This document shows positions 1 through 64,000 of a stretch of DNA of 64,000 nt, piece after piece. Under the pieces are notes generated by a model. That model saw only the letters and a list, made by a program, of their open reading frames with translations. It was not told the DNA's origin and did not search any database. Position 1 is the stretch's first letter, and every line of letters begins with the position of its first letter. Made by a program: the position numbers and the translations under genes. The stretch comes from Tritrichomonas foetus. Lineage: Eukaryota > Parabasalia > Tritrichomonadida > Tritrichomonadidae. The DNA is taken from positions 99,552 to 163,551 of the forward strand of contig MLAK01000927.1 in the NCBI GenBank assembly GCA_001839685.1. Reading direction: 5' to 3'.

Positions 1-442
1 TTGATGTTGGCGGTTTTTCTTTACTCAAATATCTTCCGTGATCTTCGAATTTAAATAATTCATCAATTTTTGATTGAGAAAGTCGTTCGATTTCGTATGT
101 TTTGGTAGTTTTTGGACAAAAATCGAAAAATGTGACAAGTGGTAAGACTAGATGCGGATTATATCGAGTTAATTGAATTAATTTTAATATTTCGAAATTT
201 AAGCTGGAGGCTTCACGAATGGATGATCGAGAAGGATGTTCTAAATTTATGACTAATGGCCAGATTAGAGGTAGAGTTTGATCAACCCAATCAATCGCAA
301 CATCGGTAAATAGACTCGGTGGGGTATTGTTTAAATTGATAATTGTGTCTTTTAGATGACGAAGTGTGCTTGGAATGTCGTCTGCCTGATAGATCTCACT
401 CTGAAAATCGGCTTCAGTGGGAAAGATCGAATCAGATACCAT
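1..442 (-). CDS. Hypothetical protein, 3' end cut off by the window
   Basis: An open minus-strand frame runs from an ATG at 442 down to base 1 with no stop, so about 147 N-terminal residues are visible and the rest lies outside the window. A TGA codon directly precedes the ATG in frame, which fixes the start. The peptide begins MVSDSIFPTEADFQSEIYQ and continues with amphipathic, Leu- and Pro-containing stretches that suggest helical repeats of HEAT or armadillo type, but no family is recognised. It is divergent from the coiled-coil gene at 857 and shares a 414-bp upstream region with it. The frame reads smoothly with no low-complexity runs, so I take it as a real gene of unknown function. Confidence 0.6.
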   Translation of the reverse strand, partial: MVSDSIFPTEADFQSEIYQADDIPSTLRHLKDTIINLNNTPPSLFTDVAIDWVDQTLPLIWPLVINLEHPSRSSIREASSLNFEILKLIQLTRYNPHLVLPLVTFFDFCPKTTKTYEIERLSQSKIDELFKFEDHGRYLSKEKPPTS

Positions 443-856
443 TCAAAGCCAAAATCTATAAATTCACCTGGAAAAGTATAATTTCACCTTCACTTTTTAG
501 ATTTGTTTTTATCGCCAAGATCTTCGTATGCAGAGAATTATCAATAAAAATTTATATCTAGTAACCTTATTGAATCGTAATAGAAGTTGGATATCTAATA
601 TAACAATTGGAAAAGTGAAAAAAGTTTGTGCAGAAAATTCGATAAATACAAAATTTCAAATAATGATGGTATTTAACTTGAACAATGAGTGTATCATAGA
701 GATTTGTATCAAAGTTGGGATAATGGTGTAGGTTATCGATAAAAATTATTTGAAAATAAATTGACCTTTAATTCACTTAGTTTGACTAACTTTGTTTCAG
801 AATGACATTTTGACCACAAGCCGATCATTGTGTTTTGAAATCTCGAAACACACGAG
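443..856. other. Divergent intergenic region
   Basis: This region separates two divergent genes and should hold both promoters. A TCATT initiator-like site lies about 30 bases before the ATG at 857. The short frames inside it (343-561 and 528-731 on the plus strand) are not protein-like. A string resembling a branch site plus 3' splice site occurs at 785-800, but a stop codon at 836-838 rules out an in-frame upstream exon. Confidence 0.5.
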
Positions 857-3800
857 ATGTTCAATCATGATGAAAATGAGAAAAATATTTCGGAAAATAC
901 TAACCTCGATCATTCAACCATTTCATCGATGCTACTTATTGCGAAAAATATAAACTCGAATCCGCCACAATTAATCGATTTTTGTGATGGCTCACAAGCC
1001 CTTCAAACGATTTGCACTCATTTCAATAAACTCGTCGAGCAAAACGGTTTGGTGAAATATGATAAGAAAAATAGAGAAGATTTAGATTTGATATTTCGGA
1101 CATTTGTTTCCGAAGTTGTTCGACTGGTAAAAGGAAAGGAAAAAATTAATGATTCACAAATGCATCTATCTGAGCTTTCATCTTCACATGACAAATATTT
1201 GGATACATTTGAAAAATTAGCAGACGCGAAATCATCAATCAAAAAATTGGAAGACCAAATCGATGATGAAGATTTGAATACCAAAACAGAATTAAAAATG
1301 AAAATTAAAAAATTAAATAATACAATTGATTCAATTATAAAAGATAGCGCCAAAAATAGCAGAAAAGCTGATCAAATTCAAAGAGAATGTGATAATTCCG
1401 TTTTTGAAATCCAGAAAAAATATGATCGATTATGCAATAAAGCCAGAGAAATAAATGATGAAAGAAAAGTATTAAAATATGCCAAAACTCGCTTGGAAAG
1501 TCAAATTAATTCCAATAAAGAAGAAATAGGTTCATTGAAATTGGAAATTCACGAATTGAAAACTAAGTTGGTGATAAAAACTGATGAAATCGAAGTTCTC
1601 AAAGCTCAAAACATTGAAAGTGAAATGCATGCTCAAAATCTTCTCACTGATAACCAAAAATTAGCGATTGTTGTAAATGATTATAAATCAAAATATGAGA
1701 AATCTAAATTAGCCATTAAGCAGCTCGATCCTCGTATAATAGCTGATATAGAAAACGATAAAAAGAACTTACAATCATCAGTAAAAATATTAACTGATAC
1801 TTTAGATAATACCTCAGAAGAGCTTATTCAGTCTATGAACCATTATAATAATTCAATCAATTTGGTTCATAAAATGGTGCAAATGATAAATTCAATGGAT
1901 GAAAAATTGAATATTCAAAAGTCAATGATTGATCGATTATCACAAGAAAAAATAAACTTAATGAAATCAAGAGACGATTTATTCCATGATTTTAACAAAA
2001 TTCAGGATAAAAATTCTATTATTGATCAGATTAAGCAAAACATGTTCCCTGAATTTAATGGTGATGACAAAGAAATCCCAAGTTTATTAAATGAGATGAT
2101 AAATAATCAAAATAATTTAATGAAAAATCAAAATAAGAGACTTTTTACAATGATTGAGAATCTAACTAAATTTTTAGTGAATTTAATTTCATCAAATCAG
2201 ATTGATTACTTATTATTAAGACAAAATGATGATGATTCGAACCTGAATGATGATAACAACTTCAAAGATCAAATTTTATTGGAAGCTGCAAGAATTCGTC
2301 AATATATGAGTCAAAATAGTTTAGATCTTGAAAATGATGATCAAATTTTAGACTTATCCAAAATTTGTAAAGATAGAGAATTATTTAATGTTCTTTCTTC
2401 ACAAATTGTTGTTAATCGAATTATTCAAAAGCATAGTGAATCTTTAGAACTGCATGATTCGAAACAAGCTGTAATAATGAATGAAATATCGCAAGTTTTA
2501 GAATATCAAGGAGATTATGAAAGACTTCCTGAATATATTCAAAATATTAAAAGCATCATTGACAATATTATAGAAGAAACTAAAGCGAAGAATATTCATC
2601 ATTTAAAGAAAACTATGATTTATAAAATGAATATTCTTAATGATTTTGATTCAAATCTCCGAGAATTATTAAATTATGAAGAAGATTTGATCCATCTTCC
2701 TCATTTTGTATGCGAATATATCAAAGACATTGAAAAAAGAACCTATGAAGAACGTCATCATATTCAATATTCTTACCAAAGCCAAATTAAACAACTTCAG
2801 ACTCAATTTAATGAAGAGAAGGTGAAAGCAATTAATTATATTAAATCTTTAGAAGCTGAAAATAAACAATTCAAAGAAAAGCTTAATCTAATATCGAAAG
2901 AAAAAATTGAACTTGAAAAAGAATTTAATAACATGAAAGAAAAAGCTTTACATTCTGTGAAAACTGAGCAAATTAATCACGATGAATCTCATAATAAATT
3001 AAATGAGTTACTAAATTGTTATAATGATCTTCAAAACGATGCCAATCGTTTGCGTAGTGAGAATAAAGAATTAATTAATAAATTAGATGAAACCCAAAAA
3101 TTATCTGATGTTAGAATTAACGAAATGATAAATCAAATGAATGAACAGCATAAACAAGAGCTTGATGCAATAAAAGAATCAAAAGCTTCACAAGAAGAGA
3201 AACTAAATGATGATTCTAAAAAATTAAAAGATAAATACAAGAAATTAAAAGTTAATTTTAAGCAAGTCATGTCAACATATGTTGATGCTTTTAATAAACA
3301 GAAAAACATGATTACGACATTGAAACTTAAAAATGATGAATTATCTAAGAATTCAATCACTAATCTAAATGAAAAAAATACTGATAATCATTTTCAAATT
3401 GAAAATTTAAAATTACAAGCAACAAATAAATCATTATCATCTGAAAAGCAAAGCCTTCTTACGAAAATCACTCAACTTAACGAAAAAATCAATCAAATTC
3501 AACAAGCTCGAGATATATATTGGGAATCCCAAATTGCTGTGAAAGAAAATGAATTCAAAAAGCGAATTTTTGTGAGTGAGCAAGCATTAAATGACTTCAC
3601 TCATAACATTATTACTCAAATTTCTACTTATATTCCTAAACCCATTGAAATATCTCAACAGTTTGCTCAAAAAGGAATTGCTACATTAATGACTAAAATC
3701 GAAAATAATGAAAACTTAATCTCAGAAATGCAGAGAGAACTTTTGAAAATTCATAAATCCGATGCTTATTTGGAGGAAAGATACAATGCGTGGGAAAAAT

Positions 3801-4096
3801 GGGGAAGATTTACTTATGAAAGCATTATTGGATCCAAAGCACAGAAAAATTCACAAGATTTAAGATATGCACTTGGTGAAATCATGCTATCAACAATTAA
3901 TCAAAGAAATATATTCAATAAACTGGAAAGTCTTAGAATTCAAAAGAAAATTATGTTGAAAAATGATATTTTTGAACGAATTGATCAAGATATTTCATTA
4001 AGTAGTATTATTATTCTAATTCTCGCTGTAAAGAAAATGACGCCATTAAAATCTTTTTCGCTTCCATTAATTAAAAGTGAAAATACACAAAAATAA
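857..4096 (+). CDS. Long coiled-coil protein, 1079 aa
   Basis: The first about 95 residues look globular. From about residue 100 to 1000 the protein is dominated by Lys/Glu/Asn/Gln-rich heptad-type sequence, interrupted near residues 400-650 by less regular helical segments. The C-terminal about 130 residues are globular again, with an aromatic patch (AWEKWGRFTYESIIGSKAQ) and a hydrophobic stretch (SSIIILILAV). This is the usual build of trichomonad cytoskeletal or centrosomal scaffold proteins, but no named family can be assigned. An in-frame TGA at 836-838 makes the ATG at 857 the first possible start. It is transcribed away from the truncated gene at 1-442. Confidence 0.85.
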   Translation: MFNHDENEKNISENTNLDHSTISSMLLIAKNINSNPPQLIDFCDGSQALQTICTHFNKLVEQNGLVKYDKKNREDLDLIFRTFVSEVVRLVKGKEKINDSQMHLSELSSSHDKYLDTFEKLADAKSSIKKLEDQIDDEDLNTKTELKMKIKKLNNTIDSIIKDSAKNSRKADQIQRECDNSVFEIQKKYDRLCNKAREINDERKVLKYAKTRLESQINSNKEEIGSLKLEIHELKTKLVIKTDEIEVLKAQNIESEMHAQNLLTDNQKLAIVVNDYKSKYEKSKLAIKQLDPRIIADIENDKKNLQSSVKILTDTLDNTSEELIQSMNHYNNSINLVHKMVQMINSMDEKLNIQKSMIDRLSQEKINLMKSRDDLFHDFNKIQDKNSIIDQIKQNMFPEFNGDDKEIPSLLNEMINNQNNLMKNQNKRLFTMIENLTKFLVNLISSNQIDYLLLRQNDDDSNLNDDNNFKDQILLEAARIRQYMSQNSLDLENDDQILDLSKICKDRELFNVLSSQIVVNRIIQKHSESLELHDSKQAVIMNEISQVLEYQGDYERLPEYIQNIKSIIDNIIEETKAKNIHHLKKTMIYKMNILNDFDSNLRELLNYEEDLIHLPHFVCEYIKDIEKRTYEERHHIQYSYQSQIKQLQTQFNEEKVKAINYIKSLEAENKQFKEKLNLISKEKIELEKEFNNMKEKALHSVKTEQINHDESHNKLNELLNCYNDLQNDANRLRSENKELINKLDETQKLSDVRINEMINQMNEQHKQELDAIKESKASQEEKLNDDSKKLKDKYKKLKVNFKQVMSTYVDAFNKQKNMITTLKLKNDELSKNSITNLNEKNTDNHFQIENLKLQATNKSLSSEKQSLLTKITQLNEKINQIQQARDIYWESQIAVKENEFKKRIFVSEQALNDFTHNIITQISTYIPKPIEISQQFAQKGIATLMTKIENNENLISEMQRELLKIHKSDAYLEERYNAWEKWGRFTYESIIGSKAQKNSQDLRYALGEIMLSTINQRNIFNKLESLRIQKKIMLKNDIFERIDQDISLSSIIILILAVKKMTPLKSFSLPLIKSENTQK

Positions 4097-4569
4097 ATAT
4101 ATCGATTTGTTTTGAATTGAAATTTATTTCAGGAGACATACTTTTTGATTTGTTTTATTAAATATTAGGTATATTAATCGAGAATTCTTTTTTTTTTTTT
4201 TTTACTTTCTTTTCTTTTCTTATATTATCTTTGTTTCTCAGATGTGAATTCTTGTTGATAAAAATAAATATGTATCAAATGATGTGAGGTTTTCAAAATT
4301 TATTATGTTATATTTGTGTAAAGAAGCAATAAAATGAAAATTTATAACACATAGATTTTTAGATACTTTTCTAAAGATGTAGTGAAACGAGGTAATATGG
4401 TTACATTATTATGTTTTCCGGAAAAACTTCAAATTAGATATTTCAATAATAGAGTGGAATAAATGAATAGCATTCCGAAATTCTTTGAATTAAAAAACCT
4501 ATAAGGTAAATAAATGCAGCTAATCGTCTGCTGTTTTTTTTAAAAAAAAAAAATAGAAATAGAAAAATG

Positions 4570-5125
4570 ACATTACATTCGTTTAATGGATTAATCCATT
4601 CAACTATAAGTTGGACATCAGACAAAGGAAATTTGATTCTTCAGTGTAATTCCCAATTGAAACAATTTATGAATTTTTCTTTGGAAAAGGAAGAAGCATT
4701 ATTTACAAAGAGATTAAATGGGCAATAAATCGGGGTCAGTAAACCAACACCAAACAATAGATATATAAAAACGTTAATGCTAGTGATTTCTTGATACACT
4801 TTTAGTCAACTATTAATGATGTTCTTCCACAAACCATGAAGATATTGAATGAATTCTTCTTGGCAATTTTCATTTGCTGGAATAAATTAAGTGAATACCC
4901 TTACTATAATATTATCCAAACTAAATTATATTGAAATTCAAGTTCTATAATTTTTATTAGTGCATGAACAAGTATGGTACAATTTTTATCTGGAAGATAA
5001 CATAGTATTTCCTCTAATAAATAGTATCCACAATGGTCAATTAGATCACAAATATTTTCATATGATTCACATAAAATAGATTGTGCAATCAATTTTGCTG
5101 TTTCAAATTTGGCTTTAATATTCAT
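4570..5125 (-). pseudogene. Decayed armadillo-repeat (importin-alpha-like?) gene fragment
   Basis: On the minus strand, 5125 to about 4930 reads as about 65 residues with armadillo character: Ala/Leu/Ile helices and a 'DLIDHCGYYLLEEILCYLP' stretch like the turn between armadillo helices 2 and 3. The frame then shifts and continues to about 4570 with further protein-like sequence (PANENCQEEFIQYLHGLWK, then NNASSFSKEKFINCFNWEL and SDVQLIVEWINPLNEC) broken by at least three stops. Extended peptide-like stretches joined by one frameshift and a few stops are what a decayed gene looks like. The assignment to the importin/armadillo class is by pattern only. Confidence 0.45.
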
Positions 5126-5430
5126 TATTTCGAATTTGGGAATTAAAATATATCAGTTTCATAAAATATTGAACTTTGATAATGAATTGTAGAAAGAATA
5201 AATTCGCAAATAAATTGATAATATACATTATTGTTAATAAATGATTAGAAACCATATGATTGGAATTTGCATTCTTGAATGGTATCCACCCTTTTATGAT
5301 ATGATATAGATTTAATTAAAATCACCTAGTTTTAAACATTATTTTCATTTAACTGGATCTCCTAGTATTGGAAAATTCAATTTTATCTCTATAAACATTT
5401 TCCAATTAACAGAAATACTTTGATTCCAAT

Positions 5431-5645
5431 GCCACTACCACAAAGAAACGCAGATTACAAAACAGGCCAAACAGACATTCAACAATCAATCAAAGATATT
5501 TAAGAACATAGCTTATCCGATCATCGATTTCTTTTTCAAATATATGACATTCAAATCAAACAGACTTCATGAAATAAAAAACAAATTGAATCTCGATAAA
5601 ACAGCCCAGTTGAGACAAAACAAGTAAAATTATTGAAATTAACTT
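5431..5645 (+). pseudogene. Decayed N-terminal gene remnant with in-frame stops
   Basis: Starting at an ATG near 5431 the plus strand reads MPLPQRNADYKTGQTDIQQ, a stop, then EHSLSDHRFLFQIYDIQIKQ, a stop, a short piece, a stop, and NSPVETKQVKLLKLT. All these pieces are in one frame. The composition is like the basic, Gln-rich N-terminus of importin-like armadillo proteins. It may belong with the remnant at 4570-5125, but that one lies on the opposite strand, so an inversion or an independent copy would be needed. Not expressed as an intact protein. Confidence 0.4.
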
Positions 5646-6003
5646 GACATATTTGAACTATGATGTTTGAAATTATGTTTTTAGCAAAGATTCTTTTGTT
5701 CATCTCCATCTTTGATGAAAGCATTAACTAATAGATTAATAAACTATTTTCTTTTTTAATTTGTATTTTTTGGTAGGTTTATTAACTATATGAAAAGCCA
5801 TTGGGCAGAAGGCTGGTTTAATGTTTTGGAGTACACTGTGAAATAAATTCGATGAATGTAGCATTGAAAAAGTTTGTGATTATATAAACTATTCAAAGTA
5901 ATTCATAGTGAATTAATTCACCTATATTTCCCGTTTACAAAGTTCTCAAAATTCAATAGATGCACCGTTACTTGCAATTCATCAAAAACTCCATCACCAA
6001 AAA

Positions 6004-6396
6004 ATGGATTCGGGAATCCAAAAAGTGATATTTGATCAGGAGAACAACTATCAATTGAAAGTGATTGAACCAGAGCAATTCAAAGAAACTCTCAAGCTTA
6101 AAAATGGTTGCGATCAATTTTCAGGTGAAGTTAGCGAATTCATGAAAGCCGTCAAAGAGTTCCTTACTTTCATGGAGACGCAAAGCCGGCGAGTCGAGGA
6201 CCAGAAACTTCGTTCGATCGCACTCAGAAATCGAGTAAACGACGAAATCGAGGCACGAAAACAGAAACAAATGGACCTCCAAAACGAGATTGAGGCTCGT
6301 CAGAAGGTCCTCGAAAAGCTCACATCAGAAATTCGCTCGTTTGAAGAGTATGATCGCCAACTTGCTGATAATGCGGAAAAGCTATCAATGATTTGA
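6004..6396 (+). CDS. IFT20: Intraflagellar transport protein IFT20
   Basis: 130 residues, against about 132 in animal IFT20. The order of segments matches the family: an FDQ-type start, then the 'VIEPEQFKETLKLKNGCDQF' stretch equivalent to the animal LDPE...ELKEECKDF block, and 'RVEDQKLRSIALRNRV' equivalent to the animal ENEKMKAIGARNLL block, ending in a single coiled coil. IFT20 is an IFT-B subunit that in animals also acts at the Golgi in sorting cargo to the cilium. The protein fits a flagellate. The coding sequence is GC-richer than its surroundings. The start is preceded by CATCACCAAAAA, an imperfect initiator-like string. The assignment rests on alignment from memory and is strong for this length. 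Confidence 0.8.
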   Translation: MDSGIQKVIFDQENNYQLKVIEPEQFKETLKLKNGCDQFSGEVSEFMKAVKEFLTFMETQSRRVEDQKLRSIALRNRVNDEIEARKQKQMDLQNEIEARQKVLEKLTSEIRSFEEYDRQLADNAEKLSMI

Positions 6397-6809
6397 AAAA
6401 ATTGAGTATTTTTAGAGAGTGGCAACTTCTTGTCATTTTGTAATAGTCACTTTTCGGCAATTTCCAATAAGGATAATATCAACTCTATAATTGAGAATTT
6501 AAATATATAAATATTATTAAAATATGATACTTTCTATAAAATCTCTACTCACTAGTGATTCTTTCCACAATAATTTCATTTTCAATTATCGTTCACGATA
6601 AAAATTCATGAAATATATCATATTTATTCTTTGATGTTCAAGTCATGGTTCGATTTCATGGCATGCCAAAAGATAATTGTGACCCACAATGAAAAATGTG
6701 TATTATTCAAACTAAATGTCACTAGGTATTTTTATTCAAAATATTGAGTGTTTTTGGTAAATAATTTGAGAAAATATTCAATTTTTTCTAATTTCACCTT
6801 ATCATCTTG
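6397..6809. other. Intergenic, nothing seen
   Basis: About 410 AT-rich bases between two plus-strand genes. No frame, RNA gene or clear repeat is visible. The last 30 bases contain TCACC and TCATC strings that could serve as start sites for the next gene. Confidence 0.5.
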
Positions 6810-8486
6810 ATGAAACTCTTTATTCAGCAAATTCATCAAGATCCCATAGAAATCGATATCTCTCCCGATGCTTCCCTCGAACAATTACGTGAGCTTTTAG
6901 TTTCGCAGCATTCTTATCCATCAGATCGAGAAATCAAATTTATTTATGACGGAACAATTTTAAAACGGTCAACAATTATATCAGAGATTCCAGAAAATGG
7001 AAGAATTGTTGCTTATTTCAAAAAGTCAGCAAAAGAAAGACAGAAGCCAGCGAATAACAAAAATTCTGATATTAATCAGCCTACCCTGCAAAAAAACAAT
7101 ACAATTCAATCAGAAAATTTACCTATTCAAAATGATTCAACCCCCAAAGAATTAACCCAACCAATCGAATCCAACAAAAGTGAAGAAAATATTCATAAAA
7201 ATGGAGAAAATATTCATAAAAATGGAGAAAATATTCATAAAAGTGAAGAAAATATTCATAAAAATGAAGAAAATATTCATAAAAGTGAAGAAAATACTCA
7301 TAAAAGTGAAGTAAATATTCATAAAAATGAAGAAAATATTCATAAATCGGAAAATTCTCAAACAAATCAAAATGATAAAAAGAAGAAAAAGAAGAAGAAG
7401 AAGAAAGTAAGAAAAGTGAACAAAGTAAAATCTGAACAAACAGAAAAAACAGAAAATCTTCAAGAAGAAAATTTGGAATCACACAAACCAAAAAAGGTCA
7501 AAAAACGTTCACATTCTCGTCGAAATAAAAGAAAAAAATCAATTAGAGAATCCCCTATTAACACTGATCATCAAAGAAAAAATAACAAAAATTTGCGTAA
7601 TATTCAAAGTTTAAAATTAGTCAATCTCCGAAACTTAAAAATTTTACAAAATTTACAGTATTTTCAAAATATACATAACTTTCAAACCATACTCAGTCTA
7701 GAGAAATTACTAAATCAAAAAAAATTAAAAAATACGCATAATTGTAACAATATACAAAACACTCAAAATATTCGTAGTCTACAGAGCACACAAAATATTC
7801 CACACATGCAAACACTCTGGAAATATCATCCAACGCAAAATACCATGAATTTCCAAGATCTCAGAAAATTTCATGCCATACCAAGTTTATATAATTTTAA
7901 TTTTTTACAACAACATACTGCCTATCGTAAAAATAATGCTCGTGCTTTTTTAGAATTATTCAAAAATAATCCACAAAATCTCGAAAATTTGAACCAAGGA
8001 AGTAATTTTTTTAGAAGAACGTTGCCTCCAATTGACGAAGCACTTGAAGAAAAATTAGAACTTCTCATTGCAGAATCGATTGAAAAAACACACCTTGAAC
8101 AAATTTATGATGAAAAAAATCGCTTTTATTGTTTTTTGAATGAAACTCGTCGAATTTCCGACTTAGTGGATCATAATCCTGGTTTAAAAATCGTATTAAA
8201 CCAATATTTCAGGAAGAATTATACAGCAGCTTCATCAAATCAAACTTTTGATGTTTCTTCTGCATTTGAGCTCGCCGGTTTTGTAACAACGGCCCCAACT
8301 GTTTTAAAGGATACCGATTCTGCAGAAATTGAACAATTGCCTGATTATTATCAAGACCAAATTTATCGATGGGTGAGGAAAGGATTTAAAAAGCGTGAGG
8401 TGTTACAAGCTTTTGTTCAAAGCGAATTTAATGAAAAAGAAGTCGAAAGAAATTTAATGATTTCAAAAGAAAAAACTAAGGAATAA
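6810..8486 (+). CDS. Ubiquitin-like/UBA-like protein with 7-residue repeats
   Basis: The ATG at 6810 follows a TTG that is not a credible start. Residues 1-72 look like a ubiquitin-like domain (MKLFIQQ..., PDASLEQLRELL, EIKFIYDGTIL). Residues 123-178 are eight copies of a 7-residue repeat of the type K(S/N)(E/G)ENIH, followed by a run of lysines and an Asn/Gln-rich stretch to about residue 370. The last about 40 residues (YRWVRKGFKKREVLQAFVQ...) resemble a UBA domain, and residues 430-470 contain a DHNPGLKIVLNQYF string like a STI1/XPC-binding segment. The order UBL...UBA suggests a divergent Rad23/ubiquilin-like proteasome shuttle. This is an inference from architecture; the low-complexity middle is not known in that family. 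Confidence 0.6.
   Translation: MKLFIQQIHQDPIEIDISPDASLEQLRELLVSQHSYPSDREIKFIYDGTILKRSTIISEIPENGRIVAYFKKSAKERQKPANNKNSDINQPTLQKNNTIQSENLPIQNDSTPKELTQPIESNKSEENIHKNGENIHKNGENIHKSEENIHKNEENIHKSEENTHKSEVNIHKNEENIHKSENSQTNQNDKKKKKKKKKKVRKVNKVKSEQTEKTENLQEENLESHKPKKVKKRSHSRRNKRKKSIRESPINTDHQRKNNKNLRNIQSLKLVNLRNLKILQNLQYFQNIHNFQTILSLEKLLNQKKLKNTHNCNNIQNTQNIRSLQSTQNIPHMQTLWKYHPTQNTMNFQDLRKFHAIPSLYNFNFLQQHTAYRKNNARAFLELFKNNPQNLENLNQGSNFFRRTLPPIDEALEEKLELLIAESIEKTHLEQIYDEKNRFYCFLNETRRISDLVDHNPGLKIVLNQYFRKNYTAASSNQTFDVSSAFELAGFVTTAPTVLKDTDSAEIEQLPDYYQDQIYRWVRKGFKKREVLQAFVQSEFNEKEVERNLMISKEKTKE
7176..7343 (+). repeat. 21-bp coding tandem repeat, 8 copies
   Basis: Eight in-frame 21-bp units encode variants of KSEENIH. 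Differences between units are mostly single-base changes (Ser/Asn, Glu/Gly, Ile/Thr), which suggests recent expansion by slippage. A ninth, truncated unit (KSEN) follows. Confidence 0.9.
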
Positions 8487-8703
8487 TTATCTTATTTTTT
8501 ATTTGGATTATCCTGATTTTTCTTTAGATTAAAATGTATAATTATGTATTTCATTGTAGCTGGTGGTAAAATTATAATTTATTTTCCAAAAATAAATTTG
8601 GAAAAATTGTAGAAATTAAAACTTGTTTATTATTAATCATTGATTATTATTTTCATATTGAAATGCAAATTTAAGAAAGATCATAATTCCAACTGATTTA
8701 ATT

Positions 8704-9837
8704 TCATGCATCTTCACTGGAATGATCATGTTCTCTAAGATTCATGAGAAAATCACATCTCGATACTTCATCTTTATTCTGAATAATTCTCCCTTTGTGA
8801 ACGATCCAACCGATTTCTGGTTTTATTTCAAATGTCATTGAATCCTGTTTTAGCCCAATAAACCCCGAGCGAAATTCGCATTCAATCGGTGATTTGTTTG
8901 CTGGATCTTCCCATGGTAAATATGATATTAAATTGAAAGGAACAGGAATCATTTCACTTGGTATTGAATCATACTGAGTGATATCTTGAATTGATCTTTT
9001 ATTACCTTCTGTGTCATATGGGAAGAATGAACAAATCCAACCATCAATGGATATTTCATCATATAAATAATCTTCTTCCTCTCCTACACAAATTCTGATC
9101 ATATCTTTCCAAAACTTTCTATGTATTGGACCTTTTCCTTCTTTAGTATAAATACATTCGTTGATTATTGGTATTAATTTTGAAGTCCACCATTCTAGAT
9201 CAAATTTTTCTATAAATTTAACTTTTTCTAAAATTTTTCTCCAGTCTTCAACTGAACCCTCTAAGTTAATATAGGGTAAACCACATCCACAAAATGAACA
9301 ATCATAAACAAAATAATTTTGCATTGCTGCCATAATGGTGAGTTGACTTGCTGCTTTTGATACTGGAGTTGTTGTTGTGAAATTTGATGTTAAATTTTCG
9401 ATCAGTTCACTTCCAGTAAATGAACTGATTTGATCAGCCAATTCATCAAAGATTTCCATCCAATCTTTTTCTGTAGCCTCTTCTGGAAACATATTTTTTT
9501 TAACCTTTAATGTTTCAACTCCATTAAACTTCACAAATTCATTTTTGAATTTTTCAGAATTTGCTGCAACATGATGAGTAAATCCTTGAATGATCAATAG
9601 CCAGATAATATCTGGAGTTATTGTGATTGGCCTATGCTCACAGAATGCAAAAACATATCCCTCCAACAGAGGATGTTCTCCTTTATATACCAAATCTTCT
9701 TTTACTGATGTGCTTAGTATTTCTATTTTTTGGTCGTGAGGAATGAATTGATTTTTTATTTCATTCCATGATGAAGTCTTCCAAAGGCCTGTCGGTGGTT
9801 TTTTATCATCCAAATGTATTTTTAAACAATGTGACAT
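8704..9837 (-). CDS. DUF4419 family protein
   Basis: 377 residues, about the usual length for the DUF4419 family. The family signature is visible around residues 70-110: a 'HRPITITPDIIWLLIIQGF' block followed by HHVAANSEKFKNEFV, matching the 'PDdvWl.I.qgfs.hvn.nae.lr..fV' pattern. Further conserved-looking pieces are GCGLPYINLEGSVEDWRKI and a closing EIGWIVHKG. The biochemical role of this family is unknown; members are scattered in fungi and protists. An initiator-like TCACT lies six bases before the ATG. The gene converges on the UBL-UBA gene, with 217 bases between the two stop codons. Confidence 0.75.
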   Translation of the reverse strand: MSHCLKIHLDDKKPPTGLWKTSSWNEIKNQFIPHDQKIEILSTSVKEDLVYKGEHPLLEGYVFAFCEHRPITITPDIIWLLIIQGFTHHVAANSEKFKNEFVKFNGVETLKVKKNMFPEEATEKDWMEIFDELADQISSFTGSELIENLTSNFTTTTPVSKAASQLTIMAAMQNYFVYDCSFCGCGLPYINLEGSVEDWRKILEKVKFIEKFDLEWWTSKLIPIINECIYTKEGKGPIHRKFWKDMIRICVGEEEDYLYDEISIDGWICSFFPYDTEGNKRSIQDITQYDSIPSEMIPVPFNLISYLPWEDPANKSPIECEFRSGFIGLKQDSMTFEIKPEIGWIVHKGRIIQNKDEVSRCDFLMNLREHDHSSEDA

Positions 9838-9843
9838 TTGATT

Positions 9844-9848
9844 AGTGA
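9844..9848 (-). promoter_or_regulatory. Initiator-like TCACT
   Basis: The motif TCACTA on the minus strand ends six bases before the ATG of the DUF4419 gene, matching the trichomonad initiator pattern TCA-Y-W and its usual distance. Confidence 0.45.
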
Positions 9849-11033
9849 TGTGAATATGAATTCATTTGTCGTTTGATAATTAAAATTTTGGAGCTATCGT
9901 TATTGCCTCAATCATCAATTCAATGATTAATTGATTTTCTAAGAAACCGTTTTGCCTCTAAAATACCAAATCTTCAGATGTTTAGTTTATAACGAGAATC
10001 TGATATTTTTTTGGAAAACGCAAGGTTGCTGAAAACAATAAAAACCATGTTTTGTAATATCACCAGTGGGATACATGGGAAGAATAGGAATTGATGTATA
10101 AAAAACCGAAAAAATGGATATTATTTCCCCATCTCTCCCATCAAAAAATGAGGGCAATTTGAATGATTTTCCCAAATTTATTTTCTCACTTAACCTGGTT
10201 CATTGAAGTCCAGAAGCTGCTGAGTTTCCTGAATATTTAGCCATAGTTGAACCATTTCAATACATAGCTATCAATGAAATTAGTTTTCAAAAAAGTCATC
10301 ATTTTACTTTTATATACATATTTTTTCAATCATTTTTCTATATTAGAAGGCCCTAAGCTTAGAGATGATCAACATAGATCATGAACAGCGCAACATTGAG
10401 ATTAACGAACAAACCTTGAATGAACTATGAAGATATATGCATAAATCGATAAAAAAATTTTCTTAGGATGTCGTTCTTTCCAAACAATTATATGATGATG
10501 TTATCATATGACGCTGCGCATTCTCTTTATGAATCGTTTCTGATTTCGTTTAACGTCCATATAGGAAAACTTTCAATTTTTGTGCTTTATTTTTAATCTT
10601 TCTGACTTCGAATTATTGGGATGAAAATCATTATTACTCGTGCATTGTTCATGCAGCTCAGCTATATTATTAATTGACATTGGCGACAAATCTGTGAATA
10701 GTTTTATGTGAGGTGGAAAAGCAAAGTCTTTCTTATTCACTCCAAAGAATATCCTCAAATAGTTTTCACCGATAGAATCACATTAAATAACTATCAGAAA
10801 TATTAAAGAGCGAAACTTAAAATAAAAAAACATTGAATAAAGCTTGACAAAAACAAGGAATTCTTTGGGGAAAAAAAAACGATCCAAAATTTGCTAAGAA
10901 AAAAATGACAAACAGTCTAAAATTCACAATTTAGTGGTAAAAACATAAATAATATAGAACCAAAAAAATAAAATGCTCGTGTATTTGTATTTATTCATTA
11001 TAACATTATAAAAACCGAAATGATTGAAATTTA
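9849..11033. other. Intergenic, possible decayed coding sequence
   Basis: About 1.2 kb without a supported gene. Minus-strand 10573-10780 reads as a short protein-like stretch (GENYLRIFFGVNKKDFAFPP...) bounded by stops, and a second piece lies in another frame at about 10500-10570. These may be relics of a gene, but I cannot name a family. The rest is AT-rich sequence with no visible structure. Confidence 0.35.
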
Positions 11034-11357
11034 TCAGTTTTTTTCGTCTTCTTCAAGATCATCATCATTTTCTTCTTCAACTTCATCATCGATGTCGTCG
11101 TTTTCATCGTCATCATCAGTTTTCATCATTTTGTCAAGCGCTTTTGTGTCTATGTCAGATGATGTGTCACTTACGTCGACTTTTTGAAATGTTGTTTCAT
11201 TATTTTCGCCAAGAAGTGGAACTGGCCGAACATCAACATCGTGTGAATGAACGGCCTCGATTGCGGTATTTCCCTTAATGATCGGTTCTGTCGCTGTGTT
11301 ATTGTCTATTGCTTTATCTGGATTATAATTTGCTTGATTTGAACAGCAAGCTCCCAT
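11034..11357 (-). CDS. Small acidic protein with N-terminal acylation motif
   Basis: 107 residues starting MGACCSNQ. Gly2 with Ser6 fits the N-myristoylation consensus, and the two cysteines directly after it are classic palmitoylation positions, so the protein is probably anchored to the plasma membrane or endomembranes by dual acylation. The C-terminal third is almost entirely Asp/Glu (DDDDENDDIDDEVEEENDDD). No known domain is present. The short length would make it easy to dismiss, but a 'MGxCCS' start at the first ATG of an open frame with biased composition is unlikely by chance. It lies just downstream of the CH-HSP70 gene on the same strand, 334 bases away. Confidence 0.65.
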   Translation of the reverse strand: MGACCSNQANYNPDKAIDNNTATEPIIKGNTAIEAVHSHDVDVRPVPLLGENNETTFQKVDVSDTSSDIDTKALDKMMKTDDDDENDDIDDEVEEENDDDLEEDEKN

Positions 11358-11691
11358 GATTTCTTAATAATAGTCTGAGAAGTAAATTCACCTTTTTGGT
11401 CAAATTATAGGTGAAAAAACAAAATATTTTTTATATCAAATGTCATTCAACTAACTGAAATTAACATCAAACTCTAATCTCGAAAAAAATGCTTGTTTTC
11501 TACATGTCCATCTAACTTCTCAAAAATTGAATTAAGTGAGAAAAAATTACTCAAACCCCAAAATAAAATGTCTTCACTGTAGAATTGAAGTAAAAGGTGA
11601 AGATAGAAGAAAATACAACAAAAAAGGAGATTTGGTATTTGACATTTAGTATCATATTCAATATTCTTTTTTTCGGACTATTTTAAGTGAT
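11358..11691. other. Intergenic, nothing seen
   Basis: About 330 AT-rich bases between two minus-strand genes: the 3' flank of the CH-HSP70 gene and the promoter of the small acylated protein. No distinct element is visible. Confidence 0.5.
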
Positions 11692-14600
11692 TTATTTTAC
11701 AGGCATAATCTTATTGAGTGCATAATACAATGTATTATATTTTCTTTGGTATGCAGATGGTATTTCATCTTGGTGTTTCTCAAGCCAAGTTTTATATTCA
11801 TCAACATACTGTTTATACTGGGCTTTATCGGCTGGCTTTAATTTCTTAGTTTTAGATTCATCATTATATGCAGCCTCAGCTCTTTCTAAGAAGTAAACCA
11901 ATTCTGTCTTTCTTTCAGCACGTTTCATCTTCAAGTCATCGTTGAACTTTTCTTGGGCTGCCTGGCGAATCATTTTACTGACTGCTGCCTGCGGCAATGT
12001 TCCCTTATTTTCAACGCTTGCTGTAACTGCCACATGTGTCATTAAATCACGTCCAGTAACAACCAAAATACCATCTTCAGTGATTGTCATAGCAACTTCA
12101 ATCTTTGGAACACCACGTTTTGCAATTTGGATGCCACTCACTGTAACGTGACCAAGTTTAATGTTATCTGCAGCCATTGGTCGTTCACCTTCAACTATAT
12201 CAAAACCAACATTACGTTGCTTATCTCTAATTGTTGTAGCTTGTGTGAATCTCTTGCAAGGAAGTGTAGTGCCTCTTGGAATAATAATCATATTCTTTCC
12301 ATTAGCGCAGGAAATACCTAAAGATAAAGGAACACTTCCATGAATTGCTACACCTCTAAGCTTTTTATCTTGTTGTCCTTTCATGATAGCACCTTGCATG
12401 GCAGCACCTTCAACAACAGCTTCATTTTGGTCAACATCAAAGAATTCCATATCATCACCAAAGAATTTTCTAAGCATTCTTCTTAATCTTGGAATCTTTG
12501 AAGAGCCACCAACAAGTAAAACTTTGCTGATATCACCAATTGCAAGTTCTTCATCAGCAAAGATATCCTCAACAGGTTCAAGGCATTGTTTGAATATATC
12601 ATCACATTGATCTTCAAATTCAGCTCTCGTGATATGGAAATCAAGATCTTTTCCACCATAAAAGTCTGGAATATGAAGATCGGCTTCATCTTGTTCTGAA
12701 AGAGTAATTTTGAGTTTTTCTGCTTCAACACGAAGTCTTCTCATTGCAGCATGTGAATCTCTTGGATCAAGTCCAGTTTTATCCATGAAATCTTTCAAAA
12801 TTAACTGTACAAGGCGATTATCAAAATCAACGCCACCAAGATTTGTGTTACCTGTTGTTTTAATAGCAGTGCAATCACCACCTTCGACAGCTAAGATTGA
12901 AACATCGAGTTTACCACCTCCAAGATCATAAACAAGGACATTTTTAGCTTCATCTTCACCATCTTGGTTTTCACCATCAACTCCATTTTTAACTGCATTT
13001 TCAGCAATTTGCTGAGCATTGAATGAAACTGCAGCAGCTGTTGGTTCGTTGATGATACGGATAACATTAAGGCCTGCAATTTTACCAGCATCCATTGTTG
13101 CTTTACGTTGTGCTTGTGTGAAGAATGCTGGTACTGAAATAACAGCATCAGTTACTTCTTCACCCATTTGGCTTGAAACTAATTCTTTAACGTGAGCAAG
13201 AAGCATTGCGGTGATTTGTTCTGCCGAAAATGTCTTTGTCTCACCATTTATTGGAACTTCAACAGCTGGACGATGTGTTTCTCCATCTTCTACAACTTTA
13301 TATGGAAGGTTTTCAAGGAAAAGAGGCAATGAAGGATCAGTGAAATCACGACCAATTATACGTTTGAAGTCTGTAACAACAACAGCATTTTCATCATCTT
13401 CAAGTGACATTGGAACAACACCAACAATACGATTATCGCCATCAAAGACAACAGCTGACTGAAGAACATTGTCAAGACCGTTTGTGTCAATATTATCATC
13501 ATGGAAGACACCATACCTGCAAAATGTTGTACCAAGATCGATACCCATTGCATATCGTGAATGCTTAACTTCTTGTGGTTCTTCATCACCTTCGCCTGCT
13601 CCTGCACCAGTTCCAGTCTTTGATCCATCGCCACCTTCGCCATTTGCATTGGCACCATCTGTTCCATCACCATTAACACCATCTTTTCCATTTCCATCTT
13701 TTCCATCAGCGCCAGCATCACCAAGGAGAGAGCTTCCCTTAGTATTGAGTAAGTTGCTTGCCTTTCCTTCGCCATCAGCACCATCTGTTCCATCATCATT
13801 TGCACCGGCTTGACTTGCACGACTTCCTGCACGTGATCCTGTTCCACCGGCACCACTTCCACCAGTTTGGCTGAGTCTTGAGCCTGCTCGACTTCCACTT
13901 CCACCAGCTCCAGAACCTCCAGTTTGCCCAAGTTTACTTCCAGCTCTGCTTCCAGATCCATCAGCACCATCTGTGCCTGCTCCTCCATTCTGGCTGAGTC
14001 TTGAACATGTTCTGCTTCCGTTTCCTCCAGTTCCATCAGCCCCATCTTCGCCTGACTGGCCAAGTTTACTTCCAGCTCTACTTCCTGATCCCCCAGCACC
14101 ACCAGCACCGCTTCCATCAGCACCAGCATCACCAAGGAGGGAACTTCCAAGTGTGTTAATCATATTGCTTGCCTTTCCTTGTCCATCAGCTCCTTCACCT
14201 CCTTCTCCATCAGCTCCATTTCCGCCAGCACGACTTCCTGAACGTGATCCAGATCCGCCAGCACCACTTCCTCCTGTCTGGCTGAGTCTTGATCCTGTAC
14301 GGCTTCCATTTCCACCAGCTCCAGAGCCACCTGTTTGACCAAGCTTGCTTCCTGCGCGTGATCCAGATCCACCAACGCCACTTCCACCAAGATTGCCACT
14401 CATTCCAAGTTTTGCATTTTCACTTTCATCTCCAGCACCACCTGATCCATTAGCTCCAGATCCGCCAGTTTGACTAAGTCTGCTTCCAGAGCAGTTTCCT
14501 TGTCTTCCGCTCATTCCAAGCATTGGATTTCCTGATCTGCTATTCGATCTGCTTCCATTTTCATCATTTTCATTATAGTAATTTCCACCATTTTCGTCGT

Positions 14601-15402
14601 TTTCATTAAAGTCGAGCTCTTGACTCTTTGAAAGATCACCTGATTTCATGAGGGATTTAATTGTTTCTGTGAAATCAGCTGTTCCAGCAAATACTTTCTC
14701 TGTGTCTTCATCAGCACGATCACTTTCATCAGTAAGACGTTCGTAGAGATCTTCATTATCGCCATCACCAAATTCATCGCCTTCAGCACCACCTTCACCA
14801 TATTTCTTATTAATTCTGTTTCCATATTCATCATATTCATCATCATCGGCATTCCCACTCTTTCCAGACTGGCCCTTCTTTCCATTCTTTCCAGACTTTC
14901 CATCTTCCCCATCTTCCCCGAGGCCTGCGCCTTTCTTTCCACGTTTGGAAGTTTCTGTTTCAGCCTGCTCTTGATGCGGACGGGTTGTTCTGTGAGACTG
15001 TGTTAATGGAATATTCGGAAGATGTCCATTATCCATGTAAATGTTCAATGCTCGTAGTGCGGCATAAGTCGGATTCACCTCACCCCATAAAATGTCTTCT
15101 GGTCTGACAATTCCTGGCTTTAGGTATCGATAATTCTGAAGGATAGATAAAAATGCGCCAATATTCTTCCTTTTTTCTTGAACTGTCGTAGGCGCTTTGT
15201 TCCATGGAACTGGAATCGGCCTCTTCTGTAACATTTCCATTAAAAGTAAGAAATTGGTACCATCGCAAAAATCGTGGGACAGATCGGCGACTGATTTTCC
15301 TTTCTTTGATAAATGTTTGTTTGCCCATTGCATGGCTTCTTCAACTGGATCCTTTTTTTGCTTATCTTTCTGCGTAGATCGACTTCCTTTCGTTCCAGAC
15401 AT
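11692..15402 (-). CDS. CH domain - Gly/Ser repeat - HSP70 chimera, 1236 aa
   Basis: Three parts in one uninterrupted frame. Residues about 13-125 form a calponin-homology domain (EEAMQWANKHLSKKGKSVAD, DFCDGTNFLLLMEML, PEDILWGEVNPTYAALRALN). Residues about 130-610 are acidic, then Gly/Ser/Arg-rich with repeats of the type GSRAGSKLGQTGGSGAGG. Residues about 617-1236 are an almost complete HSP70: MGIDLGTTFCRYGVF (phosphate 1), DFKRIIGR with the catalytic Lys, INEPTAAAVSF, YDLGGGKLDVSIL (phosphate 2), VLLVGGSSKIPRLRRML (adenosine), a substrate-binding beta domain (GISCANGKNMIIIPRGTTLP) and a shortened helical lid ending MPVK. There is no signal peptide and no EEVD or ER-retention tail, so it is probably cytosolic. 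The Thr of DLGGGT is replaced by Lys. CH domains bind actin or tubulin; a cytoskeleton-tethered chaperone is an inference. Confidence 0.9.
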   Translation of the reverse strand: MSGTKGSRSTQKDKQKKDPVEEAMQWANKHLSKKGKSVADLSHDFCDGTNFLLLMEMLQKRPIPVPWNKAPTTVQEKRKNIGAFLSILQNYRYLKPGIVRPEDILWGEVNPTYAALRALNIYMDNGHLPNIPLTQSHRTTRPHQEQAETETSKRGKKGAGLGEDGEDGKSGKNGKKGQSGKSGNADDDEYDEYGNRINKKYGEGGAEGDEFGDGDNEDLYERLTDESDRADEDTEKVFAGTADFTETIKSLMKSGDLSKSQELDFNENDENGGNYYNENDENGSRSNSRSGNPMLGMSGRQGNCSGSRLSQTGGSGANGSGGAGDESENAKLGMSGNLGGSGVGGSGSRAGSKLGQTGGSGAGGNGSRTGSRLSQTGGSGAGGSGSRSGSRAGGNGADGEGGEGADGQGKASNMINTLGSSLLGDAGADGSGAGGAGGSGSRAGSKLGQSGEDGADGTGGNGSRTCSRLSQNGGAGTDGADGSGSRAGSKLGQTGGSGAGGSGSRAGSRLSQTGGSGAGGTGSRAGSRASQAGANDDGTDGADGEGKASNLLNTKGSSLLGDAGADGKDGNGKDGVNGDGTDGANANGEGGDGSKTGTGAGAGEGDEEPQEVKHSRYAMGIDLGTTFCRYGVFHDDNIDTNGLDNVLQSAVVFDGDNRIVGVVPMSLEDDENAVVVTDFKRIIGRDFTDPSLPLFLENLPYKVVEDGETHRPAVEVPINGETKTFSAEQITAMLLAHVKELVSSQMGEEVTDAVISVPAFFTQAQRKATMDAGKIAGLNVIRIINEPTAAAVSFNAQQIAENAVKNGVDGENQDGEDEAKNVLVYDLGGGKLDVSILAVEGGDCTAIKTTGNTNLGGVDFDNRLVQLILKDFMDKTGLDPRDSHAAMRRLRVEAEKLKITLSEQDEADLHIPDFYGGKDLDFHITRAEFEDQCDDIFKQCLEPVEDIFADEELAIGDISKVLLVGGSSKIPRLRRMLRKFFGDDMEFFDVDQNEAVVEGAAMQGAIMKGQQDKKLRGVAIHGSVPLSLGISCANGKNMIIIPRGTTLPCKRFTQATTIRDKQRNVGFDIVEGERPMAADNIKLGHVTVSGIQIAKRGVPKIEVAMTITEDGILVVTGRDLMTHVAVTASVENKGTLPQAAVSKMIRQAAQEKFNDDLKMKRAERKTELVYFLERAEAAYNDESKTKKLKPADKAQYKQYVDEYKTWLEKHQDEIPSAYQRKYNTLYYALNKIMPVK
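13680..14520 (-). repeat. Gly/Ser/Arg coding repeats with higher-order duplication
   Basis: About eight copies of an 18-20-residue unit, GSR(A/T)GS(K/R)L(G/S)QTGGSGAGG, within the CH-HSP70 gene. The block 'GKASN..NT.GSSLLGDAGADG' occurs twice, about 130 residues apart, so the array is two super-repeats, each a set of short units followed by this block. The DNA is GC-richer than the rest of the window and creates long spurious frames on both strands. Confidence 0.85.
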
Positions 15403-15707
15403 TGAAATATGCTATACGTTTATCAAAGAAATTTATTTTCGAAAAATTGTCATCATTTTTTTGGTCATCTTAGCCTAAAATGGAGGGGCTTCTTTGGACA
15501 ACTCAAAAGAAAATATTTACCTACAAATTTGGGAAGTATCCTATAATTTTGAATGCGAATATAATTCAGTGTAAGAAATTGATTTTTTTTTCTTATAATA
15601 CATTTGTGTTTCACATATATATTTTATATTTATGCAGTAATAGAATGAGATATACAAAAACAAAAACTGTCATATTTTTTGAAATTTAATTAACATTTTA
15701 TTATTAA
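15403..15707. other. Intergenic, nothing seen
   Basis: About 300 AT-rich bases between two minus-strand genes. The plus-strand frame at 15480-15689 is hydrophobic, Ile/Phe-rich and not protein-like. Confidence 0.5.
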
Positions 15708-17138
15708 TTACATTTGCTTTATGGCATCTTCTACTTTCTTTATATCATATGTATAATGAAGTGACCTAAAAACTTGAGCGCATTTTTCCGAATTACTCTC
15801 ATTTTCATCTTCGATGCATTCTTTGACTAATTCTTTATCATCTAAATCTGATTCTACATTCTTTTTATCACCAACAATATAAATAATTTTTCTTCCAGTT
15901 GATTCAATCCTTTTCACTGAATCAGAGTATGATTTGGTAATTGGGGGAACTATTAAAATTAAAGGTGATTCTTTTGGCATAAAAAGTGCATTTAATACTT
16001 CATTATCGTCATCTTTTGCTATCATTGCTTTTGCTGATGATAATAATTCAACTTTTCGATCAAATGTCAACTTTCCATCATCAATATATTGAAAATCACC
16101 ACTTTTTTGAACCGTTTCTGATCCTTCAAAATGTGTGATGAAAATTTTATCTCCTCGCTGAGAATTTCTAGAAGTTGCCAAACTACGCATCATTTCTATT
16201 TCATTTTCACTCAATGAATTAATTTTTTTATAATTTGGAATTGTTGTTAACTTCCTAAAGCATAGAAAAGTACCACTTTTTGCTTTTTCTTCTGTCACTT
16301 TCCGAATTATTTTCATAAACTGTTCATCGATGTTGTTATTCTCAAAAATAATGGTTTGACCAAAGTGAGATTGAACGAAAACAGTAAGAATGACCTTATT
16401 AATGAGATCTTTGGTTGACATTCTAGAAATTTGGGAATTCCCTAATTTCATCAAAAACGCATTGTTTATTACAGTTGTCTCATTTGAATATTCATTAAAT
16501 GCAATTTTTTCATGATGTAAATTTGGAACAAAACTATTTTTGGATACATTAAAAGTATAACTATTTGAAAAGAAAATAAACTTTTCATTTCTGCGACAAA
16601 TATTAGAAACTTCTTGATTTTTATGAAAAATGGAATCTTTTGTTTCCCTTTCATAGGGCTGAACATTTCCCCTTCCCTGGTATAGAACATTATCAAGACA
16701 TAATAACTCAAATACGCATTCCCCTTCTTGTGTGAGCTCGAAATGAATAGCATGGTGTTTTACACCTAATGAATATATGCCGCAATTATCTTCTGCCCTG
16801 ATTTCTTGAGAAAAGTGGGGTCCATTAATCCTTAGTCGAAATAGTCTCCATGCGTTATGCTTTGTGAAAGGAACGTCAGAAATTACCTGATATACTATTC
16901 GAAATTGGCGTTCTGTGACTGTGACTTGGGTATCATTTAACACTCTGCATTCTGGGCAATCTACACCTTCTGGAATATTATTGAAAATCGGATAAATTTG
17001 TAGGCCGGAGCTGAAAAATAATCCCAATAAATAAACAAAAACGAATGATGAAAAAAGCGTGGAAAAGAGAGGATATGGAATCTTATTGAATAGTTTTTCT
17101 AACTCTGTTGGCGGTGGAGTTTTCTCCTTGTGTTCCAT
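15708..17138 (-). CDS. Type II single-pass membrane protein, luminal domain of unknown family
   Basis: 476 residues. A short proline-containing cytosolic tail (MEHKEKTPPPTELEKL) is followed by one hydrophobic segment at about residues 22-46 (PLFSTLFSSFVFVYLLGLFF), then a large domain with scattered cysteines and several N-glycosylation sequons (NDT, NVS, NET). This topology is that of Golgi glycosyltransferases. A 'LSENEIEMMRSLA' stretch and the late LILIVPP...IIYIVGD beta strands are compatible with a GT-B-type fold such as family GT61, but I see no decisive motif, so the enzyme call is only a suggestion. It is divergent from the MFS transporter at 17706. Confidence 0.7.
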   Translation of the reverse strand: MEHKEKTPPPTELEKLFNKIPYPLFSTLFSSFVFVYLLGLFFSSGLQIYPIFNNIPEGVDCPECRVLNDTQVTVTERQFRIVYQVISDVPFTKHNAWRLFRLRINGPHFSQEIRAEDNCGIYSLGVKHHAIHFELTQEGECVFELLCLDNVLYQGRGNVQPYERETKDSIFHKNQEVSNICRRNEKFIFFSNSYTFNVSKNSFVPNLHHEKIAFNEYSNETTVINNAFLMKLGNSQISRMSTKDLINKVILTVFVQSHFGQTIIFENNNIDEQFMKIIRKVTEEKAKSGTFLCFRKLTTIPNYKKINSLSENEIEMMRSLATSRNSQRGDKIFITHFEGSETVQKSGDFQYIDDGKLTFDRKVELLSSAKAMIAKDDDNEVLNALFMPKESPLILIVPPITKSYSDSVKRIESTGRKIIYIVGDKKNVESDLDDKELVKECIEDENESNSEKCAQVFRSLHYTYDIKKVEDAIKQM

Positions 17139-17705
17139 TCAATAAGCGATATTTGATGAGATGAAAAAACCATTCAAATATTTCAGTGTTTTTGGAGATG
17201 ACAGAAAAGATGATTTTTGACAATCATCTTCAAGATAACCAATTTACCAGATTGGCTGCTTTCTTCACTATTTCAGTTAGATAAATTTATAGTTCTTGTG
17301 AAATATATAATATAAGTTTATATAATATAATAATATTTTGGATCTCAAATAGAATCTTTTTTTAGCCAAGATTATTTATGAACCAGTTTCATGTATTCGC
17401 TTCTGTACTTAGGTAATATAGGAATGCAATATTAACACCTTTCATATTTCTAAATTATTTCCTAAAAGAAGAATTCATTCGATAAAATATTTTCGAATTT
17501 TCAAATGCGTATTATTTATTTCAGAAATTATCATATTTATCTTTTATAGGTATAATTAGCAATTTGCAAAATGAAACGAAAACAACATAACTAGAAATCG
17601 TGATAGCGTCTGATGAAATAAAGCAATTCAATTTTTGATGTTAAAGTCATAGAAATATTGAATCACCGATGTAATTTTTTGAGATGAGCTATTATTTCAT
17701 TTCAA
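17139..17705. other. Divergent intergenic region
   Basis: 567 AT-rich bases between the type II membrane protein and the MFS transporter. It must contain both promoters. Apart from the initiator at 17697 I see no repeat or RNA gene; 17300-17335 is an alternating TATA-rich run. Confidence 0.5.
17697..17701 (+). promoter_or_regulatory. Initiator-like TCATT
   Basis: TCATTTCAA directly precedes the ATG of the MFS transporter, with four bases between the motif and the start codon. Confidence 0.5.
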
Positions 17706-18929
17706 ATGGTCATATGCTCAAAGCAATTGCCATCAGTATGTATTTTGTTGATGGGATCTGTAACATTTGGATTCTCGTGTCAGTTTCCAGCATTATGCTT
17801 GGCAAGCATGCAAGGAGAGTTTACAAATTTTGATTGGGAAAATGAAAAGTTTATTACAAAATGTTTTACAGTTGTTTCAGCGCTAACTTCTATTGTTGGA
17901 AGTGTGTTTTTCTTATTTCTCTTTTTAAGATTCCAAAGAAAACTGATTATTTCCATTATGTCAGTTGCATATTCGATTTTTTGGTTTATAATATTAGCAA
18001 CGAGTGAATCACATATATGGATAGCTATCTTATCAATTGGTTTACAGGGATTCATTATTGGTGGCTACTGTGTTGTGATTCCACCATATATAGTTGAATT
18101 AAGTCCTGCTACTGCTGTTAATTTCTATGGAACTTTGCATCAGGTTGGCTGTGCATTGGCTATTGTTATATTTGATGTTGTGGGCGCATTTGCCGATTGG
18201 CGTGTTTACACTTATATTGGAGCTTCATGGGTGTTAATTTTCGGAGGTCTCATATGGTTAGTTCCAGATGATGAACATAGTTTGAAACTGAAAAAAAGAA
18301 CTAAAGTATTCGAAGAAACTCTATTTCAAAAGAAATATGCTTTCAAAATTGTGACTGTTCTGGCTTTAATGATATTTCAACAAATATGTGGAATTAACGC
18401 AATATTAAATAATATGGCAGCTTTAATGGCTTCATCTGGATTAGATATCAATTCGAATCTCCAGCAAGCTATTTCGACATCAGCTCAATTAATAGCAGTC
18501 ATTATAGGATGCTTTATAGTCGATCCATTGGGAAAGAAAGTTATTTGGGCATTTTCATCATTTGGAATATCATTTTGCCTGCTTATCTATGCATTAAATC
18601 TCAAATTTGACTTTGGATACTGGTTGCCTACTTTATGCATTTTTGTCTATATGCTCTTTTTTGGATTGGCAGTTGGTCCCATTCCTTGGTACATTACATC
18701 AACTCTATTTCCATCAGGTATTGATTTAATTACACAAACAATGGTTACAGTAGTAAATATGGGATTCTCTTTTGCCGTAGTTTTCCTATATCCTTTTCTC
18801 AAAGATAATATTGGAGAATTTGGAACAATGCTCATTTTTATGAGTGTTACTATTATAGCAGGATTCTTTGGATTATTTGCTATTCCGAAAGAAGATGATC
18901 AGGATATTGAAGGAATATCCCTATTGTAA
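17706..18929 (+). CDS. MFS sugar transporter (SLC2/GLUT-like)
   Basis: 407 residues with about ten to twelve hydrophobic segments spread over the whole length. The segment 'GYCVVIPPYIVELSP' with the following FYGTLHQVGCALAI corresponds to the 'vP.Yi.EiaP...RG.l....Ql....G' signature of sugar porters in helices 4-5, and 'FQQICGINAILNNMAALMA' corresponds to the helix-7 QQ.sG.N.i.yY motif. The central cytosolic loop (residues about 185-210) is short and basic, and the C-terminus is short and acidic (IPKEDDQDIEG) where most family members have PETKG. It probably imports glucose or a related hexose across the plasma membrane. The family assignment is firm; the substrate is inferred. Confidence 0.85.
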   Translation: MVICSKQLPSVCILLMGSVTFGFSCQFPALCLASMQGEFTNFDWENEKFITKCFTVVSALTSIVGSVFFLFLFLRFQRKLIISIMSVAYSIFWFIILATSESHIWIAILSIGLQGFIIGGYCVVIPPYIVELSPATAVNFYGTLHQVGCALAIVIFDVVGAFADWRVYTYIGASWVLIFGGLIWLVPDDEHSLKLKKRTKVFEETLFQKKYAFKIVTVLALMIFQQICGINAILNNMAALMASSGLDINSNLQQAISTSAQLIAVIIGCFIVDPLGKKVIWAFSSFGISFCLLIYALNLKFDFGYWLPTLCIFVYMLFFGLAVGPIPWYITSTLFPSGIDLITQTMVTVVNMGFSFAVVFLYPFLKDNIGEFGTMLIFMSVTIIAGFFGLFAIPKEDDQDIEGISLL

Positions 18930-19011
18930 AATACATTTTGTTTTATTTTTCGCTTAAGTAAATAGTTTGATATTTATTTTATCACTGTTTCATATAATAT
19001 GATATTTTATC

Positions 19012-19050
19012 ATAATCATACATGATCTATTTTCTATAATCATACATGAT
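19012..19050. repeat. Perfect 15-bp direct repeat
   Basis: ATAATCATACATGAT occurs at 19012-19026 and again at 19036-19050, with a further ATCATGAATAGATCAT nearby. It lies in the 270-bp gap between the convergent 3' ends of the transporter and the lipid-transfer gene. It could be a 3'-processing or pairing element, or simply local slippage. Confidence 0.6.
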
Positions 19051-19198
19051 ATTATCTGATTTATCATGAATAGATCATATCATTTGATGGTCTGGGTATG
19101 ATTTTTCATTTCCCAAAAAGAAAAGAAATTGAAGCCGAATTGAAAAGAAAAGAAATAAATTAAATTCAAATTAAGAGAACAGATTTTATCAAAAATTA

Positions 19199-20035
19199 TT
19201 ATTTTTTGCCTTCATCGTCGGATTCATCACGAACAAATTGATGATCTTTTTGCTCATTTGTAACTTCACTTTCAAACCGGGCAATATCATCCATATCAAA
19301 TTTATACCATTCTTTTGCTGTTGATATGATTTTACGATGAGAATCTGTGAAAAGTTTTGGATAGACAGTTTTTGAAACAAACTTTTCAACAGCACTTTGA
19401 AGTCCCCACCATTTAAAGTGGATTTTCACAACTTTAATGCACATGATCATATCACCATCATATTTTTCAGACCACTTTGGTGGCTTGTCGGGATCATATG
19501 AGCCTTTCTTCCCTTTCAATGGTGTATCAATTCCTCCTTCTGGGCAAACAAATCCTTCCATCACGTGTTCTGGCTTGTCCGGCTCGGGTTCACCATCGAC
19601 GATATCCAAGTAAACAACTTTTCTATTTTTAAGATCCTTTTCAGATAAACCAATCGCATTTTCAGGAATATCCATTCCAGTTTTATATTCAATGTGGCGT
19701 GACTCAACATCGAGAACGAAATCTTTACCCATTGCTGGAACAAAATTGATTGTACGATAATGAGGATAAGCATTATAGGATTTTTCATGAAAATGCAAAT
19801 ACTTGTCTGGAACAGCCCATCTGATGAATCCGGGGATCTTCGATTTGATGTGAAAGATTTTATATGTGTATTGGCCTTTCTCTTCGTCGTTTGAGAACGG
19901 TTCATTTTTAACTATTTCAATTCCTTCACCACCACTGCGTTCTTCGCGGATGTACTGCATGCACATGTATCTGTTGGCGATTCCATATTTGACGAGCTTT
20001 GTTGGGACAATGATTCTAAATTCGACAATCTTCAT
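19199..20035 (-). CDS. Phosphatidylinositol transfer protein (class I PITP-like)
   Basis: 278 residues from the chosen ATG at 20035. The open frame continues upstream to 20128, but the PITP family starts exactly at this Met (MKIVEFRIIVPTKLVKYGIA), so the upstream hydrophobic stretch is not counted. The family core is clear: GGEGIEIVKNEPF, EKGQYTYKIFHIKSKIPGFI, HEKSYNAYPHYRT, and the 'WWGLQSAVEKFV' region near the C-terminus that lines the lipid pocket. The protein ends in an acidic tail (RDESDDEGKK). Soluble PITPs exchange phosphatidylinositol and phosphatidylcholine between membranes and support phosphoinositide signalling. A TCATT lies directly before the ATG, so the leader would be only a few bases. 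Confidence 0.9.
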   Translation of the reverse strand: MKIVEFRIIVPTKLVKYGIANRYMCMQYIREERSGGEGIEIVKNEPFSNDEEKGQYTYKIFHIKSKIPGFIRWAVPDKYLHFHEKSYNAYPHYRTINFVPAMGKDFVLDVESRHIEYKTGMDIPENAIGLSEKDLKNRKVVYLDIVDGEPEPDKPEHVMEGFVCPEGGIDTPLKGKKGSYDPDKPPKWSEKYDGDMIMCIKVVKIHFKWWGLQSAVEKFVSKTVYPKLFTDSHRKIISTAKEWYKFDMDDIARFESEVTNEQKDHQFVRDESDDEGKK

Positions 20036-20040
20036 AATGA
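20036..20040 (-). promoter_or_regulatory. Possible initiator TCATT abutting the start codon
   Basis: TCATT immediately precedes the PITP start codon on the minus strand. This would give an extremely short leader, so it may be chance. Confidence 0.3.
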
Positions 20041-21034
20041 CGAATAAATTTTGTTTCTTTTTATCTGAGTAGCGTACTGCAATTGAAAAAGTTAGTATCA
20101 CTAATATAAAGTAATGAAAATAACTCAAAAAATTGTGAATATTATTTTTATCATGTGAAAAAACTGTGTTTCGATTATAAATAATTCTGAAAATAGCCGA
20201 ATAACCTGAATTGTCATAAAAATATATAAGCCTTATATAAGGATTTTCTTATGTATAAAATATATTGAAACACAGAAAATAAATTTACTTTTTCAAAAAC
20301 CATATATTTCGAAAGATATTCGAAAAATAGTATAAGGGTGACTGGTTTTCCCTGGTCATTCCCATTCAATAAATTGTTAGCTTGCATTTAATAATTCAAT
20401 GGATACAATTAATTTGAATGAATATCTATTTTTATCAGTATTTAGCCTTGATTGAATTCTATAATCGCACGTTTAAAATAATTTAAATTCTTTTCCGGTA
20501 AGAACAATCGCTGATAGAGTAGTGACATTTTCGATATTACTTCTAGTGTTTATATATGATTTATTAACCTTGATATTTAATATGAATAGTTTTGTCGTTC
20601 GATATAATAAAATATTTTTTTTCGAAAACGCCATGAAATATCTTTCCTACAATAAAAATGTACTTAATAAACATTCATAGATACTTGAATAGTGAATTAT
20701 ACAACCTACATTCAAAAAAGTTGTTCACCTATTATTTTTTCCATCTTTTAAGAGATTTCAACATGCTAGAGCTATTTAATTTCGCATACTTGATCTATGC
20801 ATTTTATTCCTTCTATCAAAATAACCTCATTTTTACCTCGAAAATTATCTTCATAAATGTTGCTCATTGGAAAACGAGTCTGTGAATCATTATTTTATAT
20901 AAATAGTAATAAAATAGAAATTACAATAATTATTTTTGCTAAGATTCAAAAACGCTAAAAAAAATAGAAATTCATATAATAATAAAAACATTTTTATTAT
21001 ATATCTCGGAATAAAAACAAATATACAACCATTA
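20041..21034. other. Intergenic, nothing seen
   Basis: About 1 kb upstream of the PITP gene and downstream of the CEP76-like gene. The plus-strand frame at 20658-20885 is Phe/Tyr/Ile-rich and looks spurious. No repeat or RNA gene is visible. Confidence 0.5.
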
Positions 21035-22564
21035 TTATAACGGGAAAATAGCACCAAATAAAATCCATGTTACATATAAATTTTCAGCATATGGAAAAAT
21101 TGCTAATGAGAGTGTGAATAATTCTGATTGAGGTGAAAGCATTATATTTGATGCTTTTGTCTGTAATGCCATAAAAATGGATTTAGGATCAGCGGAGTGA
21201 ACACAAAATGGTGCTAATTTAATTGTAGATTTTGGTGGAATTAAATGTCGAATAGCATCATTTACTGGAGGTGCCCAAATATCACAAGATTCATTCAATT
21301 TAGAAGATTCATAAGTTTGGAGTAGTGGCCTCATTGCAATTTCAATTGGCTTATTAAATCGAGTCATTTTTGTATGTCTAACAGCACAAATCATTTTCTT
21401 AACTTCATTTTCTATATCCTCTTCATCAAGAGAATCACACCTAATCAAAGCTGGCTGTGACAAGGGATCAGGCATTTCAAATCTCTTCCATATTCTGGGA
21501 TCATCTGTAACAGCAGGTGGATTTTCAACAAGCGGTTCCAAACGGCACCGATATCCATATAAAATTGTTGTTGGAAGAGTTTCAACATTCACTCTTTCGA
21601 CTTTAAATGGATCCCAAAGTGTTGCATATTTTTCATGAACAGTTAAAACTTTAGTACCACAGACATACGCTTCATAACCAAATCCACAAAATATAGAACA
21701 CAACAATGCACAAATATCAGCTTTGCTTCCACATCTTGATGCTAGTAATGAATGAATTGAAAAACCACGTGTAAATACAGCCTCTTCTTCTTCGTTTATT
21801 TCTTCATTTACAATATTTCCAGTAGTTGCGTATCGTGGACGGTTTATAGTGAATAATCCAGTAAATCTGTTTGCATGAAAAGGTGTTGGAATAAGTCTTG
21901 ATGACAGTTTACAAATATGCGTTGCGTTTGGTGTTTCATTTCGAAGTAAGTTTTCTAATTCAGCTTGCGTACAAAGCTGTGGAGACATTTGCAGTTTAAC
22001 ATGAACAACGCCACAAGCGTCACCTGTTCGAGGATCATTTAAAGTGACGGGAAGACCGATGTATCCTGCTAAGGCACGACGCCAATCAAATGATCCTGTT
22101 CCATAAACACATGTACTTGGACCAGCAACTAAAACTGCACATATTGAGCCCGCGCCATAATGAATTAATTCGTCAACAGGTTCTGGAAGTTCGATGTTAA
22201 AAGTATCGAAAAACTTTGGATCAGCATCTGCTTCAACTTGTGAACTTCTCCATCGGCGACCAGCTACATTAAAATCTAACAAAATTCTTGTGCTTGGATC
22301 AGCATCCATGATTTCGATGAATGAAGATGCTCGAACAACAGTGATAGAGAGGACTTGGCCACTAGGTGGATTTGGTCTCTGTATTGTCATTTTTGGCAAT
22401 TCAACAACCGGTTCAGGATGAATAATTCGTTGTTTCGGAGGAACGGCAGCTGCCATTCTTTTTTGAAGAAAATCATGAACATATTGTTTCATATCTACAT
22501 TTGACGTAAAGCGTTTTAATCGTTCGCGATCAGAATCAGTGATATCGACATTGGGAATCGACAT
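21035..22564 (-). CDS. CEP76: CEP76-like protein (C2 plus transglutaminase-like domain)
   Basis: 509 residues from the ATG at 22564; the frame upstream of it is entered only by GTG. Residues about 65-200 form a C2-like beta domain (VLSITVVRASSFIEIMDADP, STRILLDFNVAGRRWRSSQV, GVVHVKLQMSP). Residues about 265-370 form a transglutaminase/protease-like domain, with FSIHSLLASRCGSKADICAL, LLCSIFCGFGYEAYVCGTK and ATLWDPF. This is the CEP76 pattern '(w)hsfLs.rkGd.edHa.LLCsLLLGFGldAyVcvGTK'. The protein is somewhat shorter than animal CEP76. In animals CEP76 sits at centrioles and restrains their reduplication; related C2/TGL proteins occur in ciliary transition zones. The catalytic triad is not evident, as in CEP76. 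Confidence 0.75.
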   Translation of the reverse strand: MSIPNVDITDSDRERLKRFTSNVDMKQYVHDFLQKRMAAAVPPKQRIIHPEPVVELPKMTIQRPNPPSGQVLSITVVRASSFIEIMDADPSTRILLDFNVAGRRWRSSQVEADADPKFFDTFNIELPEPVDELIHYGAGSICAVLVAGPSTCVYGTGSFDWRRALAGYIGLPVTLNDPRTGDACGVVHVKLQMSPQLCTQAELENLLRNETPNATHICKLSSRLIPTPFHANRFTGLFTINRPRYATTGNIVNEEINEEEEAVFTRGFSIHSLLASRCGSKADICALLCSIFCGFGYEAYVCGTKVLTVHEKYATLWDPFKVERVNVETLPTTILYGYRCRLEPLVENPPAVTDDPRIWKRFEMPDPLSQPALIRCDSLDEEDIENEVKKMICAVRHTKMTRFNKPIEIAMRPLLQTYESSKLNESCDIWAPPVNDAIRHLIPPKSTIKLAPFCVHSADPKSIFMALQTKASNIMLSPQSELFTLSLAIFPYAENLYVTWILFGAIFPL

Positions 22565-22905
22565 TTTAAATTTTAAACGTTCACATGATTCCACTTTTTC
22601 AGAATAATATTCACATCATATTTATGATTTACATTTGATATAGAGACACCACTACCTTCAAAAATTCATCTAATGCTACGACAAGAAGAGTTAACCTTAA
22701 CCATTGCTTATCATGCATAAACTTTCCCAAAATTTTGGAATTAGAATTCATCAATCACTTCAAAACCATTAAACAATACAATTTCATTGATTAATTTTTA
22801 CGTTGTTTTTAGTTTTCTTGAATGAAATTCATTTTTTAAAACAAAACCTATTTTCGGTTGAAAAAAGCCTTTATGAAACATGAAAAATTGAAATAAAATG
22901 CTTTA
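22565..22905. other. Intergenic, nothing seen
   Basis: 341 AT-rich bases between two minus-strand genes; no distinct element recognised. Confidence 0.5.
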
Positions 22906-24159
22906 TTACAAATTTGCCATCGCATATAGCCTCAACTCCTCGAAATTATTGAAAACGTATTTAACGAGTTTCACATGTTCATCAATATCTTCCACGTCCA
23001 TCATCTCGCGGCAACTGTGCATAGCGAGACATGCCACTCCAGTGTCTACTGTTGTCACGCCTTCGAGCATTTCCATTTTTGGACCAATCGTTCCACCTCC
23101 TCTTGGCCCATTTTTAGTGCCTAAAACTTGATATTTTATTTGCCCACGAATTGCTGCTTCAGTGAGTAAAGCATTTCCACCAACATCGAAGGCGTAATTT
23201 GACTTATAACTGGTTTTAATAACTATTCCGCCACCCGGACGCAACTGGTGTTTCACTTCACCCATTCCGTCGTAGTTTGGATGTTGAAGATGAGCGGTAT
23301 CACAAGAAACTATTAAACTGCGGGCCTTTAATGAAAGTATGTCGGTTTTCGTAGATAGTAGCTCCCAAACTGTTCCTAACTGGTCAGACAGCGCACCTGT
23401 GCGTGTTCGTGATCCAATTTCTTCTGAATCGAATATGGCCAAAATATTGACTGTATCTTTGGCCTCACTTTCTATGAAGCCTTTCAAACAGCTGTATGCT
23501 GAGCTGAGATCATCTAGTCTTGGCGACGTAATAATATTTTCATTTATGATTGTCGCTGGCCGAGCATCAACTAGTGAAATGTCATGTGATAAAATTGAAT
23601 CAACTGGATATCCAATTGTTTTGGCAATGAAAGGAAGTAATTCTGAGCCTCTCAGACCCAATATTGGATTCATCCCATTTTCACGATCCGCTGAAAATTG
23701 AAGTCCCTTTGAAAAGTCGTATGGCATTGGAATTGTTCCTATTGCTTTATTTGAAGAAAAGTTGACTCTTTTCAAATTACCATTTTCATCTTTGACGATG
23801 ACGGCTCCGGCAGCTTTGAGGTCTCTGCCGTACCAGGTATTGGCTAAGCCACCTGCGTAGTTGACAACACGAGCCGTACAAAGGTCTGCTGCGCTTGAAT
23901 CGAAAATCGGTTTTAATTTTAATTGGGGCGAATCGTTGTGGGCGGCAAAAACAACAGCCGATTTGAATCCACCAATATCAACTGCAATAAGGGATCGACC
24001 GTCACGAACAATAAAGAAGCGGTTGGGGATTTCGTCTGGTAAATCACTTTCGAAAAGTTCGACATATCCACGATTGAGAAGCAATGGGCGAGCATATTCA
24101 ATATATTGATATGGTGTTGTTGATTTGGTCATAAAGTCAGCAAATTCTTCTGCACTCAT
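22906..24159 (-). CDS. DNPEP: M18 aspartyl aminopeptidase
   Basis: 417 residues. The M18 metal-binding and catalytic positions are all identifiable: His74 and Asp76 in AAHNDSPQLKLKP, Asp216 in SPRLDDLSSAY, Glu246/247 in DSEEIGS, Asp287 in SCDTAHLQHPN, and His381 in AMHSCREM. The first motif reads HNDSP where most members have HTDSP, a mild change. These cytosolic dodecameric dizinc enzymes remove N-terminal Asp or Glu from peptides and finish protein turnover. Length is slightly below the animal enzyme (about 475), with the N-terminus and some loops trimmed. No targeting signal is visible. Confidence 0.92.
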   Translation of the reverse strand: MSAEEFADFMTKSTTPYQYIEYARPLLLNRGYVELFESDLPDEIPNRFFIVRDGRSLIAVDIGGFKSAVVFAAHNDSPQLKLKPIFDSSAADLCTARVVNYAGGLANTWYGRDLKAAGAVIVKDENGNLKRVNFSSNKAIGTIPMPYDFSKGLQFSADRENGMNPILGLRGSELLPFIAKTIGYPVDSILSHDISLVDARPATIINENIITSPRLDDLSSAYSCLKGFIESEAKDTVNILAIFDSEEIGSRTRTGALSDQLGTVWELLSTKTDILSLKARSLIVSCDTAHLQHPNYDGMGEVKHQLRPGGGIVIKTSYKSNYAFDVGGNALLTEAAIRGQIKYQVLGTKNGPRGGGTIGPKMEMLEGVTTVDTGVACLAMHSCREMMDVEDIDEHVKLVKYVFNNFEELRLYAMANL

Positions 24160-24428
24160 CTTTGATATGCAAGTTTTGGAAATTAGTTTTGAGAAGTGTT
24201 TCTATCGGTACTGCAAAATAAATTGAATAAACACTTTAACTTTTTCTATAATTTTAATATAAAAAGGACGATAAAAATTTATTTTTATTTTGCATTTCTC
24301 AAAAGAATTTAGCTCAAATGATCTTATTTATCATTTATGACTTTACATTTTCATGAAACAAAGGAATGAATCAAAAAGGTTATTTTAAAAAAAATAAATT
24401 TTGAATATCGGAAAGATGATAGAAAGTT

Positions 24429-25049
24429 TTAGAAAAATTGCATCCAATCTTCACACTCGAAAGACTGGTCATTATAATTATTGAATATTTCGTTTTGATC
24501 TCCGTCAGGAATCATGAAGAAGTCTAGTGAGCTCGACACTGGCTGCTTTTCAACCAATGGAACCAACTTAACTTCAGATGACACTGACGACTGTTGAAAA
24601 CCCTGAATTGGAGAAGGAGGAGAAATTGGAGATGGTGTATCTTTTGTTTTTCTTCGATAAATCATCATCCATCGATTTCTTATGTTATTATCTGATCTAT
24701 TTGTAAAGAATTTTGATATTTTATTCCATCTGGCACCATATTCAAAATATTTACTTTCAAGTAGATCATCTTCTTCATGTGTCCAAGGTTCGGTTCTTAA
24801 TGCAGGGTTCACATAATTATTCCATCGCTCACGACATTGTCGTGCATTTCTGGTTTGCATTTTTTGTGAAATGCTCGCCCAATCTTTTGCTCCGTATTTT
24901 TCAACGAGTGCTAAAAGATGATTATCTTCTTCTGGTGTGAACTTTATCTTAAGTGTGTTTCTTCTGAAGCAAAATGCAAACTCACGTGGTATTTGTGCAA
25001 CGATGCCGGCAGCTGAGAATCCACGTGCGGAGACTCCGTTGAACATCAT
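24429..25049 (-). CDS. R2R3 Myb-like transcription factor
   Basis: 206 residues. Two Myb repeats are clear: R2 at about 34-84 (FTPEEDNHLLALVEKYGAKD... with W spacing and QCRERWNNYVNP) and R3 at about 87-133 (WTHEEDDLLESKYFEYGARW..., IRNRWMMIYRR). The R2-R3 linker NPALRTEPW matches the c-Myb type. The C-terminal third is Pro/Ser-rich and then acidic (FECEDWMQFF), a plausible activation region. Trichomonads carry many such two-repeat Mybs, some of which control iron-responsive promoters in T. vaginalis; the targets of this one are unknown. Two adjacent ATGs form the start, three or six bases after a TCACT initiator-like motif. Confidence 0.88.
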   Translation of the reverse strand: MMFNGVSARGFSAAGIVAQIPREFAFCFRRNTLKIKFTPEEDNHLLALVEKYGAKDWASISQKMQTRNARQCRERWNNYVNPALRTEPWTHEEDDLLESKYFEYGARWNKISKFFTNRSDNNIRNRWMMIYRRKTKDTPSPISPPSPIQGFQQSSVSSEVKLVPLVEKQPVSSSLDFFMIPDGDQNEIFNNYNDQSFECEDWMQFF

Positions 25050-25052
25050 GCA

Positions 25053-25057
25053 AGTGA
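25053..25057 (-). promoter_or_regulatory. Initiator-like TCACT
   Basis: TCACTTGC precedes the first ATG of the Myb gene on the minus strand, three bases away. Confidence 0.45.
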
Positions 25058-25300
25058 AGCGACCGCATCTTTCAATATTTTTCTATGTTTTATTCATTCA
25101 TTTTATTTTTGATGAGTTAGTTACTCCATGTCAAATCATTCAAGTTGAATAATTCCACAATTAAGATGCACACAATTAGATTTCATTTTAAAGATAATTA
25201 AGGGATTTTGAATTACTCTCATGAAGAATTGTCAGAATTCTAAGAATCTTAATAAAAATACTTGACTATTGAAAATAAGAAGTATTATCTTAATTTTGAG

Positions 25301-25318
25301 TGACCAAAATTTTGGTCA
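25301..25318. repeat. Perfect 18-bp palindrome
   Basis: TGACCAAAATTTTGGTCA is an exact palindrome with no spacer, about 250 bases upstream of the Myb start codon. It could bind a dimeric factor. Confidence 0.7.
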
Positions 25319-26379
25319 GAAAAATATGATTGGGATTTCTCCAATTTCTATTAGTAAATTTCGTTTCTTTCGAAGTTTATTTTGAAGTGAAAAGTAAACA
25401 TGAATTAGTTAATGTCGTAAAACTGTAAGATATTCCTCCGAAAGAGAAAATAGGTTCTGCTGATAAAATAATTGAGTTGGATTTAGAAAATAATTGAAAA
25501 ATCCCAAATAATCGATGGTTATTTAATGAAAAATCTAGCCGATTTTATATGAAGACTATTTCATTGAACTAAGTATATTTTACATGAAGGAGAGATGGAG
25601 TTCCAAAACATTCTTTTTTGACACAAGTTTGACAATAATCCAAATTATTAAGAAACTGCAGTGGCATTTGTCAGCTATTGTCAAAAAATGATTTTATCTC
25701 AACATTCACTCAAAACACATTTTTTTATGATCAACGAATAGTTTAAACATATGTCTAAAGCATCCTTTATTTAACAAATCAATAGAGTTAACTTGATTTT
25801 ATGACATTGCAACAATTATTCATTTTCTAAACATACATTTTCTTTCGTAATTTCACCTTCTTCTTTTATTGTAAGTTTCTAACATAAGTTTAAATATATT
25901 TACAAACAATGAGCTTGGAAGTTTCTTCAAATCGACGTTTAAGATATTTTTCTGTCAGAAATCATAATACTTATGCTCTCAATAAAATGAGTTAGTATTC
26001 ACCATCTGGTTATAGAAAAAAGTTTGCACCAAATTCACTAATAATGATTTTTCCAGATAAGAATCATTCTTAAACTGTCTTTAGTGATCAATAAGCGAAA
26101 TATGTCTTTATATCATTTTATATAAAATATAATTGAAGTTCAAAATCCTTCCAATATTATTGGTTGGAAGTTCAGAATGAAATTTGGGTACTTTTTCATT
26201 ATTCTTACACTTTTATCACTTTTAATGTCAATTTCTAATTTAGTTCTTATATTCTAAGTTGTCAACACATCAAAAAATGAAAAAAGTGATTTTCTTGTCA
26301 TATAACATGTCACAAATTCTTTCACATGATATTCAAAAAGTTGGTATTTATTTTCTTTTTCTTTCAGTACGTTAATTGT

Positions 26380-26384
26380 TCATT
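26380..26384 (+). promoter_or_regulatory. Initiator-like TCATT
   Basis: TCATTTAAAAAATCACGG directly precedes the ATG at 26398. It supports that ATG over the in-frame one at 26326. Confidence 0.5.
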
Positions 26385-26397
26385 TAAAAAATCACGG

Positions 26398-27870
26398 ATG
26401 GAGAATCCAGCGGAAGTCCAAGAGTTGCGCAATAAATTGCGTATGATGAAATTACCTCAAGACGATATTCTAAACATTGTTCGTCGCCAACAGCGTGCAA
26501 TTCATAAACAAAAGCAAGCCAATGATACAATTCGCAATGAAATCACTGAATATGAGAACCAAATCCGAAATTTAGATAAAGACATCGAAAAGTATAAAAA
26601 TAACGAAGAACTTCAAAAGTTGCACTCACAATTCAAGAGTTTGACAAACAAAAATAGCATCATCGCCGCAGACTTGGCTGCCGAAGAAGGCAAGCGCAAG
26701 AAACTTGAAGAGGAGGTATCAAAAGCAAATTCCAAAGCCGGCGGTCTTTTCCAGCAATTGCATGAAAACGAACAATTGCAAAGTCGTTTGAGAACAATGG
26801 AAAACCGTCTAGATAAAGCTCTATTGAGATACAACAAGACTTTGATCAAATTGGCTTCAATGAGGTCAGAAATTGATGAAACTCGAAAAAATCGAGCCAC
26901 CTTCAGAAACATCATTAAAAATGCAGACATGGACAGTCAAGCAAAAGACCAAGAATTGACCAATTTAATTTCTATCTCAAATGATGCATATTCTGAACGA
27001 GATAGAATGAAAATGGAGCTCGTGAGAATTAAGCAAGCTGAAAAAGAAGACATTCAACTCTATGAAACTGAACTTTCTCGTTTGAATCAAACAATTGAAG
27101 GTCAAAGGTTGACACAGAATCGACCAAGGCAACAATCAGTTGTTCCATCAATTAACAGCCAAATGGGATCACAAAATGATCAACAAGAAGAACTTACACA
27201 ATTAACTGATCAATTACAAACCACTATTCAGAAAACACTCGATTTAACAGGAATGGCAAGCGTTGAGGAATTGATCGCACACGCTGATGAAGTTGAACGT
27301 GAAAATTTCTCGTTATACAATTTTGTGGTTGAACATGGTGCAAATAAATCCAAGCTACAAGATGAAATTGATGCACTTGAACTTCAACATCAAGTTCTCT
27401 TGAAACAAGTGAATGTTAAAGATGATGAACAATCAGAAAAATTCCAAGAGTTAACAAATAAAATCGAAAATATAACGAATCAATTAAATGAAGTAAATGA
27501 AACAAAAGCTAAAAATGAAGCAGAATTTACTTCTATTTATGAAGCTATTCAGAAATTATTCGAATTCTATGAATGTTCATGGGATGAAGCACCTGATGAA
27601 ACTCATCGTGTCGGTCCAATGAATGCAATGTTCTGTTTATCACAAATTGAAAATGCAATAGCGAACATGATGAATGAAATATGCGAGAAAACAAAGGTTC
27701 TCTATCAAATGAGAGGACAAGATCCAAAATCTCTTCTTGTAGATGATAAATCAGATGCTTCACAAGCTAAATCACATACAAAAGCAGTTGAAAGAGATTT
27801 AACTAAAGAGAAGTGCATTGAATCTAATAAGCCATTAACACTTGAAGAAATGAGAGCTCTTTTAGGTTAA
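26398..27870 (+). CDS. Outer-arm dynein docking complex-like coiled-coil protein
   Basis: 490 residues from the ATG at 26398. The frame extends 24 codons upstream to 26326 through a hydrophobic Phe/Ile stretch, but an initiator-like TCATTT lies between the two ATGs and base composition changes at the second, so I choose the later start. Nearly the whole protein is coiled coil. 'LIKLASMRSEIDETRKNRATF' and 'ENFSLYNFVVEHGANKSKLQ' correspond to conserved stretches of the CCDC63/CCDC114 (ODAD1) and Chlamydomonas DC2 family, and the usual weakly conserved C-terminal tail follows. These proteins bind doublet microtubules and anchor outer dynein arms in motile axonemes. The family assignment is likely; orthology to a specific member is not settled. 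Confidence 0.7.
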   Translation: MENPAEVQELRNKLRMMKLPQDDILNIVRRQQRAIHKQKQANDTIRNEITEYENQIRNLDKDIEKYKNNEELQKLHSQFKSLTNKNSIIAADLAAEEGKRKKLEEEVSKANSKAGGLFQQLHENEQLQSRLRTMENRLDKALLRYNKTLIKLASMRSEIDETRKNRATFRNIIKNADMDSQAKDQELTNLISISNDAYSERDRMKMELVRIKQAEKEDIQLYETELSRLNQTIEGQRLTQNRPRQQSVVPSINSQMGSQNDQQEELTQLTDQLQTTIQKTLDLTGMASVEELIAHADEVERENFSLYNFVVEHGANKSKLQDEIDALELQHQVLLKQVNVKDDEQSEKFQELTNKIENITNQLNEVNETKAKNEAEFTSIYEAIQKLFEFYECSWDEAPDETHRVGPMNAMFCLSQIENAIANMMNEICEKTKVLYQMRGQDPKSLLVDDKSDASQAKSHTKAVERDLTKEKCIESNKPLTLEEMRALLG

Positions 27871-28066
27871 GACTCATTTCTAATTCCTTAATCTTTTATT
27901 TATTATTAAAAATGCTTGATTTTAAACTTACTTTATTCATTATTATTCAAAATGATTAAAAGAAATTGAAAATTTGTTTCGAGTTGTGTATTTCTGAAAT
28001 AAAACTCAGAAAAACAATTTAGAATCGGTATATATATTATCGGTATTTTATTATGCAGTTAAATAT

Positions 28067-30952
28067 TTACTTCTCAGTTGAATTTTTTCCCTTGTTAGCG
28101 CGTTTGCGATTTAAGAGATGCAATCTAAGTTTCTTAATATTCTTCACTTCTGGTTCACAGGTCTTCTGGAAGACAAGGTCCGCCCACTGGTCCCATGTTT
28201 TCTCTATTTCACCGCCGAAGATATGAGGATGCTTGATGAACATTTGAGGATTAGGGAAGAGTTGCTCGGTGTTGATTTTAGCAAGAATTCCCGAAACTTC
28301 ATATACATTAATATTTTGTTTATTTTCATTCTTGATAGTGATTCTTGCCTTCTTGATGTATCTTCTAATGATTGGTAAAGTTTTTTGAACGCTTGGTAAA
28401 TCAGATGTAATTTCTTTGAAGAGTTTGGCACGTGAAAAGATGACCGGACAGAATCCATTCTTCTTATTATCACGTTGTTGAACAATTGTTGCGAAAACTT
28501 CAAGGAATAAAGGTAAAAAGCTCTTATGCTTATCATAAACTCTTTCAAATAATACCATTAAGCTTGATGCTGTTTCCAATGAGAAAACATTTACGTGTGG
28601 CGAAATCATATGGAAAACACAAATCAATGATGGTAAAAATGATTCACGTTGACAGAAATTCAACAAAACATTCAAAATAAGGTCACCATAAGAAATATTA
28701 TCGGCTGGCTTATAGTTACAGCCGGTCATCACATTTTTATCTTTATTAAATGGCTGGTTCAACTTAACAGCTGCTTCAGGATCTGCAACGATAAGAAGTA
28801 CAGTTGAAAGTATAATACTATGAATATAATTAACACCTTCCTTTTCAAAGAAAAGTTGTGCCGCCCATAAAAGATGGAATAAGAAATTGTTTGAGTGATC
28901 TTTCTTTGTTAGAGCTTCAACAAATCCTGGATTAAATAAAGCACACATATATAAAAATGAAAGTGATTCTTTGGAAATTGGATCAAGAGGTGTGAAGAGT
29001 GGTGGAAGATTGGTTTCAGAAATATAAAGTCCACGTAATAAGTTTTGTGGGGAAACAGATTTAAATGCTTGACGGAAGTTTACATTGGTGAATAATCGAA
29101 TGCACAGTGTGAGTGCATTCTTTAATAATAAAACAGTTGTTGAATCACCTTTTTCGCTCATATATCTAAAAGCAATTCGACATGTGGATTTAATAATTGA
29201 TGCATGTGGAAGGTTGTCAAGTGAAGCAGATATTTCTGGATGATTATTTGCATTATTTGGAGCGAAAACATGAAGAGAAGAAACGAGAAGAATCGCATGA
29301 AGTAAATCACTTCTTGTTCGATTCATTTCATTTGCATCTGGATTAGTTTGAACCCATTCGCCATTTGTTCCATTGAGTGTAGTGCCTTCCTTGAAAAGAA
29401 GGCCAGAAACAGCGTCAGTGAATGATGCAGTAACATGACCATCATGAATGCGCATTGCACGGTGTTGAGCAATAATTGAAGCGTCTGCCTTGGTACGTTT
29501 TGGTTGTGGGGATTTGGCACGATTGGCTGCTGATGGTGTTGCTTCTTTGGCGATTGAAGCGGGCTTCTTTGCTGCAGGTGAAGCCGAACGTTTTCTTGCA
29601 GGAGCATTTTGTTGTTGTGGTACTTTTTGTGGATTTTCTTGTTTTTGAGAAGGCTTTTGTTCTTGTTTTTGTGATGGTTGTGGTTTTTTATCTGGTTTTG
29701 AAGTTGGTTTATTTTCAGCCGACTGTTGTTTAGTTGGTTCTGGTTTGGCTGCTGGTTTTGGACTCTTTGGTCTGCCAGTTTCCTGTTTTGGAGTGGAATT
29801 CTTTGTTTGGGGATGCTGCTGGGCTGGTTTTTCGGTTGGCTTTGCTTGTTGCTTGGTTGTTGGTGTTGTTGGTTTTTCAGTTGGCTTTGTTTGTTGTTTG
29901 GTTGTTGGTGTTGCTGGTTTTTCGGTTGGCTTTGCTTGAGCCTTTGATGGTGATTTCGGTCTCTGGTCTACCTTTTGTGGAACTTTTTGAGCAGCATTTG
30001 GATCCTTTGGAAGGTTCGGGTTTAATTTTGTTTCCTTGATGACTGGGACCTTTGGGGCCTTGTTGAGTTCAGGTTTGGCAGTATCCTTAGAAGCTGTTGC
30101 TTGCTGCTGCTTTGGTTGTTTCTTCGCAGCTTGTTGTTTTGGTGCAGTTTGCTGCTGTGCATTTTTTTCTTGCTGGGGTTGGGCCGGAGCTACTTTCTTT
30201 GGCTGTTGGGCAGGATTTGTTTTTTTAGGTGATTGTGCACGTTTTTGAAGTTGCTGCTGATTTGTTTGTTTATTTGGTTGCTGAACTTTTTGTGTTGGCT
30301 TTTGAGTAGGTGCCGCTTTTGGTGCTTGTTTTTGATTTTGGCTGGCTGGTTTTGTTGCATTTTGTGGAGTTTCTTTGTTCACTTTGGAAGCTGCTCCTTT
30401 TGGCTGCGGTTTTTGAGTACTTTCCGCTTTTGGTTTGGCAATTTGATTTTCGGTTTCTTTTTGTGATTTCTTCTGTTTCGCTAGTTTTTGAGCTTCTGGA
30501 GCTTTTTCAATCTTCTTTTTATCTTTTTTCTCTTTTGGCGCTGGTTTCTCTTTCGACAATTCTTGCATTTTTTGATAAGTTGGCGCGTCGAGATGTTCGA
30601 GTAGATATGATATATTTGGATTCGAAATAAGAACTGACATTGAAGATGTGAATATATTTAAAGCTAAAGTGAGCTCGTTGAGTTCAGCTGGAGATATAGT
30701 TTTATTAGATTGTGACTGTTGAAGTGTGTAAACTTGGTGAACGCTTGCGAGCACTAAGTTGGCGAAATTGAGCGGATATCGTTTAGCCATATCGTTTAAA
30801 AACAGAGAATCCGGAATGGCTACGATTTTTCGATCTGATGCTTTTTTCATGAGGTTAACCCAAAATTCATGGTCTGTGTTGTAGTTTTTTTCAAGCAAAC
30901 ACTTCAAAAAGGCGAGTGGGTTTACTTGCTCGGCAGATTGATCATTTCCCAT
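28067..30952 (-). CDS. HID1: HID1-family protein with large low-complexity insert
   Basis: 961 residues. It starts MGNDQS, an N-myristoylation signal as in HID1 and dymeclin. Residues 1-125 match the HID1 N-terminus (AFLKCLLEKNYNTDHEFWVN, ANLVLASVHQVYTL). Residues about 130-500 are Pro/Lys/Gln/Thr-rich low complexity. The helical HID1 body resumes at about 505 (GLLFKEGTTLNG..NEMNRTRSDLLHAILLV) and continues to the end, including MISPHVNVFSLETASSLMVL followed by LFLEVFATIVQQ, as in the human protein. HID1 is a peripheral trans-Golgi protein needed for secretory-granule and dense-core-vesicle formation. The role is presumably Golgi traffic here too. A TCATT initiator-like site precedes the ATG by seven bases. 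Confidence 0.8.
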   Translation of the reverse strand: MGNDQSAEQVNPLAFLKCLLEKNYNTDHEFWVNLMKKASDRKIVAIPDSLFLNDMAKRYPLNFANLVLASVHQVYTLQQSQSNKTISPAELNELTLALNIFTSSMSVLISNPNISYLLEHLDAPTYQKMQELSKEKPAPKEKKDKKKIEKAPEAQKLAKQKKSQKETENQIAKPKAESTQKPQPKGAASKVNKETPQNATKPASQNQKQAPKAAPTQKPTQKVQQPNKQTNQQQLQKRAQSPKKTNPAQQPKKVAPAQPQQEKNAQQQTAPKQQAAKKQPKQQQATASKDTAKPELNKAPKVPVIKETKLNPNLPKDPNAAQKVPQKVDQRPKSPSKAQAKPTEKPATPTTKQQTKPTEKPTTPTTKQQAKPTEKPAQQHPQTKNSTPKQETGRPKSPKPAAKPEPTKQQSAENKPTSKPDKKPQPSQKQEQKPSQKQENPQKVPQQQNAPARKRSASPAAKKPASIAKEATPSAANRAKSPQPKRTKADASIIAQHRAMRIHDGHVTASFTDAVSGLLFKEGTTLNGTNGEWVQTNPDANEMNRTRSDLLHAILLVSSLHVFAPNNANNHPEISASLDNLPHASIIKSTCRIAFRYMSEKGDSTTVLLLKNALTLCIRLFTNVNFRQAFKSVSPQNLLRGLYISETNLPPLFTPLDPISKESLSFLYMCALFNPGFVEALTKKDHSNNFLFHLLWAAQLFFEKEGVNYIHSIILSTVLLIVADPEAAVKLNQPFNKDKNVMTGCNYKPADNISYGDLILNVLLNFCQRESFLPSLICVFHMISPHVNVFSLETASSLMVLFERVYDKHKSFLPLFLEVFATIVQQRDNKKNGFCPVIFSRAKLFKEITSDLPSVQKTLPIIRRYIKKARITIKNENKQNINVYEVSGILAKINTEQLFPNPQMFIKHPHIFGGEIEKTWDQWADLVFQKTCEPEVKNIKKLRLHLLNRKRANKGKNSTEK
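29826..29935 (-). repeat. 45-bp coding repeat, two and a half copies
   Basis: Within the HID1-like gene a 15-residue unit KPTEKP(A/T)TPTTKQQ(T/A) occurs twice and then partially a third time. The neighbouring sequence is Lys/Gln/Pro-rich but not regularly repeated. Confidence 0.85.
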
Positions 30953-30959
30953 TGAATTG

Positions 30960-30964
30960 AATGA
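30960..30964 (-). promoter_or_regulatory. Initiator-like TCATT
   Basis: TCATTCAATTCA immediately precedes the ATG of the HID1-like gene on the minus strand. Confidence 0.5.
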
Positions 30965-31356
30965 ACGATAGATTATTTTTCAGTTAATTGATGGTGAATT
31001 TATCATTATGCACATCAAAAAAAAGCTATTTTGGGTTGACGTATGATCAATCACAAATTCAAGAAGCTTTTCTTTCAAACGAGCCATTTTTTCTTACTAT
31101 ATAATGTACTTGATAATATTCATTCAATTCATTCCCAATTCATAACATAATCTATAATTTTCAAACAATAGCAAGTCAAGATTAAACTTATATTTACGTT
31201 TGAAGATTTTTTTTGATCTATTATGTAATTGATTCGGTATTTCATCGATTAGGTATTTCGTTGATTGTATTGCTTTTAAACCAATCACAAAGTGAATAAA
31301 TAGAAAAAGAAAAAATTTATCAAAAAACATATTTTTATTGGTACAACATAAATATA

Positions 31357-32559
31357 TTATTCGTTTCTTGTTGAAGTAATTTGGTTATACAAAAGTAAGT
31401 AAGCTTGTAATCCAAGATGCTGATCTTTATCCATGTAAGTAATATTATGGTCATCAAATTTTACCCAGCTTCCATCCAATTTCCTTGCATAGCATACGTA
31501 GTGCCCTCCATCTGGTGTATTTCCAATATGTTCAACTACTGCACAAAGCTTGTATTCAATTTGTTTTTGATCGACAATTCTATTCATTGTTAAAACATCA
31601 GGATATTCAATGATTTGCTTCAATTTAATTGGTGTGCATGTATAAAGATCATAATCAAATCGTTTAAGTCCGATAATTAATGATTTTGGTGTTGATAAAA
31701 ATGTAGATTTCTTAGAAATATTCGCATCGATTCGTTCAATTGATGTAAATTGTTTTAATGCATCATCTAAAGTATTTATTCCACGAATAGGTAATGGTAA
31801 AACAACCAACGATTCTTTATTCGCCGATCTTGTAACACCTTTCTCCATTGTATCTGATTGTATAATTGTTGCAAACACGTCACTAAGTGGAGAAAGGTCG
31901 CCTTGTGTTTCTTGAATGAAAATTCCTTTTCGATTTGAGCCTTGAACTCGCCAGCCACCTTCATCAAGTTTGGGTGGATCAAGTCTCATAAGAAGAAGGA
32001 GTTCATCATGAAGCTTATTTAAAAAGTAGAGTAGAAATTCAGTAGCATCTTCTTGATGAAGTGGCTTTCGAGTGCTGCTGAAATTTGGTCCGAAAGCAGG
32101 ATCGAGGATTTTTAGATTGGTTGGAAAGGCGTTTTTAGTCATTGACAATGATTTTAATGACATAAAAGCGCCATCCGAAGTGGCAGAATCGGAAAATTGA
32201 AATCCCGATAAAAATTGGCAGAATAGCCTCCATGCTGGAACTAATTCAAGCTGTCTGGGAGAAAATAATGGTAAGTTTGTTTTCATGAAATGAGCAAAAC
32301 TTACAAAATGTGGCGAAGCAAATAATAATTGAATTGAAGAGTTGGCAAAACACATAAGTTTCTCATTTGTTAAGCCGCGTGGTTGGATAACCATATTTGT
32401 AACTGTAAAACGTCTTTCATATAAAATTCGAGAAAAATCTGATTCGAAATCTTTGACGGATGTTTCCATGATTTCATTATATCGTTTTTTGATATCTTCT
32501 GGATAAGATACTTTGTTAGAGATTGAAACCCAATGGGGCTCAGTTCCTAAATGTCTCAT
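31357..32559 (-). CDS. Ubiquitin-specific protease (C19 family, USP10-like)
   Basis: 400 residues from the first in-frame ATG at 32559. The open frame extends 23 codons further upstream, but only to a TTG preceded by a stop, so the start is uncertain. The Cys box is RGLTNEKLMCFANSSIQLLF with nucleophile Cys70, and the His box is EHIGNTPDGGHYVCYARKLD with His353; Asp369/370 follow in VKFDDHNITY. The GNT of the usual Cys box is replaced by EKLM, but the catalytic triad is intact. The short catalytic core without extra domains resembles the USP10 class. It should hydrolyse ubiquitin isopeptide bonds; substrates are unknown. Confidence 0.85.
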   Translation of the reverse strand: MRHLGTEPHWVSISNKVSYPEDIKKRYNEIMETSVKDFESDFSRILYERRFTVTNMVIQPRGLTNEKLMCFANSSIQLLFASPHFVSFAHFMKTNLPLFSPRQLELVPAWRLFCQFLSGFQFSDSATSDGAFMSLKSLSMTKNAFPTNLKILDPAFGPNFSSTRKPLHQEDATEFLLYFLNKLHDELLLLMRLDPPKLDEGGWRVQGSNRKGIFIQETQGDLSPLSDVFATIIQSDTMEKGVTRSANKESLVVLPLPIRGINTLDDALKQFTSIERIDANISKKSTFLSTPKSLIIGLKRFDYDLYTCTPIKLKQIIEYPDVLTMNRIVDQKQIEYKLCAVVEHIGNTPDGGHYVCYARKLDGSWVKFDDHNITYMDKDQHLGLQAYLLLYNQITSTRNE

Positions 32560-33364
32560 TCGGGAAAATTTTGTATAGCCAAAATACCATTCAAATTTGT
32601 CACATTGAATTCTATCATAGAATTTCAAGGAAGTAATGAATCATGTCGATTCAATCAACATTGACATGATTCATCAAAATCATAAAAGAGCATAAAATTG
32701 ATCTATATATCTGCATGAACGCTAATGTATACCTCTGCATTACAACCAAAAGTAAAGCTAGAATTTCACTTGAATAATGCCCAAACTTGGCTGAAATCTT
32801 TTTAAAAATTGGTCATAATGCAAAACTATACACTAATATTGTAAACAAAGTAGTATGCAACTCAAACATTTAAAGATTCACTCATTGTAATTTGTCATTC
32901 ATTAACTTTGACATTAGTTGATTTTATTTGAACAAAATCAATTTCTTTGTTATACTAAAGTCTTTGTCTTAATCTAATATAATAAAAACAATTGCAATAT
33001 TTTCCTCAAAATGTTGATGAACTGTACCTGACTACTGACATGGTTTTCTAGAATGAACATTCATTTTATTATATTACATTATTGACATGTCTATTATGTT
33101 CTCAAAATTTATGACAAAGAGTTTCATTGGAATTTTCAATAAATATCTATCAATGTTAGATACAAATTCTCAAAAGTCATGAACTATATTTGATTTACTC
33201 TTATGATAATAGCTAAAAATTATGAAAAGACTTTCTGGGAAGCACCAGAATAATTCAAACATGATCAAAATGGTGAAAATCGATAAAATGGATTCTTATC
33301 GTCCATTCAATTTTCAATAAAAATTGTTTCTTTTATTTTTGAATCCGTTTATTTTTCCATATTC
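32560..33364. other. Divergent intergenic region
   Basis: About 800 bases between the USP gene and B9D1. It contains the 23-codon upstream extension of the USP frame (to 32628) and a 12-bp inverted repeat at 32636-32674. The rest is AT-rich with no visible feature. Confidence 0.5.
32636..32674. repeat. Perfect 12-bp inverted repeat, 15-nt spacer
   Basis: ATGAATCATGTC at 32636-32647 is exactly mirrored by GACATGATTCAT at 32663-32674. It could form a hairpin in RNA or a cruciform, and lies directly upstream of the USP reading frame. Confidence 0.75.
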
Positions 33365-33898
33365 ATGTCAGCGCAACTCGTATTAAGCGTGCAAGGACAA
33401 ATTATTTCATGCACAGCTGACAACGCTTCAGATTTATTTTGCAAATTTGGCTTTAACATGGGATCAGATTGGTCAATTATATCCGGATGCGATGAAGGCG
33501 TAACACAGAGCGCAAGGATCGATCAAGAGTGCATCTGGAACTACCCTATCGATATTGTTTTTCAATCTCCACGACCGTTTGGATGGCCCCAATTAATTTG
33601 TAACGTTTATGGATATAACATGTTCGGAAACAAGACAGTTGTAGGTTATGGAGCTGTTCATATTCCACCAGTTGCAGGCCATCATGCCTTTAATGTGCCA
33701 CTCTTCTCACGCGCACCATCACCAACAGAAAGATTTACTGGATTCTTCACAGGAAGAATGCCAGAAGCCATAGCATTCAATTTTATTGCGGGGGGTGATG
33801 CAAGAGAAATATTTAAGACAGAGTCACACGGTTATATACGTGTTTCATTTGATGTAATTATATCAGGACTGAAGAAATTGGATTTAACAGTTGAGTAA
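33365..33898 (+). CDS. B9D1: B9 domain protein 1 (transition zone)
   Basis: 177 residues that are almost entirely one B9 domain. Conserved pieces in order: LVLSVQGQIISC, DLFCKFGFNMGSDW, EGVTQSARIDQECIWNYPIDIVF, PFGWPQLICNVYGYNMFGN, VVGYGAVHIPPVAGHH, and GRMPEA...REIFKTESHGYIRVSFDV. This is the B9D1 order and spacing, and the length matches the family. In other eukaryotes B9D1 belongs to the MKS module of the ciliary transition zone, together with B9D2, MKS1 and tectonic, and helps gate entry of membrane proteins. The gene is somewhat GC-richer than its flanks. Confidence 0.9.
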   Translation: MSAQLVLSVQGQIISCTADNASDLFCKFGFNMGSDWSIISGCDEGVTQSARIDQECIWNYPIDIVFQSPRPFGWPQLICNVYGYNMFGNKTVVGYGAVHIPPVAGHHAFNVPLFSRAPSPTERFTGFFTGRMPEAIAFNFIAGGDAREIFKTESHGYIRVSFDVIISGLKKLDLTVE

Positions 33899-34482
33899 TT
33901 ATTCTAATTGATTTTTTTTAAAACTATTCATTATATAAATTTTTTATTCATTCACAATATCTTTTTTACCTTCATTCGCAAACTTGAGAAATTACTTTTG
34001 TTGACAGCTAATAATAGCTGTATAAAATATTACTGTTTTCACTAAAAATCATGATTGAATAAACTATATAGGAATTAGCAAAAAAGGAAGAAACTAAAAA
34101 TAAGAAAAAAAAAAAAAAGAATAAAACATTATCGTTTTCCTGGAAAGTTTCATAATTCAAAAGCACAATAGTTATTAGCGAATAAATCATCTTTGTATGG
34201 GGATTGTTGAGCATTTGATTTGAAATTTTCGGAAACATATCATTCTTAATCACAGTTAATATTTCTTCAACAATATATGAAAAGCATTTATTTTTTATTG
34301 TCCTACAATTGAATAAATCAAACAATAAATCTATATTTTGATCAGGCTTCCAGATAAACAAGGGCTATATTTAAAAAAACTGATGAAAATCGTTCTATTA
34401 CATAAAAATTAAAAGAGGAAAGCTTCATTTTCTCAATAGGCTTTTTTATTAAAATAATATAAAATATATGGGAAAGTTGTGT
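33899..34482. other. Convergent intergenic region, nothing firm
   Basis: 584 bases between the 3' ends of B9D1 and the BTB-like gene. A minus-strand frame at 34008-34361 encodes a 117-residue peptide whose first half is moderately protein-like and whose second half contains a Phe run from an A/T homopolymer. It may be a gene relic but cannot be assigned. Confidence 0.4.
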
Positions 34483-35244
34483 TCAAATGTTATCTGAAAC
34501 AACGTGACATTTTAATCTTCTAGACATTGCAAGCCACAAAGCTCCACTAACCTCCTGTGTCTTAATTTTATCGAAGAAAGTTCTCGCTCGATCACTTTCT
34601 ATTTTATCATATAAAACATGTGAAAAAAGTGAATAATAAGCTGGATTGTTAGGGTTTTGCTCAATAATAGAGTATACAAAATCAAGAATATCTGTTTCTT
34701 CAACATTTAATTCTGGGACCATTAAAATCACATCTAACGCTTCAATTGGAAGGCGAGATAATTCAGGTAAATAAGAATGCTTGATATTTTCGAAATTTTT
34801 GGCCACATACCTTAATTCATATTGACACATTTGAATATATGATGCTGGTGTTATATTTTGTTGGAGATATTTATTGAGCGTTTGGATAGCTATCGAAGGT
34901 GACATATTTGAGATGATTGTAGGTGCTACGAAATCAGATAATTTAGAGCATTGAAGTTCGACTGCGACTTGCCGAATAAATTCAATATTGGTGGAATTTA
35001 ATGAAATCATATTACCATTTAGAAACTCGAGGACATCTTGAAATGAGCCGTGCGTATCAGCAGTTGTAACTTTGTAGCTGTTGCATGATGGATCACAAAT
35101 AAGTAGGTTTTTAATTGTGATACATTGAGTCGAGGCTAGAATTTTATTGATTTGATAGGAACCGTTTCCAGATAAAAATACAAAATCGAGTGGTGCAGAG
35201 GTAAGGGCTTGTTGAATTGGTAGCGAAAATTTGGTTGGATTCAT
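34483..35244 (-). CDS. BTB/BACK-like protein
   Basis: 253 residues. The N-terminal half reads like a divergent BTB fold: LDFVFLSGNGSYQINKILAS, then SFQDVLEFLNGNMISLNSTN, IEFIRQVAVELQCSKLSDFV. The second half (YIQMCQYELRYVAKNFENI, LPIEALDVIL) reads like a BACK-type helical bundle that ends in helical repeats. Trichomonad genomes contain many such short BTB-like proteins without partner domains. Possible roles are substrate adaptor or oligomerisation scaffold. It is divergent from the RasGEF gene, with about 220 bases between the start codons. Confidence 0.6.
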   Translation of the reverse strand: MNPTKFSLPIQQALTSAPLDFVFLSGNGSYQINKILASTQCITIKNLLICDPSCNSYKVTTADTHGSFQDVLEFLNGNMISLNSTNIEFIRQVAVELQCSKLSDFVAPTIISNMSPSIAIQTLNKYLQQNITPASYIQMCQYELRYVAKNFENIKHSYLPELSRLPIEALDVILMVPELNVEETDILDFVYSIIEQNPNNPAYYSLFSHVLYDKIESDRARTFFDKIKTQEVSGALWLAMSRRLKCHVVSDNI

Positions 35245-35446
35245 TGGGGGTAAAAATTGTTTTTAATTTAATACTCCAATGACTTATGACAGATTAATTT
35301 TTTCCCTCAAATATTTCAATAAAAAAGACAAACAAGTATCTTCACAAAAATAAATGTAACCATTTCTTCGTGAATCAATATCAATGACATATTACATGAA
35401 ATGATATATCAAGTTTTTTGATCGGTGTAACGTGCTCAAAATCTCA

Positions 35447-35451
35447 TCACT
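35447..35451 (+). promoter_or_regulatory. Initiator-like TCACT
   Basis: TCACTTGATATTATTTTTTG precedes the ATG at 35467, supporting that start over the TTG in frame just before it. Confidence 0.5.
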
Positions 35452-35466
35452 TGATATTATTTTTTG

Positions 35467-36828
35467 ATGTGTGATTTACTATCTCGTGCTCCTAGTTTAG
35501 TGACTAATAAAGAACTTGTTAGGAAGTCATCAGAAGCTATGATATCTCTTAGCTTTGATGACCAGCTTGATTTTTTACTAAATCTATTAGAAATTTCGAA
35601 GGAGCAAAAAGAAAAATTAATAAATACACTTCAATTTGTAGAGTTTCCAATCATAGAAGAAATTTACACAAATAAAAAAGGTGTTGAAGCAGCTTCTTTT
35701 ACACAATTAATATTGTTTCTAACACAGCCAAACTTATCGAATTTAGAGTTTCAAAATCAATTTTTAATGGTATTTTCTGCATTTTCTAATGCTAAAGAAA
35801 TACTAGCATCTTTACTCATTCGTTATTACACAAATCCAAATAATCCTAAAACTAATATTAAAAATCGTCATGACTTAGCAAATGTTAGATGCAGAATAGG
35901 GAGTATTATTGGAACATGGTTAAAAATTGATGTTTATTATTTTACACCTGAACTTTTAAATATTATAGACATTTTTGTTTCTTATATTCGAACTGACCTT
36001 TCTTGTTCCACTATATATACGTCTATTTCACAAGGACTAGATCAATATCGATGTATTCAAAAATCACTTAGATTATATTCTAATAAACCCCGTCCTAAGC
36101 CAATCACACCAAATGGTGATGAAAATTCTTGGACTTTGATATCAGTTCCAGCAATTGAGCTTGCGAGACAGATGACAATATATCATTCAACTCTTTTTAA
36201 TGATGTTCGTGCAAAGGAACTCTTCAATATTGCAGAAGAGAAAAAAGTCAAAGATTCAAATATGGAACAATTAACTGATCATTTCAATAATTTTGCTGAT
36301 TATGTTACTTTATCACTTTTAACACAGCCAAATTTACAACTTAGACTTAAAGTTCTCGGTTTTTGGATCGAAGTGGCTTCAGAATTATTAAAAATAAATA
36401 ATTATCATGGTGTTTTCACTGTTGTCATGGGTATTTCTCATCCAGCTATAACAAGACTTAAAAAATCATTAAGCAAAGTATTTAAAAAGAAAGAATATAA
36501 AGAATTGGTAGAATTTTGTGATACCTCAGATAATTATGGTAAGTATAGACATGTAGTATCTAAAACTTTATTACCATGTGTTCCATTTATAGGATGCTTT
36601 AAAAAGGATTTAATTTATATTCACGAAAGAAATGAAAACAAACATCGTAATTTGATTCATTTTAATTTATATGTTGAATGTATTAATACCATCAATCAGA
36701 TTGAGAAGTTTCAGACAGATACTTATTCATTTTACAAAATACCAAAAATTCAGAGTCTTTTGATGAATGTGCCAGAAGCCAAACCATTAAAGGTTCTGAT
36801 GTTAATTTCACAAGAAATAGATTCATGA
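35467..36828 (+). CDS. RasGEF (CDC25-type) guanine nucleotide exchange factor
   Basis: 453 residues from the ATG at 35467. Residues about 60-195 look like the RasGEF N-terminal helical module (EAASFTQLILFLTQ..., FLMVFSAFSNAKEILASLLI, VRCRIGSIIGTWLKI). Residues about 220-450 form the CDC25 catalytic domain, with SVPAIELARQMTIYHSTLFN, RLKVLGFWIEVASELLKINNYHG, VFTVVMGISHPAITRLK, and the VPFIGCFKKDLIYIHE helical-hairpin region that inserts into Ras. This is a minimal RasGEF without extra domains. It should activate a small GTPase of the Ras/Rap group; such compact RasGEFs are common in amoebae and trichomonads. No membrane anchor is visible. Confidence 0.85.
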   Translation: MCDLLSRAPSLVTNKELVRKSSEAMISLSFDDQLDFLLNLLEISKEQKEKLINTLQFVEFPIIEEIYTNKKGVEAASFTQLILFLTQPNLSNLEFQNQFLMVFSAFSNAKEILASLLIRYYTNPNNPKTNIKNRHDLANVRCRIGSIIGTWLKIDVYYFTPELLNIIDIFVSYIRTDLSCSTIYTSISQGLDQYRCIQKSLRLYSNKPRPKPITPNGDENSWTLISVPAIELARQMTIYHSTLFNDVRAKELFNIAEEKKVKDSNMEQLTDHFNNFADYVTLSLLTQPNLQLRLKVLGFWIEVASELLKINNYHGVFTVVMGISHPAITRLKKSLSKVFKKKEYKELVEFCDTSDNYGKYRHVVSKTLLPCVPFIGCFKKDLIYIHERNENKHRNLIHFNLYVECINTINQIEKFQTDTYSFYKIPKIQSLLMNVPEAKPLKVLMLISQEIDS

Positions 36829-36977
36829 AATTAATTATATTTTGTTATTATTTGTTTATATTTAAAAATTTCTTTTCTTATTTTTTGTTATTTTTAAAAA
36901 AGAAAAATTGTTTTAATTCAAAATCAAAGAGAAATAATATAATTCTTTGTTTATAATTTTATGAAAATAGAATTATT

Positions 36978-39128
36978 TTACAAGGTTTCTTTTTCGTCAA
37001 TGAGAACAGATTTTTCAAGCCATCTTCGATGAATTGTATTGAGTTGAAATCTTTCTTCCTGATCTTCAGATGTCAATGCAAAGAACTGTGCACCTTCTGC
37101 TCCACTAATCACTTTTCTTGCAACATCTCTTGGTGTTGGCTCACCTTTGAGCTCATTATCATATAAAAATTGAGCAGATTCTGTCCATTTTCTTGCAGAA
37201 TCAATTAAAGATTGGCTTAATTGCAAAATATTTGGATCAAAAAATCTATTTAATATCATTAACATATGTGATTTTTTATCGGGATCAGCATTATTCATTT
37301 CTTTCTTAAAGAATTGGATTGCTTTAAATGCGTACGATTGTTCTTTCTGGCAAATATAACAAAAGCTTTCTAAAAGCAATGTTGTTGATTTGGATTCAAC
37401 TTCTTCATCTTTCTTATCATTTTTATTATTTTTCCTAGGTGGTGTGCATAAAGCAGCAACAATTTTTTCAAGGTTTTGATCAGAAATTTCTTTTTTGGCT
37501 CCATTACTGGGATTTTTAAACATAATTTCGTAAAAATTAGGTTCCATAATCGGAAATTTTTGTTGTTCAATCATCATTCGAATGGTATTAATAGATCTTT
37601 GTCCCATTTCATTTTTGGTCCTTTCGAAAAAGTTATTATAAGTAAGATCACTATATTCTTCGATGCCAATATCGCTTACTAAGAAATTACGTATGTTTTC
37701 CTTTTCATTTTCAGTTAAAGGATAAAAGCAGAGATTACAATCAGGTGTATGAATATCAATATAATATAGCGTTGAATTATTTTTTTGGGATTTTCTAAGC
37801 TCTTTAAAACCTAGTTTACTAATTGAAGAATAAGGAATTCGAAATACTGTTGTAAAGTTTTGAGTCAATGTAAAATTGGGCATATAATCCCATTGAAGCA
37901 TGGATAATTTGAATACGAGCATTCCAGGAACAGTTGACGTTTGCTTTTGTTCAAAAACTAATTTAGGGATGTTATTATTACTATGATCAACAAGCCTTTC
38001 TGGAATTGGATCAAATTCTGCATAAATGTTTCGAATAACTGCCACTGTAGAGTCGGAAGTTGGTGAACAAGCAAAAATCCTAGAATCAAAAGAATTTGAT
38101 AAATTATCTACAAAGTTTGGTTCATTAGTTGTAAGAACTTCGATATTTGGGAGATCTTTTTTAAGTATATATGGTGATAAAGTAAAAGGTATTTTGGTAC
38201 GTGGATTCATTTCCATTAATTTGTGAAGTGAAGTGGACGAAAGATCTAAAAAGTAAAAAGGCAGTGATTCAGCAGTTTGTAAATTTTGATTCTTACCATT
38301 CATCTTTGAATAATTCGCTTTTGAATCATTCATTTTAACATTATTCATTTTTTTTCGAATGCTAGATAAAACATCATGTAGTTTTTGATTAATATCTGGC
38401 ATATCTTTTGGATTGATGGCGCTTTTTAGTTCATTAATTGAAGTGAAAATTGCTGATGAATGAAAGGGAGAGAAATTGTTGGATATCACGACTTCGAAAA
38501 AATACTTACCAATTTTCCGAAAAAGTTCATGGAAAAAAATTTCATCAAAATCGTCGTTATTTTTCACATTAAAATAATCTTCCTTGACGCATTTAGTGAA
38601 TCCTATCATATCATTTATCCCAATTGGTTGGAGTGCTTTATTATCAATAAATTCTCTAATAATAGTATCAGTGAAAAAAAAATCTTCACTGTTAAATTCT
38701 GACATGTAAGCAATCTCAAGGAGCATTTTGAAATCGAGAATATCTAAAAATTTTTCTTTGATATGATCACCAAAGTTCCTGATTGTTGTGTGATGGTCAG
38801 TAAAAATATCTGTGACAGAAGCAAGAAAAATAGTATCTAATGGATAACCATAAATGAAATTTTTGTAATTTTCATTTTGGATTAATTCATTGAAGAAGTA
38901 ACGATTCAAAATTGCCAAAATAAAATATATCAATACTTTTTCATTGGAATTTATTCCAAGAAGAGGCTTTGTATTATGAATATTAATAAATTTTTGATAA
39001 AAATCACCCATTTGTATTTTTTTATCTTGGTGAGAATAGTTTTTAAATGCATCTGCTATTAATTCTTTATATTCTGCATTTATATCTTCTTTATCATGCC
39101 GCAAAATTCCATGTATCAAAGTATCCAT
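36978..39128 (-). CDS. Large hypothetical protein, 716 aa, possible GRAM/PH-like region
   Basis: No family is recognised. The N-terminal 260 residues are helical and hydrophobic in periodic fashion (LIYFILAILNRYFFNELIQ, LDFKMLLEIAYMSEF). Residues about 400-500 read as a beta-rich module (PGMLVFKLSMLQWDYMPNF, VFRIPYSSISKLGFKELRK, STLYYIDIHTPDCNLCFYPL) with the feel of a GRAM or PH domain as found in myotubularins, but no phosphatase motif follows. The C-terminus is helical and charged. The convergent RasGEF ends about 150 bases away, and the gene is divergent from the one at 39233 with only 104 bases between start codons. Confidence 0.75.
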   Translation of the reverse strand: MDTLIHGILRHDKEDINAEYKELIADAFKNYSHQDKKIQMGDFYQKFINIHNTKPLLGINSNEKVLIYFILAILNRYFFNELIQNENYKNFIYGYPLDTIFLASVTDIFTDHHTTIRNFGDHIKEKFLDILDFKMLLEIAYMSEFNSEDFFFTDTIIREFIDNKALQPIGINDMIGFTKCVKEDYFNVKNNDDFDEIFFHELFRKIGKYFFEVVISNNFSPFHSSAIFTSINELKSAINPKDMPDINQKLHDVLSSIRKKMNNVKMNDSKANYSKMNGKNQNLQTAESLPFYFLDLSSTSLHKLMEMNPRTKIPFTLSPYILKKDLPNIEVLTTNEPNFVDNLSNSFDSRIFACSPTSDSTVAVIRNIYAEFDPIPERLVDHSNNNIPKLVFEQKQTSTVPGMLVFKLSMLQWDYMPNFTLTQNFTTVFRIPYSSISKLGFKELRKSQKNNSTLYYIDIHTPDCNLCFYPLTENEKENIRNFLVSDIGIEEYSDLTYNNFFERTKNEMGQRSINTIRMMIEQQKFPIMEPNFYEIMFKNPSNGAKKEISDQNLEKIVAALCTPPRKNNKNDKKDEEVESKSTTLLLESFCYICQKEQSYAFKAIQFFKKEMNNADPDKKSHMLMILNRFFDPNILQLSQSLIDSARKWTESAQFLYDNELKGEPTPRDVARKVISGAEGAQFFALTSEDQEERFQLNTIHRRWLEKSVLIDEKETL

Positions 39129-39152
39129 GAATCATTTATTTTTCAATACCTA

Positions 39153-39157
39153 AATGA
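39153..39157 (-). promoter_or_regulatory. Initiator-like TCATT
   Basis: TCATTTAGG on the minus strand, 24 bases before the ATG at 39128. It is one half of a very short divergent promoter. Confidence 0.4.
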
Positions 39158-39225
39158 ACATTCGATAACATATTCAATATATTTGACCGATTATAGATTG
39201 AAAACTATATTTTAAGGAGATATTT

Positions 39226-39230
39226 TCATT
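39226..39230 (+). promoter_or_regulatory. Initiator-like TCATT
   Basis: TTTTCATTTG directly precedes the ATG at 39233, with two bases between the motif and the start. It is the other half of the divergent promoter. Confidence 0.45.
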
Positions 39231-39232
39231 TG

Positions 39233-40687
39233 ATGGAAAACATTATCAGTGGGTATAAATCGATTGAAAAATTACCTAAACAAAATGTAGCCCTTCATAA
39301 TTCTAACATAGATGATGATGTGACTACCCAAACAGAGCGAATTAAAGAAATCTGTCAGAATATGATTAATTCTCTCTGTGAGATTTTCTCCAATGATGAA
39401 TTATATGAAAATGAAAAACCAAAAGCATATGAATTTTTGAATATACTTATTCAAATGCTCATGCTTTCATATGATGACAACACTTCATTTTTTGAATTTT
39501 TATCTGAAGAACTCAAAATCGAAAATTTTGTGTCTTTTCTATCTACTCACATTCATAATGAAGAAGAAGTTGGTATATTTTTACAAATTTTATATCTTTG
39601 TTATATCAAAAAATGTATTTCGCATGGCGAAACTTTTATTCCAAACTTATTATCTATATTTTTCAAAATGGAACCGATATCACCAATTAGAACAATTTCG
39701 TTGTGCTTGATTTTAATCTCTGAGAATATTCAAAATCAGGATTTAGATATTCATGAAGAAGGGTTCTTTTTGCACTTGAAGAAATTTTGTTTCATTAATC
39801 CAGAAATTGATCAAGCTATTTATTATTTTCTTTTAAATCTTTTTCAAAGATTTGCAAACATTAATACTACCATAATTGACTTTGTTATACATTTTAATTC
39901 CAAAATTCCTGATAACAAACTTATTCCAATATCAATCAAACTTATTTCAACCATAGCAAAAAGCAATTCTTCTGAAATACTTGATTGTAATCAGTTTAAA
40001 ATTTTGTATAAAGAGATTTTTCACCTGAATAATTTATTTTTTCAAGGAAAATTGTTGAAGACAGTTTCTAATATGAATCCTCCAGTTTTTGAGATATATT
40101 TTCCTTTTGTTGAAAATTTTATTTATTCAATAATTCAAGATTACACACAATTATTAAGCAATTCTGATGGTTCTTTAACTGATATAATAATCATTAATAT
40201 TTTGCGTGTTATAAACAAATTTTTATTCATTGACTATGAACAAGCTCTGAAATTATTCTTTTCATTAGAAAAATTTAATATTTTTCATTTATTTATTTTA
40301 CTATGTGAAGAATCATCGTTGAAAGTAAAAGTAACAATTTCGTATACATTTTCATGCTTTATTCAGGGTATTGAATCTATTCCCCTTTCTTTACATGAAC
40401 AAGTTAGATCTGATAATATGTACAGAATCTATGCAAGTGTAATCACGAAAATATTAGAAACTGATGATAGTAATATATATTATGTATTATTATGTGCCCT
40501 TCTTTGCAACTTAAAGCAAATATGTGAAACCAATAAAGTTGAAAAATATCGTAATGCTTTACTTGAAAATGGAATCATCGATTTAATTGATGATTTTTAT
40601 GAACGTCATGAAGATCATGATGAATCTCTGTTAGTTGTCTTTCAAGATATTAAAAGACTGCTAGCAATAGATATAGATGAACAATAA
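39233..40687 (+). CDS. Alpha-helical repeat (HEAT/armadillo-like) protein, 484 aa
   Basis: The ATG at 39233 is used; a TTG just upstream in frame is ignored. The whole protein is made of repeated amphipathic helices (AYEFLNILIQMLMLSYD, GIFLQILYLCYIKKC, RTISLCLILISENIQ, QAIYYFLLNLFQRFANI, SVITKILETDDSNIYYVLL) ending in an acidic C-terminus. This is the look of an armadillo or HEAT solenoid such as the divergent importin-like proteins of trichomonads, but it lacks an obvious importin-beta-binding N-terminus or clear consensus repeats. Function unknown; a scaffold or transport-adaptor role would be a guess. Confidence 0.7.
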   Translation: MENIISGYKSIEKLPKQNVALHNSNIDDDVTTQTERIKEICQNMINSLCEIFSNDELYENEKPKAYEFLNILIQMLMLSYDDNTSFFEFLSEELKIENFVSFLSTHIHNEEEVGIFLQILYLCYIKKCISHGETFIPNLLSIFFKMEPISPIRTISLCLILISENIQNQDLDIHEEGFFLHLKKFCFINPEIDQAIYYFLLNLFQRFANINTTIIDFVIHFNSKIPDNKLIPISIKLISTIAKSNSSEILDCNQFKILYKEIFHLNNLFFQGKLLKTVSNMNPPVFEIYFPFVENFIYSIIQDYTQLLSNSDGSLTDIIIINILRVINKFLFIDYEQALKLFFSLEKFNIFHLFILLCEESSLKVKVTISYTFSCFIQGIESIPLSLHEQVRSDNMYRIYASVITKILETDDSNIYYVLLCALLCNLKQICETNKVEKYRNALLENGIIDLIDDFYERHEDHDESLLVVFQDIKRLLAIDIDEQ

Positions 40688-40916
40688 GGCTTCTTATTTT
40701 TGGAATTGGAGCATGTGATGAAGGAATACAATTCTTAAACTTGTTGTGTAGTAAAAGAAAATAATAATAATAAAGAAAAAATTCTCAAAAACGAATATAT
40801 TTTGTATATTTAATATATTAATTGTAATGAGGAGAAAATAATGATTATCCTTTTTATTTATTAAAAGATGAAAATATAATTTATAGATATCTAATGTTGA
40901 TTTGTGCACTTTTCCC

Positions 40917-41393
40917 TTAATCATCCTTGGTAGTGAATATGAAAGGAGCTGCCTGAGAATGTGACACTGGTGATGTCTGATCACCAAGCAAATCCATCGC
41001 TCGGGCTCTCCATAAAACAAATAATAAAAGTGCGAATGCAATTCCAATGAGGGTAATGCGATTTCCAAATAATAAATGATGATTTTTCGATAAAGATGTA
41101 CTGATGGCCATGAGAGAAGTACTGATTAGAGTGAATAAATCAGTAAGTTGCATAAATGCGGGTTTAAATCCAATAGCAGTAGTAATAATTATTGAAAGCG
41201 AGGAAAGTAATGGTGAAAAAGCGAGTGATCTGCCAATTTCATTTGAGATTTTACGTGATTGTTCTTTTCCTTCTTTGCTCGAAAAATTAATTGGTGCTCG
41301 ATCGAAACCTGGAGGTAATGGAACACCTTCACCTTGTTCTGGTTCTTCTTCTGGTTCTGTTTGAAATCCGCCGAGTAAGGATGCGAAATCCAT
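40917..41393 (-). CDS. Small multipass membrane protein, 158 aa
   Basis: The N-terminal 50 residues are acidic and proline-containing (EEEPEQGEGVPLPPGFDRAP). They are followed by about three hydrophobic segments: FSPLLSSLSIIITTAIGF, LFTLISTSLMAISTSL and a strong ITLIGIAFALLLFVLW. The latter is followed by basic residues and a short polar tail. No signal peptide is visible, so the N-terminus is probably cytosolic. No family recognised. It is divergent from the giant gene at 41593 with 199 bases between the start codons. Confidence 0.7.
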   Translation of the reverse strand: MDFASLLGGFQTEPEEEPEQGEGVPLPPGFDRAPINFSSKEGKEQSRKISNEIGRSLAFSPLLSSLSIIITTAIGFKPAFMQLTDLFTLISTSLMAISTSLSKNHHLLFGNRITLIGIAFALLLFVLWRARAMDLLGDQTSPVSHSQAAPFIFTTKDD

Positions 41394-41471
41394 TTTGTTG
41401 AGGAGAAATCTAGAATAGCCTGGTCAATTTCTTTGAATACTTTACAACCCGATCAACTTTTTTAGAAAAAT

Positions 41472-41542
41472 ACTCCAAAATAGCAGTTAACTATAATACT
41501 AATTAACCATTCTAGCCAACTCCAAAATACCGGTTAACTATA
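41472..41542. repeat. 24-bp direct repeat in divergent promoter
   Basis: Two copies, at 41472-41495 and 41519-41542, match at 22 of 24 positions and each end in GTTAACTATA. A third GTTAACTATA-like string follows at about 41549-41558. They lie between the divergent starts at 41393 and 41593. GTTAAC-type sites resemble Myb recognition elements. Confidence 0.75.
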
Positions 41543-41570
41543 TATATGGTTAACTATATTTTATTTCAAT

Positions 41571-41575
41571 TCATT
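41571..41575 (+). promoter_or_regulatory. Initiator-like TCATT
   Basis: TCATTTAAATCG lies 17 bases before the ATG of the giant gene, just after the direct repeats. Confidence 0.45.
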
Positions 41576-41592
41576 TAAATCGTTATTTGAAC

Positions 41593-44500
41593 ATGCTCAA
41601 TGGCGATGATTTTCCTTTATTTTCCGGAATAGGAACCGGTGTTGTTTGCTCAGGCAATGGCCTTGCAAGTTTGATGAAATTTCTTTTAGCAAATTCGTCC
41701 GTCGCTTTTGTTGATCAAAATTTTTTACACCCAATACCAACGCATTTTGGTTTCAACGAAGACGATGAATACTTAGACGATATAGATTCAGAATTTATAA
41801 ACTTAATTTTTTCAAACATGTTAGTTGAATTCCCGAAATCACTTAATGATAAGAAAAATAAAGAATTTTCTAATATTAATGAAGCCATTATCAATAAATA
41901 TATTGTTCCCTCAATTAAGCAAACTCTAGATGAAGATCCTTCAATGCTTCCCATTTTATTTAATCATCTTGATCATTTTGTCGGCAGCATTACAGCAACA
42001 TCAGATGATTGCGATATAGCGTTTTCATCTGGAATTTCCGAAATTCTTTTTGATAGTATAAATCCTGGAAAATTAGACGTTCAAACACTTTCTAATATTT
42101 TAAATTCATGCATAAATTATATCGCACAATTTGGTTCTTCAATAGATTGCTTTCTTCTTGCCAAAACTTGGTTGAAATCTTCCCCACAGCCATTTTTAAA
42201 TTACACATCATTAGAAGAAGAAATTGGTTATCATAAATTTTTTGGCTCAAAAATTGGCAACCAAATAATCGAAAATCGAATGACATTAAAAAAACCACTT
42301 TTTCATTTTTTTAGTAATTTACTTTCTACTAGAATTTGTTTGTGGAGAGGTTATCTTTTCGTTGCAGGATATGACTATGGTGTCACTAAATGTGGAACAG
42401 GCTTTTATGGCACCATTCCAGGAACTTTAATTGCTCGTAATTCATTTTTTAAAAATTTTCACCCAATTTCAATCGGCGTCATTAATGATTTAATCGTTTT
42501 TAAAGGTTCTGATAAATTTGAAACAACTACCTATATTCTTGATATTATGACATTAAATATAATAAATAAAATTGACGTTTTTTCACAAAAAGCCACTTTT
42601 TGTACCTGCAATAATTTATTTTATTTAAATGAATGGGATAAAACAATCAAAGTTTACACATTTGAAAATAATCAATTTCATGAAATTTACACGAAAACTT
42701 TCGATTATGATCTTGATTTCCAGGTTTTTGATGAGTTTACCAATGGCTCAAGTTATTTTCTTTGGGGAGGATCTAAATTTTTGGAGTTAATTTTCAACAC
42801 CCAACAAGTTACAAGTTTTTCACCAGCAGCAGAGAGAAATCGATATGTTTTTGATTCTTGGTCACTTCAATTTTTTCTTATTGATGACCAAGGATTAACA
42901 ATTAAAACAAATATGGAAATATCTAATCGTATTGAAATCCCACAAAATAAAGCTGAAAATCCACTTGATATTATTCATTTTTTTGTTTATTATTACTCAA
43001 ATAAACTATTACAAACACGATTTTGCCATACCCCTGAATTTAATCTTCTTGTTCCGTTAATTGAAATGGTAGATTCAAATATAGAATATCGAAAATATAT
43101 CCCTGTATTACTTGAAGCATCAATTCAATCACTTGAGGCAGGTAATATTTTATCCGAAGACATATTTAATATGTATCTTTCTCATTTAAATGAATTTTAT
43201 AAGGATTTCCCGGCAGTTACTTTAGCATTTTTAGCAACTTTTATTACTAGTGAAAAATCGTTTCGTGAGCCAATTCTCAAAAATGCTGTGAATTTTTCAA
43301 TCTTATTTCCAGCAATTTCTTTAGTTCCATCTCTTAATAAAATCGTTTTAACTCATTTATTGACAAATGAAAAAAGCCTTGAAGCAATTAAACAGTTATT
43401 CATTAATTTTGATCATATATCTCTTGGGTTTTTGAATGTTTTAAGTCAAAGTATAGCTTATCAATTAACATTCGATCTCAAAAAATCAAAAAAATTAGCA
43501 GAGAGTTTAATGAATTTGATTAGTTATTCAGATTCAACATTATTTTATTCTTTTCTTGAAAATTTCTTTTTCCCATTTTCAAAGGCCATGAATATATTAT
43601 ATAGTTCTGCTGACATGCTGATTCGCATATTACCACATTTAAAAACACCAGAAAAATTACAACAAGGTGACTCATTTTATTTATCATCCCAATTAATTTC
43701 AGATATTTCAATCAATTCAGACCGACAAATTAAATTGCCAAAATCCGGAAAATTATTTGATTTAGAATTACCAATAACATCAAAAATTATAATGGATTTT
43801 ATTTTCCCTCATAAAATTAGTTGTGAAAACCTTTATTTATTTGTTTATTCAACTAAATCGCAAAAAGAGCATATTGACTTTCTTCCACCATCTGGCTCAA
43901 AACCAACTGAATACATCAGAGCAATTTATAATGCTTCTTATGCTGCGGTTGATGTGGATGTCACTGAAAATGGCCCAGATGAGCTAACCTATACAGTAAA
44001 TTGTGAAATCCCAATCTTGTCAATTTCCAAAAGTCTAATGGTAATTTCAATATTTCAATTTTATTGGGAAGCTGCAATTATTATAATTGAGTACTTAAAG
44101 CAAGAATCACAAAACGAAAAAGCTCAACAATTATTTGATGTAGTTTTCCAGAACATTCCTAATTTTGATAAAACTCAAAAATTTGCAAATATTGATATAT
44201 CCTTATTAAATACTGAAAGTAATATTAAATTTATTAAAGAGAAATTAGAAACTAAAGATTTCAAACAAAAGTTATTTTATCTGACATCAGCTGTAAAATT
44301 GCCGAATTCATTTCCTTCTAAGATTATTATGAAACACTGGAATCAATTATTTACCCAAACAATGAATATGACTGCTACTATTCAATATCAACAACTTAGA
44401 ATGATAATAGACCATATTGATACAAGTGATTCTTCTTTTCTTGACATTTCTAAAACGTTAATTATGCAAAGACAAAATTATGATGATTATCATTTATTAA

Positions 44501-47500
44501 TAATTATAAATGTAATATTAAAATATCCAACAAATGTTTTAGACCATAAAATAATTATGAAGTTTGTATTTAATTATTTTACAAAATTCTCAAATAATTT
44601 ATATATATCATACTTTGAAAAAATTTTCGAAAAATTTGAAATCAAAATCGATAAAATAGATAATAAAATTAAATCAGCATTAAAAGAAATGAATTCTGGT
44701 GTTGACAACCCATTTTTATTTAGGAAATATTTCCTTTGTTGTCGATTTCTCCGCCGTTTTATGACTAATAACGCATTTAATGATCTTATTCAATTTTTTG
44801 ATAATTGTAATCCATGCTTATTTGGTGCTCTTCTCATTTTATCAGTGAGATATGCCCCAATCACTGTAAATGATTCATTTTATATTGAATCCAAAAATCC
44901 AATTGATTTGAAACTCAATGATTTTAATAGTTTATTATTTGTTTTTGAAACAGAAACAGGAGCACGTCTTTGTCATCCGCCTTACGATTTTCATGCGTAT
45001 TTACCATACATGAATTACTTTAAACATAAATTAGAAGAGCCATTACCAGCACTAAATTCGAATTTAATACATAAAGTGATTGATTTCCTTGATGGTCCAT
45101 ATCATGGATTGGTTGTTGATGCATTATGTGATCTCTCAATTAATTCTACATCATCCTTAAAATTAATACTTCCAACTGTTCTTGAATACGAAAAAATACC
45201 AGAGCCTATAATTGATGGAAAAAAGTTTCGGCATTCAAAAGAATTTTCAATTTTCCTTCGTTCATTCTTTTCTGCTAAACATAAATCTGTAAATGTTGTA
45301 TTTTATGATGAATTAGGCACTAATTTTAAAATTACACTTGATCGGAATGGGAAATATAAATTACTACTCAATGATCAGCATAATCGGGAAATTTGTATTT
45401 GGAGTATTACTGATCATTTTATCGCAAGTGTTTTACCTGGAAATGAGCCCAAAATAATTGATTGCTACTTTGGACTTTCTCCAACTTTCCAGGTTGTTTA
45501 TTTGAAACTCGGAAGCCATTTTTGGGTGAATTCCATTCATTCAACACCGAATATCCAAAATGCAAGAATTGGAATAGTCGGGAATGAAGGTACTTTTGAT
45601 GTAAAAGTTATAGATACAGTACCAGATATTTTGGTTCCAACAGTAAATCCTTCATATGTCTTAGTTGATAATTCTATTAAAACGTTTGAAAAATTTTCTA
45701 AAAAGGCTAAAAAATTGGATGGTGAAATTGTCTTCATGCCTTTTATTAAAAATGAAGGTCAAAAGTTTTATATGGAGGTGACACACAATTGTAAATCAAT
45801 TTCGGTAAAACTTACCCCTTCATTTGTTTCTAATTCTGTATTTTATCACTTTGAAATACCTTCTCTTGAACAGGCAACAACATTCGGAATCTTAATTGAC
45901 TTTTCATGCTCTTCAGTTTGTGTACATATAAATTCAGTTTTGCCGGAATCCATTAGATATTTTCCAAAAATTCCATTTGTTTGTTTGTCTCTTAATCATA
46001 GTGAAGCAAGAACACTAGATTTCAATTTTGGTGAAAAGCCATATATTCGAATAGATAGTGATTTTACTTTTCCATCAATTGAAGAAATGAAGTTCGTTGA
46101 CTATTTCCCAAAAATAAACGAAAGCCCAGAAAAATTTCAATCATATCATTTTTCACCTGCGATTGACTGTCCATTTAGACCATCTGGTCTTACTTTTCCA
46201 ATTGAAATCGGAAGACCTGCATTTTTAAATGTTGATTCTAAACCACATATTGGAATGATAAAGCAAAATTCTTTTGAGTCATCAACTCTTCCAAAATTAC
46301 CAGACGAATTTAATAAATTGTCCCTTTGGTCGACACCTTTTGATACATGTGAAAATGTTGAAATTGCAACAATTCATTCGCTCTTCTTTATTAGAGATAG
46401 AGTAGATCAGCAATATGATATATCGTTTAATAGAATTGCTAAAAATGCAATTAATATTTATGATGGAAACTTTTGTAACCCACATAATATAACACTAAGA
46501 AATTATATGTTTACAATTCAACATCAAGCTGAAACAATGATTCATATCTTATCCTCAAAGGAGTTTATTAATTGGGAATCATTTCATGAATATTTTATAA
46601 AATCGGTCAATATTCTTGCAACATTAGACTTAAGAACTGATACTCCATTTTCTGCATTAATGTTTGAAAAAATCAAGAGTAATCCTAATTTTGTTACATA
46701 TTATCTTATACAATCAAGATTAATGTTTACAACAATTGATAAACAATTTTTAAAGACTGCAAAATTTAGGTCAATACATGCAAACAGTGTTGGAAACTTT
46801 GAACGAATATCTGATCTTGAATGTGATTTAATATTCATTCGTCCAACAAAATTAGCTTTTATTAATTCAGAAATCACTTTAATTGATCGAAACCAAAATT
46901 CAGTTAGCTTTACAAAAAATCCATCAACGAAATTAGTTACTTTTATGCGAAGTGAGTTTATTTTTGACACTATTCATAATTATGATGTTATTATGTGTTA
47001 TTTCATTCCTATTGACTTCAAAAACCCTCACTATGATATCGGCTATGCATTTCCAATTCATTTCATTAACCATGTTGTTGAATTAATAAAAGAAACAAAA
47101 GATCGAGAATTAGCGAAGAAACTACATGATTACTTTTTGCATCCTGTTTGGGAGTACTTTATGGAAAATGGGGAAGTTCCATTTGATGAATTTTTTGCAG
47201 GATGGCTCAGTGTAATTCTAACAACTAATAACGTTTTTGATTTATCTTCCATTCATTCTTATTATAAATCTTTTAAAAATGAAAATGTTTTAATTGAATC
47301 AAATTACAATACATTGGTTGCTGTTTCCATTGTCTTAATTGCTTCTAGCTATTGTTATTTCTTATCATCTTCTTCTGATAATTCTGTTAATATAAATAAT
47401 GAGAATACTAGCCAACAACGGGAAAAACTTTTTAAGTTTTTCCAACCAGATGTAAATAATTCATTTTATCATGAATTTAAATTAGCAGTTGCTGCTGATT

Positions 47501-48858
47501 TAGCAAATCCACTTGGTTCACATTTTCCTCTTCTTTTAAATAATTTCCCACTCATTACACCACTGATTAACCAATTAATACAGATTACTCGGCCTTTTGA
47601 TTTACCCAAAACCGCAAATATATCAAATCTTATGCCAAATTCAAATTTGATCTATGAAGCTCCTCTGGATTCCACGCCAATCACTGATGGATTTTTACCG
47701 TTTGCTTTAAGTTTACATCAATGTAACAATCCATTTACCGGCAATTTTTTCATTATGGCAAATCCATCAACTAAAGCACCGAGTTCCGATTTGAATATAT
47801 CTTTTATTTCTGATTCTAATTATCTTTCATCGTCATTAACTGGTTTAAGTTATAACGACATTTTATTTGAGCTTTCTGAAAAATGGGATTTACATTTTGA
47901 AGCTTTGTGTTTCTATATAAATACAATTTTATCTATATTAGATATTGAGATTACTAACTTCCGATGTTTTGAACCAATCATTAAGAAGTTGTTCCCAACA
48001 ATTTCTATTGAAGCTGCTTTATTTCAATTAATGATCACCAAAATTCGGTATCGAAGGAAATATTCAATCAATAATCATAAAACTCCATTTTTTGGTGATC
48101 TTTTATTTATTTTAGAAATTTCCCCAGATGTAATCCAGCCGAAAGAATTCGTTGATGAATATCATAAAAGAAAATATTTAAAGAAAACACTGAATCCGAA
48201 AAATCAATCTGACACTTATTTTGAACTGTCAAAATATTTTGATTTCTGCTTTCCGCATAATTATCAGGAATTATCAGGCCTTATTCATTATACAATTGGT
48301 AAGACTATATTAAGATATAAAGAAATATATATTCATGATATTTTCGTTCAAAATTTGTATGGTGACAAATTTGAATGGAAAAGGTCCGCCTTTTTACCAA
48401 ATCCTAAATCAAAAAGTAAGAAAGAGCTTGAAGCTTTTACAGCTTTTGGAACTCATCTTGTGATTGCATTTGAGCGTGGGCTATCAGTCCACATGGTTGT
48501 TTCAAGAGTTGTTATTCGATATGCATTTGATTGTGATCTAATTCTTGATGATTTTGCCGATGTAGATCAAGAATTTGCTTTGCATGGAACAATTGATCAA
48601 ATTCCTGCTAAAATTGAAATAATTAAACCACAGCTTGAAGCAATTCGAATGGGAGTGTTGAAAATGAAGCCAATTACGTATCATTTTTATTTTAAACTAC
48701 CATTTTTCCCGCGATTTGTTCAATTGATGCCAATTTATGATATTTGGTCTAAAACAAAGCTTCTAAAAACAATAGAACAACCATATGCTGTATTTCAAGC
48801 CATTTTAAATATCACGCAAAAAATATTCGAAAAAGCCAAACGATCTTTTAAATTATAA
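41593..48858 (+). CDS. Giant protein, 2421 aa, possible degenerate HECT-like C-terminus
   Basis: One uninterrupted frame of 7.3 kb; the ATG at 41593 is preferred over a TTG six bases earlier. Residues about 240-460 look like a beta-propeller-like region (LWRGYLFVAGYDYGVTKCG, SSYFLWGGSKFLELIF), flanked and followed by long helical solenoid stretches. Residues about 1250-1550 are beta-rich. Near the C-terminus (about 2276-2340) the sequence FTAFGTHLVIAFERGLSVHM... with LILDDFADVDQEFALHGTI resembles the N-lobe of HECT ubiquitin ligases ('F...G.lig.Al..g..l'). The protein stops about 80 residues later with no recognisable catalytic-cysteine C-lobe. The organisation recalls HECTD4-type giants, but this is an inference and the gene may be a family-specific scaffold. 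Confidence 0.8.
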   Translation: MLNGDDFPLFSGIGTGVVCSGNGLASLMKFLLANSSVAFVDQNFLHPIPTHFGFNEDDEYLDDIDSEFINLIFSNMLVEFPKSLNDKKNKEFSNINEAIINKYIVPSIKQTLDEDPSMLPILFNHLDHFVGSITATSDDCDIAFSSGISEILFDSINPGKLDVQTLSNILNSCINYIAQFGSSIDCFLLAKTWLKSSPQPFLNYTSLEEEIGYHKFFGSKIGNQIIENRMTLKKPLFHFFSNLLSTRICLWRGYLFVAGYDYGVTKCGTGFYGTIPGTLIARNSFFKNFHPISIGVINDLIVFKGSDKFETTTYILDIMTLNIINKIDVFSQKATFCTCNNLFYLNEWDKTIKVYTFENNQFHEIYTKTFDYDLDFQVFDEFTNGSSYFLWGGSKFLELIFNTQQVTSFSPAAERNRYVFDSWSLQFFLIDDQGLTIKTNMEISNRIEIPQNKAENPLDIIHFFVYYYSNKLLQTRFCHTPEFNLLVPLIEMVDSNIEYRKYIPVLLEASIQSLEAGNILSEDIFNMYLSHLNEFYKDFPAVTLAFLATFITSEKSFREPILKNAVNFSILFPAISLVPSLNKIVLTHLLTNEKSLEAIKQLFINFDHISLGFLNVLSQSIAYQLTFDLKKSKKLAESLMNLISYSDSTLFYSFLENFFFPFSKAMNILYSSADMLIRILPHLKTPEKLQQGDSFYLSSQLISDISINSDRQIKLPKSGKLFDLELPITSKIIMDFIFPHKISCENLYLFVYSTKSQKEHIDFLPPSGSKPTEYIRAIYNASYAAVDVDVTENGPDELTYTVNCEIPILSISKSLMVISIFQFYWEAAIIIIEYLKQESQNEKAQQLFDVVFQNIPNFDKTQKFANIDISLLNTESNIKFIKEKLETKDFKQKLFYLTSAVKLPNSFPSKIIMKHWNQLFTQTMNMTATIQYQQLRMIIDHIDTSDSSFLDISKTLIMQRQNYDDYHLLIIINVILKYPTNVLDHKIIMKFVFNYFTKFSNNLYISYFEKIFEKFEIKIDKIDNKIKSALKEMNSGVDNPFLFRKYFLCCRFLRRFMTNNAFNDLIQFFDNCNPCLFGALLILSVRYAPITVNDSFYIESKNPIDLKLNDFNSLLFVFETETGARLCHPPYDFHAYLPYMNYFKHKLEEPLPALNSNLIHKVIDFLDGPYHGLVVDALCDLSINSTSSLKLILPTVLEYEKIPEPIIDGKKFRHSKEFSIFLRSFFSAKHKSVNVVFYDELGTNFKITLDRNGKYKLLLNDQHNREICIWSITDHFIASVLPGNEPKIIDCYFGLSPTFQVVYLKLGSHFWVNSIHSTPNIQNARIGIVGNEGTFDVKVIDTVPDILVPTVNPSYVLVDNSIKTFEKFSKKAKKLDGEIVFMPFIKNEGQKFYMEVTHNCKSISVKLTPSFVSNSVFYHFEIPSLEQATTFGILIDFSCSSVCVHINSVLPESIRYFPKIPFVCLSLNHSEARTLDFNFGEKPYIRIDSDFTFPSIEEMKFVDYFPKINESPEKFQSYHFSPAIDCPFRPSGLTFPIEIGRPAFLNVDSKPHIGMIKQNSFESSTLPKLPDEFNKLSLWSTPFDTCENVEIATIHSLFFIRDRVDQQYDISFNRIAKNAINIYDGNFCNPHNITLRNYMFTIQHQAETMIHILSSKEFINWESFHEYFIKSVNILATLDLRTDTPFSALMFEKIKSNPNFVTYYLIQSRLMFTTIDKQFLKTAKFRSIHANSVGNFERISDLECDLIFIRPTKLAFINSEITLIDRNQNSVSFTKNPSTKLVTFMRSEFIFDTIHNYDVIMCYFIPIDFKNPHYDIGYAFPIHFINHVVELIKETKDRELAKKLHDYFLHPVWEYFMENGEVPFDEFFAGWLSVILTTNNVFDLSSIHSYYKSFKNENVLIESNYNTLVAVSIVLIASSYCYFLSSSSDNSVNINNENTSQQREKLFKFFQPDVNNSFYHEFKLAVAADLANPLGSHFPLLLNNFPLITPLINQLIQITRPFDLPKTANISNLMPNSNLIYEAPLDSTPITDGFLPFALSLHQCNNPFTGNFFIMANPSTKAPSSDLNISFISDSNYLSSSLTGLSYNDILFELSEKWDLHFEALCFYINTILSILDIEITNFRCFEPIIKKLFPTISIEAALFQLMITKIRYRRKYSINNHKTPFFGDLLFILEISPDVIQPKEFVDEYHKRKYLKKTLNPKNQSDTYFELSKYFDFCFPHNYQELSGLIHYTIGKTILRYKEIYIHDIFVQNLYGDKFEWKRSAFLPNPKSKSKKELEAFTAFGTHLVIAFERGLSVHMVVSRVVIRYAFDCDLILDDFADVDQEFALHGTIDQIPAKIEIIKPQLEAIRMGVLKMKPITYHFYFKLPFFPRFVQLMPIYDIWSKTKLLKTIEQPYAVFQAILNITQKIFEKAKRSFKL

Positions 48859-49367
48859 GTTTATTCCCAACCACGCAAATGGTCGTCATTACTATAAATT
48901 ACCATTCTATAACAATTGATAAAGTTCTTTTTTTTTTTTTTTTCATGATTAAAAGGCTATCAGCATTTTTTTTTCTAACAGCATTTGCTTTCCTTTTTCT
49001 CAATTTTTTTAGGAAATTCTATTGTTTATAATAAATATATGTTTGGCGAATTATTGAAATATAAAGAAGAACATGTAAAACATTCAATTGGACCAAATTA
49101 TCTCAAAGTTTTAAACGCATATTTACGACTAGACGAAATGAAATTCTATTCAACATCATGACAAAATTTTTTTAGATTTCTATTGATCCTTTCAACAGAC
49201 ACCTTCTTTTCTTCATTCGATCAAATATTTATATCATAAAAATATATTTATCAAATGTTCTTTGGATAGTATTAGTTAGTTAACATAAATATTTTAACCA
49301 GCATAAATATATTGTTTGTTTGGTTAACCAGATAAAAAGACGTTAAGTAAAAATTTCTTAAAAAAGG
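48859..49367. other. Intergenic with poly-T tract and TTAACC repeats
   Basis: 509 bases. It contains an 18-base T tract at about 48926-48943 and a second T-rich run at 48967. Two copies of TTAACCAG followed by (C)ATAAA lie at about 49297-49340, just upstream of the next gene. Confidence 0.6.
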
Positions 49368-50204
49368 ATGAGCGATTTTGTATTCGAGACAAATGCTCTT
49401 AGCGAAAAATTTAATGCTGCAATGGCTAAAATTCGGAAGCTTGAAGAAGAAAATATGACATTAAACCAACTAAATGATACATATCAAGAAGAATTATCAC
49501 AAAAAACCGAAGCACTTCAACAATCTACGCGTGATTATGCAGCCCTTAAAGCACAGTATGAGGAGTTATTAATGCGGGTTACAGAGTTGCATTTGGAAAA
49601 TCAATCAATGAATCAATCCCCAAATGCATCACCTACGAGTTCTCCGCAATCAAACAATGACGAATTGATTATAAATCTTGGTGAAAAGATAGAGCGGATA
49701 ACACGGAAGAAAAATGAATACAAACAACAATGTGAAAAAAATATGCATAAGATTAAACATTTAGAAAAAGAACTTAAATTGAATAACACAAATAATGTGA
49801 AACATAATGAAAAGAATTCAGCAATATGGGATTCTACTTTTCACACATTTGTTGAAATGGTTTCTCCATATTTTCCAACAAATAAAGACAAAATTGAGAA
49901 CTCTTATTCTTATTTGCTTGAAGCAACTCACGCTTTAATAACACTAGCACAGAGTGATAGCGTGTACAAGCAGAAATACAGAAGAGTTCAATCTAAATAT
50001 GACAAAGTTTTAGCAAAATGCCAAGTTTTGGCTCAGGAAGTTGCAAATAATCAAATGATGTTGGAAAATGCCATTGCTGCACAAAATAAAAATAAGCAGA
50101 AGTCAAGATTAGATGCAGAGATTTCTAAAATGCACAGATTCTTGAAAAACTATGAAAAGCAATGCGACAATTTCAGCCAAACTCTTCCTTCCACTTATGT
50201 TTAA
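49368..50204 (+). CDS. Coiled-coil protein, 278 aa
   Basis: An N-terminal coiled coil at about residues 10-85 (AMAKIRKLEEENMTLNQLND...), a Ser/Pro/Asn-rich linker at about 86-96, a second coiled coil to about 140, a less charged helical part around 150-190 (STFHTFVEMVSPYFPTNKDK), and a final coiled coil. No family is recognised; it could be a cytoskeletal or golgin-type tether. The stop codon is TAAATG, and UAAA overlapping the stop is the described polyadenylation signal of trichomonads. Confidence 0.75.
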   Translation: MSDFVFETNALSEKFNAAMAKIRKLEEENMTLNQLNDTYQEELSQKTEALQQSTRDYAALKAQYEELLMRVTELHLENQSMNQSPNASPTSSPQSNNDELIINLGEKIERITRKKNEYKQQCEKNMHKIKHLEKELKLNNTNNVKHNEKNSAIWDSTFHTFVEMVSPYFPTNKDKIENSYSYLLEATHALITLAQSDSVYKQKYRRVQSKYDKVLAKCQVLAQEVANNQMMLENAIAAQNKNKQKSRLDAEISKMHRFLKNYEKQCDNFSQTLPSTYV

Positions 50205-50878
50205 ATGTTTGAATATACTTAAAAGAAAATATTATTTATTCCCTGTTTTCGCATTAATAATTTATCAACATATATTCTCATTTACCGATATATATGTTTA
50301 ACATTCTTCTTCAAATACTTCTTCACATAAAAATGAGAGAATAAAATAGCTGAATGAAAAAGGTTAATAAGAAAATAAAATTCTGGAAATGAAAAACAAA
50401 ATGAATTATGTATGATGAATTGAACGATTTTGCATGTGGAACCTTCTGTCAGTTATGTGAATACTTGTTTGCAATAGCAGATTTGAATACATGATTGATC
50501 AACGTTCTGGACAACACTTTTACTGTTTGAATGTGCAAGAGCTCTGCTATTCGGAGCTTCTCTAAAGGAAACAATGTATTGTTGAAAGTTCTGTAATTTC
50601 AAAGACTTTCCATGAATTTAAATATCATTCTAAAGATCTTTCCTTATGTTATTATTCGGAACAATAATTTGTTATATATGCGAAAACACCTTCAACAAGT
50701 GGACTGTTAAACATGTTTGTGAATGCGTTTCAAATTTTTGAATTCATTGATTAATCAGTGTGATATTAATAAAATAGAGAAATTATAATCATGGATTATT
50801 TTATTTATACAAAAATAACAAGTCCAAACATTACTAATGAATTCTATTTAACTACAAATAAAAATATCGAATACTGTT
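50205..50878. other. Convergent intergenic region, nothing firm
   Basis: 674 bases between the 3' ends of two convergent genes. Short plus-strand peptide-like pieces between 50410 and 50750 are split by stops and could be gene relics, but no family is recognisable. Confidence 0.4.
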
Positions 50879-53071
50879 TTAAGAAGAGGCAACGTTTTGA
50901 AGCGAATCTTTATGTTGTGGTGCCCGAAGCCTCTTCAAAATAACTGGATCATCAAAATTAAAAGGTTCTTTCGGAAATGGGATATTTAAGCCTGATTTTT
51001 CAAACTCCTTCAAGATTAGCATATGAAGATTTTTGTATAGGGGAATTGTTGTTGTTTCAACAAAACCAGGTTGTAATTTGAATTGTTTCAATTTTGCAAT
51101 GAGATATGAGGATACTTGGTAAGTATCGTAACCATCTTCTGCCAAAAGTCTTGATGGTGATGATCTAAATGCCTTCAAAAAGTAGTCCAATAATTTTTGA
51201 AGCATTTTTACAACATCAAGGCTGACTGGTGGGTTTCCTGGAGGAGGAGGAGAATTTTTATGTACTTGTGTGAACTCGAAAAGGGAAAAATTACCTTCAA
51301 ACATTGGATAACTATTACAAAATGATTTACGAAGTTCCAAATAGTTATTCAAAGGTGTATTTGAAAGGGCAGGAAGATGTGAAAAAATCTTGGTGCCAAA
51401 ACTTCCCGATTCGCGGGCGAAACCAAGAATGAATTCTGATGCTGTATTATTTACCATAATTCTGTAGAGTGCAGTGGATAGACTTAAATTATCCATTTTC
51501 ATTAAAGATTCTTTGAGCTTCTTTGGATCATTTTTCATCATATCTTGATAATCTGGGCCATTCGATTTATTTATGAATAAATCCATAAAATCTTCTTCAG
51601 GTTTCTTTTCAACTTTTGGTGTTTGTGAATCAATGTCAGAGCTTAATTCTTGATTTAAATTATCACTTTTATTGGTGTTGCTATTGGTATTATTTAAGTT
51701 GTTATTATTCGAAGAAGAAGACTCAGAAACATTTTCGGAATTCTTATTATTTAAGGAATTAAGTGAATTATTCGAATTAGAAGAGTTATTTTGTGACAAA
51801 GTCTGGTTTGAATTGAAAATCGAGCTTGAAATTAGCTCTAAATCGGAATTGATACGACCATTTTGTAAATCTTGGCTTTCTTTATTATTATCACCAAATT
51901 CGATGAGTGTTTCAATTGTTGTTTCAAGTTCAATCACAGAAGGTCTTCTTTCCATTGGCATTTCATTTTGATCTTCCTCGAATTGGTATTGATTGAATTC
52001 TTGAGAATTGAAAGATTTGTGTAAAACTGGCATTTTTGTCTCTTCGATTAATTCAATATCACTTTCATCGCTGATTTGGTCACTCTCTTCAATTTCAGGT
52101 GGTTTAGTTAAAAGTAGTAATTTTGTATAAGATTCAACATCAACATTTGAGCCTGTGTTTATTCTCATTTTTGGCACTGTTATAGGTTGAACTTCAGATT
52201 TACCAAAATGTGAACGAAAATCTTCTTCAAGTTCAGAAACTGTTGGTCGATCATCTGGGTTTGGTTGCAAACACCTATCGACACATTTTTTTAAATAATC
52301 ATCAACTTCCCACGCTTGGTTCCAGGAATACTTTCCATTCAGAATTTGAAGATTTGTTCCATCTGCAAAAGCATCTTTAAAAGTGCAAATTTTATAAAGA
52401 AGACATCCAAGAGCCCATACATCAGATTTAAGGTCAATTTTTTGACCTCTGAAAAGGTCAACCATCTCTGGCGAACGGTATGAAGGTGTTGTGTTCCTAG
52501 AAATATCATCATTCGCTTGCATTCTTTCTGACTCATTTTTGTTTTGATATACTTTTGTTGTGGCTGAACCGAAATCACACAATTTCCATACGCCTTTTCG
52601 ATAGAGGACGTTTTCCGGCTTCAAATCGCGGTGAATGATTGGCGGATTCTGTTCGTGCATATATTTTACGGCCGATAAGACGGAAGAAAAGATTTCGGCA
52701 ATTTTTTCTGTATTAAAACCTTTTGAAATAAATCTGTTCATTTCATTCACTAAATTGTCCTCGCAAAATTCTAGTAAAATACGAAACGAGCGATCGCCTT
52801 CAAAAAAACCTTCGAGTTTTACAATATTGCGATGATTGCTGAGCTGCTTTTGAATGCATATTTCGGTCATTACTCGTTGTCTGTATTCATTTTCTGGCGT
52901 TTGGAGAAGTTTCAAAACGTGCGGCTGGTTACTCGTGTCGATACATTTAAATATTGTACCGAATCCTCCTTCTGCGATCTTTTCTTGGGCTATGACGTGG
53001 TAATCATCTATACCGTATTGCATACCTTGCGAATTCGAGGAGTTTGAATTTGTACTACGTGACTTACGCAT
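50879..53071 (-). CDS. NAK-family Ser/Thr protein kinase with C-terminal ANTH-like region
   Basis: 730 residues. The kinase domain spans about 20-290 with an intact active site: AEGGFGTIFKC loop, LKLL lysine, IIHRDLKPENVLYRKG, KLCDFGSATT, and an activation segment (NTTPSYRSPEMVDLFRGQKI) followed by DVWALGCLLYKICTF. The latter strings are the hallmark of the NAK/Ark/Prk family (AAK1, BIKE, GAK, yeast Ark1/Prk1). Residues about 330-500 are acidic and Ser/Asn-rich. The C-terminal 200 residues are globular and end in helical sequence; 'VVKMLQKLLDYFLKAF' resembles the ANTH-domain LQ.LLD..L string. NAK kinases phosphorylate clathrin adaptors, so a role in endocytosis is likely. Confidence 0.85.
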   Translation of the reverse strand: MRKSRSTNSNSSNSQGMQYGIDDYHVIAQEKIAEGGFGTIFKCIDTSNQPHVLKLLQTPENEYRQRVMTEICIQKQLSNHRNIVKLEGFFEGDRSFRILLEFCEDNLVNEMNRFISKGFNTEKIAEIFSSVLSAVKYMHEQNPPIIHRDLKPENVLYRKGVWKLCDFGSATTKVYQNKNESERMQANDDISRNTTPSYRSPEMVDLFRGQKIDLKSDVWALGCLLYKICTFKDAFADGTNLQILNGKYSWNQAWEVDDYLKKCVDRCLQPNPDDRPTVSELEEDFRSHFGKSEVQPITVPKMRINTGSNVDVESYTKLLLLTKPPEIEESDQISDESDIELIEETKMPVLHKSFNSQEFNQYQFEEDQNEMPMERRPSVIELETTIETLIEFGDNNKESQDLQNGRINSDLELISSSIFNSNQTLSQNNSSNSNNSLNSLNNKNSENVSESSSSNNNNLNNTNSNTNKSDNLNQELSSDIDSQTPKVEKKPEEDFMDLFINKSNGPDYQDMMKNDPKKLKESLMKMDNLSLSTALYRIMVNNTASEFILGFARESGSFGTKIFSHLPALSNTPLNNYLELRKSFCNSYPMFEGNFSLFEFTQVHKNSPPPPGNPPVSLDVVKMLQKLLDYFLKAFRSSPSRLLAEDGYDTYQVSSYLIAKLKQFKLQPGFVETTTIPLYKNLHMLILKEFEKSGLNIPFPKEPFNFDDPVILKRLRAPQHKDSLQNVASS

Positions 53072-53283
53072 TTGTTAGAGATGCAATCAATCTTTTGCTT
53101 GTAAAAATTCAATTTATATATGGTCTTAATGTTTGGACAAATAAAAATTGAAAAAAAATTTGCGTAAATTAAATTAAAATTCAATGTTACAGAAATTTTT
53201 GACAGGACAAAATAAATGATTCACTTTTTGATTTATCTGGTCAGAAAAAGTTCACATAAAAAATATGGCTAACGTACATAAAA

Positions 53284-54903
53284 ATGTTAAATCATCATCA
53301 ATATCTCATTTTTCATCCTCCATCTTCGATCTACGAAACAACATTCACGTCACCCAGCGATATTAAATGCAATTTCAAATTAGGTTCATATAATAAGAGA
53401 CTTGTATCAAAGATCTTGTCATTTAATGGCTTGACCCCATCGAACAATAATGAGTTTACTTTGATGTGGGGATCATCTCCAGATACAGACGAAATTGTGC
53501 CTATCTCTGTATATCAAAAACTGAACCATTTTCCATACTCAAAAAGAATTTTGGGAAATAAAGCCGAACTTGCATTTATTATTCAAAAACACCCTCATAT
53601 TCTCGACTTCCCTCGATTTTTCCCGCGAACATTCATCCTTCCAGCGGATCGAGATAATCTTTATCGCCATATGAAAATGAATCCCAACCAGCCATTTATT
53701 TCAAAGCCAGCTGGTGGAAGTTGTGGCCATGGTATCAAAATTGTAAAATATGCAGATTTTTATTCAATCCCAACTGATTATGTTGTTTCTGAATATATTC
53801 AACGACCTTTATGCATTGATGGATTCAAATTTGATTTACGAATCTATGTTCTGGTCACTTCATTTGCTCCACTCCGTGCTTTTGTTTACCGTGAAGGACT
53901 TGCACGCTTTGCAACCGAGTCGTATTCAAACATCTCACAAAACGTCTATTCTCACCTCACCAATGCAACACTTAATAAGCACAGCCAACACTGGAATAGC
54001 CAATTCAAATGGAAACTGAGTGAGGCTTTACACGAAATCGAGCACCGCTTCAATCGTTCGTGTGATGAAGTCATGCAACTCATTTTAGATACAGTTGCAA
54101 GAACACTTGCTCTTGTTCAACATGTAATGGCACCTAATGAACGTAGAAATGCAGTTGATCCATTTTTTGAATTATTCGGTTTTGATTTGCTTCTTGACCG
54201 TAATTTCAAAATGTGGCTTATAGAAATAAATACTTTTCCATCTCTTGGTTTTGATGAAGATGTTGATTTCGAAGTTAAAGCGCCACTTGTAGCACAGGCA
54301 CTATCAATTGCAGGAATTCCAAATCTTCGTCTAAAAGATTTACCAACAAGATGTGATGTGTCACCGGAAAACATTGACAAAATTGATCAAGAAATTATTC
54401 GTGGTGAAGATAAAAGAAATGAAGCTTCCGGAAATGGATTCATTCGTATATTCCCACACGCAGCCACACAGGATCTACAGCCATTATTAACTGTTCCTCG
54501 GTATATTGGAAAAGTTGTCAGAAAGAAAAGACCAGAAAACATCCATCCAACAAAAATCGGAAAATTGCTGACTTCTGATCAATCAATGGATTTACTTTTA
54601 TGTTATTTAAGCAAAATATATAAAGACATATCAAATGATCAAGCATCAAAAGTTATAAATTCACGAGTAGCTGCCTTTTTATCTGCTCAAGGATACCAAA
54701 TAAATAAAAATTGGTCAAATCTGTCAATAATATTAAAGAATTACATTAAAAGGCAAAGAGCAAAAGCTGCACTTTCAACAAATTACCAAAAACTTCCTGA
54801 TGATGTCAAAGATAAGATTTTGGATTCTGGTGATGAATTTATTGGACAAGCCATGCTTAATACTAATCTCAAGGTCAAAAATGTCAGATCATTGTTTTAT
54901 TAA
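53284..54903 (+). CDS. TTLL: Tubulin tyrosine ligase-like (TTLL) protein
   Basis: 539 residues. The TTL/ATP-grasp core runs from about 20 to 345. Visible motifs are the Trp-Gly entry (TLMWGSSPD), FPRTFILPADRD, FISKPAGGSCGHGIKIVK for nucleotide binding, VVSEYIQRPLCIDGFKFDLRIYVLV, REGLARFAT, SHLTNATLNK, and the acidic metal-binding FFELFGFDLLLDRNFKMWLIEINTFPSL. The DLR and EIN catalytic signatures are intact. The set fits the glutamylase branch (TTLL4/5/6 and relatives), although glycylase activity cannot be excluded from sequence by eye. Such enzymes add glutamate chains to tubulin tails in axonemes and stable microtubules, which fits a flagellate with a strong cytoskeleton. The C-terminal 150 residues are helical. 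Confidence 0.9.
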   Translation: MLNHHQYLIFHPPSSIYETTFTSPSDIKCNFKLGSYNKRLVSKILSFNGLTPSNNNEFTLMWGSSPDTDEIVPISVYQKLNHFPYSKRILGNKAELAFIIQKHPHILDFPRFFPRTFILPADRDNLYRHMKMNPNQPFISKPAGGSCGHGIKIVKYADFYSIPTDYVVSEYIQRPLCIDGFKFDLRIYVLVTSFAPLRAFVYREGLARFATESYSNISQNVYSHLTNATLNKHSQHWNSQFKWKLSEALHEIEHRFNRSCDEVMQLILDTVARTLALVQHVMAPNERRNAVDPFFELFGFDLLLDRNFKMWLIEINTFPSLGFDEDVDFEVKAPLVAQALSIAGIPNLRLKDLPTRCDVSPENIDKIDQEIIRGEDKRNEASGNGFIRIFPHAATQDLQPLLTVPRYIGKVVRKKRPENIHPTKIGKLLTSDQSMDLLLCYLSKIYKDISNDQASKVINSRVAAFLSAQGYQINKNWSNLSIILKNYIKRQRAKAALSTNYQKLPDDVKDKILDSGDEFIGQAMLNTNLKVKNVRSLFY

Positions 54904-55261
54904 ATATATAATAGATTGTTACCTTCTTTCAGTTTGGAATATTTATTGAAAAATAATATTTATATAAAGACGTATAAAGCTAAACAAATGATATTGAAAG
55001 TTCAACTTGAGATATCTTGTCAATCCATGATTAAATGAGTAAACTTTGATTCATTTATTCTAGTTATATCTATAAACTCTTAAATGATTAAATGTTCATT
55101 TTCATGAAAAAAAAAAACTAGTTTTGGAAAAAATTTTTGAAACTTTTTTTCTACTCTTAAACTTTAACAATAGATTTGATTTATCTTATAATTTTATTTT
55201 GTTAGAAAAAGAAGAGATAAGAAATGTATATAATAATTAATTTATAAAATATGAGAAATTT
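54904..55261. other. Convergent intergenic region, nothing seen
   Basis: About 360 very AT-rich bases with an A tract near 55108. No supported feature. Confidence 0.5.
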
Positions 55262-55591
55262 TTAACAATTTAATAAAGGAGATGTTTCGCCGAGAACATT
55301 TCGAATTTGATCTTCGATTTGATTGATTTTTTCGTCAAATTTGGTTAAAAATTTTACCACTTCTGCTTTTTGATCCTCAATTGCGAACATTTCACTCTGC
55401 TTGACTTTATTTATAGATGCGACTTCGAATTCTGCGATTTCTTTTTCGATCTTTTCAGCGCGGGCGAAAAATAATTTCATTTCTTCTCTAATTAATGCAT
55501 TGTTGTCAGCAGCGCCATCTTCAATAAGGGATAAAGCTGTACCGAGATGTTTGTTCATTTCTTTAACAAGTGCACTCTTTGGAGGATTCAT
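55262..55591 (-). CDS. Small coiled-coil protein, 109 aa
   Basis: Starts at the ATG at 55591 (MNPPKSALVKEMNKHLG); the frame can be extended five codons only to a TTG. The protein is almost all helix with heptad spacing (IREEMKLFFARAEKIEKEIA, EVVKFLTKFDEKINQIEDQI), ending SPLLNC. Its size and character fit small subunits of tethering or kinetochore complexes (BLOC-1-like, for example), but no family assignment is possible by eye. Codon use is like neighbouring genes, which supports it being real. Confidence 0.6.
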   Translation of the reverse strand: MNPPKSALVKEMNKHLGTALSLIEDGAADNNALIREEMKLFFARAEKIEKEIAEFEVASINKVKQSEMFAIEDQKAEVVKFLTKFDEKINQIEDQIRNVLGETSPLLNC

Positions 55592-56002
55592 TGGAATTCT
55601 TTTCAAATTGACTAGCTTTGTTTGAATTTCTCAAAATCATCATATCATTGGCTTGGACAAGAGGGAATTCAAATCCACGAAAAGAGTGTTATTTGTTGTA
55701 GTATAAATGATTGGCAATTTACCACAATCATATCAAATATTTTTGTCTTTTGGAATTCGGATTTTTGAGTCATAAAATCGTGTTTCATTTCATAAAACAA
55801 AAAACTCGAAACTGATTGGTTAAAAATCAAGAAAAGAAAGAGATTATTATTCCGGATTAAAAGACAATTTATAAAAATAAAAAACATCAAAAAAACTGTT
55901 GAATAAGCAACTTTCAAAGTTGACATCAAATTCAACACCACAAAAAGTCATCAAAAAAATTCACAAAAAAACATTAATATATATATATGTTCGTCAATAA
56001 CA
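55592..56002. other. Intergenic, nothing seen
   Basis: 411 bases between two minus-strand genes. The minus-strand frame at 55669-55941 is Phe/Leu/Ile-rich and looks like chance translation of AT-rich DNA. Confidence 0.5.
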
Positions 56003-57124
56003 CTAGCGTCTGTGTACAGCTCTACTCTTCAACAGTAGTTCATTTACATACACCTCCAATTCTTTCGCAGATTTTGTATAAACACTTTCAGGATTATTAT
56101 ATGTGTAACAATTTGAGAAAATGAGTCTCAAATCTCGCTCGAAATCATCAATCGATTTATATTTCCCATCCTCAATGTTTCTTTCGAGTAAAGAAAGATC
56201 CATTCGAGTCTTAATAATTTCGTTATAATTAGGAGCTTCACTTTTTGAGACTGGTTTCCTGAAAGGCCAAGACCTGGAGTGTTGTTTTGTTTTTTCAACA
56301 ATAAGGCGCATCTGATCAGTAATATTCAGTGTTGGTGCTTTTTCAATTTTGATTCCACGGATTGAAGTTATCGGCCATGAATCAAATTTGTAAACTTCTT
56401 CGTCTGGAAGAAGCATTGATGTATATCGTTTCTGGCAGTCGATAATTGCGTTGATGTGAAGATAGTCAACTTTAGGATGGATTTTGCAATGGATCAAAGT
56501 TGCGCCTTGATAATCTTTAATGCACCTCGTCCATATTTCTGGGTTGAAATTAATCTGTAATGTAAAGCCTTGCCTCTTGAAATAACCAACGGCGGAATTA
56601 TCGGCATACGTTAAAATATTATGGATTCCCAATGCTTGCAAATATGTTTTCACTTGGGCCATTAAATGCGCGCCAAATCCGCGAATCTGTTGTATTGAAG
56701 AGACTGCACAAAATGCGATTTCAGCAAAATCTCGATCAAAAAATGGACGGAAGCAAATTCCACCGTAAACGAGCCCATCTTTAATGAGAACAACCGTGTG
56801 ATGATATCGATTGAAAACAAGCTTCGAAATGTAGTTTTCGGGCATTTGCGCCAATTCTCGATGAAATATATTTCGCGCCATCGTCAGCCATATTAATGCT
56901 TGGTCTGTTCCATCATTTGTAACAAGTCTGTATTGTAAATCGTCTTCGTATTGCGCAAATGATGTTGTTTTGAGAGCAGGTTGTAATGAGATTCCAAAAT
57001 CCTGTGCTGACATACGATAAGCGCCTTCTTCTGGTTCACTCCGTTTCGGGGGATCCCACTGTGGGTATTTTGGAAGCACCCGCCTCAGATGGGGACGAGG
57101 GGGTGGAAAAAGAGATGGTCGCAT
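56003..57124 (-). CDS. GCN5: GCN5-type histone acetyltransferase with bromodomain
   Basis: 373 residues. After a basic proline-containing N-terminus the GNAT domain spans about 65-215, with RDFAEIAFCAVSSIQQIRGFGAHLM carrying the catalytic Glu (FAEI) and the acetyl-CoA loop (RGFGAH), and YADNSAVGYFKRQGF. The bromodomain covers about 270-365, ending in the acetyl-lysine pocket YTYNNPES with the conserved Asn. The arrangement is that of yeast Gcn5 (439 residues), with a shorter N-terminus and no PCAF-type extension. It should acetylate histone H3 within a SAGA/ADA-like complex and so support transcription. A compact GCN5 is what one expects in a protist. Confidence 0.93.
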   Translation of the reverse strand: MRPSLFPPPRPHLRRVLPKYPQWDPPKRSEPEEGAYRMSAQDFGISLQPALKTTSFAQYEDDLQYRLVTNDGTDQALIWLTMARNIFHRELAQMPENYISKLVFNRYHHTVVLIKDGLVYGGICFRPFFDRDFAEIAFCAVSSIQQIRGFGAHLMAQVKTYLQALGIHNILTYADNSAVGYFKRQGFTLQINFNPEIWTRCIKDYQGATLIHCKIHPKVDYLHINAIIDCQKRYTSMLLPDEEVYKFDSWPITSIRGIKIEKAPTLNITDQMRLIVEKTKQHSRSWPFRKPVSKSEAPNYNEIIKTRMDLSLLERNIEDGKYKSIDDFERDLRLIFSNCYTYNNPESVYTKSAKELEVYVNELLLKSRAVHRR

Positions 57125-57980
57125 GATTTTATAACCGTCTGTTCGCTCTCAAAATTTTTCATTGTTAAATAGAAAACAAAAAAATAAACGAGCTCCAATC
57201 AAAAGAAATCTTCATTCAAGCTTGAATCGATTCATGACTTTTTTCTTTTCAATCAAAATTGTCATTTTTAGTCTTGCCGCATCAAAATTCGCAATATTAA
57301 ATAAAAGAAAAAAATAACTGCAATCATGTTTTCATCTAATTTACACGTTATTGTTTGAATTCATGATATAATGTATATACTTGATTAAATCTTCTATAAG
57401 AGTGATGATGCCATCATAATGATGGAATGCTTTATTTATGAGATCTAAATCCAAATCTTGACGAAATGAAATGATGAAAAGAGATCAATTTTTGTAAAGT
57501 ACAAAACTAATTAAAAACTATGGTGCTTCATTCTTCAATTTTTTATAGTTTGACTTCCTAAAAATATAAGATTTAGAATATCATCATGTGATTATATCAA
57601 TCGATTTGATAAAAATGAATAGGTGGAAAAGAAATGATTTTGATATTTTTATTAAATACTATTAATATTATTATGCTATGTGTAACACATTTATGAATGA
57701 ATGACATTTTTTGATTTTCAAAAAAATTTTTCATTGATTACAATTCGATGAGGTTATCTTAAAAAGCTCGTTGACCATCACAACCAACAATGATTTCACC
57801 AATCTGATGTTTTTCACCTCATAATTGATCAATTAATTTGACCATTAGTTCATCACAAATAGATTTTCTATCAAAAAATTTGAGATTGCTTTAAGAATTA
57901 TATCAAAGATATCTCACAATTTTTGTTCCTCTTCCTTTTTATGCTTTTTGACGGAAAATTTCTTACAATCCCTTCAAAAA

Positions 57981-57999
57981 AACCGCTAATTTGGCGGTT
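57981..57999. repeat. Inverted repeat AACCGC...GCGGTT in Ran promoter
   Basis: AACCGC at 57981-57986 is mirrored by GCGGTT at 57994-57999 with seven bases between. It lies 32 bases upstream of the Ran start codon. Both arms contain a Myb-like AACCG core, which makes a regulatory role conceivable. Confidence 0.6.
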
Positions 58000-58014
58000 A
58001 AATTCCCTCGTTGG

Positions 58015-58025
58015 TCATTTTCATT
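58015..58025 (+). promoter_or_regulatory. Tandem initiator-like TCATT sites before Ran
   Basis: TCATT occurs at 58015-58019 and again at 58021-58025, ending 11 and 5 bases before the ATG. Either could set the transcription start. Confidence 0.5.
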
Positions 58026-58030
58026 AAAAG

Positions 58031-58681
58031 ATGGAACAGCAACCAGCTCTTATGGCAAAGCTCGTCCTTGTTGGCGATGGTGGTGTCGGAAAGACCACCT
58101 TCGTCAAACGCCACCAGACAGGTGAATTCGAAAAGAAATACATCCCAACTCTCGGTGTTCAAGTTTCCCAGCTTACTTTCCAAACATCCCGCGGACTTAT
58201 TTTGTACAACGTGTGGGATACTGCCGGTCAAGAGCGTTTCGGAGGTCTCCGTGAAGGATATTATCTCGAAGCAAATTGCGCCATCATCATGTTCGATGTT
58301 ACATCACCAGGCACATACAGGAACGTTGCCACCTGGTATCGTGATTTAACACGTGTTTGTCCACAGATTCCAATCGTTCTCGTCGGAAATAAAATCGATG
58401 TTCGCGATCGCAAAGTTCCAGCTAAGCGTGTTACTTTCCACAAGAAGAACAACATGAGGTACTTCGAAGTCTCAGCCAAATCTAACTATCACTTCGAAAT
58501 GCCATTCTTGTCACTCGCCCGCGCTCTTACAAATGATCCAAATCTTCAATTCACAACAGCACCAGTTTTAATGCCACCAGAAGTTCAACTCGATCCAACA
58601 CTTGTTCAACAATACGAAGCTGAGTTGGCTGCTGCTGACCAGATCCCTCTTCCAGAAGATGACAATGATTTCCTTGCCTAA
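58031..58681 (+). CDS. RAN: Ran small GTPase
   Basis: 216 residues, the normal length for Ran. All G boxes are present: GDGGVGKTT (G1), the switch I TLGV region, [20 protein letters not shown] (G3 and switch II), [12 protein letters not shown] (G4) and [16 protein letters not shown] (G5). The Ran-specific C-terminal region ([20 protein letters not shown]) is present, but the tail ends DDNDFLA rather than the usual DEDDDL. The G1 loop has Val where animal Ran has Thr (GDGGTGKTT). Ran drives nuclear import and export and spindle assembly. The gene is clearly GC-richer with biased codons, as expected for a highly expressed protein. Confidence 0.97.
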
Positions 58682-59632
58682 AAATTAAAGTTTTTTCTTA
58701 TTTGTCTCTTTTCATTTATGGTTTATTTTTGTGTTTTCAGATCTACTTTTTGACGACTCGAGCTCCTTTGCTATTTTTTAGACTTCATTTTGATAGTGCT
58801 TAGAATTTGCCAAACAAAATGCATTTATAGCATGCTGGTGAATCTCTTTATTTTTTGACATTTTATTTTTCGTTCTCGTTCATTTTATAGAGGCAGTCAA
58901 TGATTGACATTGCAAAGATGTGAAAAATACTTGGTTGTCACATTCCTAAGATAATTCATCAAGTAATGGTAGTAATGACAGATAGCAATGTGATGTAAAT
59001 CCTTAAACAAGAGAATGTTAAATGGAACAAATGAGACTGATAATACATCAAACCCTATTGAGATAGTAAAAAAAAAATTTCATGTATAATGAATTATATA
59101 ATGCGAGAGAAAAATGTCATTAATATGGTTCCAAATTTGAAATTGCAGATGATAGTCCTGAGTTTGAAAGATATTGTTCATTCTGATTTTCTCATTAGTC
59201 TTTTGTACCAGATATTGATTTAAATATCTCAATAAAAACAGGTAAAATTCCCATCAAATGTCATAAAAGTAACAAATGATGAATTGTTTTCTCTTATTTC
59301 TCTAATTAGAGCACGTATCTATCTTAACTAAAGTGTCGGACACAACTCTCTGAGAGGAATTGTTACTATGAAGACAGTTGATCAATGCTTTTTTCCTAGA
59401 TTTTCTCTTTGAAAGAGCTTCATTTCAACTGTACCTGTCAATCACACTAATTTATTATTCACATAGTCAAGAATTCCATTTTGATAGGAATGTCTCACTT
59501 ATGTTGATGAAAGATAATCATTTCTTTATTTAGTGGTAAAAATTAATGTTGGAAAATCTCTTTTTAATTTGATATGATATCAATAATTATAAAAGAAATA
59601 TATCATTTTTCTTTACTATAATACACAACCAA
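58682..59632. other. Convergent intergenic region, nothing seen
   Basis: 951 bases between Ran and the coiled-coil gene at 59633. The Ran stop is TAAAAA, compatible with the UAAA polyadenylation signal. No further frame, RNA gene or repeat is visible. Confidence 0.5.
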
Positions 59633-60448
59633 TTATTCTGTTTGATTTTTGACAATCACACTTTTTGCAGCAGAAAGAAATTCCTTTACACATTGTCCCA
59701 CTGGGCTGTCGAGATTACTTGTGCTTTCTAATATATCAAAATCGTTTTCTGTAATTACATCATACACCAAAATTTTGGCTAAGTTTAAAACAGTTTCTGA
59801 GCATGCAGAAAATGACGCCTGTGTTTTTTCAATATATTCATTTTTATCATTGATGGCTATAAATCTCTCATTTAGATTTCGTTGTTCTAATTTCATTTCA
59901 AGTTCTTTTTCAGCTTGTCTCTTTTGATTTCGACATGAGGCAGTAACTTTCTCCAGTTGATGGGCTAATTTTTCGAGTCTATTTCTTTGTTCATCAACTT
60001 TTTTATTACTTTCCCTCTTTATTTGTCTTAACTCAAGGGCAAGTTGATCTCTTTGCCTTTTCAAAATATTATTTTTATCGGTTGCTTCATTAACTAATAA
60101 TCTCATTGAATCTTGTTGCAATGATTCAATTGTTGTGTCAGGCAAATTACGAACTTTATCAACGGAAAAAGAAGAAAAGTTTTGTGACATTAATTGGCTA
60201 TGAGTCATCGTTGAATAGTCGACTTCTGAATTATTGTTAAAAGAATATGAATTAATGCCAGAATTATGCGATTGATTCTGAGGCTTTATTGTGGATTCTG
60301 TCGTTGATGCATTTGTTCTCCTGGGACCAACAAAGCGTTTCATTGAATTGTTAATAACTTCATCAGGAATTTCATCGTCACTATCATCGCTTGATTCAAC
60401 TTTGATTGCTTTTGGAAGGATGGAAAATTTCTTCCACGTTGCTGACAT
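59633..60448 (-). CDS. Hypothetical protein with central coiled coil, 271 aa
   Basis: The N-terminal part contains an acidic Ser/Asp patch (KVESSDDSDDEIPDE) that looks like a casein kinase 2 site cluster, followed by an Asn/Ser/Thr-rich stretch to about residue 100. Residues about 115-205 form a basic coiled coil (RQRDQLALELRQIKRESNKK..., AEKELEMKLEQRNL). The last 60 residues are more globular (ETVLNLAKILVYDVITENDF). No family recognised. It is divergent from the EF-hand gene, with 542 bases between the start codons. Confidence 0.7.
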   Translation of the reverse strand: MSATWKKFSILPKAIKVESSDDSDDEIPDEVINNSMKRFVGPRRTNASTTESTIKPQNQSHNSGINSYSFNNNSEVDYSTMTHSQLMSQNFSSFSVDKVRNLPDTTIESLQQDSMRLLVNEATDKNNILKRQRDQLALELRQIKRESNKKVDEQRNRLEKLAHQLEKVTASCRNQKRQAEKELEMKLEQRNLNERFIAINDKNEYIEKTQASFSACSETVLNLAKILVYDVITENDFDILESTSNLDSPVGQCVKEFLSAAKSVIVKNQTE

Positions 60449-60990
60449 CTAATTTTAAACGTACACTATTCGATACAGGCTACTTTTGGAAAACTTTTCC
60501 AAATCGTTCTCCTCACGTTCAATATTATATGTAAACCATTGCATTATTAATAATAAATCAATTTTATGAATAAAACTTTACAAATTTTTCTGCAATTTTA
60601 ATCATCAATTAATTGATTCAGAATTTTCCTATTCCGAGGAGATCATAATCATCATCTCATTTCTAATAGCTAATGTGTTTCTGTGATTTATAGCAGAATA
60701 TTTCGTTTTCATTTCATTTACCACAATAAAAATTTACCAGTATTCAGAATTTTTTATATGCATACTGAACTCAATTCAATTTATTGTTAAAATTAGATGA
60801 TTCAGTATTCAATAATTCACAGACGTCGTTAATATTTTTAATTACATATTTCAATTTTATCGTTACATTCATTTTTTTCCGCTGGTCATTTTAACCATAA
60901 CTTCCTTATTATTGGCCTTTGGAAAAAACTATAACCATATTCTGTTGTTAATACAGTTAACTGAGATTTTCACAAATCGCACACCAAAAA
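60449..60990. other. Divergent intergenic region
   Basis: 542 AT-rich bases. The EF-hand-proximal part contains TTAACCATAAC, ATAACCATA and GTTAACTGAG within about 70 bases (60893-60964), repeating the TTAAC-type theme seen upstream of 41593 and 49368. Confidence 0.5.
60970..60974 (+). promoter_or_regulatory. Initiator-like TCACA
   Basis: TCACAAATCG lies 16 bases before the ATG of the EF-hand gene and fits TCA-Y-W. Confidence 0.4.
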
Positions 60991-61518
60991 ATGAACTCTT
61001 CCAGATCAATTTCGAAACAGCAAATATCCGAACTATTTAAACGATTCGATACCCATGGAGATGGATCGCGTCTCTATTTCCATGATTTTTATGAATTATT
61101 AAAATATAAATCGCGCCAAGAAAACCAAAAAGTGATCGACATCTCAGCAGCTAGATTTTTTTTCTCCGGGGCAGCAATTTCAGATCCTTCTCAAATTTCG
61201 CAGAATGAAATGGAATATTTATTTTCCGCTTTCAACAGTACAGATCCAGTGGAATTCGCGAAGTTGGTATTCAGGGCAATAGACAAGGACAGAAAAGGCA
61301 CAATTGGAGCCGACGAACTCCAAGATTCAACCGTTATATTTGCCGAAAATTCTCCGATCTCCACTTTGCTTGCGAAGGCTGTCCACGAGATTGAGGGGAC
61401 TGACCAGCGCTTGAATTACGCGCGCTTTATTGAGCTGACTACAGGTGAAGTGATCGAAGCTGGATTTGATCCTTACGACGGAAAACTTCCAAAGTCACAA
61501 TGTTGTCTTTTAATATAA
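60991..61518 (+). CDS. EF-hand protein with C-terminal CaaX prenylation motif
   Basis: 175 residues. One canonical EF-hand loop is at residues 98-109 (DKDRKGTIGADE), with Asp1, Asp3, Gly6, Ile8 and Glu12 in place. A degenerate loop at about 20-31 (DTHGDGSRLYFH) lacks the final Glu. Overall layout resembles calcineurin-B/NCS proteins. There is no N-terminal Gly for myristoylation. Instead the protein ends QCCLLI: the last four residues CLLI form a CaaX box of the geranylgeranyl type, with a second Cys just before it for possible palmitoylation. The protein is therefore probably membrane-bound by prenylation and may act as a calcium sensor at the membrane. Base composition is GC-richer than its flanks. 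Confidence 0.8.
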   Translation: MNSSRSISKQQISELFKRFDTHGDGSRLYFHDFYELLKYKSRQENQKVIDISAARFFFSGAAISDPSQISQNEMEYLFSAFNSTDPVEFAKLVFRAIDKDRKGTIGADELQDSTVIFAENSPISTLLAKAVHEIEGTDQRLNYARFIELTTGEVIEAGFDPYDGKLPKSQCCLLI

Positions 61519-62013
61519 TTGTTAGGTAGGAATAAAGTTGTATATTATTTTTCATAAGTTTTCTTTCTTTTTATGATTTCAAGAATGAATAATTTCAAGA
61601 ATGAATGATTTCACGAATGAATGATTTCACGAATGAATGATTTCACGAATGAATGATTTCAAGAATGAATGATTTCAAGAATGAATGATTTCACGAATGA
61701 ATGATTTCAAGAATGAATAATTTCACGAATGAATGATTTCAAGAATGAATGATTTCAAGAATGAATGATTTCACGAATGAATGATTTCACGAATGGATGA
61801 TTTAAAGAATGAATGATTTCAAGAATGAATGATTTCACGAATGGATGATTTAAAGAGAAACACTATGAGCAAGTCATGAAAAAAACGTGATGAAATTCAA
61901 AAATGATCCAAAAGAATCGTTAATATTAATTATGTAGTTCTATTTGATAATAGAAAACAAGACAAGCGAATAGTTGTAAAAAACAAAGATTTATGTGATA
62001 GTAGGTTTTAGAT
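61519..62013. other. Convergent intergenic region
   Basis: 495 bases between the 3' ends of the EF-hand gene and LCB1, mostly occupied by the minisatellite. The remaining sequence shows nothing. Confidence 0.6.
61573..61856. repeat. 16-bp minisatellite, 17 full units
   Basis: Seventeen units of ATGATTTCA(A/C)GAATGA plus a partial eighteenth. Variation is almost confined to position 10 (A/C), with ATAATTT in units 2 and 10, and a GAATGG/TTTAAAG variant in units 14-15 that recurs in units 17-18, a sign of segmental duplication inside the array. The 16-bp period is not a multiple of three, so it is non-coding. It lies between convergent gene ends. Confidence 0.95.
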
Positions 62014-63519
62014 TCAGTTAAGATTTTGAGAGATCGCATTCTTAATTGTAGCTACAGCAGTCTTAATATGTTCTTCACTGTGTGCAGCCGATACAAATAT
62101 CTTAAGTGACGGATGTGGAGCAGTCATGTCCTTCATTCTCACAAATTTTGATTTCGTGATAGCGACTGGATTTTCGCTATCAATACATGCTTCGACAATT
62201 TTCTGGAGCAACTCATCTTCTGTATGGAAGGATTCAAGTGGTTCTTTCAAACGAAGGTGGATCAATGGTGATTGTTCAGAACCAACAACCTCAAATGATT
62301 CTATTCCATTTAATTCATTTCTCATTAAAAGAGTATTTTCACGAAGCTTTTTAATTCTTTCTTCACCATCCTTTTCAACAATTTGGAGAGCTTTTGTTGC
62401 AGCAACAACGTTGAAGCATGGTGGTGATGCACTAAAGATATATGCGTGTGAAGCAAGACGTTGATGAGCGCAGAAATCTTTTGTACCAATGGTAAACCCG
62501 CCCAAAGAAGCGAAACTTGAACCATATGAACCAATTGAAACTTCAACCAAACTTCTTGGAACACCAAAATGTTCACAAAGACCACGGCCTTTTTCACCAA
62601 GACTGCCGATTGATAAAGTTTCATCAATAATAATACGAAGACAAAATTCTTTACGAAGTTGAACAATTTGTTGCAGATCCCAAATAGAGCCATCATTTGC
62701 ATATAAACCTTCACCAACAACCCAACGATTACACTTGGGCCAACGTTGGAATGTTTTTTTATGGTGAATTATCTTCTCACGAAGGTCATTCATATCATTG
62801 TGTTTAAATGGAACAATTCTGGATCTTGTCAATTCAGCACCAAGTTTCACAGCAAACCATGAACCGTCATCAACAAATACAATATCACTATTATGAACAA
62901 ATGCTTGAATGACAGAAGTTGTCGTTGCAAATATGTAGCAATAATTTACAGAATCTTCAGTGCCGAGAAAGTTGGCCATTTCCTTTTCAACTTCCAAGTG
63001 GGCATCCATTGTTCCATAAAATTGACGGGGGCCGCAAGCTCCAACAGCATATCGGTCAATTGCAGCAAGTGCAGCATCAACGATTTCTTTGTTCATGTTA
63101 AGTCCATAAAAGTTTGGTGTTCCGAAATTAATCATCTTTTTGCCATCAATTTCAATTGTATCTGATGGTCCTGACGTGATGGTGTGATTTGAGATAATGC
63201 CGGGATCAATCGTATCTTCTGGGATTTCGGGAATGAGCGGCTTTGGCTTCCAGTCGCTAATGATTTGATCTTCTTCTTCAACTGTTAAATCATCTTTCGG
63301 ATCATGAATTGGCTCTGGCGGACGAAGTAAAAGAACGATTAAAATACTAACAAGTAAAAGTTCTACAAGTAAGTGAATTGGGGATTGGAACCAAAGTGAT
63401 GATAGCCAATCTTCAAAAGAAGTAATCATGTTTTGGGAAAATGTATTTGAATATTTAGAATTATTTTGAATCATTATTGATCGTTCAATCGATGAATTAT
63501 GAATATTTTGATCGTTCAT
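62014..63519 (-). CDS. SPTLC1: Serine palmitoyltransferase subunit LCB1
   Basis: 501 residues from the ATG at 63519; the upstream extension of the frame begins at TTG. A hydrophobic segment at about 46-65 (PIHLLVELLLVSILIVLLL) is the N-terminal membrane anchor. The PLP-dependent aminotransferase fold follows: NFGTPNFYGLN, GACGPRQFYGTMDAHLEVE, IIIDETLSIGSLGEKGRG. Where the catalytic LCB2 subunit has the PLP-binding Lys, this protein has VSIGSYGSSFASLGGF, as expected for the non-catalytic LCB1. With LCB2 it condenses serine and palmitoyl-CoA at the ER, the first step of sphingolipid synthesis. Trichomonads are known to make inositol phosphosphingolipids, so the pathway is expected. LCB2 is not in this window. 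Confidence 0.88.
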   Translation of the reverse strand: MNDQNIHNSSIERSIMIQNNSKYSNTFSQNMITSFEDWLSSLWFQSPIHLLVELLLVSILIVLLLRPPEPIHDPKDDLTVEEEDQIISDWKPKPLIPEIPEDTIDPGIISNHTITSGPSDTIEIDGKKMINFGTPNFYGLNMNKEIVDAALAAIDRYAVGACGPRQFYGTMDAHLEVEKEMANFLGTEDSVNYCYIFATTTSVIQAFVHNSDIVFVDDGSWFAVKLGAELTRSRIVPFKHNDMNDLREKIIHHKKTFQRWPKCNRWVVGEGLYANDGSIWDLQQIVQLRKEFCLRIIIDETLSIGSLGEKGRGLCEHFGVPRSLVEVSIGSYGSSFASLGGFTIGTKDFCAHQRLASHAYIFSASPPCFNVVAATKALQIVEKDGEERIKKLRENTLLMRNELNGIESFEVVGSEQSPLIHLRLKEPLESFHTEDELLQKIVEACIDSENPVAITKSKFVRMKDMTAPHPSLKIFVSAAHSEEHIKTAVATIKNAISQNLN

Positions 63520-64000
63520 GATCGAAACTTTAAGAAATCTCAATTTGAAGACCTAATCAGAAAAAAAATGTGAATATTTAAAAAGTTTGTGATAATATCG
63601 TTTGCGATAGAAAAAGGTAACGATAAAGATGTAACCCCTCAAAAAGTTCTCTAAAAAATATGATCGTAAAAAATCAGAAATGTATGTTGTTTATTTCCAT
63701 TCACAATGAACTTTCTTGATATTAATTTTGATAAAATTAATATATATGATATAATAATTCTATAGTTATAAATATGCAATCATAATGACAAATCACATTT
63801 TTGTTGACAATTGATTTTTTAAAATCTCATTTACACTTTATTACACAACATTGTTGTGATAGCAGTATACAAATACAAGCTTTCCGTTTGTCGTTTTGAA
63901 AATTTGTTATATTATACATTTTGATACACAACAAAATATTGTGATCGCTGTAACATATTTATTCCACTGTTATGCGCTTGTAATTTTAAAAACAAAAAAA
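63520..64000. other. Upstream region of LCB1, window end
   Basis: 481 very AT-rich bases with no open frame entering from the right edge. It holds an 11-bp inverted repeat around a 3-nt loop (63719-63743). Near 63840-63960 two diverged copies of an ACACAAC...TTGTGAT.GC.GTA segment occur. Confidence 0.5.
63719..63743. repeat. 11-bp inverted repeat with 3-nt loop
   Basis: ATATTAATTTT and its exact reverse complement flank GAT. As the sequence is all A/T in the arms, it may have arisen by chance in this AT-rich context. Confidence 0.5.

Follow-up and report, generated by a model that had tools for sequence, protein, structure and literature searches.

Few proteins are as conserved as HSP70, which is normally steered by co-chaperones that are separate proteins. 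Cytosolic members, such as human HSPA1A and the C121, C968 and C677 proteins of the cattle parasite Tritrichomonas foetus, comprise a whole nucleotide-binding domain (NBD), a substrate-binding beta domain (SBD-beta) and a lid, and the HSP70 relative Hsp110/Sse1 has a job that needs no ordinary cycle. Calponin homology (CH) domains are found in tandem (CH1-CH2) in actin-binding domains, and those standing alone frequently fail to bind F-actin. In the ciliary C1b complex, a CH protein (CPC1/SPEF2) and an HSP70 share one cytoskeletal assembly, as described in the available part of PMC7999657.

We analysed a 64,000-nucleotide stretch of T. foetus DNA (the window), which encodes both kinds of domain in one chain. 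Its HSP70 part likewise has a whole NBD, SBD-beta and lid and is 38–40% identical to C121, C968 and C677, but it differs from cytosolic HSP70 by a CH domain and a linker in front, a lysine in the phosphate loop, an altered substrate pocket and the lack of a C-terminal EEVD. The CH domain resembles CH1 of alpha-actinin, filamin and plectin as well as parvin CH2 in sequence and predicted fold. Unlike tandem actin-binding domains, it is single, has no CH2 partner and is joined to an HSP70, and whereas the C1b components are separate proteins on microtubules, here they form one chain whose CH does not score as CH_2. The reading that we favour, at somewhat below even confidence, is that of a real, single-origin Tritrichomonas CH-HSP70 family whose members are cytoskeleton-anchored, slow- or non-cycling HSP70s serving as holding or structural elements.

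Gene layout and family

The gene is read from the minus strand (15402..11692), which corrects the strand of an earlier sequence-only reading, and comprises the following features:

11692..15402, minus strand: gene fusing CH and HSP70, one open frame of 1236 codons and a stop, with Pfam domains and the orthologue P0002
15013..15351, minus strand: calponin homology domain, residues 18–130, PF00307, six predicted helices, CH1/parvin-CH2-like
14695..15012, minus strand: polar/acidic spacer, residues 131–236, fast-evolving, 89 residues aligning with P0002 at 26% identity
14599..14694, minus strand: conserved short linker stretch, residues 237–268 (FAGTADFT...SKSQE), 70% identical to P0002
13567..14598, minus strand: Gly/Ser/Arg repeat array, residues 269–612, tandem repeats
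12385..13566, minus strand: HSP70 nucleotide-binding domain, residues 613–1006, profile match
12910..12912, minus strand: Lys831 in DLGGGK, replacing the phosphate-loop Thr (Hsc70 T204 / DnaK T199 / BiP T229)
12337..12384, minus strand: interdomain linker, residues 1007–1022, alternate hydrophobics retained, VLLLD consensus gone
11983..12336, minus strand: HSP70 substrate-binding beta domain, residues 1023–1140, 88% identical to P0002
11695..11982, minus strand: HSP70 alpha-helical lid, residues 1141–1236, complete, without a disordered tail and without EEVD

The single stop-free frame of 1236 codons claimed by that reading was recovered, and none of 2000 base shuffles of the gene remained open. 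The claimed order, a CH domain followed by a repeat stretch of about 480 residues and an HSP70 with both of its domains, likewise stood, with Pfam matches flanking a linker of 477 residues. An in-frame TAG four codons upstream of the ATG makes a longer N-terminus impossible, so that the CH domain lies at the start of the protein; the database copy of the same protein, P0001 (1114 residues), lacks the CH because its model begins at residue 123. A pseudogene was ruled out by identities to P0002 from T. musculus of 81% in the CH and 76–88% in the HSP70 domains. No Rfam match was found within the 64-kb window at gathering thresholds, and a parabasalid start-site motif was absent upstream of the ATG and patchy across the window, and was left out of account.

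P0002 is an orthologue with the same CH-linker-HSP70 layout. Among 33 protein matches, eight public proteins (P0002–P0008 and P0011) carry both CH and HSP70, and the T. foetus genome holds at least five CH-HSP70 loci including that of the window, one of them with three HSP70 units, together with one HSP70 array at which no CH was found. The architecture is shared by P0002 (T. musculus 'Hsp70 chaperone'), P0004 (M9Y10_044963) and P0007 (T. foetus 'Heat shock protein SSA3'). These deposited relatives carry database names only; no description of a CH-HSP70 fusion was found in the open-licence literature searched, in agreement with the earlier statement that no protein of such order had been described. 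A protein search with the CH region recovered family members only (3 of 57 candidates; 1 of 18), and, relying on shared 5-residue words, it may let distant fusions escape, T. vaginalis included.

In a tree of HSP70 sequences, the 19 family rows fell on one branch (support 100/100), apart from 21 other HSP70s that comprised 10 of the 20 fetched T. foetus HSP70s and 11 of 24 others. When all 20 and all 24 of these non-family sequences were included (63 rows, quick method), the family still formed one branch (SH-aLRT 99), and in neither tree did the window HSP70 group with the cytosolic ones. The 12 fusion CH domains likewise grouped on a single branch (100/99) that left out 15 other CHs from T. 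foetus, and the two kinds of tree were congruent, with four subgroups starred in both. Both trees thus concur that the fusion arose once and was then duplicated as a unit. The existence of the fusion is borne out by orthologue, paralogues and both trees. A protist lineage apparently fused HSP70 to a cytoskeletal domain once, retained the fusion through duplications and altered the loop that controls hydrolysis.

The HSP70 part

The Pfam HSP70 profile (PF00012) matched residues 619–1233 over positions 2–594 of 599 (E 4.1e-146, 488 bits); an additional MreB match was rejected as an overlap due to the common ATPase fold, with no separate domain. All 89 reference lid positions are filled, so the lid described earlier as shortened is in fact complete and just the EEVD tail is absent; lid helices are also visible in the predicted model of the relative C206/P0007. 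Among the best 50 fold matches of the C206 model, Sse1 chains took ranks 48–50, below HSP70 chains, with 23% identity versus 30–38% for the HSP70 chains listed. The Hsp110-type loop is absent from the family, and DFGDSS/DVGHSS-like loops occur in other T. foetus proteins.

Two signatures of the family HSP70s, in the phosphate loop and in the substrate pocket, are new observations from sequence comparison. Of the 19 family units compared in a motif-anchored count (two degenerate P0003 units excluded), 18 have lysine at the T204 position and one, C723, has threonine. Outside the family, threonine is the residue in nine of the ten HSP70s from T. foetus and in all 11 others. At the pocket positions that we take to be F426 and I438 in DnaK numbering, F426 is replaced by Ala, Thr or Ser in 17/17 units having the region and I438 by Phe in 15/17; the window protein has F426→A and I438→F. 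EEVD is absent from all 13 family C-termini, that of the window protein ending in KIMPVK, whereas C121, C968 and C677 end in EEVD. Loss of the interdomain-linker Asp (DnaK D393) was rejected as a family lesion: seven of the 19 units still have Asp, and Asn is also seen outside the family, in four of the ten T. foetus HSP70s.

Thr204 is, by the title of O'Brien & McKay 1993, reportedly not essential for hydrolysis. The accessible portions of two papers describe variants at the equivalent position: DnaK T199A greatly reduces the ATPase and retains allostery (PMC12406271), and BiP T229G slows the ATPase with conformations like those of the wild type (PMC5655141). Measured variants found in the literature were Ala and Gly only, none of them Lys. 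Lysine for the phosphate-loop threonine, the altered pocket and the missing EEVD together suggest slow hydrolysis and narrow clients. For the same three features, the localised folding activity put forward in the sequence-only reading is doubtful, while the fusion from which it was derived stands.

It is possible, if rather unlikely, that the protein is an ordinary cycling HSP70 with a cytoskeletal address, as in the sequence-only reading, the CH taking a fully active folding machine to the axoneme or the actin cortex. Every domain is complete, lid included; the phosphate-loop Asp is retained in 19/19 units, and the J-domain-contact column (presumably Hsc70 R171) holds Arg in 16/21. The interdomain linker has mostly hydrophobic residues at both inserted positions, and so ATP-driven allostery may be intact. 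Against cycling, however, stand the lysine nearly fixed in the family, which is missing from nearly all of the other HSP70s compared, the consistently different pocket and the loss of EEVD.

A chaperone tethered to the cytoskeleton is our leading idea. In the slow- or non-cycling version that we prefer, the N-terminal CH would serve as the cytoskeletal anchor, its most likely target being cortical actin or an actin-associated partner, and the flexible linker would determine the reach of the HSP70 from the anchor. The C-terminal HSP70, which retains ATP site, substrate domain and lid, would bind ATP and a narrow client set, hydrolyse ATP slowly or not at all, and probably act as a holding or structural element, not as a general refolding machine. 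In line with a retained ATP site, the phosphate-loop Asp is conserved throughout and the D10 and K71 columns in 19/21 family units. The family would then be a natural test of whether HSP70 can function without normal cycling.

Multi-HSP70 arrays

Several relatives carry HSP70 in series. The plus-strand locus of C370 encodes a CH together with three HSP70 units spread over two frames that a single break separates, C239 has five distinct HSP70 starts, and P0003 has a CH and three HSP70 stretches, of which the first two are without the phosphate-loop motif. The C239 unit count is unsure because the array adjoins an N gap with identical 568-bp blocks. Six inner array units fill 0–8 (one 40) of the 89 lid positions and three last units fill 85–88; two inner units cut by a gap or frame break were left out of this count.

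Such arrays, with mostly lidless inner units and lidded last ones, are where a purely structural protein, its HSP70 units serving the trichomonad cytoskeleton as rods or crosslinks, would be clearest. We consider this improbable: the uncertain C239 count tells against it, and members with one HSP70 unit, the window gene among them, have a highly conserved substrate domain (88% identical to P0002) and a full lid, neither of which a simple spacer would require. The costa proteins that have been named are described as mainly alpha-helical and likely coiled-coil (PMC13071381, in its accessible part), which also speaks against it. No HSP70 link to the costa, the trichomonad striated fibre, was found in the accessible parts of two reviews, and 'heat shock', 'calponin' and 'hsp70' have 0 occurrences in PMC13071381.

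A fairly low probability is given to HSP70 as a cytoskeletal building block, in which CH-anchored, Lys-substituted units would be held in one nucleotide state and would clamp or crosslink the actin cortex to other structures. This idea covers both single copies and multi-unit chains with one final lid. The family is also a candidate component of the trichomonad cytoskeleton, whose protein make-up is largely uncharted.

The CH domain and the linker

PF00307 matched residues 19–105 (E 4.1e-10; 40.3 bits against a cut-off of 26), and the predicted CH model had a pLDDT of 84.5. The closest sequences were alpha-actinin, parvin, plectin and filamin; among the top fold matches listed, parvin CH2 and filamin/alpha-actinin CH1 were closest, the parvin CH2 entries being titled as complexes with a paxillin LD motif. 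Since the likeness to parvin CH2 equals that to CH1, a non-actin partner is allowed. That the CH is single likewise weakens the case for an actin anchor, given how frequently lone CHs fail to bind F-actin unaided. EB1- and NDC80-type microtubule CHs were not among the fold matches listed, an absence that carries no weight.

Five fusion CHs were scored against PF00307, CH_2 (PF06294) and CAMSAP_CH (cut-offs 26, 27 and 27 bits). PF00307 was above cut-off in four, the CH of the C370 plus-strand locus reaching 19.3 bits. CH_2 was above cut-off in none (sub-cut-off matches of 12.9 and 15.8 bits in two, and no listed match for the window CH), and CAMSAP_CH gave sub-cut-off matches of 13.4–17.9 bits in three. 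By profile and predicted fold, the fusion CH is closer to actin-binding CH1 and parvin CH2 than to the sperm/axoneme CH_2 type. This favours an actin-side partner over an axonemal one, and actin would be the probable anchor.

An axonemal chaperone like the C1b complex, with its CH protein and separate HSP70, accordingly seems a very distant prospect. CPC1/SPEF2 does have a CH and HSP70 is a likely C1b/C1f component (PMC7999657, in the part available), and the fold matches of the C206 model include Chlamydomonas C1 central-pair HSP70 chains, as those of any HSP70 would. However, the top CH fold matches listed are of the actin-binding CH1 or parvin CH2 sort, and the T. foetus genome has separate CH_2 domains, seven of them above cut-off.

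That two genes were fused by assembly error or spurious read-through is refuted for the family and highly improbable for this locus: the linker is repetitive and the P0001 model begins after the CH, but the same order in P0002 and in relatives with linkers of about 24–80 residues rules out a join within the repeats, and the congruent trees and the in-frame stop just upstream of the ATG likewise oppose it. Across the family, linker lengths range from 24 to about 620 residues. The window linker (residues 136–612) is 28% Gly and 13% Ser, and its conserved stretch at residues 237–268 is a possible docking motif. The repeat array contains seven SRxxSxxxx repeats and two copies of [EQ]GKASNxxNxxGSSLLG, variants of which occur twice in P0002.

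The fusion gene and its family

The window gene and related loci on other contigs of the same genome (C206, C370, C723 and C239) are as follows.

Window, 15402 to 11692, minus strand: CH-HSP70 fusion gene, 1236 codons and a stop codon in a single open frame
C206: CH-HSP70, 811 aa
C370:16533-18809, minus strand: single-unit CH-HSP70, 759 aa from Met
C370:20023-26621, plus strand: CH with three HSP70 units, divided by one frame break into two frames of 644 and 1612 aa that overlap
C723:130830-135071: CH, then a long stretch rich in Glu and Lys that contains an N gap, then HSP70
C239:73791-85245: array of HSP70 units in tandem, with five distinct starts

The window is located in contig C537 of the 63.7-Mb genome. 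The sequence-only reading had proposed a CH domain, a linker and an HSP70 in a single frame, which was confirmed and extended from a lone gene to a family. None of 2000 base shuffles of the gene stayed open, and Pfam placed a CH domain at residues 19-105 (E 4.1e-10, above cut-off) and an HSP70 at residues 619-1233 (profile positions 2-594 of 599, E 4.1e-146), separated by a low-complexity linker of 477 residues with 28% Gly and 13% Ser. Since an in-frame TAG stands four codons upstream, the first ATG of the frame is the earliest possible start. The database version of the protein, P0001 (1114 aa), lacks the CH domain because it starts at residue 123. Third-position GC was 0.21 in both linker and HSP70, and higher, 0.36, in the CH part.

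A whole-protein search, scored over the 7990 candidates with most shared words, found 33 proteins. Eight of them (P0002-P0008 and P0011) carried both PF00307 and PF00012, as checked with hmmscan; the remaining 25 comprise P0001, which represents the window gene itself, and 24 others that list no CH. Database entries with this architecture thus already exist, with named sources T. musculus (P0002 and P0004) and T. foetus (P0007), the last being identical to an 811-aa frame on contig C206 and labelled 'Heat shock protein SSA3' by NCBI. P0003 combines a CH domain with three HSP70 stretches; the phosphate-loop motif is missing from the first two. On C370, the plus-strand array adjoins the minus-strand single-unit gene, forming a local family cluster. 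On C239, four of the five HSP70 starts lie in one 3375-aa frame, which also spans an N gap, and upstream a 598-aa frame runs up to one in-frame stop that directly precedes the first unit; in the fetched stretches of this locus, no CH domain was detected with the family CH profile. It borders a 2508-N gap, with an identical 568-bp block on both edges and once more inside, and the number of units is unsure because of the repeated block at the gap edges. That the fusion and the family are real we regard as practically certain. In the genome as a whole, 64 HSP70-profile matches were recorded, among them many that are weaker and partial, in frames of roughly 650-1260 aa; T. foetus has many divergent proteins related to HSP70.

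Domain trees and conservation

In a maximum-likelihood HSP70 tree (40 rows, 607 columns), the family formed one branch of 19 rows (support 100/100), separate from the 10 T. foetus HSP70s and the 11 further HSP70s included. The family remained a single branch (SH-aLRT 99) in an enlarged tree of 63 rows, built by a quick method and with many long branches, in which every T. foetus HSP70 fetched (20) and every other protein of the whole-protein search (24) took part. In the CH tree (27 domains), the 12 fusion CHs formed one branch (100/99) versus 15 other T. foetus CHs; these were family-profile matches at E <= 1e-3 from 11 of 20 fetched CH stretches and, being picked in this way, represent the more similar part of 45 CH matches. 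Four groupings were starred in both trees, namely the window protein with P0002, P0004 with P0006, the C370 minus-strand protein with P0011, and a six-member group holding the window protein; the pair of C206 and P0005 was starred in the HSP70 tree only. Because these four subgroups recur and each domain set forms one branch, the pairing of the two domains most likely predates the duplications, the two having since been inherited jointly. C723, on a long branch, seems to split off first, although this split was not starred (86/69 in the HSP70 tree, 94/94 in the CH tree); it is possibly nearest to the ancestral state.

Against P0002, the T. musculus orthologue of the same layout, identity of aligned positions was 81% in the CH domain, 26% in residues 131-236, 70% in residues 237-268, 56% in the Gly/Ser region, where 209 of 344 positions could be aligned, 76% in the nucleotide-binding domain, 69% in the interdomain linker of 16 residues, 88% in the substrate-binding β part and 85% in the lid. 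Two kinds of short motif in the CH-HSP70 linker are common to both proteins, FAGTADFT...SKSQE and, in two copies, [EQ]G[KR]A[ST][ND]xxN..G..L[LV]G, which could be docking or modification sites.

HSP70 alterations and the ATP cycle

Hsc70 and DnaK residue numbers are those we take to apply, except where given in the cited papers. Leaving aside the two degenerate P0003 units, 18 of the 19 family units have Lys instead of the Thr of the DLGGGT motif (Hsc70 T204, DnaK T199, BiP T229), the exception being C723, which retains Thr. This Thr is present in all 11 other HSP70s and in nine of ten non-family T. foetus HSP70s; a divergent non-family T. foetus HSP70 (C350:8500-10800) has Lys in a degraded loop (DLGSYKLN). 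The loop Asp is retained in 19/19 family units; at the second Asp position, 13 units have Asp and six have Glu. Of 21 units, 19 conserve the D10 and K71 columns; in the T13 column, 14 have Thr and five Ser. In the substrate pocket, F426 is changed to A, T or S in all 17 units with that region and I438 to Phe in 15 of them. The interdomain linker is mostly hydrophobic at the V389 and L391 positions and mostly polar at L390.

The sequence-only interpretation is supported in part: it holds for the fusion, now a family most likely of one origin, and fails for the 'shortened lid', given that the window lid is full (89/89 positions) and lid helices are present in the predicted C206 model. In the arrays, inner units (n=6, omitting two cut by gap or frame break) filled 0-8 of the 89 lid positions, except for one with 40, and last units (n=3) filled 85-88. 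The tail with EEVD was missing from all 13 family C-termini examined.

By analogy, we infer that hydrolysis in the family would be slow or absent and ATP binding kept. In the available part of PMC12406271, DnaK T199 to Ala greatly reduces ATPase rates and leaves allostery uncompromised; in that of PMC5655141, BiP T229G shows slower ATPase with wild-type-like conformational features and served to trap the ATP state. No measurement of a Lys variant at the T204 position was found in the literature searched. Counting against slow hydrolysis, a 1993 study reportedly found, by its title, that Thr204 is not essential for hydrolysis.

Possible roles and genomic surroundings

Our preferred, tentative reading is an anchored, slow-cycling HSP70, in which the CH domain would serve as anchor, the linker would give reach and the HSP70 part would be the holding element. 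In single-unit members, conservation of the pocket together with a complete lid favours holding of clients or partners; in the arrays, several lidless or partial units preceding one lidded unit argue for a putative structural or multivalent role. An ordinary cycling chaperone is less likely. A purely structural protein, suited by the array layout and not by the substrate domain and lid of single-unit members, is slightly less likely again.

CH and HSP70 are known to be paired non-covalently in the ciliary C1b projection: there, in the available text of PMC7999657, a CH domain belongs to CPC1/SPEF2, and HSP70 is listed as a likely component of the assembly. In the family described here the two form one fused chain. 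In the open-licence literature, mostly judged by listing and with most subscription papers outside it, no description of a CH-HSP70 fusion or of HSP70 chains was found; both terms occur in PMC4053983, in unrelated places, and the available part of a T. foetus transcriptomics paper (PMC9203502) mentions Hsp70 family transcripts without naming a fusion. One odd gene has thus become a family with a shared active-site change, whose named members are all from Tritrichomonas.

Elsewhere in the window, a 2421-aa frame (41593-48858) had no Pfam match at E 0.001. Three genes are of centrosome/flagellum type by Pfam: a CEP76-like gene (21035-22564), an ODAD1-like coiled coil (26326-27870) and a tubulin-tyrosine ligase family member (53284-54903). 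Two tandem arrays were also observed, one at 7176-7346 (21-base unit, 8.1 copies) within a 558-aa frame (6810-8486), the other at 61573-61856 (16-base unit, 17.8 copies, 92% matches).
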